NCBI GenBank assembly: GCA_002794775.1
Contig: NBAY01000089.1
Coordinates: 62,001-126,000 of the forward strand
Origin: Porodaedalea pini
Taxonomy: Eukaryota > Basidiomycota > Agaricomycetes > Hymenochaetales > Hymenochaetaceae
Reading direction: 5' to 3'
Length of the DNA stretch: 64,000 bases
Positions 1-64,000 of this stretch are shown in pieces (positions within the stretch are counted from its first letter, which is position 1; each line of letters opens with the position of its first letter). The notes beneath the pieces were generated by a model, which did not search any database, was not told the DNA's origin, and saw only the letters and a list, made by a program, of their open reading frames with translations. A program made the translations under genes and the position numbers.

Positions 1-11
1 ATCCCTACAAG

Positions 12-2302
12 ATGAAGGTTGTACAGGAATGGCCAGAGCCGAAAATCAAATGCCAAGTCAGGAAGTTCACCAGATTCTGCAACTTCTACAGGATGTTCAT
101 ATGGAACTATGCAGACATCGCGGAACCCATAATGAAGCTCCAAAAAGAGAAGGAATGATTTCAATGGGACAAAGAACAGCAGAAGGCATTTGAAGAGATC
201 AAGAGGCGCTTCCAGGAGGAAGTGACACTTTCAATACCAGACCATGAAAAACCATTCATGCTCGAATGTGATGCATCGGACTTTGCACTAGGAGCAGTGC
301 TGAAGCAAGAGGATGATAACGGAGAACTAAGACCAGTAGGTTTTTGGTTGCAAATGCTGACACAGACGGAACACAATTATCAGGTCTATGACAAGGAACT
401 CATGGCAATCATTCAAGCATGTTCAAATTCTGGAGGCACCACTTGGAGAGAGCAAAACACCAAGTAACGGTTTGCTCAGATCATGCAAACCTGGTTTATT
501 TCATGAAGATGCAGAACCTGTCAAGACGACAAGTACGATGGGCACAGGATCTCTCACGATACAATTTCAAGATTGTCCACTGGCCAGGGGCCAAGAATCT
601 TGCAGACCCAATATCACGCAGAGCAGACTTTGAACTCAAAGACAAGGATAACACCAACAAAGTGCTGCTAACAAACACAATGTTTGTTCAATCAGACATC
701 ACACGAGGAGCAGTGCAGGAAGCACAGGAAACTCAATTGCAGACTACAGATACAAAGGGACTATTTATCCGAACGCAACGTGCAGAGGTTACATAGCCAA
801 GCAACCTGATAATACAGGCCATAAAACATGCATACGGAACCCAGGCATGGGAACGAGAATATGCAGAAGTCAAAGACAGCAGGTGGAACGGGAAACGACA
901 TGAAGTCGACAGAGAAATACACAGGATTGATGGCAAGATATGGATACCACCAGATGCCAACCTCTGAAGCCTAATCATGTGCAGGAAGCATGATGATAAA
1001 ACAGCCGGACATCCAGGTATAGGGAAAACCTGGGAGCTGATTGAATGATCATACTGGTGGCCGTCGATGCACAAGGACATAATGCACTACATTGATACCT
1101 GTGATATATGTCAGTGGACGAAGGTGCCAAGGCAGGCAAGGAACCCACTGCTACAACCCATAGAAGTCCCAGAGAAACCCTGGGAGCATATAAGCTGTGA
1201 CTTCATTGTCGATCTGCCGGTCTCAACCCAAGGTTATGACACGATACTGGTGGTCACGGATCGACTCACAAAGATGGCCCGCTACATTCCATGTAAAGGG
1301 ATACCGAATGCCAAGCACATGGCAGACCTGTTCCTCAGAGAAGTCTTCAAGCACTATGGGACCCTGAAGAAGATCATCTCCAACAGAGGAACACAGTTTG
1401 TTGGAAAGTTCATGCAGGAACTGTGTGCCATGATAGGCATCGAGTGGCACGCTAGCATGGCATACCATCCACAGACAGACGGTCAGATGGAAAGGCTCAA
1501 CCAGGAACTGGAGCAATACCTACAATGCTACGTGACCTTCTGCCAAACAGAATGGGCAGACTACCTGCATTACGCCGAGTTTGCCTACAACAACCACAAG
1601 CACTTGGCAAGTCAGCAAACACCATTCTTCACGCTATATGGACAACACCCGCACCTAGAAATCCTACCCAAGGAGAGCAATGTCCCAGAAGCAAATAACT
1701 TTGCTCAGGACACACATGAAGCACAACAAGAAGCCTATGCAGTGATCAAAAAGGTGCAGGAAGCCATGAAGCTGTATGCAAACTTACATCGTGGAAAGTT
1801 GCCAGAATACAAGGTTGGTGACAAAGTGCTGGTGGATATGAGGAACTGGAGACGACTGGAACCATCGGCAAAACTGGGACTTAAGTACGCCAGCCCATAC
1901 GAAGTGGTACACACTGTGGGAAACATCTCCTATCGACTCAAGCTACCTGAGACACTCCTGGTTCACCCCATTTTCCACACAAGCCTTCTGAAGCTGTATC
2001 ACTCAGCAGCATACCTGGGCCGACCAATAACCGATAGGCCTCCAGCAGTCCAGATCCAAGGAGAAGAGGAATATGAGGCCAAGACCATCGAGAATTCCCA
2101 TCGGGTACGGAACAAGATCAAATACCAAGTCCAGTGGAAGGGATACGACCCATCCGACGCCACGGAGGAACCATTGGTGAATCTCACGCATGCTGCACTC
2201 TTAGTAAAGGAGTTCCATGAGAAGCACCCGTCAGCCCCAAAACCAGCCAAACTCAATAGGTGGCTCACTAAGCACCTATGGGACAATACGGAAGATGAGT
2301 AA
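12..2302 (+). pseudogene. pol: Element A: 3' part of chromovirus pol (RT end, RNase H, integrase, chromodomain), decayed
   Basis: Begins inside reverse transcriptase (connection region from the ATG at 12) and is cut by the window edge. RNase H motifs follow (LECDASDFALGAVL, then YDKELMAI, SDHANLVYF), with a frameshift near 420-465. The integrase zinc finger (H..H..CDICQ) is around 980-1110. The core runs 1190-1530 with the first Asp in CDFIVDL and Glu in ERLNQELEQ, but the second catalytic Asp is Asn (SNRGTQF at about 1380). A chromodomain lies at about 2065-2240 (YQVQWKGYDPSDATEEP), then the stop at 2300. In-frame stops: TGA at 156-158, 965-967 and 1046-1048, and one TAG at 794-796. The TGAs fall where the family has Arg. 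From 1067 to 2302 the frame is clean. Inactive by frameshift, stops and the integrase Asp-to-Asn change. Confidence 0.9.
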
Positions 2303-4390
2303 GGCCGATACGGAGCATGACAAACATGACGGCAAGCAACGGCTAAGGATGCGGAACCACGAGCACGACATATGACACAAGAGATAAGAAAAAGGGATAA
2401 AAGGAGCAGTCACTGGTTGACTAAGGACAGAACAACCCACTCAGCAGCAATGGAAGCAGAACAACCCACTCGACCTCTCCCCAGAGAACAAACCATATGC
2501 CACATCATGCTCAGGACAACCACACCAGGATACGTCGAACCAACGTATGCCATGGTGGACCCGAATGAATGGTTGAGACCAGGACCAACCCGTGCCTACC
2601 GGTCTAACGGACTCTGAAATGGAGGACAAAGTTCAGGAGGCACCACCCAGAATTGCAGAGGCAGAAATCCTGAGTGCCCAACGTGGCAGGAGCACTGACC
2701 AGGGTGGTGACCAACACTGCCGTAAAGGTTTAGAGATGGGATTCAACAAGGTGGCAAACCCTCTCCACACGCTTTAGTCTTCGTGGGTGAAACTAAATTC
2801 AAAGACAGGAGACCAACAACACACAGTGGACTGAGACTCCCACAGAGGTCCACAGGGGTGTCATTAGTGGCAACACATATACAGCCACGGTTGGAGGCTG
2901 ACACATATTGAGGCCTAGGTACCTTCTGTCAGATACAGGAAGGTGACCGACTCAAGAAAAGTGCAACCTGGCACTTCAATGCACAAGACAAGAGCGCACA
3001 GTATATGCGGTACCTGCGGTGCACTGATATCCTCGATGAAGGACCCAACTAGGGCGGAGACATGCCACCCACATGATCTGAGCCTGAGGCAGAGGCTAAC
3101 GCCATATTGCAGGACAGAGGATGGTCAGAATTCATAGCAAGCGGTACAGGTGGCACAGCGCATGGGATATGCAAATGGGAACGCAATCCATGATGCCGAG
3201 ACCTCACATAGGGGGTAATCCCTACCTCACGAACCATGACCAGAAAGGCAATGATGTGATGGGAACAGGGACATGTCCTAGGATCAGACACGATGGGACA
3301 TGGTTGCAGGCAACATGTATGAGCCTGGCACACGAACATTGGAGATTCACTGGGATTATGGAGACCCAGAAGAACCCAGAGTGACACAGTGGATGCCTAC
3401 CACAGAGATCAAATGGGGCACGCTCGCAGACAAACACTAAGAAGACAAGAACACAAGATTCACTGGGATGTACAGAGATCCAGAAGAACCGAAGGACACC
3501 CAATCTTGGCGTGCACACAACTATGAAGCCTACTATGCAGCTATAGGATCAACACACACATGCAACTTGTGACGTCGCTTGGAGCAATGACAAGCTCGCG
3601 ACAACACTAGAAGACAAGAAAAGCCAACACTAAGAAGACAAGAAACAGCAAGATCGATGATTGGAATACGGCTAGGGTGGAGTACGATCGGAGTGAAGGG
3701 TCAGCTCGCAAAGGACCTACTTGGGGATCAGGAGTACTGGACATCCACTGAGGGCTAGCTGGAAACGCTTGGAACCAGCCGGGCCAACGACAGACATGCC
3801 GATGAGAAAACAGGAAGGAAGTACTGTGGGCAAGGATGCTTGGACGGATTCCACACAAGGGTGTACGCAACTCAAAAGCCTCTACACAACTCACAATATG
3901 CCTACAAGGGTGACCATAGGACATGGGCCATAGGACACTTGCAGGAGCACGTGATGCACACTGTGGGGGCCAGTTGGTAAGGCTTACGAAACCAATGGGG
4001 GACAATGACCGAACTATCCCACCTTAGAATTGCATACAACGCAAGCAACTAGTCAAGCCTACTATGTCGTGCTAATGCAAAGAGCAACAAAAGGACTGAC
4101 TTGCTCAAGATCCAAGGGTATCTTAGAACTCGAGGCAGAAGGTTAAGCCTGAGCAAACCTTACAGATGAATGACACATGCAACTAGGAAGCCTCTGGAGT
4201 CGCAGACCACAGAATAACAACAGACTATGATGGCCAAGAGAATGAGCCATATGGAATGCGCAATGGATACGTGCAAGAACACCACAGAGAACAAGGATTT
4301 TTCCCCACCCAACCCACCCTTCAGGCCTTAACTGGCGCTGATATTCGCGATTTCAGGTTACACCTTGTCAAGACTGTGGCTTAAACCTTA
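2303..4390 (+). other. Element A 3' non-coding internal region
   Basis: About 2.1 kb between the pol stop and a polypurine tract. I see no recognisable protein; short open frames here have no familiar motif. It is unusually long for a gypsy 3' internal region and could hide a lost accessory frame, but nothing supports one. Confidence 0.5.
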
Positions 4391-6564
4391 GGGGAGGGGT
4401 AGTGAAAGAATCACTCATAACGCAGATCCTAGATCAATGGATCGACATCCTGGATATAGCAAGATCAACACCCTGCAACCGATCATGCAGAATCCACAGG
4501 AGTACCTACAACAGGCCAGAGCAAAGGCCTGGATAAAGGATCTACCAAAGACACCGACAGTAGGATGTCTCAAGTGCAAATGAGCACAGCAACTATATGA
4601 GATACTGGAGTTCATGATACTCTACCGTTATGGACGAACAGGAGACTATACGATACAAGCAACAAATGCCAACACAATTGATATGTTTATTGAGTACTGA
4701 CAGAGCCCCACCCATCGGAACCTCGCAACAATGACTACAATGGCAAAGACTCCGGTATCACATGGAACTACCATCAAGTACAGGTTGCAAACCCAGTACA
4801 ACAAGGACGCACATCCTGAGTGTAGGAACACACTCACCACACTATGGATGGAGATACTGAACAACACACACGAATGAAGTAGGACACTGGTGGCAACACT
4901 AGCCAAGAACGTGTGGCAACACATATCACACCAAGAGCATAATGGCACAGTACAATACACCACCTACCCAACTCATGGAGCCATGGCGGTCATGATCCAG
5001 TGCGCTCAAGGAATATACAATTTCCTACCAAGCGTGGCAATTGTCATGGAGGCCTTAACAACAAGAACAGGACCAGTCTGGAAGTCCCTAATACCGGAAC
5101 ATCCAATGGTACTGGATATCCTCAGAACAGTACCTACTGGGATACCAAGACCTCCGACATTCAACATACAGATGACAAGCAGTCCAACATATGCTGGACA
5201 CTTCACAGATGAACCCAATGCCATGGAGGAATGAGTCACCCTCTCTGACGGCACCTGAAGGAAACACAGCATCAGTCAGCCATGTAACGAGGCAGCCAAT
5301 GATGATGCAGATTGGTAACAAGCTTGAGCATGCCATAGCACGCAACTGCGTCTCGCTGATCAAGCAGAGAGATGATTGGACAAGGACGGCTGCACATCAG
5401 TAAGCAAGCCCCACTGCTCACTAATCTGCAGCTAGGCAGTCAGTCAGCAAGCACACGGACCATACACGCATGGACCAGGTGGTGCATGGACCATCTGGCA
5501 CACGGACCAGTTACCCAGAATGAATAGATAGTAAACACAGACAATCAAGGATGACGTAGCTATATAAACCCCTCAAAGAGTAGACACACCCCAATTCTTT
5601 CTTCTCTTCGTACCCTCATCTACTACACACCTTACTCTTGTACTTCACACTACACTTACAATGGAACAAATACATGTTGTCCTATTGCTACTTGTGATAA
5701 CTGCTCTGAGCACCTGGATCCTGGGCATTGTTGTCTGGTGGGCGATGTAGAGTACCGACAAGCGGCCAGTCACTGCAGACCACTCCAGAGGCCATTGGTT
5801 GCATGTTCTGACAAGTATTGATGCGTACTGGACTCAGAATGATTTGCCTGACGCATACTGGACACAGAAGGATCTGCCCGACATTACATCAGCGGATCAC
5901 TCAGAAGATCCCCCTGGCAATTTGGGACGTACCGGAAAGCTTATGTCATCGGAGTCAGTTGGGACACATACCGGAGATCTGCCCGATGATGGGTGACGAC
6001 TCACTGATTGGAGGATCTCAGTTCCAGTGGAGCTGCAATATGACTGGATGATGGACTGAGGCAAATGGGGAAGTTGTCGCATGGACAGGTTTTCTTTTGA
6101 TTTTCTATGTTTCTCTTACATTCCAAATGTTTTCTCTCCAACGCTCTATGTTTCACCCAGTATGCACATTATACTCACTTTGGAATAATTTTCCTGTAGA
6201 TAGAACTCTTGCACCTTGTATTTAGGGACTTCCCTGTCATAGGTAGCAAGGGAGGAAATACTACCGCAGAGTTCCCCTCAGATAGGGCAGCTTCCATGTG
6301 TGCAGTTAGTCTCCACAACAGTTAGTTTCGTGGCAACCTCGTCTTCAGTCTTGTCTCCTGTCTCGTTCTCATTCTCATCTCTGCTCTCGCTATTGTCTCA
6401 TACCAGAGTTGATATCTCACTCGTTCTGGCTCTGTACTGACACTCACATCGGGCCCGGAGCACCTTACAGTATTGACACGTACCAACACGTACCAACACA
6501 TACCAACACGTACCGACGTGTACTGGGTTTTTCCCACACTCATACTGAGGTTAAATTTACTTCA
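4391..6564 (+). repeat. Putative 3' LTR of element A, preceded by polypurine tract
   Basis: A purine run (ggggaggggtag, 4391-4402) is followed at 4403 by TGAAAGAATC, a plausible LTR start. A strong TATA box lies at 5561-5568, then a pyrimidine-rich leader, as expected for U3-R. The right end is unclear, somewhere around 6564-6586. Short tandem motifs occur at 5820-5882 (tactgga units) and 6475-6520 (acgtaccaac units). The matching 5' LTR is outside the window, so length (~2.2 kb) and ends cannot be verified. Confidence 0.4.
5561..5568 (+). promoter_or_regulatory. TATA box in putative element A LTR
   Basis: TATATAAA followed about 30 bp on by a CT-rich stretch (accccaattctttcttctc), typical of a fungal pol II start region. 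Confidence 0.6.
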
Positions 6565-6589
6565 TAACTCAACAGAAACACATCCCCAA

Positions 6590-7033
6590 ATGAACCGCCA
6601 ATCCTAAACAACCCATACACAGGATCTACAGTGACACACAAGCGACGAGAGGCCACCGACAACCCTAAGGAGTAGGGCGGAGAGATAGGCAGCAATTGTT
6701 TTGCAACAAAGGGCTGATCACGTGCCTGCAGACTTGCGATTAGTCTGGTGACTCACACATGGATAATCCCTGGTGAGAAACCGCAATCCTAACAATCACA
6801 CTCTACCTCACTTTACAAAGGACAACTTCAGCCCAGAGGCACATGGGCATTCGTGTCTGGCAGACATGACACAGGAACAAGAGGCCACTGGCAACCCTAA
6901 CAAGTAGGGTGGAGAGAGAGGCAGCAATTGTTTTACAACAAAGGACTGAACATAGGCCTGAGGACCCATTCTTGGTCTGGTTATCATGGGACTGGCTTAA
7001 CACCACCATGAAACTGAAATCCTAACAATTTTT
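6590..7033. repeat. Diverged tandem duplication, ~232-bp period
   Basis: Two related copies: gagaggccaccgacaaccct near 6647 and a similar string near 6879, each followed by ggcagcaattgtttt and caacaaag. Non-coding. Confidence 0.65.
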
Positions 7034-7185
7034 GCAGGTATTCATATTGCTGAGTCTTCACATCTCAAAATCTGCCCTACTTAGGTTGTCCCTCTTGGTA
7101 AACCAAGTCACCACAGTCCCTCTTGGGTTAAGCATGAGCATTAGCCCAAATTGCCCTTCAGATTAGAAGAGTCTACACCCCTACA
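7034..7185 (+). repeat. Truncated 3' end of a B-family LTR
   Basis: Aligns with the last ~150 bp of the element B LTR (9646-9795), including ctacttaggttgtccctct and the terminal cacccctaca. Differences are mainly CpG to TpG/CpA. The rest of this LTR is absent. Confidence 0.8.
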
Positions 7186-7400
7186 CCAAAGGTCTGGAGG
7201 CTACACTGCCACCAAGTTTCAGACTCAGACTTGGTATGGTTGCAGTATGGCTGTATGATGGCCTTCTGGAGTTTGTGCATCTTGAAATATTGGCAGCTCA
7301 GTACCTCAGAGTCATGACATGATGTCTGGACAGTTGGCATCATGATGGACATGGTAAAAATGCTCTGGTGGGCTTGCACTAACTTAGAATCTGCATGAGT
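7186..7400 (+). repeat. Dispersed ~215-bp repeat, copy 1
   Basis: Starts caaaggtctggaggctacac. The same sequence recurs in the same orientation at about 25632-25830 and inverted at about 25985-26195. No coding sense. From 7401 to 7582 nothing further is recognised. Confidence 0.75.
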
Positions 7401-7582
7401 ACAATGAATAGGTCTTTGAAGTTAGCTATCCAGAGATAAATTTAAACAACTTTCATCATTTATCTTCAGCTAAATCAAGTGCATAATTCTCATCTGCTTT
7501 ATGTGTAAATAATATATAGACAGCCTTGACCAAAGCTCTAAGAATTAGTAATATCCAACTATAAATCCTTCTTTCTACTCTA

Positions 7583-8300
7583 CTAGTCAATAATAATTGG
7601 GTTTGCAAAGCTGCCCTGGTTGCCAACATGTGGTATTGCCTCTACATCATCCAAATCCCAATCATAATCCTCTCCTTCAACAAGAACTCCATCATCATCA
7701 GCATATGCAGGTGGAGGAGGAGGGTGTAGCAAACAACCAATCATGGCATAATTGAGAGTAGATATCAAGTGGTATGCCACTAGATGCATCTCTGAATGAT
7801 CATCCATATCCCAGTGGACAGGTTCATGCCTATCTCTGAAAGTTAGGACATAGTAGTAAAGCTGTGAGTAGCATGTGCCCTGAACATGATGCCACTCTAG
7901 CTTTGCTCCCATAACCTGGCCTAGTGTGTAGACAAAGATAGGCCTGAATGGATCATCAAAGTTAGAGATCCAAGCACCAATCTGTGCACCATAGGGATGC
8001 AAGGCTATGCCAATCTAATAGAAAGGCTTATTATATCTGAATATGAATGCAAAGCTCAAAATTACTTACTGGGATAGAATGAGCCCTGTTCCTAGGGAGG
8101 GTGCAGCCTGGATGCTGTGAATCCTGTCTCTGGGTGTATCCAATCATGGATCCAGTCAGAGCAGCAGCAGAGGGTCCCATGATGGCCATAGTGTCATACC
8201 TATCCCCTGGTTGCTCATGAAAGACAACATGGGGGAAAAGTTGAGACAAGGCTGCAAGATAGCCATCAGGAAGGTCTGCATGTGCATTGGGGACAGGCAT
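7583..8300 (-). CDS. Spliced gene of unknown function, 220 aa
   Basis: Two coding exons: 8300-8070 and 8014-7583, joined over a 55-bp phase-0 intron (GTAAGT...TATTAG). The ATG at 8300 is supported by an in-frame stop just upstream in the spliced leader, a 48-bp leader intron (8355-8308) and a TATA box at 8415-8408. The product is soluble-looking, with no signal peptide or membrane segment. It is rich in aromatic residues in the middle (CYSQLYYYVLTFRDRHEP) and has a proline run (HPPPPPAYADDDG) before an acidic tail ending in NPIIID. I do not recognise the family. It has no internal stop, unlike the transposon genes around it. Its promoter abuts the ~170-bp repeat array, whose far side carries another small spliced gene in the opposite direction. 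Gene model 0.75; function unknown. Confidence 0.72.
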
Positions 8301-8307
8301 AGTAATC

Positions 8308-8415
8308 CTAAAAAGGATTCAGATAATGAGTTAGGAGTTGGAGAGATGTGCTTACCTCTAAGTGAAGGGGGAGGAAGAATGACTCTAAAAGCTCAGATCT
8401 ACTCCCTCTTTTATA
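8308..8415 (-). promoter_or_regulatory. TATA box and 5' leader intron of the 7583-8300 gene
   Basis: On the minus strand TATAAAAG (8415-8408) lies ~53 bp before a leader intron with donor GTAAGC at 8355 and acceptor TTTTTAG at 8308. The spliced leader then reaches the ATG at 8300. Confidence 0.65.
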
Positions 8416-8986
8416 GATATCTCTCCTGCTAAATTTTAGGGTACCTGTACGCCATTAAAGTGACTCTGAGTGCCCCTGATAGCACCCAGAGCTTCCTGGC
8501 ATCAAATTCCAACTTTCCTGGCCAAGGGAACTAACTGGATAAGGGTACATGACTTCTATGCATGTCTTCCATTATCCTACCGATATTTTTGATGTTTTGG
8601 TACCTGGAAGGCTGACACACTCAAGACAGTGTGAAACAGCATCTAGAATACATCTGAAGCACTTCTGAGACGGTTGTACATGTCTATCACACTTAGCTGA
8701 ATTCTTTCAGGGTGCATAATTTGTTTGATGTAAACTTGCTCCATTTCTGCCAATGTTTCGATGTTTTGGACACTTTGACACATAAAAGTCTTCAAAATGA
8801 CTCAGATAGTATATAGATGACTCGTGAAAGATATGTGAGACAATACAGCACGCTTGGATCGCTTGTAAGAACTGTTTGATGGGTGCAGAAACTTTATGCT
8901 GAAGGTCTGGCCCTCCTCTGCTGATCTTTTCTGTTGTTGGAAACCCCGGAGCCTAGGCAATGTTGGAAGCGATGGAAAGGGTCCAT
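8400..8986. repeat. Left part of ~170-bp monomer array (monomer types 2, 3, 4)
   Basis: The landmark motif CTRCCG or variants occurs at 8577, 8747 and 8918, i.e. every 170-171 bp. The following bases mark three monomer types that match, in order, types 2, 3 and 4 of the array right of element B. The last monomer ends in gagcctaggcaatgttgg...gtccat, where element B begins. AT-rich, non-coding. Confidence 0.8.
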
Positions 8987-9795
8987 TGTAGCGATTAACC
9001 ATCGCCTACGCGCCGGCCGAGTCTCTCCCCCTTCACTTACACTACTCCTTTGACTCCCTTTACCGGCCGCCGAACATCACCATTTGTTCATTCATAATCG
9101 GTGGCCGACTCTTTGTGATAATTCTGGGGATGCACACGGTTGGACAGACGGATACCATACGAGGTCGGTCAGCACATGGACGACCGACAGTCGTGGGCAC
9201 GGGTGGAAGGAATCGGATGGACAGGATGAGGACGTGGGATATGGCAGTGCAGTGGTGGTGGACGAGAGGGCAGGTTGGACACTACAACATCACTCCGCGA
9301 CGATCGGCTGCGTGATGTGCGCAGACCGATCGCCGACTCACTCTCACATTTGTTCTCACAGACTCGGCCGAGTCTTGCACCGCTTTCCCCGCACTAGTTT
9401 AGTATAAAACCACAGTAGTTCAAGCAGTAAAAAAGGAGAAGTTCCCCCTCTACCGATAGACAGCATCAATCTATTACATGCAGCTCTATGCACTACTCGC
9501 CCGACTCTCACTCTGAAAACAATAGTCACCGACTCTAAATCTCAAAACTCCCGACTCTCCGCCAAAGTCGCACTCCGAAAGTCCTTGGCCGCTGCCCTAA
9601 AGTGCCGATCCTACCCAACCGAGTCTTGGTCCAACCGGAATCCCGCAGGTATCCGTATCGCCGAGTCTTCAGATCTCGAACCGGCTCTACTTAGGTTGTC
9701 CCTCTCGATATACCGAGTCACCGCAGTCCCCCTTGGGTTGAACACGAGCGTAAGCCCGGATCACCCTTCGGAATAGAAGAGTCTGCACCCCTACA
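8987..9795 (+). repeat. Element B 5' LTR
   Basis: Starts TGTAGCGATTAACC and ends CACCCCTACA; 809 bp, the same length as the 3' copy. TATA-like tataaaac occurs at about 9401-9408, followed by the CT-rich strand (ccccctctaccg). Confidence 0.93.
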
Positions 9796-9797
9796 AC

Positions 9798-9812
9798 TGG
9801 AGCCCACCGCGA
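9798..9812 (+). other. Element B primer binding site
   Basis: TGGAGCCCACCGCGA lies 2 nt after the LTR, the usual position and TGG start of a tRNA 3'-end primer site. Element C has nearly the same site (47804-47788, minus strand). I cannot say which tRNA. Confidence 0.75.
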
Positions 9813-9822
9813 GGGGGACAAG

Positions 9823-12800
9823 GTGCCTCGCCTAAGTACCAGGTCGACGTCTGAAGCTCCTCGGCGCTCTACGCGCATACAGGCAAAGGCCCAGGAAGAA
9901 CCGAGCAAACCACCACCACCACCCAGAGGACGAGGCCGAGGAAGACCAAGAGGACACCCACCGGCTTCAGCCGCTCCTCGTAGTTTTCACGCCCCCAGAG
10001 AAGCATCGTCGTCACCATTTCGCCGCTCCAGAATCACAGACCCAGAAACCACACACCAAAACAACGACCAACAGCAGCCACCGTCCTTGGCTGATCCAGA
10101 ACCGACACAAGAACGAGGACAACCAGTCGAACCTAGAAGGATCCTACCTGATCTCATCGAAACCCCGATATCACTCCGTATCCCAGGAAGCTTTATAACC
10201 GGCAATAGGTCTCACCTCAGCATCAGCAGCACACCGCTCAATCAACAAACACAGCGAACAAGCGCGACCCCTGAAAGTGAGGAACAGAACCCGGGATTCG
10301 AAGGATACAGGAGTCCAACCAGAGAACGGAGTCGATCCAGATCCGAGGAAGTAGTCAGAAGGTTGGTATCACCAGGGCCACGAGAATCGGCAACACCATA
10401 TCGAAACCAGTCCCTAGGATCGTTGTCACCCCGAAGACCAGCGTCACCACTCAATTGGAGCAGACAAGTCAGCAGAAGAAGGCCCAACGAGCCTCTAATT
10501 CAAACAGAAGGACCAGTAGAAGGACCAACGGAACGGAACCTCGAGCCTGAGAATCCTACCCCCGACGAAGAAGAACGATCGGCCCCAGCCTCACTACAAA
10601 ACCAGTCTGACACATCGGAGGAGGACATATCACCACCAGCGCCACCACCAACTCCGGAAGGAGCGGTACCTGTCCCAAGAACGAGAATCGTAGATCCAAC
10701 ACCGGAACCTCGGTCCCCGACTCCGGAACAGCCGAGATCGACACCACCCCCGACTCCACGAGCACTTACACCGGCACCGCCGACTCCCCGTACCGTGGCG
10801 CCTCCAATAATCAGACTAGTCATGGCCAATTCTACTACACAAGGGTCGAGTCAAGTACCGGGACAAACTCCAGCAACGGGACCAGCAACACAAGCCGTAC
10901 CAAACACCATGAACCCACTTCCAGATCTGGCCGAATCTAGGAATTTACTGATCACAGGACCAAACCCACCGGTGCCAGGAGCAACAATGCCGAGTAGACA
11001 CGACAAACGAGCTCCCACTATGAACGCCGATGTAGAACCAGAAGGGATCCCACGATTCTTCGAAGAAGTCAACATTCTCGGATCAAACGCAGGTATCACC
11101 GAGCTACAGAAAATCAACTGGGCACGTTACTATGCACCGGTATGCGAGGAACTACTATGGTCAACTCTCCCACAGGCACGGCAAAACGATTTCGCATCAT
11201 TCAAAACAGCCGCGCTAAGCTTCTACCCGGCGGCAACGATAAGATATACGTACGGGGATCTAATCAACTTCATCGCCGAGAATTCCAACAAGGTTCTCAT
11301 GAGTACGGCTGCCCTGGGAGAGTACCATCGAAGCTTCATGCGGATTACGTCATACCTGGTTCAAGAAGGAGTCATTTCGGAACTAGATCAAAAACGGTTC
11401 TATCGAGAAGGTCTAAATCGACTCACCAATCAGCATCTCGAACAACAGCTTCGGTTGGTTGACTTTCGACACCCAGCTGGCGTCCCCTGGGACATCCAAG
11501 TACTGTACAACGAACTCGACCGACTCATAGCAGGAGGAGTCCTGATGACGGGACCAGGAGCACAGCCAGGATACGCAGTACCGCAGTACGGAACGTTCGG
11601 GGCACCCGCAGCGGCCCCCTATTTTACTCATCAACACGCCACCGCAGCACCTGACTCGTACACACCATCGCCCATCGTCAAACGGGAGGACTCAGAGCTA
11701 AGTCTGATCGCACGTATGGTATCAGACTTACAGGCAGAAATAAGGGACCTCCGGAGCGAACGAAAGGAAGATTACCGAAGGCGAGACTATGAGGATCGGT
11801 ACGCTCGGGATCGGCAGTATGCCCCGAACGAACCAAGGGACTATCAACGACCCGATGAGTACGGACGACCACGCGAGGAATACAGAGGACCACCGAGAGC
11901 CCCTCCGCCGGCCAGAAACTTTCAGGCAAGAAGTACAGAACCCCGAACGTGCGCAATGTGCCACAGCACCGGACACCTATTCAGGAACTGTACAATCAGG
12001 GACACATTGCTGAACCGGCGATTGTTGGCCCTGGATGCACAAGGATTCGTGGTAATGCCAGGAGGAATGCGACTACCACTGGGACCTCAAGGCTCCTCCT
12101 TACTGGACCGAATGAACCTATACTACCGAGATCACCCCAACGAAGTCCCCCAGGGCACAGCTCTTCCAGTAGATATGACGGCACTACGAGATCCGCCACC
12201 GCACCAAACAGCAAATCTGTTCGATGCATACTACCCCGCCGTATCAGGACCAAGCATCCACACACCGACCTGGCCATATGAGGAGGCAGCCCATATCGAA
12301 GAGATCGAGGATGAACATGCTGCAGAAGGGAAGAAGGTACGGTTTGACGATACAAGCAACCCGCATGGCCAGCAGAGATGATCGGCAAGATTGGCCAAAA
12401 TAGGAAAAGCCGACCCTCCGTCATCCGGACGAACGACAAAACCAGCGAAGGAGCAGGGAGGACACGAACCAGCAATGAACTCGGGCGTATCACCAACTGG
12501 AACAGTCAAGGGAAAGGAGAAGGAACCAGCAGAAACTAGGACCACAGAAGAATCGGCACCTGACCATCTGCCACCAGACGAACCGACACCAATCCAGGTA
12601 GCACCACCACGGGAAAGGACGGAATCAAAGCCTGGACCACCCAAACCAACGATAGACATCCAGAAGCCTCAGTTCAAGTACAGCACACCGGCCAATGACC
12701 CCGCAACGGTCGATACAGTATTTCACCGATTCTTGGACGCTACGATGTCGATATCAGGACGAGAACTATTGGCAACATCCCCCGAAGTCAGACGAAAGTG

Positions 12801-13365
12801 CAAGGACATGATGACCACGAAACGAAGTCCTATAAGCCACGACGAGGAAGGCACGGCAATGTACTCAGCAGGACCCAGGCCAGGATCGCCAGACGTACCA
12901 CCGGAAATGGAACCAATTGCACCAGCAAGCGTCCCGATCCGAGTTGTCGACGTATGGCTGGACGGAAAGATCAAGGTAGAAGGACTACTCGACACCGGAG
13001 CTTCGTTTATCGGACTATCTCGGGACGTATGGAAGCACTTAGGATCGCCGACTCTAAATAACGAGCGAATCACTATCGAAACAGCGGACGCATCTAGGAC
13101 CCAATCGCTCGGACTAATACCACGACTCAGAATAGGACTCGGAGGATTCTCGGTACTCATACAGGCCCAAGTCATACACCCAGCACCATTCGATATCCTG
13201 CTTGGCCGACCGTTCCTCGCGCATTGCAAGGCTCGACTGATGGACGTAGACATCGACGACCAAGTACTGGAATTAGTCCATCCGGTAACGGACGAAGATA
13301 TTACGGTACCCACTCGAGAACGCATGCGACGAAAGCAACCAGCCAAGGAAAGCGAGGATTTTTGA
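9823..13365 (+). pseudogene. gag: Element B gag-protease frame with one internal TGA
   Basis: One reading frame from 9823 to the TGA at 13363-13365, broken only by TGA at 12379-12381. The N-terminal ~350 residues are Pro/Ser/Arg-rich and disordered-looking. The capsid-like region follows (about 11040-11560: PRFFEEVNIL, INWARYYAPVCEELLWSTL). A charged RD/RY-rich stretch is next, then a CCHC zinc knuckle (CAMCHSTGHLFRNC) at about 11950-11991. After the internal stop comes retropepsin with LLDTGASFIGL near 12990-13020 and ILLGRPFL near 13200. The internal stop could be a mutated CGA or a natural gag/protease boundary; CGA decay fits the rest of the element. The frame ends in a T run (13359-13363) where pol is in the -1 frame. 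Confidence 0.85.
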
Positions 13366-16300
13366 GAGTCGATGAATCGGTACAAGATCGACGAGACGAA
13401 CCAGAAGCACAAACAGGCTACACCGCAGATACCCTAGACCAAACCACAGTCCAGATCTCCTTCGACAGGCAATCCATCGAAATCACCGTCTCCGAAGGGA
13501 AGGGCGCAAAATCGAAACAAAATACGGAAAACAGCAAAACCCGAACAAACGATGCAAACGGACTATTCTCGATTAATCACCCATACAATAACGAATCCCT
13601 AATACCGTGAACTAATCAAAATCGTCACACTAGTCAACCATTCTACAAGTACAAGAAAGTCGCAGATTGCATAAAACCGGTTCCAACGACACTCCCAGAG
13701 GAATACCAAATCACCAGGACAGCGCACCCCGACCCTCTGAAGGACCTTCCAGAACTACCGACCCATCCTCCACCGTTCTCACCTGGGAAACGACTCACCC
13801 AGGAACGATACAACGAAATGGACATAGACCCGGCCAGGTTCTTACTACCTGAAGAAAAGGAACTCGCATGGTGGGTTATCAGTACACAGGAGATGGCATT
13901 TGCATGGGACAAAACGGAGAAAGGTGCCCTCGACTACGATTACTTCGCACCGGTCCTTATCCCAACCATCGAACACATTCCATGGGTACTGAAAAACATA
14001 CCTATCCCGCCCGGAATATTCGACAAGGTCGTGGCGATCATCAAAGACAAAATCATGTCCGGCGTATACGAACCATCAAACTCATCGTACCGATCAAGAT
14101 GGTTCTGTGTAGTGAAGAAGGACGGAAAGTCGCTGAGGATAGTCCACGATCGTCAACCGTTGAACGCAATCACAATACGCGACCCATCAGTACCATACCC
14201 AACAGAACATATCGCCGAGGCTTTTGGTGGCCGATCCTGTTACACAACCTTGGACCTATTTGTGGCGTTCGACCAAAGGAAACTCGCCATACGAAGTAGG
14301 GACATAACAACATTCCAGACACCATTGGGAGCATTCTGGCTCACATCAATTCCCATGGGATATACGAATTCCCAGCAAATCATGCACGCCGACATTACGT
14401 TCATTTTGAAGGACGAGATCCCGGACGTAGCGTTCCCATACATCGACGATGTACCCATAAAAGGACCTCCCACGCGATATGAACTACCAGACGGATCGTA
14501 CGAAACCATTCCACAAAATCCTGGTATTCGTCGATTCATATGGGAACACCTAAACGATGTCAACAGAGTCCTCCAAAGGCTCAAAGTAGTTGGAGCGACT
14601 CTATCAGGGAAAAAATTGGTACTTGCCACACCCGAAGCTGTAATAGTTGGCCACACCTGTAACTACTCAGGACGGGTCCCAGACGAAGCGCGAGTCCAAA
14701 AGATCATCGACTGGCCTCCCTGCGAAGACGTAACCGACGTTCGATCATTCCTCGGGACCACAGGAGTTCTCAGGCACTTCATCAATGACTTTGCCCGGAT
14801 GGCGTACGACCTGAACCGACTCACCGGCAAGGACGTTACCTTCTCATTCGGAAAACTCGAACAGCGATCGATGGAACAACTCAAGAAGGCGATCGCCGAG
14901 TCTGGGGCCATCAGGCCAATCGACTACAAATGCGGAAGACCGGTCCACCTTTGCGTAGACTCGTCAATTCGAGGATATGGAGCGATTCTGTTACAGATCG
15001 GGGAAAATGGAGAACGATTCCCAGCCCGTTTCATGTCTGCCACATGGAATGAGAGAGAACAGAACTACTCACAGCCAAAAGTAGAACTGTTCGGCCTCAT
15101 GAGGGCTCTCCATGACGCATGAATCTACCTGATAGGACTGGACCACTTTTACATTGAAGTCAATGCCAAGTACATTAAAGGCATGATCAACAACCCCGAC
15201 ATCCAGCCAAATGCTACAATCAACTGGTGGATCGCTGGAATTCTATTGTTCTACTTCACAATTATCCATATCCCAGGCGCCCGGCACACAGGCCCGGATG
15301 GACTCAGTCGACGAAAACGGGCAGACACGGACCCTCCAGATGACAAAGACTACGAAGAATGGATCGACAACCAGTACGCTTTCATATTCATAGCATACAC
15401 TGGAGACATTCCGTCTACCGATGACCCTCCCACCATTCCCCGAACATCTGCAGCAGAAGCAACCGACCAAGAGATGATACAGATCAAGGAATTCCTCAAC
15501 GACCCAAAGAAGCCAGAAAACATGACGGATAATGAATTCCGACACTTCGTAACAAAGGCAACCCGGTTCTTCGTTGCAGACGGACAACTCTGGAGGAAAC
15601 AATACTCAGGACCACACCAACTCGTACTCACACCCGATCGCTGATTCTCAGTCATGAAGTCAGCACACGACGATCAGGGACACAAAGGATTCTTCTCAGT
15701 ACAACTACGAATCCACGACCGATTTTGGTGGCCTATGATGAACTCAGACATACATTGGTTCCTGAAGATGTGCCACGTGTGCCAGACTCGGCAATTCACG
15801 CACGTACGAATCCCACCGAGCGTCCCAACACCAGCACCGCTATTCGCCAGGGTACACATAGACGTAATGCTTATGCCCAAATCGGGGGGATTCAGGTATA
15901 TCGTCCAAGCAAGAGACTCACTCACAGGCTACCCGGAGTTCAAACCATTGCGCGCCGACAACTCGAGATCGATCGCCAACTTCATTTTTCAAGATATCAT
16001 ATGTCGATGGGGTTACGTCCACGAGATCGTATCAGACAATGGTCCATCATTTGACGGTGAAGTAATCAGGATGTTGGCAAGATACGGAGTACACAATATC
16101 CGAATCTCCCCCTACAACTCGAGAGCGAACGGAATCGTAGAACGACGTCACCGGGACCTTAGGGAAACATTGATGAAACTTGCTGGGAACGACGAAGCTC
16201 GATGGTCACAACACGCATACCACGCAATATGGGCCGAGAGGATCACGATTCAGAAAGCAATGGGATACTCGCCATATTACATGGTCCACGGAGTCCAGCT

Positions 16301-16877
16301 GATCCTTCCATTCGATTTGGCTGAACAAATGTGCATGTCACCAGTATACTCAGCCAAGGTATCACAAGCAGAACTACTTGCGGCAAGGGCAAGAGCACTC
16401 CAGCGTCGACCAGAAGACTTGAAATGCGTACACTCGGCAGTCATGCGGGCTCGCTTCAAATCAATCCAACAATTCGAAAAACACTACCAAAACACGATCC
16501 GAGACTACGACTTTGGCCCCAGAGCCCTGGTGCTGGTTCGAAACTCACGAATCGACACGGAACTAAGCCGGAAAGCCAAACCCAAATATCTTGGACCTAT
16601 GGTAGTTGTTCGCCGAACAACCGGAGGATCGTACATTCTCGCAGAACTCACAGGCGCAGTCTCGGCATTACGATATGCAGCTTTCAGAGTCATTCCGTAC
16701 CACCCCCGAGCAAACATAACAACTCCAGTCACCCAGATAGTGGACCAGACCGACTCAGAACTCGACGAACTTGCCAACAAACATTCAAAAATCGAAGGGG
16801 AGGAGCGCGGTGCCGAGGATCAGCCACCAACAACAGAAATCCTCGACACCGACTCTGGAACCGAATCCGAATCATGA
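13224..16877 (+). pseudogene. pol: Element B pol (RT, RNase H, integrase), three in-frame TGA
   Basis: All in one frame, -1 relative to protease and overlapping it. The frame is cut only by TGA at 13608-13610, 15120-15122 and 15642-15644, each fitting a lost CGA arginine. RT: CVVKKDGKSLRIVHDRQPLN, LDLFVAFDQ and the polymerase box YIDD (about 14440). RNase H: LCVDSSIRGYGAIL, EVNAKYIKGMINNPD. Integrase: zinc finger H..H..CHVCQTRQ (15660-15800), first Asp in HIDVMLMP, second in SDNGPSFDG, Glu in NGIVERRHRDL. There is no chromodomain; the C terminus is acidic and ends at 16875-16877. This is a non-chromodomain gypsy lineage, the same as element C. Its stop lies 212 bp from the convergent stop of the antisense gene. 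Confidence 0.88.
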
Positions 16878-17088
16878 TACCCTTTATTCCCCCTATTATT
16901 CGTACTCGTTCTGATTCATTTTACACACTAAAACCCCTACTCTCAATCTTAGAAACCGCGAGATCCACGAAAACAGTACTTTACCAAGCCTTAAAGGAAA
17001 AGCCGAGTCTTGTACTCCCATCATAAAGCACAGTGTAACGCGGTACCAACCATAGACTAAATTCCCTTAATAAATAACAAAAACTATT

Positions 17089-19291
17089 CTACTTCCTCCC
17101 TTTCCCTTTTCCCTTCCTTTTCTTCTCCTTTTCCTCTTTCTCCTCTTGTTCCTGAACAGTCCGATAATTAATGAATGAAGTTTTGTCAAGGAACGGCGAA
17201 GGCGGCCTCCAGGCCTCCACCTCCTCGTGTTCGCCGAGACGATGGGTCAGTTCCTCAACGCGAGCCTCATATGCCTCCATACGACGGCTAACGGCAGCCT
17301 GGCGTTCGCGAATTGACACGCACGACTCGACGACATTCCGAGACAACGCCCCGACCAGGACGTCGACGGAAGCTGCATCCGAGTAGTCGGGCACATCGCC
17401 AAACTGCCAGACTGCGCCGCCAATACCGATCGGGTCCGCCATGGAAAGCGCGAGAGGAGCGAGTTGGGTACCACCACGCTGCCCACGGAACCGATCGAAG
17501 ACGCAGCGCGCCTTATTCCACAAGCAGCAGGTGCACCGCCGACTCTTGGGGACACCGTCGCACGACGCGCCCGCGACAATACATGTGTCGCAGGCGAGGG
17601 CAAACTGAACCGTCCGCCCCAAGTGTACCCCGCCTCCAAGCAAATCCGGATCCGGTCCATCGGAAACGACCTCCTCATTCCTCGCATCTCTCGCCAAAGA
17701 CGCACCCGCAGCGCGTGGAACCTTAGACGGACCAGGACGAGAAGGGCCCTCGTCGCCGCTGGATTCAACCAAAACCGGCTTTCGCTTGGTACCGGGCTTC
17801 GTAGGAGGGACGTTGTTGGTCGTCGCCTCTGAGCGCGCTTGCGAACCACGAACCTACGCGCAAGACAGTCAGCCAAGAAAAGCCAGACCTAACAAGAAAC
17901 TGCACTCACCGGAGCCACAACACGCATAGCCTTCGTGGATGAGGTGCTTCCGCCGACTAAGGAAGGATTGGCCTTTACAGATCCGGCCAGCTCAGCAAGG
18001 AAAGGAGAGGGGGAAGGTCTATATGGGGGTGCAGCGGGCCCACCAGTACCTCGACGAGACACGGCACTCGCATCCGAACCAGCGTGAGGCAACGACGCGG
18101 CAGAGACGACTCCCCCGCTTTCCGCACCCGAACGCGCGAGGACAGGACGAGGGCGAGGCTGACGCATACGTGATCCACGACGAGGGGGAGACGGAACCGA
18201 CTGGGTAGGCACGGCAGGGGTCGGCTTCTGCAACAAATCAGCAAAACAATACAGAGCCGGCAACAAACTAGGTACTCACCCGACGTAGATCCTGCAGGAG
18301 AGGCCCAACCATACGGTAGAGCCGATCCCGGAGTGCGTCGTCGGTGTCGGTAGGATACAGCGTGCGCAACGAATCGCGCACGCCCCTCATTTTCGCCGCG
18401 TGCTCCTCCAGCCTTCGATCCTCCTCGGCGTCCTCGCGCGCCGTACGCTCGGCCTCTTCTCGCGCCTGTTCTGCAGCCTGCCGTGTACGCTCGGCCCACT
18501 CTCGCGCCTCTTGCGCAGCCTGCCTGGCACGCTCGGCGTCCTCACGCTCCTGACGCTCTACCCTCTCCTTGGCCTCAGCGGCAGCACGCGCACGCTCGGC
18601 AGCGACGAGCTCGCGCTTACGCTTGCGCTCAGCCACCTTATCCTCCTCCTCGGCAATAAGAGTCCGGAGACGCTCGGGCAGCGCCTCCTCGGTCGCGTTC
18701 TCCATGGCTTTGTCAGCCTCTGTCCTGAATACGTCCAGAAGGACGTCGATCGTCGTAAAAAGGCGGTGGGTGGCCTTCGCACGCTCGGGAATGCCATCCC
18801 ATGCAGTAGAAAGGGAGTGCTAGAAAAATTGTCAGAAAAAGAAATCAAGGAAACAAAACAAACGAACGACGTACCCAGGTAGCCCGCACATACGCTAGCG
18901 CCTCCTCGCGAACCTCTTCACTCGACTTCTCGAGATCATCCAGCGCCGAGTTGAAATCTTCCATACGTGACGAGACGGGATCGCGCGGAACGAGACTCGG
19001 CAGACTAGACTCGGCGGGAGGGACACCGACTTCGCCGGTGCGTTCACCACCCCTGTCCACTTCTCCGCCCAGCGAAGGCGACGGTAACGACAAGGGACGC
19101 GGGAGATCCACACCAACGAGCGGACCTCCCACGTCATGGCTGCCGTCGTCAGGCTCCTGCGAAAGCCCAGGGGTTGCTGGCGCGTGATTGTCGGCCCCCA
19201 GCTTCCACTGTGGCGGTGTTGACGCTCGCCCCCCATCCTTGGGAGACGCGGAGGGCCACGGGACGGTTTCAGGAGTCAAAGCATTGTCCAT
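17089..19291 (-). CDS. Antisense spliced gene inside element B: Zn2Cys6 protein, 679 aa
   Basis: Four exons on the strand opposite gag-pol: 19291-18875, 18819-18280, 18227-17910, 17853-17089. Introns are 55, 52 and 56 bp, each GT-AG (donors GTACGT, GTGAGT, GTGAGT), all phase 0, and the joined frame has no stop. The ATG at 19291 starts MDNALTP. Exon 1 is low-complexity, ending in an acidic helix. Exon 2 has a long Glu/Arg/Ala coiled coil. Exon 3 is Pro/Arg/Ser-rich. Exon 4 carries C-x2-C-x6-C-x8-C-x2-C-x6-C (residues ~513-542; 17592-17503), the exact Gal4-type Zn2Cys6 spacing, then a second helix and a KGKGKGRK tail. The cluster is internal, not N-terminal as usual. A DNA-binding regulator or nucleic-acid-binding cofactor of the element is inferred. 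Element C has a counterpart at 38081-39163. Confidence 0.8.
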
Positions 19292-20066
19292 TGAAAGGTA
19301 TTGCAAGACGGAGGAGGTGGTAGTAAAAAGCAGAAAAGACACGTTCCGAAATTTTCGACGATCTCTGCCAACAGAAATCACACCCCCGCGTTACCGGACC
19401 GGAACAGGCGCCGTGATCGCACTCAAGAAGCACAACGCGTGACCCGGCTAGCTCAAGATCACCGAAGCGCCCAAAACGGTTCGCAACGATCACACACTTC
19501 AAAAGCCAATCATGCGCAGATCCAGACTACACCAAATACAGCACAAACCCGCCAATCATCCACAACGGACCCAGGCACACACCAAACACCAGCTCTCGAC
19601 AACATACAAGTCCCCACCAAGGAGAGACCCACAAAGTACTCGAAACACACAGACGCCCAGCACCAGCCAACACCAAAAGAAAACAACGACGCCAAGCCAG
19701 GACCACCAAAACACAACCGGCAATACAGGAATACAGACCGGTAACGAAACACACAAAATACGAAACAACGGACAACAAAACACAAAAATCTGCCGATCGA
19801 CCGGCCGCCGACCATGGGAAAAGGACACTATCGCTGTCATGAAGCTCCTACTGAAGGACCCAATTGAAGCATGCGAACGAATCGCCCGAAACACGCAACG
19901 AATGCGAACCCCGCCGATTGACGGCATGACCAATACAGAGAGGTCCTCCCGACACAGACACAAACGGCCCAGACAAGGTAACCATCCTTAAAAAAAAAAA
20001 AAAAAAGACACACACCCACAGAAAAAGCCGAAAAGGTTCGAAAGATGACAATCGACCCTGCATACG
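19292..20066. other. Intergenic segment between divergent accessory genes of element B
   Basis: Separates the start of the antisense gene (19291) from the sense frame at 20067, so it should hold both promoters. A-rich on the plus strand, with a 16-17 bp A tract at about 19990-20006. No clear TATA box. An open stretch at 19512-19991 has biased, repeat-like composition and no motif; I do not call it a gene. Confidence 0.5.
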
Positions 20067-20945
20067 ATGGAAAGCATTAACATCACCCCGCCGCACGCAA
20101 TCGTTCTCAAGGGGATGGCACGCTGCATGCCAAACCCGACTCCCAGCGATCTCCTACTAGCCAACCCTCGCCCAATTGGCGTCTCGCAGATAGTCGTATT
20201 CGACCCGGCGACAATCTCATTCGCCAAGTTCGCGGCCGAGTTACTGTTCGCCTTCGATAAACTCACGCCCACAGACCCGACTCTGGTATATGTGGCCTAT
20301 ACATTCTGCATGCCCGAAATACAAGAACAACTCGCGCAATCACCCGCACTTGCTGGAGGATCATGGGCGCAATTTTGCACCGCAGTCGCTGTAGCCAGCC
20401 CGGACTACGAAGGCCTCACACAACTCGCGTACGAAGAGGTATACCGCACGGTTTTCAGACGAGTCGCGAACAGGAAGGCTAGCTCATATGAGGCGACCCT
20501 GACTCTCTCCCGATTCAACGCTGCAGCAACAGTTTCATACGTCCAGCCAGCGTACCTCAGTCAACTGTACGAAGCCCGGGAATCGCTGACAGTCGTGGAA
20601 ACCGAGCAGGCCGATTTCGCAGCAATGCTCGAAGATGCCGAGCGAGAGTGCACCGCGCGCGAAGGACAACAATCAGCACTTCAGTGAAAGAGCAACACCA
20701 TGGTGCGCCTTGCCGAAGCCGGGAGGGAGCAGGCCATCCAGGCCCACCACCTACTCTCACAACTAGTCGGTCAACTGAACGAGCTGCACGTCACACCGAT
20801 CAACCTGGGAGAACACCTGAACGTGATTGGGTCCTGGAACGACTTCAACGCGATGTTCACAGCCAAGTATGGAACGATCGCACACGAAGGATCAACCGGG
20901 ACGGACGGACAGACAAAAGCGGAATACCCGGTACATTTCTCCTGA
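20067..20945 (+). pseudogene. Element B sense accessory frame 1, 292 codons with one TGA
   Basis: ATG at 20067 in good context (A at -3, G at +4). One frame to the stop at 20943-20945, broken only by TGA at 20685-20687; the frame resumes at once (KSNTMVRLAEAG). The predicted protein has a globular-looking first half (VVFDPATISFAKFAAELLFAF, given here as positions ~55-75) and an alpha-helical, Gln/Glu-rich second half typical of a coiled coil (AIQAHHLLSQLVGQLNEL). No known domain recognised. The TGA fits the CGA-to-TGA decay seen in gag and pol. Placement before the 3' LTR, on the coding strand of the element, marks it as a lineage-specific accessory gene. Function unknown. Confidence 0.55.
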
Positions 20946-21141
20946 AACTCCCCGGAGTCACTCGCCGCATGTTACACCAAGGCAAAATAGAGTACCCCTC
21001 CATCTCATTAATAACTAGAACCCCGTTTCACGTAGCAATAAACACCGCTATTCTCCGTATTGCCCGTTTTACGCCTTCTCCGCCCAAGAAATAATTTTTT
21101 TTTCACACCGAACATTGCACTAACAAATAACCCCGAGCCTC

Positions 21142-21148
21142 TATAAAA
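21142..21148 (+). promoter_or_regulatory. TATA box of accessory gene 2
   Basis: TATAAAA, followed by a CT-rich stretch (ccccctttcgtttccg) and an ATG ~100 bp downstream at 21248. This is an internal promoter, independent of the LTR. Confidence 0.6.
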
Positions 21149-21247
21149 TCCCCCTTTCGTTTCCGTTCACTCCCGAACACTCATTCTACAATACGCCCCT
21201 CCTTCAAATAATCCACCTTTTTTTTCAATACCTACCCCTCACCGACC

Positions 21248-21799
21248 ATGCGCTCAGACCGAACCAGCACCGAGTCTTTCTATGACAACCGGATTCTGTG
21301 CCCGGACGACATACGTGGGGTTCACAACTGGGCAATATCGTTCACTCTCGCTGTCGCACGCCATCACTCGCGTCAGGCCACTCTCGAGGACGTCCTACGC
21401 CACTCCGGACCTCACCAGCGCTTCTGGCGCTCGATCGCCGAGCCTGGCATGAAGGTGCACGAGTTCCTCCTACGCCTGTACATGGCAATCCACGTTCAGT
21501 ACCGACCCCGACCGACCTTGATCAATAACCACACCAAACACATCATAAATCAAGGACTGGAACTCCCGGTCAATCAGCGTCTACGTTCGGCGGTGACACA
21601 CGACCTCATCCGGATTGCGATCGTCCCGTGGCACCCGGACCTGCAGACGAGCATACACCATCCGGCTCCGTCAGTCCAACTCGAGAACCTACGCGAAACG
21701 GTCGCACAACAGATAGCGCAGATCACGAAACTCCAGGGCGCAATCTCAGCATTGATCGGTGAACCTTCAACCTCTTCTTCTTCTTCTTCGCACCATTAA
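21248..21799 (+). CDS. Element B sense accessory gene 2, 183 aa, unknown
   Basis: ATG in strong context (gaccATGcg) ~100 bp after a TATA box, uninterrupted to TAA at 21797-21799. The N-terminal ~150 residues look folded (HNWAISFTLAVARHH, FLLRLYMAIHVQYRP). They are followed by a short predicted coiled coil (LRETVAQQIAQITKLQG) and a run of serines ending in HH. No family recognised; no zinc motif, signal peptide or membrane segment. Like the product of 20067-20945 it has a globular part followed by a C-terminal coiled coil, so the two may form a complex; that is a guess. It is the last gene before the polypurine tract and 3' LTR. Confidence 0.6.
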   Translation: MRSDRTSTESFYDNRILCPDDIRGVHNWAISFTLAVARHHSRQATLEDVLRHSGPHQRFWRSIAEPGMKVHEFLLRLYMAIHVQYRPRPTLINNHTKHIINQGLELPVNQRLRSAVTHDLIRIAIVPWHPDLQTSIHHPAPSVQLENLRETVAQQIAQITKLQGAISALIGEPSTSSSSSSHH

Positions 21800-21901
21800 G
21801 TACCACAGAATGCACCGAACCTCGCCCATTAAAATTTTTCTTTAATCTCTAACTCAACCACTTCTTATACACCGCAAACATTTTTTTGGCCCCCTGGGAG
21901 A

Positions 21902-22710
21902 TGTAGCGATTAACCATCGCCTACGCGCCGGCCGAGTCTCTCCCCCTTCACTTACACTACTCCTTTGACTCCCTTTACCGGCCGCCGAACATCACCATTT
22001 GTTCATTCATAATCGGTGGCCGACTCTTTGTGATAATTCTGGGGATGCACACGGTTGGACGGACGGATACCATACGAGGTCGGTCAGCACATGGACGACC
22101 GACGGTCGTGGGCACGGGTGGAAGGAATCGGATGGACAGGACGAGGACGTGGGATATGGCAGTGCAGTGGTGGTGGACAAGAGGGCAGGTTGGACACTAC
22201 AACATCACTCCGCGACGATCGGCTGCGTGATGTGCGCAGACCGATCGCCGACTCACTCTCACATTTGTTCTCACAGACTCGGCCGAGTCTTGCACCGCTT
22301 TCCCCGCACTAGTTTAGTATAAAACCACAGTAGTTCAAGCAGTAAAAAAGGAGAAGTTCCCCCTCTACCGATAGACAGCATCAATCTATTACATGCAGCT
22401 TTACGCACTACTCGCCCGACTCTCACTCTGAAAACAATAGTCACCAACTCTAAATCTCAAAACTCCCGACTCTCCGCCAAAGTCGCACTCTGAAAGTCCT
22501 CGGCCGCTGCCCTAAAGTGCCGATCCTACCCAACCGAGTCTTGGTCCAACCGGAATCCCGCAGGTATCCGTATCGCCGAGTCTTCAGATCTCAAACCGGC
22601 TCTACTTAGGTTGTCCCTCTCGATATACCGAGTCACCGCAGTCCCCCTTGGGTTGAACACGAGCGTAAGCCCGGATCACCCTTCGGAATAGAAGAGTCTG
22701 CACCCCTACA
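21902..22710 (+). repeat. Element B 3' LTR
   Basis: 809 bp, nearly identical to 8987-9795, preceded by a short purine stretch (ctgggaga) and followed by the CCAT duplication at 22711-22714. Confidence 0.93.
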
Positions 22711-24700
22711 CCATACATCATCTAAAACATTTTGGAGATACTGTGAAGGGTTTGGGACGCTTCTGTGAATTACTCCATCCAGTTCCTTTCCTTCTGTAGT
22801 AAACCTGACACCCCCTGCCGCTTTTTTGCACTAAATTATTCTCTTATGTCTGTGGACCCTCTAAATGACTCGGAGTTCTTTATAAGAACTATTGACATAC
22901 AAATGGAGCGCATACACACAGCTTGGACACTTAAATGGATTTTATGTGGTGTGAATTGGGTTTTTGAGTGCAGATCTATCTCCCTACCGATATTTTCCAA
23001 TTTTCGGGCATCCAGCAGGCTGATACACTGAATATAGTGTCAGAAAGTATTCCATTGTGTCCCTGAATAGTTTCTGAGACGCTTTTGTGCTTCAATGTCG
23101 CTTATCTCAATTGTTTTGGAGTGAGTCACTATTTTGAGTGCAGATCTTCCCTCCCTGCCGAGTTTTTATGTTTTAGAACATTTGGAGTCACAAAAGTCTT
23201 CGAAATGACTAAGATAGTCTATAGGTGACTCGTAAAAGATATGTGAGACAATACAGCACGCTTGGATCGCTTGTAGGAATTATTTGATGGGTGTAAAATG
23301 TTTATGCTGAAGATCTGTCCTCCTCCTGCCGAGGTTTTCTGTTTTTGGAAACCCCGGAGCCTAGGCAATGTTGGAAGCGATTGAAAGGGTCCATAATGCA
23401 TCTAAAACATTTTTGAGATACCCTGAATGGTTTGGGACGCTTCTGTGAATTATTCCATCCAGTTCCTTTCCTTCTGTAGTATACCTGTCACCCCCTGTCG
23501 CTTTTTTGCATTAAATTATTCTCTCACTTCTGCGTACCTTCTAAATCATTCAGGGTACCTTATAGGTACTATTAAGACATATCTGAAACGCATATGTCTA
23601 GCTTAGACACTTGTTTGAATTTTAAGTGATGTGATCTTGAGTTTTGAGTGCAGATCTATCTCCCTACCGATATTTTCCGATTTTCGGGCATCCAGCAGGC
23701 TGATACACTGAATATAGTGTCAGACAGTATTCCATTGTGTCCCTGAATAGTTTCTGAGACGCTTTTGTGCTTCAATGTCGCTTATCTCAATTGTTTTGGA
23801 GTGAGTCACTATGTTGAGTGCAGATCTCCCCCTCCCTGCCGAGTTTTTATGTTTTAGAACATTTGGAGTCACAAAAGTCTTCAGCATAACTCATATAGTT
23901 GATTGATGACTCCTGAAATGTATATGAGACAATAAGACATGCTTGGATCGCTTGAAGGAGTTCTTTGATAGGTGTAAAATGTTTATGCTAAAGATCTGCC
24001 CTCCTCCTGCCGAGGTTTTCTGTTGTTGGAAACCCCGGAGTCTATGCACTTTTTAAAGCAAACAAAAGGTCCAGAATGCTTCTGAAACATTCATGAGATA
24101 ATGTGAATGGTTTGGGACGCTTCTGTGAATTATTCCATCCAGTTCCTTTCCTTCTGTGGGATATCTGTCACCCCCTGCCGCTTTTTGCACTAAATTATTC
24201 TCTTATGTCTGTGGACCCTCTAAATGACTCGGAGTTCTTTATAAGAACTATTGACATACAAATGGAGCGCATACACACAGCTTGGACACTTAAATGGATT
24301 TTATGTGGTGTGAATTGGGTTTTTGAGTGCAGATCTATCTCCCTACCGATATTTTCCAATTTTCGGGCATCCAGCAGGCTGATGCACTGATTATAGTCTC
24401 AGACAGTGTCCATTGTGTCCCTGAATAGTTTATGAGACGCTTGTGTGCTTCAATGTCGCTTATCTCAATTGTTTTGGAGTGAGTCACTATTTTGAGTGCA
24501 GATCTCCCCCTCCCTGCCGAGTCTTTTGTGTTTTAGAACATTTGGAGCCACAAAAGTCTTCAACATGACTCAGATAGTTGATGGATGACTCCTGAAACAT
24601 ATATGAGACAATAAAACACTCTTGGATCGCTTAATTAATTAGTGGACTGTTGGACCATATCTGTAATTTGAATCTGTCCACCTCTCCTGGCGCTTTTTTG
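22711..24700. repeat. ~170-bp monomer array in 680-bp higher-order units (right part)
   Basis: The landmark CTRCCG (variants CTGTCG, CTGGCG) occurs at 22815, 22984, 23156, 23326, 23495, 23664, 23836, 24007, 24175, 24343, 24514 and ~24687, spaced 168-173 bp. Bases after it cycle in fixed order: cttttttgca (type 1), atattttcc (2), agttttta (3), aggttttctg (4). Units 22711-23390 and 23390-24070 are two full four-monomer repeats, and a third follows in part. Removing element B and one CCAT makes the left and right phases continuous (169 bp). Non-coding. Confidence 0.88.
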
Positions 24701-24719
24701 GATTCTTGAGGAATTAGAA

Positions 24720-24727
24720 TATATAAA
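24720..24727 (+). promoter_or_regulatory. TATA box of the 24856-25260 gene
   Basis: TATATAAAG-type box directly after the last repeat monomer, ~130 bp before the start codon. Confidence 0.6.
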
Positions 24728-24855
24728 GCTGTCCTTTACCACTAAAACATCAAAGGTTTTCCTCCTGCATCATCTCATGTCAGTTACCTGTGCCTCTCAT
24801 ACTTGTCAATATTCAATCTCATTCCTTCATTATTAGATTATCTCACTCCTCCAGG

Positions 24856-25260
24856 ATGCGCTTCACTACTTCACTGAAGTTCAAGACTTTCCCTGTGAGT
24901 ATCTTCCTTATACCTATATTATTTCTTGCTCATTTATTTATTGATCAGGCTGGGGAAGCCAAGAAACACAAATACAAGAGAGGCGATCTTGTCATAGTTC
25001 CTCATGGTCCTCATGGTGAGGAAGTCAACATTGTTGCCACAGTCTGTGAGCACCTTGGCCATGTCTCACACTCAAAACTACATGGAGGAAAATGGACCCC
25101 ATTGTATAGGGTTGTAGCTCGTGTGGGAGATGGGCGCATGTATTGGGTAGTGTCTCAGGCACGTATGGGAAACCTTGAGGATGCTACTATTGGTGTTCTG
25201 CATCAGAGGGCAAAGAGAAGCACTCCCTTCAAAACCAAACCTATATTTGTGGTTAACTAG
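24856..25260 (+). CDS. Small spliced gene of unknown function, 116 aa
   Basis: Exon 1 24856-24894 (MRFTTSLKFKTFP), intron 24895-24948 (GTGAGT...GATCAG, 54 bp, phase 0), exon 2 24949-25260. The inner ATG at 24856 is preferred over 24790 because it fits the TATA-to-ATG distance and the spliced frame. The first ATG would read through the intron, which happens to be open. Product is basic and soluble: KYKRGDLVIVPHGPHGEE, then HGGKWTPLYRVVARVGDGR and RMYWVVSQARMG. The RGDLVIVP start with following beta-like strands suggests a small beta-barrel, but I do not recognise a family. It sits head-to-head with the 7583-8300 gene across the repeat array, so the two may be one unit. Confidence 0.6.
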   Translation: MRFTTSLKFKTFPVSIFLIPILFLAHLFIDQAGEAKKHKYKRGDLVIVPHGPHGEEVNIVATVCEHLGHVSHSKLHGGKWTPLYRVVARVGDGRMYWVVSQARMGNLEDATIGVLHQRAKRSTPFKTKPIFVVN

Positions 25261-25318
25261 ATCTGCATAGTTGGATGAATTGCATATCATTTCTCTTCTG
25301 AACTACATTATCAGTTGA

Positions 25319-26568
25319 AGTGTAAGGCACCTAGATAGTGCCAACACTTGAGCCCACAAGAAAGATGGGACAAAATGATCTTTGTTGCTGTCAGAGAGAC
25401 CAAGGCAACAAAGGCATCAGAAAGGGTTCAAATAGGAAGGATTATATAATAGGAACTGTACAGTACCAGTCTGAAAGGAATCTGTTGAAATTTACTCTTG
25501 GAATACACAAATCATTAGCACATGCATGCTGGAGTATTGCTTGACTCAGTGCAAGTGCATATGAGCTTTGGACAGGTCAGAGAGTGAAGAGAATGTGAAA
25601 AGGATATGAACAGAATATAACATGCCATGCTCTGAAGGTCTGGAGGCTACACTGCCACCGAGTTTTGGGTTTGGACTCAGTACAGTTGTGGTATGGCTGT
25701 ATGGTGGCCTTCCAGAGTCTGTGCATCTTAGAATATCAGCAGCTTGGTACCTCAGAGTCATGACATGATGTCTGTACAGTTAGAATCATGTTGGAAATGG
25801 CAAGAATGCTCTGGCAGGCTTATACCCTTCCCCCCCTCAAAAGAATAAGGTGTAGTGATTAACCATTGCCTATATGCCAGCTGAGTCTTTCCCCCTTCAC
25901 TTACACTACCCCTTTGACACCCTTTACCAGATGCCAAACCTTACAACTCACGCTTTCATAATCAGCATCCAACTCTTTTATTATATCTTGTAAGCCCACC
26001 AGAGTGTTCTTACCATGTCCAGCATGACACTGACTGTCAGGACACTGTGTCATGACTCCGAGGTACCAAGCTGCCAATATTCTGAGACACACAAACTCCG
26101 GAAGGCCAACAGACAGCCATACTGCAACCACACCGAGTCTGAGCCCAAAACTCGGTGGCAGAGTAGCCTCTGGACCTTTGGAGCATGGCATGTTAGACTC
26201 TAATCATCTCCTTTTCATATTCCCTTCACTTCCCAACCTGTCCAAAGCTAATACAAATCTGTCTGAAGCTCATACGCACGTGCACCAAGCTGAGCAATCC
26301 TTTGGCATGTGTATGCCGAAGATTTACATATTCCGAGAGTAATTCTCAACGGATTCCTTTTGTACTGGTACTGTACAGTGTATATCATATAATCCTTTCT
26401 ATTTGAACCCTTTCCAACACCTTTGTTGCCTCAGTCTCTCTGACAGCAACAAAGGTGAGTAGACAATTTTCCTGTATGTATTTCCAGTCTCTCTGACAGC
26501 AACAAAGATTGTTTTGTCCCATCTGTCTTGTGGGCTCAAGTGTCAGCACTACCTAGGTGCCTTCCACT
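25319..26568. repeat. Large imperfect inverted repeat with an LTR fragment at its centre
   Basis: Left arm from about 25319 (agtgtaaggcacctag) to ~25830; right arm from ~25985 to 26568, reading inward aagtggaaggcacctag. The arms share the ggctcaagtgt..cagcaacaaag block, the tactgtacag block and the ~215-bp repeat of 7186-7400. The spacer (25851-25985) is the first ~135 bp of a B-family LTR. Arms are clearly diverged. No clear target duplication. No gene inside. Confidence 0.75.
25851..25985 (+). repeat. Truncated 5' end of a B-family LTR
   Basis: Begins tgtagtgattaaccattgcc, matching the B LTR start with CpG to TpG/CpA changes, and stops abruptly at the right arm of the inverted repeat. Confidence 0.8.
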
Positions 26569-26780
26569 TTTTTTTTTGACATTTGCAAAGCATATCTTTG
26601 CCCCTGTGTGTCCCCGCACCCCACATCATGATCTGACATGTTTCTGGTCTTGCGCACACTTGCAGGCCTTGCTAGACGTTCCCAACTGCCGTCCAGACAT
26701 TCCAATCAAGTCTGATTGACTCTGAGCCCAAAATTGCTCCAGTCACCTGACTTTGACTTCCTGCACAACAGGCCTTCTCA

Positions 26781-27777
26781 GTGATCCCAAGCGGAGTCCC
26801 TCCAGTGCCAGATCAGTTTATTTTTGGTACCCCATCACTTCCACCAGACTCTGGATCTGAAGACTCCATGTCCAACCTTGAAACAACTCCAAATGCATCA
26901 GAGTCCAAACCAGAACACCCACGACCTCGGAAGATGGCACCTCCAACTTTGCAGCCTGCAGCCATCAAATGGGCGGGACCGACAAAGGTCCCACTCCTAA
27001 TGGCCAGAGACCCAGAACCTCGGACACTGACTGAGTGGTTTGGATGGGTCCAGGTGTAACAGGCCACAAAGGGGTTGAGGGATGATCAGGTGGTAGCAGC
27101 AGTCATCGGGGGTATCATGAACCCCTGCTTTTCAGAGTGGATCATGTCTGACTATGCCTGGGTGAGCACACTCACACTTGGGGAGTTCATGGTTGAGTTT
27201 ATGCAGGAAGCACTTTTGGTGGACTGGGTGGCCTTGGAGTGGCAGAGGCTCCTTGCATCCCAACAGGGTGCCCAACCTTTCTGGGACTGGCAGCACAAGG
27301 TGATCACACAAAACTCAGACCTCCCGATCGGTACACGGATGTTGGAGGACCGACTGCAGGAGTTTCTGGAGGCCAATCTGCATCCGGACCTACAGGAAAT
27401 GCTCTGAGTCCAACCCCCAAACCTGACTGAGCCTCATGCAGTCCTCCAGGCCAAATATCAGGCTGAGGAATGGCAGATCTAAGCAGTGAACCTTGTGGGA
27501 GCAGCCACAGTGCAAGTGGCCACACCTCCCAGACAGTGGACAAACATTGCTGCACCCACAGCCTCTCCGACCAAAGCACAGGTAACCTGACTCCAAATGA
27601 GGGAGTGGCTCAGACATGTGAAGACACTGGATGAATGCCATGTCCAGACTGAGGACCACCTCCAACTTGCCAGTGAAGCAGCCATCTGATCTGATAGGGT
27701 CAGGCATCAGACTGACTGTGAATGCGAGCCGGCACCAACAAGCCAGAAGTCCGGAGGCTCAGCAAGTGGTGCAGGCC
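26781..27777 (+). pseudogene. gag: Element E: gag remnant, left half
   Basis: Decayed gag-like reading frame: MAPPTLQPAAIKWAG, a central FGW..FMVEFM..WQRL..W region, LEDRLQEFLEANLHPDLQ. It is broken by TAA, TGA and other stops (for example after 27056 and at 27405). It ends in SPEAQQVVQA, where the LTR of element F begins. The same frame resumes at 48961 (TPPNTPMPEP) after removing F and one AGGCC. 26569-26780 has no recognised feature beyond a T run. Confidence 0.65.
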
Positions 27778-28057
27778 TGTAACAAAATGTTACTTTCCTT
27801 GTTCCTAATTTGGCTGGTTCCACTTACTAATGATTTCTTTTAGGTTTCTTAGTTTTATCTTAAAGATTGGTCAGTTGTTGATGGCACATGTTAAAGGTGA
27901 GGCTAGGTAGTTAAATAGTAGATAGATTTGTTAGGGATCAAGCATTCTTCTTGCTCGATCCCTTCTCACAATATACTATGGTTTTCACCAGCTAGTTTAT
28001 ACATGTGAACTTGAAGCTCTGGAGAATCCGGTGTGACTGAATATTAAATTCATCACA
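27778..28057 (+). repeat. Element F 5' LTR
   Basis: 280 bp, TG...CA. Contains a perfect-type stem (GGGATCAAGC/GCTCGATCCC, 27934-27962) whose 9-nt loop is inverted relative to the 3' LTR. 28058-28390 after it is an AT-rich leader with no recognised gene and no standard TGG primer site. Confidence 0.85.
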
Positions 28058-28390
28058 TATTTTTAGCTGTTCAATTCTACTGTCTAAAAGCTTTTGCTTT
28101 ACTCTCAAACCACCAACTCTATCTGGGGACTGTCTGGTCTGATCAACCGCTCAGTATTCCGTCTAGTCAGCCGCTTTTCAGTTCAGTTTTATTTTCAAGA
28201 AAGTTCAAAACCAACCAAATAAAAAACATACCGGTCTGTTTCTCTTTGAGTTTTATCTAACTGACAAAAATCTATAGATACAAAAACATGTCAAATACAA
28301 GGACACTATGTATGATAGCAGGACATGAACACGTCATTCAAGCAATGGCCGCCCAAGCAGGAGTTCAGAGGTGGTGCATTTCATTTGGGG

Positions 28391-31300
28391 CCACTGAGGA
28401 GTAACTCTCCCCAAACGCTCAGAGAGTGTTTGGCGAAGCGACTGAGGAAGTGGAACAGTCAGTACCGGTAAGTACTGATGCACATATACTCACCTTGAGA
28501 GCCATGGAAGCGACCCCACACCTGACCCCTCTCCCACCAAGCCCTGAGGCTGTGGCAAGGGTCACCATACTGCATGATCAGAATGCACAGCATGAGGCAA
28601 CCAGAGCCTCCCCGCATGACCAGGGTCGTGTCAGGTCGAGTGCTGGTGAACTGGGTGGCATTGAGCCTAAACCAAACCAGAGCGATAAGACCTCGTCCAA
28701 TGCAGACTGGAGGCCCGCCAGTTATTTCCCTTTAAGGGAACATTTGCTCACTCTGGTAGGACCAGGAGTTGGAAGCAATGCAGCTAGGCCGTGAATCAGT
28801 TACCAAACTCCCCAGAGCACCTATGTAACTGGGTTGAGTACATTAGTAGATACTTCAGTAGATAATAATGAAGAATTATCTTACATTTCTGAAGTAGACC
28901 AAGAAATTCAGGTAGAAAGACCCAGTTCAAGGTCTCAATTCTCACCATCAGAAGGATATGAGAAAATTGAAGAACCTTTTGTGAGAGCAAGACAAACATT
29001 CACCCAAGTAGTAGGATCTTCAGCCAGTAACATAGCCCTTAGATCGGATCAAGTAACATCATTTCATAAAAATATTGATCTAGATGAATTGAATTGGCGC
29101 ACTGAATATGGGCAAACATCATTGCCAATTGTCCAGTCGATCCCTGAATATCAAGAGAACATTTGCCACAAGATGGGGATCTTCCGCCATGAAAGAGAGG
29201 CGGAACAATTGTTAGATTCACACCGAGACTGAGCACACATAGTCAAGTCTGTGTCTGCAGAAGGGCGTGATGCAACTGTACAGCATTCTCAAGAATTTTC
29301 TGATAGCGAATCCAAGAAGATCACCCAGTCTTCGAAGTCCAAGGCCAAGTGTAAGGAAGAACAAAAGGTCAAGAAGGAAGAGGGATGAGTTTCAGCGAAA
29401 CTTGCAGAACTCCGAGAGTGGGCATGAATGAGCACAATCCCTCTCCCAGTAACCTCTGGAAGTACTCACAAAACTACATACCCGAGTAATACAGCCACTC
29501 CATTTAGTAGAATAGAAGGGCTGTCTAGAAATACTGCCATAACAAAAGGAAAAACAGCGGATTTCAGAAATTATGGAAATATAAGCTTTGAATCTGAAGG
29601 CGATCTCAATATTGATGCTCAGATTCAATACTTACAGTCTATCAAGGAAAGATGACGGATTGAAGCAAGTAACAAAAAGGATGACAGCGTCAAAGCAACC
29701 TATACATCCTCTTTGCCACATGAATCTGCCACCTCACATGATATTCCGCCGAGATATAAGAAAGAAAGAACGGAAAAAGAGCAGAAAGAACAGGATAGAA
29801 CTCACCGTCGATACTGTTCTCGCTCCCATTCTCAATCCTGCAAACACCAATCCCAGAACCCTGCAAGTTTGAGCATCCAGGATTATCTCCAGGAACCCGA
29901 ATGTATTCTGATCAAGTTTCTGAAGTTGCCGAGCCAAGGGAATCAGAATCCCAGTGGTGAAGGACCTCCTAGTGATCTGGGAGATGGATCAGATGGAAGC
30001 AATGACTTCTCGAGGTCGCTGTCGCATACCGACTCGAGATCGTCATCACGTGGGGCTCAGAGTCCTATATGTTGGCTAGCTGTATTAGCTGGTAAAGGTA
30101 AATCTTGAGTGGACAAAGTGAAGAAATCCAAGAACAGGACGTACCAAGAAGAGAAAGAATGTCACCTGCATACAGAAGAAAGACAAAACAGATTTTCATC
30201 TGTAAAACCATCTGAAAACATGAGTAAAAGTAGTTACTTGAACCAAGCAATTAGATACTCATCTGTAAATCCTGGAAATCCTTCAGATCCCAGCAATGGA
30301 AATGGAGGACCAGGTGATGGAGACAGTTCAGATGGCAAGGACTCAGACAAAGGAACCTTAATGGAACCTTCAGAAATCCTGTCAGATGACCCTAAAGAGG
30401 TTCAAAATTGAAAATTGTTAGCAAAATGAAAGTGGAACAAGCAAATGTTGAGACTTAAGGTCCAAATGCAAGGCTCGAGGCCTGTTCCACTGACTCCATA
30501 TGATGGCGAAGCAAACTTAACTAAATACACTAAGTTCATGCTCGAAACTAATCATTATATGAAGAGATCAGGGTTAGTTCATTTCCCAAAAGATCAGGTT
30601 GGAGAATGACCTAGTTTCTTGAAAGGAAAGGCAATGGATTTATATATGCAAAAGGTTGGAGTTAACGATCGAGCGTGGCATTTACCTAGGTTCTTTAAGG
30701 AACTGATGGATTTCTGCTTCCCTTCAAACTATTCAGAGATTCTGAGAAAGCAGTTTCAGACATGTTCACAAGGCAAACAGACTATCAAAAAGTACCTTTA
30801 TGAACTGGAAATGTTGGCTGTGAATCTCAGAGACATATCAAACAGAGAATTATTGAGGCAAGCTTGGGATGGAGCACTTCCCAAGTATCAGCATCAACTG
30901 TGCCTCAATAACTTGAGTCCCAAAATGGCGAGTTACCAAGAAGTTAAGGATTGCCTGGAGAATATTGAGAAGGTGAACAAGTCTCTAGGAATCAAATGGC
31001 ATGAAGACCGAGAGTCACATGTGTCAGGAATGAGCCAGCCAGATAGAGTTCAGGAGAACTCATGATCATGGAATAGAGGCCAAGATCAAGGAAATCAACA
31101 CGCATGTGGTCAATACCAAAAAGACCATTCATCACAGAACCAAAACCATGGCACGAACCCTACTGCTGTAAACGTGAATTGAGCCAGCCCAAGCCCGCAA
31201 CAGCAACAGAAAAACAAAAACAGGAAACAAAGCCAGGCAGACAATCCAAGAGGCAGTAACAACAACAACAGACCAAGGCAAGAAAATCGAGAGTGGCACT

Positions 31301-32620
31301 CAGATCAACCGTGCCCGCAGTATTCAAAAGTGCAGCTGGATGACATGAGATCAGAAAATCAATGCTTTGTCTGCAAACAGGAAGGACATATGGCCAAGGA
31401 TTGTCCTATCTGTAACACAGCTAACCCAGGTGTGTCCTCAAATGCATTAAATGTTAATTACAGCACTCTCGAACAAGTTAACAACTTGTCTCAAACAGAA
31501 CAATATTTGGATTTAGGTTCTATGATCCGTTCTGTACCCGACTTGTCTTCTTCAACTGTGCAACAACTAGCTTTATCTTCTATTTGACTTCCTCAAGAAT
31601 TAGCTCCAAGTCTGGATGAGGAACTCTATACAATACATGAAGAAAATGGCCATATTCTGTCACAAGAGGACCTTTCAGAATTATTTGCAGTTGAGCGTTC
31701 AGATGTTGCTAGTTCTACTTACGCTCCGTCTGAATTGACAGTAATAAATCAGGAAAGTAACCTTCTATATATTCCTGAGTTAATTAATCACTTTTCTCAG
31801 CATGGTATTCCATGGTGGAGACACAAATATATTCTATATGGACAACCTAGTGAAGACTACAACAATACATTTGCTTGTGGAGCAATGGACTGTCTTGGAA
31901 TGGGAGTACCATATCCATTCAATTGAAAATGCATTCAAAAATGAAGATGAACAATCCGACCAGCCCGAAGATTCATAGTCTCGAGAATTTCCGAAGAAGA
32001 CTACTCAATCTACGATTGCTGGGATGGCAAAGATTATTTACTACCAGTATGCATTGCAATGACTCACTCATTTGATAGTCGAAAATGGTATTCCATGCTT
32101 CGACAGGTGATATATACTGCAAACATGGTTCAGAACCCTCAAGAAGGTCAAATGATCGAAGATATATTCAACCCCAACCTGTTTGAACCACTCGATGCAC
32201 CTGGTGTCGAAGAATTCTTTGAATTGAACCTTGAGCATACAAGTGACTATATGCTATCAAATAATGATTCTGGAATGCCACCTGAACTCGAGGCACAATT
32301 CTTTCTTGCCCTTATGGTACATGAGATGTTATCTCAATTGTCTGACATATCCAGCAATGCTACAGAGTCAAGAATCCCATGAGAAGTAGGATACAGGACA
32401 TGGGACTCCAGAAATACGCATGGAACCCTTCTATCTCTGCATAACAAACATCTGAATGAATCAGATCAACATGAGCACAATACAGTGATCGAGAATACAA
32501 GCGAATCAGATTTGCTGTTGAATGCAATCAACTTCGCTGCCGCTCAACCAGATCCAAATTCATTTCCGGCCCTAGAACATAACTCCACATATGCAAGAGA
32601 TATATCCCTTTCCCAATAAT
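28391..32620 (+). pseudogene. gag: Element F gag-type frame, ~16 TGA stops
   Basis: One frame can be followed over ~4 kb. From 28426 to 32382 I count about sixteen stops, all TGA; one TAA lies before, near 28402. Long polar N-terminal part, a Gly/Asp/Ser-rich hinge (GNGGPGDGDSSDGKDSD, ~30300), then the capsid domain at about 30480-31000 (PYDGEANLTKYTKFML, FFKELMDFCFPSNYSE). A CCHC zinc knuckle follows (CFVCKQEGHMAKDC, ~31365-31410), then an acidic spacer up to 32.6 kb. The next frame (protease) begins after a one-base shift near 32605. Stops sit where an arginine is plausible. Confidence 0.75.
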
Positions 32621-35600
32621 CATAGTGGTGAGGATTAATGGAGAATCAGCTCAAGCTCTTGTCGATTTGGGATCACTTGCTGATTTTATGTCCACTAAGT
32701 TTGCAGATCAAATCAGAGTAAGAAAAAGTTTGCTTGCCAAACCGCTGCCTGTCCAACTCGCTGTACAAGGTTCAAGATCAATGGTTAACTATTGTACAGA
32801 CACTTGAATTGAATAAGGAGAAGTTAATTCCATTTGTCATTTTGATATCATGAACTTGGATAACTATGATATCATTCTAGGAACACCGTTTTTGTATCAG
32901 CACAAAGTTTTACTTGGATTTAACGATTTGAGGCTATGGATCGAGAGCTCGAAACCTTTACCATTGAAAGGTGAGCAGGTATCTTACCTTTTGTCTCGTT
33001 TAGTTGATACTTATGAGTCTGAAATCGAAAGGTGCCATGTTCATATAAAGGAATATGCTCAAGATTTGTTCAAGGATGCTTCTCAAACTTCATTACCACC
33101 ACTTCGTGCTATCAACCATACTATACCTTTGATAGATGAGAAGAAACAATATAAATGTTGACATTCAAATTGCCCAGACCCCCTGAGAGAACAATGGGGA
33201 ATTAAGAGATGTGATTATATTAATTCTGGCAGGTGGCGTGTGGTTACAGGATTGAATGCAATGCCTATGCTATTGCTTCAAAAACCTCGAAAAATTAATA
33301 CCGACCCCATACGACTTTGAACAGTAATTGACCTAAGAGAAAGGAATGCCAACACCAGAAAAATGTCCTCAGTTCTCCCTGATATCAAAAGCGTTCTTCA
33401 TAGGGTTGCTTCTAAAAAATACAAATCTCTTACTGATGGGAAAGATGCATATGAACAGATCAGAGTCGTACCTGAGCATGTGAATAGAACCATATTCAAT
33501 ACTCCAGATGGAACAATGGTTAGTGAAGTTATGCAATTGGGAGACTGTAACAGCGGCACTACTTACCAAGCTTTAATGAACCACATTTTCCAGCCATACT
33601 TGGGAGATTGGATGGATATTTACCTAGACGGCTTGGTAATTCATTCAGATACCATTGAAGAACATATCAAACACTTGAAATTGGTTATTGATATAATTCA
33701 AAAGGAGCAGTTCTATTTGAGTGAGCACAAAATGCAACTTTTCCAAAAAGAACTAAAGATTCTTGGGCATATAGTCGATGATGATGGAATCTGAATGGAT
33801 CCAGTGAAAGTAGATTCAATCAGGAAATGGAAAGTACCCACCAATAGAGATCTCCTTTGTGGATTCCTGGGAGCAGTTGGTTATTTAGCTCCAAGCATTC
33901 TGCAGATTCAAATTCCCATGGGAGTGCTAACTAAATTAACTGGTGATACAATGCCATTTTGATGGACTTTTACAGAACAAAGAGCCTTCGATCAGATTGT
34001 TAATTTAGTTTCTGAATTTCAAAATCATCACAGAATCATTTTGAAGTATGGAAAGAACACTCCTCCAATTAATATAGTTACTGATGTGTCGGCTTCAGGA
34101 ATTGGAGGCATTGTTAGCCAAGGAGAAAATTGGAAAACAGCAGAAGTTGCTGCATTCTATTCAGCCATATTAAATTCTGCACAGCAGAATTATGCAGTAC
34201 ATGATGTAGAATTTCTGGCTGGAGTAGAAACAATGCTATGAAACAGGAATTTACTTCAAGGAATGCATTTCTGATGGTATACAGACCACAGAGCGTTAGA
34301 GCATTTACTCAGACAACTGAACCTCAGTGGACAGCAAGCTAGATGGTTAGAAAAAAATATCTGACTTTGATTTCAAAATTATCTACATTTCTGGAACAAG
34401 CAACATCCTAGCTGATGCATTATCATGCATATATTCAGGTGATTTACCAGGAACCATCCGTGCACGCTCAGAATACACCCTAGAAATTGATGAAGACGAC
34501 ATCTCTCAATTTTCAAGGTTAAATGCTATTATTTCTGAACCTTTATTAACCAGCCCATACACTACAAATCCTGCTGTAGTTTCACAGCCAGACCAAAGTT
34601 TGCAGACACTCAATCAAAAAACTGAGGTCGAGCCGTTTCACAAACGGATTAAGAAAGTGAAATTAATTGTTAAGTCCCCAGAGAGTAAATCTGGTACTGA
34701 AAGTAAGCCGGAGGGCAGGACTACCCAATTAATGGTAACTGACACGCAGCACACGAGACAAGGCATGTCACCAATTAGATCCCGACTTCCCCATCGCTTA
34801 ACTGGGGAAAGATCCGGGAACCAAGTCCCCGATGCCGATCAGCATACAGTCAACTCGCCTCAAAGGGCCACTGAAGAAATTGAGCAAACAACTAACACTA
34901 AGTTGACTGATATAATTGCACAAGGTAATCCCGATCTACATTTCCCTGCCTGTCTGAAAGGAAAATATGTACAGGACAATTTTTACAAGCAAATTTTAGA
35001 AAACCCAACTCATTACAAGAATTTCTGCATCAAAAACAAACTAGTATTTCGATGGGAGGGCAGGAACTATATACTTTGCATACCAAAAGTGTTAATTACA
35101 GCCATTTTCATAAGTCCTGTGACACGTGCATGTCACGTGAAATGAGCCGCGGCTGAGCCAAAATGTCAAAAAATTAGAATGAATGCCTATTTTCTCTGTG
35201 AATTCTGCACAGTACCTGCTCATTAAGTACTCAAAAAAAAAGGCACGGTTCTCAGGAGCAGAAATATTTAAAATAGGGAGCAATACATTGACTGTGTAGG
35301 CAGGTGGAGATCAAACAAGTGCAGCTGGTCTGTTCTCTCACACATTTCCACTGAGATTCAAAAATTATGGCTCCCCTACATCTATCTATAAAATTCTTTC
35401 CTGTGTCTGTAAATTAAGTATATGACTATACCAACATCTCCTGCAAGTTTGAAGCCAATCCATTCAGTATTCATGGTGCAGCAGCAAGATTTGTGTTCTA
35501 CTTCAAGCTCTTTCCACCCTCCTTTTCTCACAACAGGTCTTGCAGAGTAGAACACAAATCTTGCTGCTGCACCATGAATACTGAATGGATTGGCTTCAAA

Positions 35601-37605
35601 CTTGCAGGAGATGTTGGTATAGTCATATACTTAATTTACAGACACAGGAAAGAATTTTATAGGTAGATGTAGGGGAGCCATAATTTTTGAATCTCAGTGG
35701 AAATGTGTGAGAGAACAGACCAGCTGCACTTGTTTGATCTCCACCCGCCTACACAGTCAATGTATTGCTCCCTATTTTACATATTTCTGCTCCTGAGAAC
35801 CGTGCCTTTTTTTTGAGTACTTAATGAGCAGGTACTGTGCAGAATTCACAGAGAAAATAGGCATTCATTCTAATTTTTTGACATTTTGTCTCAGCCGCGG
35901 CTCATTTCACGTGACATGCACGTGTCGCAGGACTTATGAAAATGGCTGTAATGGCCAAAACACTCAAGAAATTGTTATTGAGCATGCACATTCGATTTTG
36001 GCTCACTTAGGGGCTCAGAAAACCCAAAGCTACCTGAGAGAACAGGTCTGGTGGAAAGATATGATTTCTGATATTAATTCCTACTGTGAGTCTTGCCATA
36101 TTTGCAAGACTAGCAAACCGAGTACTCAGAAGCCATTTGGACTTCTTCAAACTTTACCTGTACCGCTGAAACCATGGAATGGAATAGGAATGGACTTTGT
36201 TGGACCGCTTCCAGAATCAAAGAACCGGGTCAGTTCTTTTGATATGATTTGTGTAATCATCGATCTACTTACTGGAATGGTACATTTAGTTCCGTCTCAA
36301 CAGAACTACAGAGCGAGAGATATTGCTGAACTGGTATTTGAAAATGTTTATAAGCTACATGGATTGCCTCAGTATATAGTCATTGACCGGGTTACATTAT
36401 TTACAAGTGCATTCTGGGATCAGTTACATAAGTTGATAGGGGTAAAGCTTAAATTTTCCAGTGTATATCATCCACAGACAGACAGTTCAACTGAAAGAAT
36501 GAAACAAACTGTCACTCAGATGCTACAGCAATGCGTCTCATCAAAACAGAAAGACTGGGTATCCAAATTACCTGCTATAGAGTTTGCTATCAACTCAGCT
36601 CGATTGGAAACAACTGGTTTTGCTCCATTCTTCCTTAATTCAGGCTGAATGCCTCAATCTTTGCTATGGAATGACCCAGGGAAAGAAGAATTCTCAGGAG
36701 TTCAAACATTCGCTCAGAAGCTCAAGGACACCATTATGTCAGCTCACAATGCAGTTCTTCAAGTGTGCATTAAGCAAACCAGACAGGCGAATTGGTATCA
36801 CCAACCGTCTCCATTTGCATTAGGAGATTTGGTCTATATTTCAACAAAAAACATGAACTTGCCAAAGCAACATGCTAGAAAACCTAGTCCCCAAATTTAT
36901 TGGCCCTTACAAAATAGTTTGGATTGCTGGAAATGAGGCATTTGAAGTTGAACTACCTAAGGAACTAAAAAATAGGGGCATACATCCAGTTTTCCATGCC
37001 TCTCTGCTCAGAATACACTCACCCAATGATGATCGACTGTTCCCTGGCTGGGACATTGGCCAAGTAACTGGATTGGGAGAAGACCCAACCGAATGGGCCA
37101 TTTCATCAATCCTAAACCATACTGGGAACAAAGAAAACACTCTATTCAAAGTTCTATGGAAATCTGGTGACTATACTTGGCTTCCATATGATCGGATTAA
37201 ACACCTCAAGGCGCTCAAGGCATACCTCAAGGTTCTTGGAGTTGATTCCGTCAAAAATCTACCTCAGGGACAAGCAGAACTAGATACTGATGACCCACAG
37301 ATAAGTGTAAACTCTTTATCTATTCTACATGAGGCCTTCATGGACACGCAACATTGTAAACACATGCCACAGCAATGGGACAAATTTAAGAGTGTGAAAT
37401 TGAGTTCAAGAATCAACAGAGAAGCACTCGCTATGGCTTTGAACACTGGAGATTCTCTCACTAGCATACAGTCACCTTTTATCCCTCGCTCGAACTTCCC
37501 AAACCCTCCTCCTGAATATATTGTTGGCTCTCGGTGCACTGGAATAACTACAAAATGGACTACATTCAATCAAAGCACCGGTACTCAATATGAATTCAAG
37601 CCCGA
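32621..37605 (+). pseudogene. pol: Element F pol, decayed and interrupted
   Basis: Protease-like start (LVDLGSLADFMST, ~32660; the catalytic triplet reads DLG, not DTG/DSG) and DIILGTPFLYQH. RT follows at 33230-33800 (WRVVTGLNAMP, VIDLRERN, polymerase box YLDG instead of YLDD at ~33625). RNase H is at 34040-34340 (VTDVSASGIGGIV, YTDHRAL). Integrase zinc finger spans the foldback insertion: VLIN|GQNTQEIVIEHAHS, then CESCHIC. Integrase Asp GMDFVGPLP (36190), second IDRVTLFTSAFWD (36390), Glu in SSTERMKQT (36490). A chromo-like end follows (KVLWKSGDYTWLPYDRI, ~37150). Frame changes occur near 34360 and 36880; most stops are TGA. It ends where the LTR-like block at 37606 starts. Confidence 0.82.
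35099..35948. mobile_element. 850-bp foldback (MITE-like) element in TA target
   Basis: Arms 35099-35502 and 35948-35546 (about 404 bp each) are near-perfect inverted repeats around a 43-bp spacer. Ends are CAGCCATTTTCATAAG, flanked by TA on both sides (35097-35098, 35949-35950). Removing the element and one TA restores the integrase frame across the site. I count about six arm differences. No transposase. TA duplication and CAG termini fit the Tc1/mariner superfamily, but the arms are far longer than usual. Short frames reading through the arms are not genes. Confidence 0.85.
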
Positions 37606-38085
37606 TGATAATACTGAGTTCCGGTTGTTAGTAAAGGGGAATCAGATGATTGAGTTCGAGGGAGATGTGTCTAGTGGGTCAATACCCTCATTCCGGTCGA
37701 GTTCTGTGGGTTCTGGATCGAAGGATTCGAGTTGCGTGCATTCTGGTGTGTCAGGGGCAACGGAATCGGCAGAGCACGCTAGGAGGGAAGTGTTCAAAGT
37801 GTAGTGCCAGCGGAGCGCTTGAGATGTGTGGGGGATTGTCAGTGGCTGTGTTGGAAGACGTGGAGATGCACTAGCACTAGTGCGACTTCTCAGAGCGGGA
37901 TTGTCCTCAGAATGGATGGCTGGTCCCTGTGCTCAACAGGACGTGGTCTGGAATACCAGAGAGGGGGGGCGAGGTACAGAACTTAAATCAGAAGATAAGA
38001 GATGAGAGGGGAGTGAGGTTGAGGTAACGAGAACGAAGCGGAACAAGGCAAAGACAGAACAGACAGAACGACCGCAACAAGTGCA
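37606..38085 (-). repeat. LTR-like fragment, inverted relative of the 42113-43229 LTR
   Basis: Matches 43229 downward to ~42745 on the minus strand, beginning at exactly the same base (TGATAATACTGA) although the upstream flanks differ (element F pol here, element C pol there). That fixes a repeat end. It is probably the remnant of element C's 3' LTR, read on the minus strand, bordering element F. Similarity fades near 38085. Confidence 0.6.
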
Positions 38086-39163
38086 ACAGGCGAGATCTGG
38101 TCCTGATGAAACTGATCTACCGGTTGAGGATGATCAGAGTGATGCATCTTGTACTTCTTCGATGTGGGCGTGGGCAGAAAAGGAGTTGGCGACTCATGCT
38201 GCTGCCCACGCCCATTGTCGTCCGGTTTTTCCTCCTCGAGCACCAAGTGAAGAGTTGACTCGGATGGTCGTTGATGAGAATCCTGCTAGTCCTCCACCTG
38301 GTTTTTGTGGGGAGTCAGATTATGAGGGAAACAGCTCAGACTCAACTGTTTGTGGCTTGCGGGGTCGATCCATGAGTGCTGCTTTGGGCAAGTACAGCAA
38401 CAGCAGCAGCAACAAGGGTCAGGCCGACAATGGTGAAGATGATGAGGATGAAGATGAGGACATTGACAATGAAGGAAGCAACAATGAAGGAAGCAACGGC
38501 GAGGGAAGTGAGGAGGAGGAGGATGAGGAAGACGAGGACAACAGCAGCAGCAACAACATCAATTCTGCTGGTTGTAATCTGTGCCGGATGCGAGGCATAG
38601 AGTGCACTGGGACTCCTGGGAAGGTGTGCACGAATTGTCAGAAGCTCTGGATTAGGTGCAAGCTGTCGACACATGGCTGGGCAATGAACTGCGTCATGCA
38701 TGAGCGGGTTGCGCAGGCTCTGCCTCCTCAGTCGCGGTCAGCTGCTGGGTCGTCTTCGAGACCTGCTACAAGCGCGGCACCAAGTACTCCAGTGAGGCTA
38801 CCTCCTGGAGTGTTGACAAGGGCTCCTGCAAGAGCATCGACGAGGCCACCAACAGGTCCAGTGACAGCTGGGCCTAGACGTCTGGCTCGTCCTAGTGTTG
38901 GGGTCGGCTCATTTGATGACGGGTTTGAGGAGCTGTCCATTCACTCGTTGGAGGCAGAATTGGATCAGGAGTTGTCTGTCCTGGGTCGGGACGCTTGCAT
39001 GCTCAAACGCACCGCTTCAGAGCTGGAGTGGCAGGCGGTGTTGCTGCAAGATAGAGCAGCCGCCATGTGGTCTAACGTCATGTCGATGCAGCGGGCTCGG
39101 GAGTCTAGACGGGATCAGGACAAAGGCTCGGGGAAAGGAAAGGGGAAGGGGAAAGCGAGGTAG
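38081..39163 (+). CDS. Antisense Zn2Cys6 frame of element C, up to 360 codons
   Basis: Open to TAG at 39161-39163 on the strand opposite element C pol; its stop faces the pol stop (39525) across ~360 bp. The true start is uncertain: the first in-frame ATG is at 38162, and an acceptor-like CAG near 38087 suggests an upstream exon. An acidic Glu/Asp/Ser/Asn region (~38400-38560) precedes C-x2-C-x6-C-x7-C-x2-C-x6-C (38573-38659), which is exact Zn2Cys6 spacing. Then come a Pro/Ala/Ser/Thr linker, a helical stretch (LEAELDQELSVLGRDACM) and a tail KGSGKGKGKGKAR. The same order and the Gly-Lys tail occur in the last exon of the element B antisense gene, although sequence is otherwise diverged. No internal stop despite the ruined gag-pol next to it. 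Confidence 0.7.
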   Translation: MQQARSGPDETDLPVEDDQSDASCTSSMWAWAEKELATHAAAHAHCRPVFPPRAPSEELTRMVVDENPASPPPGFCGESDYEGNSSDSTVCGLRGRSMSAALGKYSNSSSNKGQADNGEDDEDEDEDIDNEGSNNEGSNGEGSEEEEDEEDEDNSSSNNINSAGCNLCRMRGIECTGTPGKVCTNCQKLWIRCKLSTHGWAMNCVMHERVAQALPPQSRSAAGSSSRPATSAAPSTPVRLPPGVLTRAPARASTRPPTGPVTAGPRRLARPSVGVGSFDDGFEELSIHSLEAELDQELSVLGRDACMLKRTASELEWQAVLLQDRAAAMWSNVMSMQRARESRRDQDKGSGKGKGKGKAR

Positions 39164-39524
39164 AGTCGGGACGTGCGGAACGCATGCAACACGTGGAACC
39201 CTCTATTTAGTCGAAAAAAGAAAACAGAAAAGAAAAAAAAATTGTACTTCTATAATTTTGTTTTGAATTTAAATGTTTTTCGAGTTTTGTGTTAGGTTTT
39301 TGTTAAGGAAAAGAAATGGGGCAAGGAAACGCCAGGGGAGTCGAAATGAAGTGAAAAAAAAAATTGGGATGGAACTGGCAGAACGGCCGGAATGCTCAAA
39401 AGACGGCTTGCAGTTGAATGTGTGCCAGAGTGGATTAATAGAATAGGATGATGAGAAGAGAAGATAGAGAATTAAAGAAGAAAGGTGCATACATGGAGTC
39501 CTCAGAGCAGATCAGAGGTGAGGC
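39164..39524. other. Convergent non-coding gap between Zn2Cys6 frame and pol of element C
   Basis: AT-rich, with A runs (39228-39241, 39353-39362) that could serve as 3'-end signals for the plus-strand gene. No feature otherwise. Confidence 0.5.
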
Positions 39525-40630
39525 CTAGGCATCAGAGTCAACAGACTCGGAATCAATGTCTGAGACGTTGTTCTGGTCCTTGTCTTGCTCTTGGGTGTCG
39601 TTCATCATTTTGAGCTCTTCCTCAGAGTCTTCTATGAGTTTGGTAACTGGAACCGAAAGATAAGAACGGGGGAAGTAGGGAATAAGTCAAAATGCAGCAA
39701 TTCCAAGGCAGGAAACTGCCCCATTGAGTTCCGCCATGATATACAATCCTCCCTCTGTTTTTCAAACAACCATGTAAGGGCCAAGGTACTGAGGTTTCGT
39801 CTTTTGATTGAGTTCCATTTTCATTCGTGAGTTCCTAAGCAGAACAAGTTGTCCTGGTTGGAAGTTGTAGTCTTTAATAAGACGTTGGTTCGCCTCCTCA
39901 AACTGTCTTGCATACACGTGCCTGGTGTCGCTGACCTTCTTGGCAATAGCTTCTAAATCCTCAGGGCATTTTTGAAGCTGGTGAGCTCAGATGGAGACGA
40001 GTTCAGTAGTAGAGAGTGGGGACTCAATTGGGGGTACAAGATACGTAGCTTCAGAGATATCGAAGGGGAGCAGCAGCTCTACTCCATGGACCATGAAGTA
40101 CGGCAACAGTCCTGTAGCTCATAGGATAGTGATTCGTTCAGCCCAAAATGCTGAGTGAGCGTGCTTGTGCCAACGCTTCTCGTTTCCTTCTGCGGCTTTC
40201 ATGAGAGCTTCCTGAACATCAAAATGATTTTGTTTGATTAGCCCGTTAGCGTGTGAGTTGTAAGCTGAAATACGGATGTGATTGATGTGGTAGTGATCCT
40301 TCAGCCAATCCAGCACAGCAATGAACGGCTTTCCGTTGTCGGTAACGAGTTCTGGACAAGCTCCAAAGCGGCAGAGTATATCCTTGAATATGAACTGGCC
40401 AATTGCTTTGCCAGTTTTGGAGTGGAGGAGACAGAACATGGGGTATCCTGAAAGTGAGCATTGTGCATGGACAATGTAGCGATAACCTCCTGCCTTTGGC
40501 ATGACTTTCGTGTCGATGTGCACCTTTGAGAATAGAGGGGTGATGGACGGGACTGTTGGCGGAATAAAAACTTGCTTTGTCTGCCTGATCTGGCATTCGT
40601 GGCATGTCTTAATGTAGTGCTTGATGTCGT

Positions 40631-41628
40631 TGTGGAGATCCCAACGCCGCTGGCCTTGGAATCGGCTCTATTAGGTTCGACTCGACTCAGGACAGTCTTA
40701 CAAGTATCCCCGACGCATTTCAGGACAGTTTCAGTGTTTGGCAGGATTAACCCGATGCATACAGCTTGGTTCTGCACCGGTGAGCCACCAAAGTCCGTTT
40801 TGGGTCACATCTGGTATTGTTCCGAGCCTCCCGAAGCTTAATTACTCATGTTCTCGAGTTACGGCTCCGAGTTCCGGATGTTTGGTATTGTTTGGCTAGA
40901 GCCTCCAGTCTGTCTTTGTGTCCTTTGTACGCCGCTCAGAGGCTCAACCCTCTGTTGGTTATTTAAACACTCATGTAAATGTCTCAAAAATACAAGTTTA
41001 GTTCCCCCGAGTCAGTCCCAGTCTTTAGTTCTCGTCTCCGTCGCCGTTCAGTGTCGTTCCGTCCGTTCCGTCTGTTCTGTCTCGAGTTCCGTTTTCGGTC
41101 AAATCTTGCTTTCGCTATATCGCCCTCAGTTCTGAACCAATTCTCGAGCTCTCTTCAGATTCATAATCTCGTCGAAAATCGCTTTCGAATACTGTCTTGT
41201 CTTGCACGATTCCGAGCCCGCGTCATAGAGCTACGAAAATAGCTTTTGGTTCCGGGAGTTCCGTGCATTCCGCCAGCCGCAACCAGTGCAACTGCCATAT
41301 CTCCGTCAATTCTGCACCGCATCTCGAGATCTTTTCAGATTCGGAATTGTCTCGACGAATCGTTTCGATTACTGTCTTCACTGGCGAGTTTCCGAGCCCG
41401 GGTTGTCAAGATCGTAGTTGCTCTTTGTTCTCCGACCGCATTTAGGCACGTTTTGCTGGTCGCCCTTTGTACTCGCACCCCCGAGTCGACACCTAGTCCT
41501 GAGTATTCCCCTACACTTCCCTACACTTCCTGACACTATCCCCTCCATCAGACACATTAGAGTGAACCCCCAGTGGCCGAACTCATCCAGGTCCGAGTCC
41601 CCCTGTAGACCCGTACCATCACCTTTCA
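40631..41628 (+). repeat. 998-bp solo LTR in element C integrase
   Basis: TGTGGAGATCC...CACCTTTCA with 4-bp duplication TCGT (40627-40630, 41629-41632). Excision on paper joins the integrase frame (SLGH|DIKHYIK). The second copy is at 53174-54170. Orientation is set by a TATTTAAA-like box near 40957 followed by a CT-rich block at ~41040-41100; this is moderately certain. Confidence 0.88.
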
Positions 41629-42112
41629 TCGTGTCCAAGAGAAGGCCACCAGAATCGATCGAAGAGTCTGGCCCGTACCGAATATACTCCCTTATGTCCG
41701 AGGCCATCGTGGGTGGCCTTGACAGGTGTCCAACAATGTTCCAGTTCGACGACGACCTGGTGCCGCTCGTTCCATGCTTTCTGCCACAGCTTCCCAGCTC
41801 GAACAAAGAATTCCGTCACGTACCTGACTAGTGCGGGGATGTCCTTCTCCAGGATCAATGAAATTAGCAGTGGGTCTTCTAAGAAGCGTTCTACGTCATC
41901 GAGACAACGATCCTTGGCACGCACCAAGTCGGAGGCCGGGAACAATTCTGGATCGCCTGTTCTGGGTGTTCCATTTGTTGCGTTCCTTGCGTTCATTCCA
42001 TTTGTTGCGTAGGTGGAACCAACAGAATAGGCTGGTCCTAAAATAAATGCATATGCTTCATCAATCCATGCCTCGTAGTCATCCTCCTCTTGCAGATCGG
42101 TTGGTGCAGCGC

Positions 42113-43229
42113 TGTAACACCAACTGGTTTGTTGGGCACAGAACAAGCGGAACACACGTGATGTACATCATGAAGTTGATGAGCCTTGACTCGGCAATCG
42201 AGCGAAGCGGTACACCCGGATCGGCGGTGATTACCCGAACACGGAATGCACACAACAACTGGATCGCATGCATCAGCTACTCGGACCAACCCCGGTGCAC
42301 TTATCTATGCACGTGTCCACTCGACCCTGCCAAAGGTTCGTTCATTTGCCTTTGTCTAACAAACATGCACCAGCCTGGCATTGGTTGTTCTGGCTCCGTA
42401 CAAAGGGTCCCGAAGCTCACCGACAGTACGCCAAGTCAACACGCACTGTCCCCACCTTTCAGTAGTTTGGATCGTGGAGCCGCTCAAAGGAACACTCAGG
42501 AGGCTCAGTGGTAGGACAATAGAGGACTCGTCTTATTTTATTTTGCCTTTCATGTTTACGCAGGACACTTGTTTAGTATTTATAGAGCGCTGAATGTTGT
42601 AGATAGAACAGCAATTCCACCCCTGAGTTTCGACGCCTAACTTTGTGTGCTACCTCTCAGGACTGTCTCTAGGTACACCTCGGTGCCTTAGTGAGACAAA
42701 TCACTCACCTCGTCTTTGTCTTATTTGCGTTGCGCTCGTTGCGCTCGTTCCGTCCATTCCGTCCTTCAACTCGCATTGCCTTGTTTTTGTTACCTCGACC
42801 TCACCATTGTATTGTCTCTTGTCTCCTGATTTACTCCACTCCTCATCTCTTATCTTTTGATTTCGATCTGCTCACTGGTATTCCAGATGACATTCTGTTG
42901 AGCCCAGGGACCAGCAGCCCATACCAAGGAAAACCCCACTCCGAGAAGTTGCACTAATTGTTAGCGCGTCTCTGCGTCTTCCGACACAGTCACCGACGAT
43001 CCCCCGCACATCTCAAGCGCTCCGGTGGCACTACACTTTGAACGCTTCCCCACTAGTATGCTTCGCCAATTCCATTGCCCCTGACACACCAGAACGCATG
43101 CAACTTGAATCCTGTGGTCTGGAACCCATGGAACTCGACTGGAATGAGGGTATTGACCCACTATACACGTCTCCCTCAAACTCAATCATCTGATTCCCTT
43201 TCACTAACAACCGGAAATCAGTATTATCA
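42113..43229 (+). repeat. ~1.1-kb LTR inserted in element C RNase H/integrase junction
   Basis: The right end at 43229 (GTATTATCA) is fixed by comparison with 37606. The left end is best placed at 42113 (TGTAACACC), because joining the flanks then gives RRHA|APTDLQEEDDYEAW, the spacing seen in element B. The 4-bp flanks read GCGC and GCAT (ATGC in element sense), compatible with a mutated duplication. A left end near 42269 is an alternative. A TATTTATA box near 42570 is followed by a CT-rich stretch. Confidence 0.6.
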
Positions 43230-45803
43230 GCATGCCTACGAGATAATCTGTCCATGCCAGTGAACTCCAAAGCTGGTATGTGTTGTAGGATGAACGAGAA
43301 CAAGAGAATGCCGGCAATCCACCTGTTGATGGTATTGTTAGGTTGTAAATTGGGGTTGTTGATCATCCCTTTGATGTATGCTGCATCCATTTCAACGATG
43401 AGCTTGCAAACTTCAATGACAAAGAGACTGTTAGCTCACAGGGCTTGGAATAGACCAAATAACTCGATTTTTGGCTGGGAATACGTAGCTTGGACCGAGT
43501 TCCAGTTGATGGACCCAAACCTGTTGATACATCAATGGCCGTCAGCGTGTTCCTGGCCAAGTGTCCAGCCAACTCCGATGATGGATGAGTCGACAGCGAG
43601 TACAACCTCGAGATCTGACTGGTAGTCGATAGCACAGAGGGCCAGGCACTTCGTGACTGCTTCCTTGAGAGCATCCATGGTGTCCTGTTCCTCGATTCCC
43701 CAGTCGAAAATTATGTTCTTCTTCATCAGGCGAATGAGCGGGCGAGCCATCTTGGTGAAGTCCTTGATAAAGACTCGTAAGACTCCTGCTGTGCCGAGAA
43801 ATCCCTTGACCTCGGTGACTGTGCAACATGATGGCCAGTCGTGGACCTTCTGAATCTTAGAGTCATCTGGTTCTCGACCTTGGTAAGTGCACTTGTGACC
43901 AACAATAATGCCATATGGGGCGCATATACATAGCTTTTTTGCTGAGAAGGTTCCCCCAACAACTTTGACTTGTTGAAGGATTCGGTTGACATCCTGGAGG
44001 TACTCCCAGATGAAGCGTTGAATTCCTGGGTTCTCAGGGATCGTTTCGTATGATCCATTGGGGAGTTTGTACTGTGTCTTTGGTCCTCTGGCCATAACAT
44101 TGTCAGCATAGGGGGTTGTAACTTCCGGGATCTCGTCTTGCAGAATGAACGTGAGGTCGTTGTGAAGAATTTGAAGCAAATTTGTGTACCCCATAGGGAG
44201 TACTGTGAGGCAAAACGTTCCAAGGGGCGTCTGGAAGGTAGTCAGGTCTCGGGAGCTTTCGTGCAAGGTTCGCTGGTTGAAGGCGACAAAGAGATCCAGT
44301 TCAGTGTAGCAGGCACGGCCACCAAATTGCTTGGCAAGCATGTTGGGGGCACAGCTGCATCGCGTATCGTAATTATATTGAGATCTTGCAGATCGTGGAC
44401 AAAGTGAAGCAAGACTCTGTCCTTCTTCATAACCGAAAACATCTGTGATCGGTAAGACAAGTTCGAGGGCTTGTAAACTCCGGTGTTGATCTTCTCGTGT
44501 AAAAGCTTGATCATTGCTTCTCGAATTCCTGGCAGAATGGGAATGTTCCTGTGGACCCATGGAACATGCAGAACTGTTGGAATGCATACTGGGTCGAACC
44601 AACGTGGGTCCAATGCTCCTAGATCAGTTTCTACCCAGGCTAGCGCACCTTCTTGTAACATGATCAAGTTGATGACTAGTTTTTGTTCCTCAGGCCAAAG
44701 AAATTTGCAGGGGTCGATGTCGAAAGCATCGGCTCATTCCTGCATAAACTTGCCAGTTGGTGTAAAAGTGAAAGGTTTGGTAGGGAGTACTGGCATCCCT
44801 TCTAGCGGGCTGGGGTGCTTGTGTCGCACGATCCTGAATTCCTCGGGGAGCATTCCAGCAACGGGACAAACCTTGTTGGCGACTTTCTTGTAGGCCAGAA
44901 CTGTGGGATCAGTGCCATCTGGGGTTTTGAGGACGCACAAGTTGTATTGAGCATTGTTGACTTCAAGGGATAAGTTATCTGGCAAAAAGAAAAGGTGGCG
45001 ATGGTGTTGTTCATAAATAGAGACTGGAATTGTAGAGTCTAAGATCGAAAATACTGAATGTGAAGTTTTGGGAGCACATATAGCGAGCTGTTCATTGTCT
45101 CTCCAATGCTGGAACATCAGTTCCTCAACCACTGAAAACCCAACTGCTTATTGAAGTGAGTGATGGTACGGACTCCGGTTGCAACCTTGCATTTTTGCCA
45201 TCATTCGGATGGATCAGTGAGCATGATATGCTGGTCTCCTGAGAGGAAGTCCTTCATTTCACACTCAGTGATGGCGAAGAATGGTTGACCAAGTAGGGCC
45301 TCAAACGGAGTGTTTTGGACTACCTGTGCTTGGAGCGAGACGTTGACACCAGCAATGGATACCTTAACATTCTGGATCATCCCCAGCATAGAGGAACAAC
45401 CTGTATTGGCAGACTCGAGAGTCATTGACTGGTCAGCATGTAGGTGGATACCTAATTTCTCCCATATGTCTTTGCGAATGAGGCAAACAACGGCACCTTG
45501 GTTGAGAATACATTTGACTTCCAATGCGTCTGTGAAAATTGCCTTAACCGTCCGTAGTGGCAGACATTCTTCGGCAGCTGGTCCTACATCATGATCCAGA
45601 CATGCGCTGTGTGCAACGAGGCTGTCGGTGGACCAGGACAAGCCAGGATGGCTGGTTCTGGGCGTTCCGGGTGTTCCATGTGTTGTGCTTGTTGTGCTCG
45701 TTCCGCCTGCCCCGACCAGATGGATGTCTCCTACTGTCAAACGCCTTGTCGTGGTGAGGTCCTTCATCTGTTTTTGTACATCGGGGGCCAGAGCTAATAG
45801 TTC

Positions 45804-47776
45804 TCACTGCGAGATGATGATGTTTGAGTCGAGAGAGTGAGTGAGGACTTTCTGCGCAACCGCAGCATCCTCGACTGGGGACATGTAGTGGTACTGCGGC
45901 TGCGTGGATGACGTCTTGGGTGCATCAGTGGGCTGTGGCTTTGCTGGGCGGGTCGAGGTCTCTGGCTTTGCTGCAGGGACTGGAGCTGCCTTGGGTTCTG
46001 TTCTAGGGGGCACAGTTGGTTTAGGGGGGACTTGAACTCCGTCAAACTTAGCTTTTCGTGCTGCACTGGTCCTCTTCCTTGCTTCTCCTAACAACACCTC
46101 AAGCCTCTCTACCTCGTATTCGTCTTCTGGGATCTCTTCAATCATTGCTGAGGCCATGAGAGCGGGTTCGGGAAATGTAGTTTTGGAGTTGGCAACTTCG
46201 ACTAAGTTGACTGTATGCGCGACTTGATCCTTTCCTAGGAACCCGTCAATACATTCCATGATTGTTTGTCTGGGGACCATGCTCGGGACAAAGCTTCCGT
46301 TGGCTAGGGTGACTCGTCCTTCAGCATTGCATGCGCACTTGCCGTTCTGGATATATTCAAGGACTTTTGGGCAAGATCGAATGAAATGGCTTAGCTCTCC
46401 ACAGAACGTGCATCCTGGATTCCATGGCTGCAAAGGTATGGGTGCTGCTGGTGACGTCAAGACTGGTGTGTTGCTTCTAGTCATACCTGATCCTCGTCCC
46501 ATGGCGTCGAGCTGGACTTGGAAGCTCTTGAGCGTTTCCATGACTGTGCCAAGATTGACCTCCTCCTTTTTGATGGTAGTTGAGCTGCTGGAAGTCGAGG
46601 TGTGCGACACTTGAGTCATCGAGCCACTGAATGATGCTCCTCCGAGGATGAAGTCGGCATGCTGGACAATAGTTTCGATCTTATAAGGGTCGCCTTCTTC
46701 GTGATTGGACTCCTTGATCTCCAAGCGCTGAAGAAGTGCTGTACGTAAGTTGCCGGTGATTTCTCTCAGGAACACGTGCTGAGATTCTGGCTTGGTGAGC
46801 TTATCTTTCGCGATAAGATAGTTGGATTGAACTACGAAATCTCGCTTATACTGCCCTAGATCTTCACAAGAGCGGATCCCTTGTTCGGCTTGGTCAACGA
46901 CCATTTGCTCAAACTCGGCACGGGAGTAGTGTCATCCCGCTCCGAGGCTGGGGTATAATCCAATGGTCACTTTCTTGATGTTGTCCCATACAATCGGGTT
47001 GGCTTTGAACTTTCCCAGAGTTCAGTGACTTCTGCCGAGGCGTAGTACCTGGCGTATTTGGCTTTCGATCCATTGTCCCATGCGAGATTGTCAGCAAGGA
47101 ACTCGATATCCTCAAGGTAATGGGGTAGGTCCCTGGCGTTGGAACCATCGAAGTGCAGGGCATCGCGCTGCCCGCATCGTGGTGCTTTTGTTGCCATCAG
47201 TGGCTGATAGATAGTGTGAAGGGACGAGCATAGGATCTGAGGAGTTAATGATGAGGTAAGTTGTTGGCGAGTGGCAAGAGTTCTGGATGCTAAAGGTGCT
47301 GCTAGTGGAATGGACAGATTGAACAGAACGGATGGAACGACTGGGGAAGAGAATACCGCGGCGGAACTGGATGAAGGAAACTGTAGATGTGATAGACAAA
47401 GAGTAGGGCTTCCTGGTGGTGAGGTGGACTGCTGGGAATTGGTCGGGGATCGGGATTCTGAGGTGGACTGTGGGGCTGATGGTTCTGCTGATGTCAGAGG
47501 TAGATTCGAACTGAGAAATGAAAACGGGGACGAGATTGTAGATGGGAACGATGACGGGAAGTTTGATGAGTCTTCTGATACCGAGGCTTGGACTGCTGAA
47601 GATGGAGGTGAAGGGGAGTGATCGTCAAGATCCTCTGACCTGTGTGGATTGGATGATAAGATGTGGTCAACAGTTTCTTCTTCACCTGAGTCTGTTGATT
47701 GAATCTGTGCCTCTTTGGCTTCATGTTCCAGCCTGGCTAGAATCCACTTATTTGGTGGGTGACCTGAATGTGACAC
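45804..47776 (-). pseudogene. gag: Element C gag
   Basis: From 47776 downward: Ser/Pro-rich N-terminal region, DALHFDGSNARDLPHYLEDI (about 47165-47105) opening the capsid-like domain, YARYYASAEVTELWES. There is a frame disruption around 46910-46970, then capsid continuation (LTKPESQHVFLREITGNL). A CCHC zinc knuckle (CTFCGELSHFIRSC) lies near 46410-46370, followed by a Pro/Lys-rich end with KPTVPPRTEPKAAPVPAAKP. The plan is the same as the element B gag. Broken by at least one frameshift, so non-functional. Confidence 0.75.
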
Positions 47777-47787
47777 GATTGAAACCC

Positions 47788-47804
47788 CCTCGTGGTGGGC
47801 TCCA
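47788..47804 (-). other. Element C primer binding site
   Basis: On the minus strand TGGAGCCCACCACGAGG, 2 nt after a terminal ...ACTTTCA at 47807. It is near-identical to the element B site. Only ~140 bp of LTR-like DNA remains between it and element F sequence (47807-~47950). Confidence 0.7.
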
Positions 47805-47955
47805 CTTGAAAGTTGGCTAGCAAGGCTGGGAGGGACTGGTGAGTGCTCTCAGCATGTTCAGCCAAGGGAGCTCATCGTAGTGTGTGCCCAAGTGTAATTT
47901 GTATGACCAAGTGACTGCTGATCATAGTAGTGTACATCTGCTGACTAATTCTACT

Positions 47956-48581
47956 ACAAACTAAGAATCCAATGCCAGGGGTGCCGGCAGCCCTACACCG
48001 AGGAATTGCAGGAAATAGCGGACTTTTTGAGTATGATCCACTCAAACTCGATCAAACCAGGGGTAGCGCTTCCCAAGCACTATCTTATTGTGCTTCAACT
48101 CTACAATTACTACATGCCAAGCTTTGCAGTGCTCGCTCTGCTTCCTCCATTTCAAGATTGTGAATGGCACAAACAAATGGTCAAGGTATTGCATGACCTG
48201 GTTGTGCGCAAGAACATGGCCTCGAACATGGGTATTTTATTAATCCATAGGATTTTTTATTATTTGATTCTAATCTACTCTACAGGAGTGAAATGGCACT
48301 TTGATTCTGTTGAAGAGAAACTGAATCTGCATAAGCATGGGACCCAAAGCGCCAAGTGTTTCCATTCCAGCTCAACGGAACTCATGGAACGCATCAGCAA
48401 GAAGCTAGATGTCAGACCCAGCCACAAGCAACTGACCAGCGGCTTCAAGAACACCAAGAATTCTGCCAGCAAATTTCAGGAACACAGTCCGAGGCCGCCT
48501 CTGTCGTCTCTGCCTACTCCGCCTTCACCGTCTCTCGCTCTCACTCAAGTTGAATGCAAAGACGAAACAATGAAGGATTAA
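47956..48581 (+). pseudogene. Element F 3' terminal frame with a spliceosomal-type intron
   Basis: Continues element F after the element C insertion: CQGCRQPYTEELQEIADFL, LPKHYLIVLQLYNYYMP, WHKQMVKVLHDLVVRKNM. An intron is likely at 48232-48285 (GTATTT...CTACAG, 54 bp); removing it joins SNMG to VKWHFDSVEEKLNLHKHG. It ends with TAA near 48579 after a Ser/Pro-rich tail. The two-cysteine start (CQGC) has no assigned role. Function unknown; it belongs to the 3' end of this retrotransposon lineage. The stretch 48582-48674 is AT-rich, ending in gtgctggaggacg before the LTR. Confidence 0.6.
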
Positions 48582-48674
48582 ATAGGTAATTAACCTATTA
48601 TATTTTCTTTCATTTTCTTTACTCTTTTAAATTTATTACCGTCTAGCACTTGTACTACAAGTGCTGGAGGACGT

Positions 48675-48955
48675 ATGTAACAAAATGTTACTTTCCTTGT
48701 TCCTAATTTGGCCGGTTTTGCTTACTAATGATTTCTTTTAGGTTTCTTAGTTTTATCTTAAAGATCGGTCAGTTGTCGATGGCACACGTTAAAGGTGAGG
48801 CTAGGTAGCTAAATAGTAGATAGATTTGTTAGGGATTGAGCAAGAAGAATGCTCGATCCCTTCTCACAATATACTACGGTTTTTGCCAGCTAGTTTATAC
48901 GTGTGAACTCAAAGCTCTGGAGAATCCGGTGTGACTGAATATTAAATTCATCATA
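48675..48955 (+). repeat. Element F 3' LTR
   Basis: 281 bp, matching 27778-28057 with scattered C/T changes and an inverted 9-nt hairpin loop (48842-48850). It is followed by AGGCC (48956-48960). Confidence 0.85.
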
Positions 48956-48960
48956 AGGCC

Positions 48961-49756
48961 ACACCTCCAAACACTCCCATGCCAGAGCCAAGTCAAAGTA
49001 TGCCCCTCAGCTCATGAACAAAGAGTGGAACCTACTCTGACAGTATAACGGGTGTTATAAGTGTCATTGCTTCCAAGCTGGCCACACTGCAAACACCTGC
49101 CCCCAGTATTGAGCAAGGACTACAAGCCTCTGACCAAGAGCATGGCCAAGGCAGTGGCTCCAAGCCAGTCCAGAGCTGGAACCAAGGCAACACACATTAA
49201 GGCTGAACCGGTAGCAGCATTCAGACAGGAGCAACACATTGACTCTGAGGGTGAGACATCAGACTCAGAGCCAGACCAGTATGTGCCCTTTAACCAGCCC
49301 CACCTGCATCCTGAGTGCTTTGTGTCAGCCCAGGACCGGACCTCACCAATCCTCATCTGACCACTCATTGACTCTGGCTGTGTTACAGTGCTGATTAGTC
49401 ACAAGTTTGCAGACCAACTTGGGCTACAACACCGATGCCTCCCTTACCTGGAGTCTGCTACACTGGCCCTTAACCAGCAGGGTGCAGCACCTATAGAGTT
49501 GATGGAGTGGGTCCGAGTCCAGGTGATGTCGAAGGATCAGGGTTGGGAGTTAAAATCCATCCATGCCAAAGTTGCACCTAACTTATGTACTGAGTTGATA
49601 CTTGGAATGACATTCCTTGTTTCCAACCACCTTGTGCATGATCCTGCAGCCAGAACCCTTATTGCCAAGAAATCCAGTGTGGATCTCATGTGTCCGAAGT
49701 CCCTGCCAAAACTCAATAAAGGCCAACATTATTTAGATATATTCTTAATTTTTTAG
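48961..49756 (+). pseudogene. gag: Element E: gag zinc knuckle and protease, right half
   Basis: Resumes element E after the 27.77-48.96 kb insertion. A CCHC knuckle (CYKCHCFQAGHTANTC, ~49052-49095), then a polar linker and a retropepsin with LIDSGCVTVLISHKFAD (~49365) and ELILGMTFL (~49590). The stop at ~49359 before the protease is TGA. Frame ends at 49756. RT and later parts of E are missing: within 300 bp the URA2 copy begins. Confidence 0.7.
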
Positions 49757-50054
49757 TCTGGGGAACCAGCTATGGCTTATTACCAAGCCAAAAAAGACTT
49801 TGTCTTTAATTTTCCACCTAACTACTTTTACAGGGACGTTAATATAAAAAAGCTTTCAAGAGGGAGACGTGGAAAAAATCGATGCTTTACTGTGAGGGCC
49901 GTGAGCAGCTAAGTCCAAAAGAGGAAGGAAAGGCACTCCCGGTAAAAACAGGCATTCAAAAATTTAGATCCTCTTCCTCTTCACTCGAAACCACATCAAG
50001 GGCACGGGTGAAGAGGAAAACCTACACAAGGCGCAACAGAGTAAAATCTCCACA
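49757..50054 (+). other. Junction of element E remnant and URA2 upstream region
   Basis: AT-rich E-like tail to about 49870, then purine-rich DNA (ccaaaagaggaaggaaagg) before the URA2 start. No TATA box seen. The usual URA2 promoter is therefore probably truncated. Confidence 0.4.
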
Positions 50055-52167
50055 ATGTCTGGTCCAAAATCTGAATTTGCTCGCCCAACATTGTCGCGGA
50101 CGCCAACTTATGCGAACGGATTTCCGACCGCACCTGCAAGCGCCGCATTGCCTAACGGGCGCATCTCTTCTTCAAAAAACGGCAACGCGGTGCTTGAACT
50201 AAGTGATGGAAGCGCAGGCCAGGGAATCAGCTTTGGTGCAATGAGCAAGAGCGTCGCAGGTGAGTGCGTCTTCCAGACCGGTGAGTTCAACGTGAACTTT
50301 TGGTGTGCATTTTTCTCAGTTACATTTGTAGGTATGGTGGGCTACACGGAGTCATTGACGGACCCGTCATACGAAGGCCAAATTCTTATCTTAACCTACC
50401 CACTTATCGGAAACTATGGCGTGCCAGAACGCGTCGCACCCTCTCTGGACGACCTACCTGCAGATTTTGAGTCTTCGTGCATACATGTGGCCGCGTTGAT
50501 CATTGGGTATTACTCGGAGAACTTCAGTCACTTCCTTGCGAAATCATCCCTTGGGGACTGGCTAAAAGAGAACGGCATTCCTGCGATCTATGGTGTGGAC
50601 ACGCGTGCGCTCACCAAAAGGATTCGAGAGAAGGGCTCTATGCTTGGCAAGCTCCTTATGAAGCGGTCCACAACAGTCGGCCAGGAGAGGTTTCGTGCAC
50701 TTCTACTGGAGACTCAACCCTCGTCCCATGCACAGTCGCAAGATACACAGGCTTGGAGAGAAGACTACCTTGACATTGACTTCAAGGACCCGAACCAAGA
50801 AAACCTCATTGCCGTAGTGTCAATTTCCGCACCGAGGTTGTGCAAGCCCGTCGTCGAGCCTCGTCTTCATCCTTCTGGCAACCCACTCCGTGTACTGGCA
50901 ATTGATGTCGGGATGAAGTTTAACCAAATATGGTGCTTCACGCATTGCGGTATTGAGCTCAAGGTCGTGCCTTGGAATTACGACTTTTTAGCTCCGAAAG
51001 AGGAACCATTTGACGGTATCTTCATCTCGAATGGCCCAGGTGATCCCAATATGGTTTGCGAAACAATAGGGAGGTTGCGGAAGGCCATGGAGGACGCATC
51101 ATGACCTATCTTTGGTATTTGCCTTGGACACCAGCTGCTTGCGCTAGCTGCGGGTGCATCGACGTCAAAAATGAAGTATGGTAATTGAGGGCACAATATT
51201 CCGTGCACGGATGCACTGAGTGGCCAGTGTTACATCACGAGCCAGAACAACGGGTACCAAGTAGATACTTCGTCGCTGCCCACGAACTGGGAGGAGCTCT
51301 TCAAGAACGCGAATGATGGTAGTAATGAAGATATCTACTGCACGGACAAACCATATTTCTCGGTGCAATTTCACCCGGAGTCCACGCCAGGGCCCCGCAA
51401 CACGGAATTCTTGTTTGACGTGTTCATCCAGAACATTATGGATAGTGTGGCGACTGGATCGCTTGTACCCATCAAGATGCCCGGTGGTTTGAAGGCAGAC
51501 AATGAGAAGCGCACACCCCACGCAGAAGTGCAGAAGGTGCTTATTCTCGGCTCTGGTGGACTTTCAATTGGGCAAGCAGGCGAATTCGATTATTCTGGAT
51601 CGCAAGCGATCAAGGTGCTCAAGGAGGAGGGCATCTATACGGTGCTTGTTAACCCTAACATCGCGACGATTGCTACTTCAAAGGGGCTAGCAGATAAGGT
51701 GTACTTCCTGCCAGTGACGCCCGATTTCGTGTGGAAAATCATCAAATATGAGCATCCAGATGGCATTTACGTTACCTTCGGTGGGCAGACTGCGCTCAAC
51801 GTTGGTGTCGCACTCAAGGAGTTCGAGTCGCTTGGTGTCCGTGTGCTCGGTACAAAGATCGATACAATTATCATAACGGAGGACCGTCAGCTTTTCGCAG
51901 ATGCTATGGCGCAAATTAGTGAGTGTTGTGCGCAGAGTGCGACAGCAATGACGGCGGAGGAGGCGTGTGTGGCGGCGCAGACTATCGATTACCCTGTCAT
52001 CGTGTGCGCTGCGTATGCTCTGGGTGGTCTAGGCTCAGGCTTCGCACAAGACGAAACTCAACTGTGAGAGCTCTGTGGTAAAGCCTTCGCTACGAGTCCG
52101 CAGGTACTCGTAGAGAAGAGCATGAAAGGATGGAAGGAGATCGAGTATGAAGTCGTCCGTGACTGCA
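50055..52167 (+). pseudogene. URA2: URA2/pyrABCN copy, part 1: glutaminase and start of carbamoyl-phosphate synthase
   Basis: Encodes the N-terminal part of the fungal multifunctional enzyme that makes carbamoyl phosphate and carbamoyl aspartate in pyrimidine synthesis. Exon 1 50055-50280, intron 50281-50331 (51 bp), exon 2 onwards. CPSase small-chain domain: [30 protein letters not shown]. The GATase carries nucleophile Cys in GICLGHQ (~51120) and His in VQFHPES (~51370). The synthase begins [20 protein letters not shown] (~51540) and includes [11 protein letters not shown] (~52020). Stops TGA at 51102, 51186 and 52065 each replace a conserved Arg (SRPIFGICLG, YGNRGHN, ELREL-type). Arg-to-Trp/Cys changes ([12 protein letters not shown]) show the same C-to-T decay. 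It is cut at 52167 by element D. Introns are kept, so this is not a processed copy. Confidence 0.92.
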
Positions 52168-52608
52168 TGTTAGGCGGGAGTCCGGGAGACGACTCGGACT
52201 GGGCAGGCCTCGGCTGACTGTCGTCTGGGACGTGCTATACTCGAGCGGAGACTCGGGACACGCTGTACTCAGGCTAGGTCGTCACGGAGGTAAGAGGATT
52301 AATACAATGTACTCTACTACAGGAGGGGGACGCGGTCTCACCTAGGTCGTCACGGAGGTAAGAGGAAAAGCAGAACAGGTGTTCAGATGCGATTCCTCTT
52401 CCTTATATACAGTGATCACCCCGTGAGAACCGGTTGCCCCTTTGTCTAAGATTACATAAAAGGGGGCGGAATGGAACGAATGAAGGTCATGTGAAAAGAG
52501 TGTGGGAAATGATTGAAAAGATGATTAATTATAATGAAAAGGACGAATATAATAAAGGAAATGGTAAAAGGGAAAATAAAGAAAAAGGTGAAAGTTCAGG
52601 TTCTAACA
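52168..52608 (-). repeat. Element D 3' LTR
   Basis: 441 bp. On the minus strand TATATAAG at 52409-52402 and predicted start at 52376. Confidence 0.95.
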
Positions 52609-55600
52609 TTACCCCCCCTTCAAGGTTGGGCGTCCTGACCAACCATGATCGCGGTCGTCAGGCTCTGTGTCGACGAAGAGCGGACGGAGTCGTTGACGAG
52701 GGATGTCGAGTTTCCGAGGTGCGCCGGGATGTTTGAGGTAGAACTCAGCGATCGCCTCCTTCGCATTCTCGCTGAAGTCTGTCTCAGGCTGCCAAGTAGG
52801 TTCATTGTAGCCGACCCACTTGACAAGGTACTGTAGTTTCCCTCGGTGCAGACGTGAGTCTAAGACTTCTTCGAGTTCGTACTCTTCCTCGTTATCGACG
52901 ATGTCTGGCGGCGGCGGCGGCGGTTGCTTCTGGCTTTCAAAGGACGGTTCGATGGCGGGTTTCAACAGGGCTTTGTTGAAGACAGGGTGGACCTTTTTCC
53001 ATCGCTTCGGGAGTTTGAGCTTGTACGCGCTCGCTCCTACCTTGTTGACGACGTCAAAGGGGCCGTACCATTTGTCTGCGAGTTTCTTTGTTGGCGAGTC
53101 TGTACTGATGTTTCGTCCGTCAAGGAAGACCTTGTCTCCAGCCTTGTACTCCACCGAAGCTCCTGCTGTCCGGTGAAAGGTGACGGTACGGTCTACTGGC
53201 AGACTCGGACCTGGTTGAGTTTGGCCACTGGGGGTTCACTCTAATGTGTCTGATGGAGGGGATAGTGTCAGGAAGTGTGGGGAAGTGTAATAGAATACTC
53301 GGGGCTAGGTGTCGACTCGAGGACGCGAGTACAAAGGACGACCGGCAAAACGTGCCTAAATGCGGTCGGAGAACAAAGAGCAACTACGATCTTGACAACC
53401 CGGGCTCGGAAACTCGCCAGTGAAGACAGGAATCGATACTATTCGTCGAGACGATTCTGAATCTGAAAAGACCTCGAGACGCGATGCAGAATTGACGGAG
53501 ATATAGCAGTTGCACTGGTTGCGGCTGGCGGAACGCACGGAACTCCCAGAACCAAAAGCTATTTTCGTAGCTCTACGACGCGGGCTCGGAATCGTGCAGG
53601 AAAAGACAGTGTTCGAAAGCGATTTTCGACGAGATTAAGAATCTGAAGAGAGCTCGGGAAACGGATAAGAACTGAGGGCGATATAGCGAAAGCAAGATTT
53701 TGCCGAAAATGGGACTCGAGACGGAACGGACGGAACGGACGGAACGACACTGAACGGCGACGGAGACGAGAACCAAAGACTGGGACTGACTCGGGGGAAC
53801 TAAACTTGTATTTTTGAGACATTTACATGAGTGTTTAAATAACCAACAGAGGGTTGAGCCTCTGAGCAGCGTACAAAGGACACAAAGACAGACCGGAGGC
53901 TCTAGCCAAACAGCACCAAATAGCCGGAACTCGGAGCCGTAACTCGAGAACATGAGTAATTAAGCTTCGGGAGGCTCGGAACAATACCAGATGTGACCCA
54001 AAACGGACTTCGGTGGCTCACCGGTGCAGAACCAAGCTGTATGCATCGAGTTAATACTGCCAAACACTGAAACTGTCCTGAAATGCGTCGGGGATACTTG
54101 TAAGACTGTCCTGAGTCGAGTCGAACCTAATAGAGCCGATTCCGAGGCCAGCGGCATCGGGATCTCCACACCGGTCATGGTAGCGCTTCATGTCCTCTGC
54201 TGCCTTGACTAGGTTGTCCTTAGCAACGCGATGGGTCTCCTTGATGTGCTTTGCGAATTCTTCCGCTGACATGTTAGCAGATGAGGTTCGTGTCGTGTTG
54301 AAGCTCAAAGGGTGACGTCCTGTGTTCGCGTAGAAGGGGGACATCTTTGTCGCTGAGTGTTTGCGGTTGTTGTATGCGAACTCTGCGAGGGGGAGCCAGT
54401 CCTTCCAGTCCGATTGCCGATGGTTAACGAAGAGTCGAAGGTACTGTTCGAGCTCTTGGTTAACGTGTTCCGTTTGACCATCCGTCTGTGGATGGTACGC
54501 TGTCGACGGGTTACCTTCAATGTGCAGAAGTTTGTACAGCTCCTTCATCATTGACGCATCGAACTGCGTGCCTCGGTCATGGATGATCTTCTTCGGTAGG
54601 CCATGGAGGCGGAAGACGTGGTCGCGGTACAGCTGGGCCATGCCTTCTGCTGACAGCCTCGTTGTTGTCGGGATCGCATGCATCTGTTTCGAGAACCTAT
54701 CGACGAAAACGCAGATTGTGTTGTGCCCCTTGGAGTCCGGGAGTTCTCCGATGAGGTCGACCGTGACAATTTCCCATGGGCCTTCCGGGATCGTGTTCGG
54801 GTGAAGTGGCCTTGATCTCGATGCCCTCAGAGCCTTTGTCCGCTGGCAGCGATCGCACCCTCGGACATACGCTCTAACGTCGGAGAACATCGATGTCCAC
54901 CAGAAGTCTCGTCGGACGAGTTCCACCGTTTTCGACGCTCCTGGGTGTCCAGCTAGTACCGAGTCGTGACATTCCCGCAATACGGCCTCCTTCATTGACA
55001 ATGGCACGTATACCTTGCCCTTCATGTGCCACAATCCGTTGACCTCTGTCATCCCTGTTGGCTTCTCCAACTCGTCCTGCGCCCTCTGCGTGTCACCCAC
55101 TTGTTCCAACACTTCCTCACGCAACGTCCTTACCACTCCATGATTCAGCCACTTGTCCTTGATGAACACGACGTCGTCGTTGTCATCCTTTCCCTCATCA
55201 TAGCCCGCCTTGCGCGACAGTAAGTCTGCCTTGCCCATCGTCTTCCCCGACTTGTGCTCGAGGTGGAAGTCGAATTCTTCAAGCTCTGTTCGCCAGCGAG
55301 CTTGTCGATAGCTCAGCTTTTGTGCCGATCTGAAGTAGGTGAGGTTGGCATGATCGGACCAGATCTCGATGTGGTGACGCACACCGAGGAGGTATTGCCT
55401 CCACTCCTTGAGTGCCGAAACGATTGCGAGCATCTCCTTGTCGTAGATCTCGTAGTTCCGTTCTGCTGGTAGGAGCGCTTCTGACCTATAGGCGATCACC
55501 CTCCACTTGCCTTCCTGTTTCTGCAACAACACGCCTCCGAGTGCAAAGTTCGACGAGTCCGCCTCAACGCGGAAAGGGCCCTCGTCGTTGGCGATGGCCA

Positions 55601-57235
55601 GGACTGGAGGTGAGCAGAGACGTCGTCTCAGCTCCTCGAACGCTTTCTGCTGTTCGGTCTCCCATACCCAGTCCTTTTTGCCTGTCAGCAACGTCAGCGG
55701 ATGGACTATTTTGCTGTAGTCCTTGATGAACCGTCGCAGCCAGTTACCCATGCCGAGGAATTGCTGTAGCTGTTTGAGATTTTGTGGAACCGGCCAGTCT
55801 GCGATCGCCTTTGTCTTTGCTGGGTCAGCCTTGATTTCGCCATTGCCGACGATATGCCCGAGGTACTTCACGGTCTTAGCGTCGAACTCGCATTTTTCTG
55901 GCTTCAGGTACAGGCCATTTTCTCGCAGGATCTGGAGTACTCGCCTTGACGTCTCGATGTGTTCCTCAAGAGTCTGCGAAAGGATGAGGATGTCGTCGAG
56001 ATAGACGATGATCAGGTTGTCGTAGATCAGTCCCTTGAAGATGTGGTTGACGAACGCTTGGAATGTTGCCGGTGCGTTGCAAAGACCAAAGAACATGACC
56101 GTTGGCTCAAAGAGGCCCATGTTCGTGTGAAATGCTGCCTTCCATTCGTCGCCTTCGCGGATCCGGACGTTGTAGTATCCCCAGCGAAGGTCAAGCTTAG
56201 TGATGTACTTCGCCTTCTTGACCTTGTCAACAAGTTCGTCGATGAGAGGGAGGGGATACTTATTCTTGATCGTGCCGTCATTGAGCTTACGGTAGTCCTG
56301 GATCGGGCGTAGCGACTTGTCGGCCTTCTTGATGAAGAAGAAGGGCAATGCCATTGGTGAGATCGACTTTCGTATACGACCTGACTTCAGATTTTCTTCG
56401 AGAAAGTCTTTTAGTGACTGCTGTTCTGTCGGTGTCAGCGGGTAGATCTTGCAGTCACTAGGCTTGAAGTTGGGTTTTAGGTCGATGACGTGGTCCCACG
56501 GGCGATGTTCCGGCAGCTTCTCGAACCCTTTCTCCGAGAAAACATCGGCGTAGTCGTTGAGGTATGCGGGCCAGGACGTCTTGTCCATTCGCACCTCTCT
56601 CACCCTCCTCGTCTCTTCCGCTACTCTCAACACCTTCCGCATGCCTTCTTCTACGTCCTTCTCCACCACACATTCGCTTGGGCAGCGAGTAAAGTCGAGT
56701 GTCCCCGTCTTCCAGTCAACCTCTGGGTTGTGCCGTCGAAGCCAGTCGTACCCCAGGAAGATGTTAGACGATGCCAGTGAGGTTACTGCCAGGACGATCC
56801 GTTCCTTATGGTGACCGATCGTAAGTTCAATGTCGACGTACTCTTCGATCAACCCGGCTTCGTTGTGCGTGCCGTCGGCATTGAGTACCGCAAGGGGCCG
56901 GATATAACGTTTCGTCTCCAGCCCATATCGTTCGACGAATCTCACATCAATGCACGATCCCATACATCCCAAATCCACGAGTGCGTGTGCGTCCACCTCC
57001 CTCACTTCTCCTTCCACGCTGTGTTCGACGTTCAGGAGAAGGTCCAGCTGGCGTCCGCCAGTTCCTCTCATGAACAGTTGCTCGTATTCTTCGCTTTCCT
57101 TCACACCGGTGGGGACTTCGTACTCGGGAAAACCATCGACGTCGTTTGCATCTATGTATTGTACAGACGGTTGGTTATATTTTAATGAGTCCAGATTCGA
57201 AGTTCCTTGTTCTCTTCGGTCAGTCGCCCCGGTGG
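52609..57235 (-). pseudogene. pol: Element D pol with chromodomain, split by a solo LTR
   Basis: Frame runs from ~57235 (-1 relative to gag) to the LTR junction at 54170 with no stop, then resumes from 53173 to ~52611. Protease: ALVDLGCMGSCID (DLG triplet; 56990), IFLGYDWLRRHNPEVDW. RT: LRPIQDYRKLNDGTIKNKYP, polymerase box YLDD (~55990). RNase H: EADSSNFALGGVL, YDKEMLAIV, SDHANLTYF. Integrase: HPGASKTVELVRRDFWW, CDRCQRTKA; DDE Asp in TVDLIGELP, Asp in HDRGTQFD, Glu in GQTEHVNQELEQYL. A GPY-like module (EYKAGDKVFLDGRNI) follows the break, then the chromodomain (QYLVKWVGYNEPTWQPE, ~52770). Without the solo LTR the frame reads YHDR|TAGAS. The chromodomain would steer integration to modified histones; that is known for chromoviruses. 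Confidence 0.9.
53174..54170 (-). repeat. 997-bp solo LTR nested in element D pol
   Basis: Same family as 40631-41628, inverted in the window. Duplicated 4-bp target CCGG (53170-53173, 54171-54174). Excision on paper restores the pol frame exactly. Confidence 0.92.
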
Positions 57236-58429
57236 CTATGCCTGACCACTCGCAAAACCCTGCGAGTCGACGACCTCTTCGTCATTGTCTTCTTCCTCCA
57301 CATAGTCCTCCACAGTCGACCTCCGAGTGTCTACGACTTCCTCGAAGGCCGACTCCTTCATTGCTCCGAGCTCGTTGGCGAGGACACGACGTTCGCCTGG
57401 TGCCATCAGTTCCAGCATGTGCTGGATGATCGGTTTCGCTTGCGGGCACTTGTCCTTAAAGTGGCCCCACCCGCCACAGATCCAGCACGCACGTTGTCGT
57501 TGTGCCTCGTTCATTGAGACGTCCATCGGCTGACCAGCGCCTCCAAAAGTGACGCCGGTCGCATCACGTCTGTCGGCGTGAGGGGCCGCTACCTGACGGC
57601 AAGCTGGGGGCGCTTGTTGTGGTAGGCGAGGAGGGGGAAGAAAGGCGCGTCCTCGTTGGATAGCGCGAATCTGCTGCTCGCCGCGGTCTATTTCGATTGC
57701 CTTGTTCTTCCAATCCTCGTACTTCGTTGGGACTGGCATCGACCTTAGCACTCCACGGACCACCTCGATGTTCATCGCTCGCTTGAGGCGATTGCAGATG
57801 ACGCTGTCGTCTTTCAGCTCGGCGCGCTTAATGATCACGTCGAACTTCTGGAAGAACTCGTCCGCAGTTAGGTCCTTCTGAACCTTATCTCGGAAATCCT
57901 TCAGCGCTTTCTCCTTGCGATTCGGGTCGTCGAACGAGGCGTTGAGTCATTCCTGGAATCTTTCCCAGCTGTCGGTGAAGGTGACGATTCCCGACGTTGT
58001 CGACTCCTCGACGTAGTTCTGCGCCCACGTTGCCGCGTTACCACCCTTCAGGTAGGAGAGAGCTACATAGATCTTACTCTCTGACGTAGGGTATCGACTT
58101 GGATTTGCAGATACGAAAAGAAGGACTTCACGTCTGAAGTCGAGGTAATCGTCGCCACCAGTGAATTCATGTGGTCGGGCGACGTCGATGTTTGGTACAG
58201 CAGCGGTACTAGGGCCCGCTGGGGCGTTTGCGGCTTGGTGAGCGAAGGCGCCCGCTACGATTGCCGCGATTTGCTCCAATTGTTGCGCGCTGAAGCTTCC
58301 CGTTGACATTGTTGTTCTAGGCGTGTCCGTTTGTCGCTCAGGGGGGGTCGGTGGTGATGAATCTCGTCGCGCTTCTCTATATGGTCCTGGAATCGGTGGG
58401 AGAATGGTTGACGTCGAAAGCGATGGCAA
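57236..58429 (-). pseudogene. gag: Element D gag with one TGA
   Basis: Single frame from about 58429 (a later start, MSTGSFSAQQLEQIA, lies ~58310) to TAG at 57238-57236, broken only by TGA at 57949-57947 (RFQE*LNASFDD; an Arg codon CGA fits). Capsid region: RPHEFTGGDDYLDFRRE, YVALSYLKGGNAATWAQNY. Then NRLKRAMNIEVVRG and a CCHC zinc knuckle (CWICGGWGHFKDKC, ~57490-57450), with an acidic tail. Pol overlaps in the -1 frame, the usual gag-pol relation. With a single stop this is the best preserved gag in the window. Confidence 0.85.
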
Positions 58430-59019
58430 ATTTGGGGTTGTCTGATCTATCGACGCAGGAGCCCACTTTAATCTTCTTCCTCCTTCAAGCGTCGAATACC
58501 AGAGTCCTTTCTCTGGACGCCACCAGATAACGTATTCAACACCTGTTTGAGTGACCGTGAACCAGGAGTGGCGTTCCTCATTGTACCAGGAGCGAGGCGG
58601 GAGAGCACGACATTGTTCCTCGTCGAGATCTATGTTGACGATGGAGGAGGAACAGGGATCGGGTGTGCGTTGGTACCGGGGTTACGCCAACGTTGAGCAG
58701 GTTCGTCAGCGAAGTTGATGACGAGGCGGTAGGGTCCGAGTGAGATCACAAACGAGATTGTCGTCGAAGTTTGTACTCATCTGGTTACCCACGTCCACGT
58801 CAGGTGCGTGCTCCACCAGAGGCTAATCCGGAGAGCCAGGGTCGGGAAAGGTTGGTTGGAGTGATTACGTAATACACGAACGTCCGAAAACGTCCGGGCA
58901 GGGTTGAGGGTTGTCGTTTAGGGGGTTTACACGTCAGGTCCTTCGAGGGGAGTGCTCCTCTAGACCGAGTGAGGGCGAGTCGACAGCGACGACGTACGCT
59001 GGGGATGAGCCTGGGTGAG
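58430..59019 (-). other. Element D 5' leader
   Basis: About 590 bp between primer site and gag; GC-rich, no reading frame of note. Probably the packaging/leader region. Confidence 0.5.
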
Positions 59020-59030
59020 GTTCTGCTTTT
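59020..59030 (-). other. Element D self-primer binding site
   Basis: On the minus strand AAAAGCAGAAC, one base from the 5' LTR. It is the exact complement of GTTCTGCTTTT at 59240-59230 in the LTR, which lies 33 nt after the TATA box and so at the expected transcript start. There is no TGG tRNA-type site. Confidence 0.75.
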
Positions 59031-59031
59031 A

Positions 59032-59472
59032 TGTTAGGCGGGAGTCCGGGAGACGACTCGGACTGGGCAGGCCTCGGCTGACTGTCGTCTGGGACGTGCT
59101 ATACTCGAGCGGAGACTCGGGACACGCTGTACTCAGGCTAGGTCGTCACGGAGGTAAGAGGATTAATACAATGTACTCTACTACAGGAGGGGGACGCGGT
59201 CTCACCTAGGTCGTCACGGAGGTAAGAGGAAAAGCAGAACAGGTGTTCAGATGCGATTCCTCTTCCTTATATACAGTGATCACCCCATGAGAACCGGTTG
59301 CCCCTTTGTCTAAGATTACATAAAAGGGGGCGGAATGGAACGAATGAAGGTCATGTGAAAAGAGTGTGGGAAATGATTGAAAAGATGATTAATTATAATG
59401 AAAAGGACGAATATAATAAAGGAAATGGTAAAAGGGAAAATAAAGAAAAAGGTGAAAGTTCAGGTTCTAACA
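59032..59472 (-). repeat. Element D 5' LTR
   Basis: 441 bp, identical to the 3' copy apart from one base noticed; TATATAAG at 59273-59266. Confidence 0.95.
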
Positions 59473-59477
59473 CTGCA

Positions 59478-62400
59478 GAGACAATTGTATCACCGTATGT
59501 AATATGGAGGTATGCTCGATTTTCTTATAATTCTAAGCTTCAGTCATCGCTTATATGTGCTCTTCACAGAACTTCGATCCTCTTGGTATCCATACAGGCG
59601 ACTCGATAGTTGTAGCCCCTTCTCAGACGCTCTCGGATGCGGATTTCAACATGCTACATACGACTGCAATCAATGTTATCCGACATCTAGGGGTTATTGG
59701 CAAATGCAACATCCAATATGTGCTTAACCCGTTCTCGAAGGAGTACTGCATTATCGAGGTAAAACCTCTACTTTATTCTCCTTCCGATCTATGTACTAAA
59801 CAATTTCATCACAGGTCAATGCTCGTCTATCCCGTTCATCCGCTCTCGCATCAAAGGCAACTGGCTACCCGCTCGCCTTCATCGCTGCAAAACTCGGACT
59901 TGGTATACCGCTCAACGAAATTAAGAACTCCATCACAAAGGTTACTTCGGCGTGCTTCGAGCCGAGCTTAGGTTACGTGGTTGTGAAGATCCCATGCTGG
60001 GATCTCAAGAAGTTCAGCCGCGTGAGCAAGCTGCTGAGCAGCAGTATGAAGAGTGTCGGCGAGGTCATGGCGATTGGTCGTACGTTTGAAGAAACAATCC
60101 AAAAGGCTATCCGCGCGATCGGTGACCACTTCCCCGGGTTCTCAAAGGTAGTTGGATATTCCACTGCATACTCTTTTTAGCCGAGGCTGAAATTTGAATT
60201 AGAACGATGTTGTCGAAGACATCGACAATGAGCTTTTGAATCCCACGGACAAATGTATATTTGCTATCCATACGGCATTTTCAAGAGGCTATAGCGTTGA
60301 GAAAATCTGGCAGATCACAAACATCGACAAGTGGTTCTTGACTCGTCTACAAAACCTGTACAAGATGGAGCAATATCTCTCGTAAGAATCCGCAGTGCTT
60401 TTCGCAAAGGAGTACTAATGCTGATGATGCTTCGCAGAGAAAGCAGCGTCTCATCCCTGAACAAGAGCCTCCTGACGCAGGCCAAACAAATGGGTTTCTC
60501 AGATCGTCAGCTTGCTAGCTGCCTTAAGTCCACAGAGCTAGCAGTTCGCCGCCTTCGTCAAGAATTTGGTGTCTCGCCTTCGTTAAGCAGATCGACACGG
60601 TTGCTGCTGAATTCCTGGCTTTCACCAACTACCTGTACACCACGTACAATGCTATCGAACACGATGTCAGTTTTGACCACCATGGAATTGTGGTGCTCAG
60701 CTCTGGCGTCTATTGCATAGGCTCGTCTGTCGAGTTTGACTGGTGTGCTGTTCATGCTATCAGGACACTCCGCGACCAGGGAATCAAGATGGACATGGTT
60801 AATTACAACCCGGAGACTGTCAGTACAGACTACGATGAAGCAGACCGCCTTTTTTTATTTATTTTTATTTCGAGACCATCAGTCTAGAGACTATTCTCGA
60901 TATCTACGACACTGAGCAATCTAGAGGCGTCATTCTTTCTATGGGTGGCCAAACACCGAACAACATCGCTCTACCACTTCAGCGCGAGAATGTCAACATT
61001 TACGGCACGTCTCCAGAGATGATTGACACCGTGGAGAACAGGTATAAGTTCTCGCGTCTGTTGGATAAGATCGGCGTTGACCAGCCGCTGTGGAAGGAGC
61101 TGACGAGCTTCGACACGGCCGAGGAATTCTGCGAAAAGGTTAGCTACCCCATACTCATCCGGCCATCTTATGTGCTTTCGGGCGTGGCGATGAACGTCAT
61201 TTCATCTGTGGACGACCTGTCAAACTACCTGACGCAGGCTGCAGCTGTATCGCGAGACCACCCGGTTGTCGTCACGAAGTATATCGAGCAAGCCAAGGAG
61301 ATCAAAATGGACGCGGTAGCGAGGAATGGCAAGCTAGTTATGCACTACATATCTGAGCACGTTGAGAATGCAGGCGTTCACTCCGGAGATGCGACTCTCA
61401 TTCTACCCCCTCAAGATCTCGATCCAGAGACTGTGTGCCGCATCGAAGAAGCCAGGGCCAAAATTGCAAACACCCTCAACGTCACCGGGCCTTTCAACAT
61501 CCAGTTCATCGCGAAGGATAATGAGATCAAGGTCATTGAGTGCAATCTGCGTGCCGCGTGCTCTTTCCCCTTCGTCTCGAAGGTCACAGGCGTGGACGCT
61601 ATTGAGATGGCAACGAAGGTCATGTTAGGAATTACTGTCGAACCCTACCCAGAACTCAACTTGCCGCCGGACTATGTTGGAGTCAAGGTTCCGCAATTCA
61701 GCTTCAGTCGTTTGTCCGGCGCAGATCCCGTCCTTGGAGTTGAAATGGCATCTACTGGAGAAGTCGCTTGTTTTGGACGAGACAAATACGAGGCTTACTT
61801 GAAGGCCTTGATCTCTTCAGGCATCAAGCCTCCAAAGAAGAACATTCTATTCTTGATTGGCGGTTTCAAGGAGAAAATGGAAATCTTACCATCAGTGCAG
61901 AGGCTGGCGGCAGCAGGATACAATATCTTCGCTACATTGGGTACAGCTGATTTCCTCACCGAACACCATGTTCCATGCAAGGTCAGTGCTCAAATATTGT
62001 ATTTGTTTTGTCATGCCTGATATGTGCCATGCAGTATCTGGATCTGCTTGAGGATAAAGGGAAGGAGAAGTCTGAGTACTCGTTAGCGGAACACTTGGCG
62101 AACAATCTCATCGACATGTATATTAATCTCCCTTCCAAAAACAACTACCGTCGCCCGGCAAGTTATACGAGTAAGGGATACCGAACGTGTCGTATGGCCG
62201 TCGATTTCGCGGTTCCGCTACTCAACAATATTAAATGCGCTAAGTTACTTGCTGAGGCGCTCATCCGCAAGTCATCATTGGAAGTCTCAAGCGTCAACTA
62301 CGAAACATCCCATGCAGCACACAGTTTCCCCAGACTTGTTAATGTCTCTTCATTTGTCCCCGGACTCATCTCCCCTTCCAACAAAGATTTCGAGGATGTT

Positions 62401-63975
62401 ACGAAGGCTTCTCTAAGTGGAGGTTTTACCACGGCATTGATTATGCCCTTTGGCACTTCTGCTCAGATTGCCGATGCAGCGTCACTCGATGCTGCCCACT
62501 CTAGCGCTGCAGGTTCGGCGTACTGAAATTATGCGTTGAGTGTTGTCGCTTGCTCCGGCAATGTCCAGACGCTGGACGATGAAGCCCAGGCAGAGTCTAA
62601 ATCGTTGTTCGTTCCGTTCAGTGATTCATTTGCAACTCGATCGTTGTCTCAGTAGATCACCGTAGTTGCTTCTCATTTCGCGGCTTGGCCAGCAGATAAG
62701 CCCATTGTTACCGACGCGAAAGGTTCCGATCTTGCATCAGTGCTTTTACTTGCGAGCTTGCATGGCCGCGCCGTGCATGTTACGGATGTGCGCAGTAAAG
62801 AAGATCTTGTTCTGATTTCTTTGAGCAAAGCGAAGCAGCTGAAAGTCACCTGCGACGTTTCTGTATACTGTCTCTTTTACACTTCCGAAGATTTCCATGG
62901 CGCCAAATGCCTGCCATCGAAAGAGGACCAAGAGAAATTCTGGGAGCACCTAGATGTAGTCGATGCTTTCTCCATTGGTACTATCCCATACGAACTGGCA
63001 TCACAGCTCAAGAAGACTGTTTCCGCTTCCATTGGTATCGAAGATACTCTGCCTCTGCTATTGACTGCTGTCTCAGATGGCAAGATCACACTGCAGGCCA
63101 TCCAGGAGTGCTTGCATGATAACCCGATTAGGATTTTCGGCCTTCCAGATCAGTCCCATACTCAGGTCGAGGTTGTAGTATATCGTCGATCTATTATAGC
63201 AGCAATGAAATCTTCTTGGTCTCCGATAGACAAGTCGAAGGTTAGCGGGGCAGTCAACAGGGTTATTGTGCATGGGCAGACTGTTTTCCTCGATGGTACC
63301 CTGCTCTCTGCGCCCTTAGGACGCGATATTTCAAGTGCGACAATCAACCGGCCTCCAATCGCTGACAGGAGAGCATCTGTCAGCGGTGGTCGACCGCTGC
63401 TTTCCTCGGAGCACGTGTCAAATCCGTCTCCTTTACTCTTGAAGCCTGCAGATGGTGTTCTTCCTCCTCACTATGGTCCGATGCCTCTGACCTCTGCGGT
63501 CGCAAGCCCGAATGCGCTTGCGATTGCTTCCGCTCCTCGAGTTTTCTCTCCACTTACACCACATCCGTCCTTCTACCGCAAGAATATCCTGTCCGTCAAG
63601 CAGTTCACTCACTTGGATATTCACGATCTCTTTAGTTTGGCACACGAGATGCGGCTACAAGTCGAGCGTAATGGCACTCTAGACATCCTCAAAGGCAAGA
63701 TCCTTTGTACGCTCTTCTATGAACCGTCAACCCGCACCAGTGCATCGTTCGACACTGCAATGAAGCGGTGTGGAGGCGAGGTTGTCCAGGTCAATGCAGA
63801 CAGGGCATCAGTTCAGAAAGGCGAGACTCTTGAGGACACTGTGCGTACGCTCAGTTGCTATGTGGATGCGATTGTCATGAGGCATTCGGAGGTGGGCAGC
63901 TCTAAAACGGCGGCAAAGTTCTCGCCTATTCCAATCATCAATGCGGGCAACAGCATTGGTGAACATCCTACTCAG
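59478..63975 (+). pseudogene. URA2: URA2/pyrABCN copy, part 2: synthase, DHOase-like and aspartate transcarbamylase
   Basis: Continues from RDNCITVCNME. Introns at 59510-59569, 59759-59814, 60148-60202, 60382-60437 and 61982-62034, with a last donor at 63976. First synthase half: [37 protein letters not shown] one-base loss near 60580 shifts the frame (GVSP then [12 protein letters not shown] in another frame). A T-rich insertion at ~60849-60867 shifts it again. Second half: [52 protein letters not shown]-like domain: [16 protein letters not shown]. Inactive DHOase-like segment with TGA 62524 and TAG 62653. ATCase starts near 63590 with the phosphate loop FYEPSTRTSASF (~63718) and is cut by the window end. 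The copy cannot make a working enzyme. Confidence 0.9.
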
Positions 63976-64000
63976 GTAAGTTTTTGTTGCACAGTCTCCG

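Follow-up and report, generated by a model that had tools for sequence, protein, structure and literature searches.

Does the strand opposite to gag-pol in a fungal LTR retrotransposon carry a gene of the element's own, and what would its product do? The locus that raises this question lies in a 64,000-nucleotide stretch of the Porodaedalea pini genome, referred to below as the window, where a four-exon antisense gene for a Gal4-type zinc cluster protein had been predicted inside an LTR element. Antisense accessory genes have been described in plant gypsy elements, a Botrytis element, and deltaretroviruses; zinc-cluster copies, dozens of which are present in this 53-Mb genome, make regulation of the element by such a gene directly testable. 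Such antisense genes might also be readily mis-annotated as host transcription factors.

The layout of this locus is known in kind. HTLV-1 carries an antisense proviral gene, HBZ, which encodes a bZIP (coiled-coil) regulator from a spliced antisense mRNA, and HTLV antisense transcripts start in the 3' LTR. In the plant element Retand, the region from pol to the 3' LTR holds conserved antisense ORFs (PMC11963269), and further plant antisense ORFs, e.g. in Grande and RIRE2, are listed in a review (PMC7264820). The layout of these elements resembles that of the window element; however, the Retand product is TRP28, which is thought to bind DNA (PMC11963269, PMC7264820), whereas the window element encodes a zinc cluster and, unlike Retand, has two conserved sense ORFs and an antisense gene of four exons. 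Neither main text contains "zinc" or "intron". The Boty/BcGypsy1 element of Botrytis cinerea carries the antisense gene brtn (Zhao et al. 2011, cited in PMC7264820 and PMC8365987) and, judged by title, is likewise a gypsy element of a fungus to which an antisense gene has been added. Among the literature matches listed (titles and starts of abstracts, including few subscription papers), none described an LTR element with an antisense zinc-cluster gene. The zinc cluster, the four-exon structure, and the spread over several families look new.

The Host Element and Its Genes

The antisense gene lies in a Ty3/gypsy-type LTR retrotransposon at positions 8987-22710 of the window (Table 1). The two 809 bp LTRs differ by 10 mismatches and no gaps, and their TG...CA ends and the 4 bp CCAT target duplication agree with a Ty3/gypsy element, as does the order of the pol domains identified with Pfam on the plus strand (PR-RT-RNaseH-INT). 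A Pfam search with the gag-like frame gave no match. In this copy, TGA codons at 12381, 15122, and 15644 close the gag and pol stretches, and the reading frame of gag-pol shifts between 13365 and 13611. The TGA stops previously noted in gag and pol are therefore present, with the reservation that the one at 12381 may be the normal end of gag.

The antisense gene runs from 19291 to 17089 on the minus strand, between pol and the 3' LTR and opposite to gag-pol. It consists of four exons and three phase-0 GT-AG introns, and the spliced frame comprises 679 codons and a stop codon, with no internal stops. Exon bounds, intron lengths and phases, and the number of codons all reproduced the original prediction exactly. 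The spacer that separates this gene from the divergent sense ORF3 is a candidate bidirectional promoter; antisense transcription would more likely start in this internal spacer than in the 3' LTR, where it starts in HTLV.

Both sense ORFs beside the antisense gene are conserved. ORF3 matched 76 places in the genome, and homologues lie beside the antisense families F2 and F3 described below. Among 15 copies, picked from stop-free rows plus the F2 one, 13 had a length of 292 aa, and L064 and L074 (F2) had 283 aa and 352 aa, respectively. The ORF3 product is predicted to be mostly helical, and its Pfam search yielded no domain above the cut-off. ORF4 matched 82 places, one of them a counterpart at C7:390290, within the F2 element. 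All Pfam matches of the accessory ORFs fell below the cut-off.

Table 1. Features of the window element and of the further antisense families; locations are window positions or locus handles.
Feature	Location	Strand	Details
5' LTR	8987..9795	+	98.76% identity to 21902-22710 over 809 bp; TG...CA ends; CCAT flank
gag-like open frame	9823..12381	+	852 aa, GTG start as listed, TGA end
pol protease stretch	12391..13365	+	Pfam aspartyl protease PF13650, E 4.4e-9
pol RT + RNase H stretch	13818..15122	+	Pfam PF17919, PF17917, and PF00078 (RVT_1, below Pfam cut-off); ends in TGA
Integrase stretch	15654..16877	+	Pfam PF17921, E 2.6e-13
Antisense exon 4	17089..17853	-	Zn2Cys6-like cluster, long predicted helix, Lys/Gly-rich tail
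Six-cysteine cluster	17503..17592	-	product residues 513-542
Intron 3	17854..17909	-	56 nt, phase 0
Antisense exon 3	17910..18227	-	nonsynonymous obs/exp 0.87
Intron 2	18228..18279	-	52 nt, phase 0
Antisense exon 2	18280..18819	-	charged, coiled-coil-like by eye; nonsynonymous obs/exp 0.87
Intron 1	18820..18874	-	55 nt, phase 0
Antisense exon 1	18875..19291	-	ATG at 19291; nonsynonymous obs/exp 0.77
Spacer between antisense gene and ORF3	19292..20066	.	775 bp; candidate bidirectional promoter
Sense accessory ORF3	20067..20687	+	206 codons in window copy, TGA end
Sense accessory ORF4	21248..21799	+	183 aa
3' LTR	21902..22710	+	partner of 8987-9795
F2 antisense ORF	L041		376-aa ORF
F3 antisense ORF	L042		single match in genome
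F4 antisense ORF	38006..39160	+	385-aa ORF in second gypsy-type element; pol on minus strand, 44667-40119
F5 antisense ORFs	L052-L054, L057, part of L045		ORFs up to 614 aa

Copies and Introns

A search of the 53-Mb assembly with exon 4 matched 71 places. Among the 36 nearly full-length matches (73-100% identity), 26 had no stop and 10 had stops; 3 of the 32 best rows obtained with RT, a longer query, were stop-free. The 30 best exon-4 loci of the 71 (L009-L038) were aligned. Intron 1 had GT-AG ends in 24 of the 25 copies aligned there; at intron 3, 26 of 28 copies had GT-AG ends and the other 2 had GC-AG. The gene belongs to the element and not to this copy alone, and the proposal that its introns are carried through transposition held. 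Their survival is a matter of strand: in the sense genomic RNA these segments do not act as introns. In copies aligning throughout, introns 1 and 3 were 55-69% identical to the window copy, compared with 72-84% for the exons.

Intron 2 could be judged in 28 copies; 19 of them lacked it, and the other 9 had it. Where present, it was 52-59% identical to the window copy, or 90% in two copies. The copies without intron 2 also lacked 6 exonic nucleotides, which preserved the spliced frame. In a tree of exon 4 from 26 copies (4 of the 30 were left out of this tree and of the integrase tree), all 15 copies without intron 2 formed one clade; the integrase tree split them, and 7 of 23 splits were common to both trees. 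A single loss of intron 2 is the simpler reading. We considered this loss as a record of a reverse-transcribed spliced antisense RNA; it is no proof of one, as the 6-nt exonic loss fits a genomic deletion equally well.

Selection on the Antisense Frame

Median pairwise dN/dS between copies, the comparison originally proposed as a check, was 0.32, 0.40, 0.51, and 0.27 for exons 1, 2, 3, and 4, respectively (rearranged copies were dropped: five for exons 1-2, two for exon 3, and none for exon 4). The value for exon 4 indicates purifying selection in the antisense frame. Because many differences among the copies resemble CpG-type transitions, the changes of each of 29 copies relative to the window copy were also shuffled among sites with equal base and CpG status. 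In exon 4, nonsynonymous changes amounted to 0.64 of expectation, with p<0.01 in all 29 copies. As controls, the two other antisense frames gave 1.11-1.20, as did two sense frames; the remaining sense frame, in which third positions are shared, gave 0.71.

Summed over copies, exon 4 had 14 stops versus 96.8 expected, a count to which changes shared between copies contribute repeatedly; counted by site, the depletion of stops was not significant (1 versus 3.5 for singletons and 1 versus 3.3 for shared changes). By the same site-wise count, exon 4 had 0.77 of the expected nonsynonymous changes among singletons and 0.79 among shared changes (p below 1 in 2000 in each case). The corresponding values were 0.84 and 0.67 for integrase, from which four locally rearranged copies were dropped, and 0.92-1.06 and 0.83-0.90 for exons 1-3. 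Not counting gaps where exons 2 and 3 meet at intron 2, 25 copies contained 9 frameshift indels in exon 1 (in 7 copies), 7 in exon 2 (in 5), and 3 in exon 3 (in 3), whereas exon 4 had none in 30 copies. The entire antisense gene was stop-free in only 6 of 25 copies. These sequence comparisons thus give a clear signal of purifying selection in the antisense frame for exon 4 alone; exons 1-3, the N-terminal half, are weakly constrained.

The Zinc Cluster

The cluster in exon 4 has the spacing C-x2-C-x6-C-x8-C-x2-C-x6-C, starting at residue 513, as originally read from the last exon. All six cysteines were conserved throughout the 30 aligned copies; by comparison, Cys109 nearby was a cysteine in 7. 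The Zn_clus (PF00172) family has the spacing range C-x2-C-x6-C-x5..12-C-x2-C-x6..8-C, within which the cluster falls. The strict six-cysteine motif occurred twice in the window and never in 200 block-shuffled windows. The predicted fold, a binuclear cluster in which each CxxC is followed by a short helix, matched Zn2Cys6 domains at 1.2 Å over 33 residues.

In contrast to the spacing and the fold, the sequence profile did not support assignment to Zn_clus. This family had 28 matches in the genome, but the 679-aa product did not reach it in the proposed profile search; the F1 (window element family), F2, F3, and F5 ORFs searched gave no Zn_clus match at E<=1, and the F4 ORF scored 12.1 bits, below the cut-off of 21. 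Moreover, the residue three before cysteine 3 was Gly in all five families (27 of 27 aligned rows), whereas it was Lys in seven and Arg in one of the eight host Zn_clus domains compared. In Gal4, the Lys/Arg before the third cysteine contacts DNA. Measured by this basic residue, a yardstick of our own taken from the host domains, the antisense product stands apart. The product thus shares six cysteines, spacing, and predicted fold with fungal Gal4/Lac9/Pho7 domains but differs from them in falling below the Pfam cut-off and in an invariant Gly between cysteines 2 and 3; the term "Gal4-type" stands for its metal ligands and predicted fold, not for the Pfam profile or the Lys/Arg position.

A protein-database search with the whole product returned nothing; its search words came from the first 500 residues and missed the cluster, and the 7996 top word-sharing candidates were scored. 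Searches with the zinc-cluster region and with family F5 gave no matches, and a sequence-profile search of the PDB gave one match with E 2.9. The product comprises a charged low-complexity N-terminal part, the Zn2Cys6-like cluster, a long predicted helix, and a Lys/Gly-rich basic tail, and on these predicted features it is probably a dimeric Zn2Cys6-like accessory protein.

Further Antisense Families

Four more antisense families (F2-F5) were found at the matching place in other elements of this genome. The RTs near them were about 53-78% identical to that of the window element, and their antisense ORFs aligned with exon 4 at 19-33% identity. The cores of the five families align with invariant C1, C4, G8, C11, G13, C20, C23, and C30, and cysteine spacing varies by at most one residue per gap among families that share little else. 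F4 has 17 long copies, including the one in the window. The gene is thus not peculiar to the window copy; it occurs in at least five families with the same position and orientation.

After short pieces were dropped, 54 of the 71 exon-4 matches (F1/F2) remained. Of these, 42 were antisense and 0.5-9 kb downstream of RT (31 of them at 1.97-2.0 kb), 9 had no listed RT within 12 kb, and 3 were otherwise placed. For F4/F5, 31 of 76 rows were retained in the same way, and 21 were antisense downstream of RT, 15 of them at 2.13-2.22 kb. In most copies, then, a conserved ORF runs antisense to gag-pol in the stretch that separates pol from the 3' LTR, which is the aORF-3R arrangement; the 3' LTR itself was located for the window element only.

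In F2, three phase-0 candidate introns (60, 57, and 63 nt) were read by hand, and the first of them follows a VR-x-TW peptide, as in F1. BLASTP of F1 exon 2 against the matching F2 ORF gave no match, and a third intron was sought in F3 and not placed. The zinc motif was absent from five stretches near other RT relatives (L043, L044, L055, L056, and L058): the trait is not universal, or it lies outside these stretches, or those five elements are disrupted.

Possible Roles of the Antisense Product

We give an even chance to the reading that this is a true accessory gene, antisense and spliced, whose nuclear and probably dimeric product acts in trans on the expression of the element. As follows from the sequence, the gene travels in sense genomic RNA with its introns in place; they act as introns on antisense RNA alone, so every new copy is complete. 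Antisense transcription, probably from the spacer shared with ORF3, would yield the spliced mRNA, and the product may dimerise via its long helix and act in the nucleus, in trans, on its own element in the manner of HBZ. HBZ is a bZIP protein whereas the present product has a zinc cluster, and sequence kinship is not claimed. With an invariant Gly in place of Lys/Arg ahead of cysteine 3, the standard Gal4 reading of CGG would not be expected; if the product contacts DNA, it should do so by its basic tail or by some other surface.

A broader proposal is tentative, and we hold it to be somewhat improbable as a whole. It describes a clade of fungal Ty3/gypsy elements with a retrovirus-like accessory region, in which two sense ORFs and a divergent multi-exon antisense self-regulator share an internal promoter. 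As part of the same tentative proposal, the Zn2Cys6-like dimer would have lost the CGG-reading residue and now recognise its own element, as a fungal counterpart of HBZ. The antisense gene would have diversified into at least five families that keep little beyond the metal ligands, as a regulator specific to its own element and evolving together with that element's LTR should.

The main rival to regulation in trans is a role in packaging or integration, which we consider rather unlikely. The selected protein, zinc-knuckle-like and basic-tailed, would bind genomic RNA or cDNA or tether the integration complex to chromatin. The Gly where host domains have Lys/Arg is consistent with such a role, as are the Lys/Gly-rich tail and the long helix. 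However, the fold of the cluster matches domains that are all sequence-specific DNA-binding ones, and a spliced antisense mRNA would be an odd source for a structural part needed in step with Gag.

It is very unlikely that the antisense transcript itself is what acts on gag-pol, by RNA interference or by interfering with transcription, and that the open frame is what is left of a captured host gene. Exons 1-3 are nearly unconstrained, which favours this reading, and roles of antisense RNA have been discussed for plant elements (PMC7264820). Nevertheless, the codon constraint on exon 4, its freedom from frameshifts, its six invariant cysteines, and a cysteine spacing kept within one residue per gap across five otherwise dissimilar families all speak against an RNA product.

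Likewise very unlikely is that the host took over some copies and that selection acts on single resident ones. The deficit of singleton nonsynonymous changes in exon 4 (49 versus 63.8 expected, a ratio lower than that of integrase) points in this direction; however, the tips are long, and selection before insertion may therefore account for these unique changes. In addition, the 42 of 54 matches that lie antisense downstream of a recognisable RT, and the stops in 10 of the 36 long exon-4 matches, argue against resident host genes. That there is no gene, only a chance antisense frame arising from GC-rich codon bias, is scarcely credible: these GC-rich stretches do hold many long overlapping frames, but selection in the antisense frame, the invariant ligands, the absence of the motif from the shuffled windows, and the greater divergence of introns 1 and 3 relative to the exons would be left unexplained.

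Sequence Surroundings of the Element

CpG observed/expected ratios were 1.03-1.19 in the parts of the element measured versus 0.40 and 0.41 in two outside stretches; this undepleted CpG content would fit a young insertion amid old, mutated repeats. Besides the CpG-type transitions among copies L009-L038, TGA codons were present in most RT copies, and a deamination process acting on repeats appears likely. A diverged tandem repeat of ~680 bp adjoins the element on both sides (22711-24526 and 8740-8986). Two near-perfect long inverted repeats, both at 99%, were detected at 35095-35952: one of 269 nt, 43 nt apart, and one of 146 nt.
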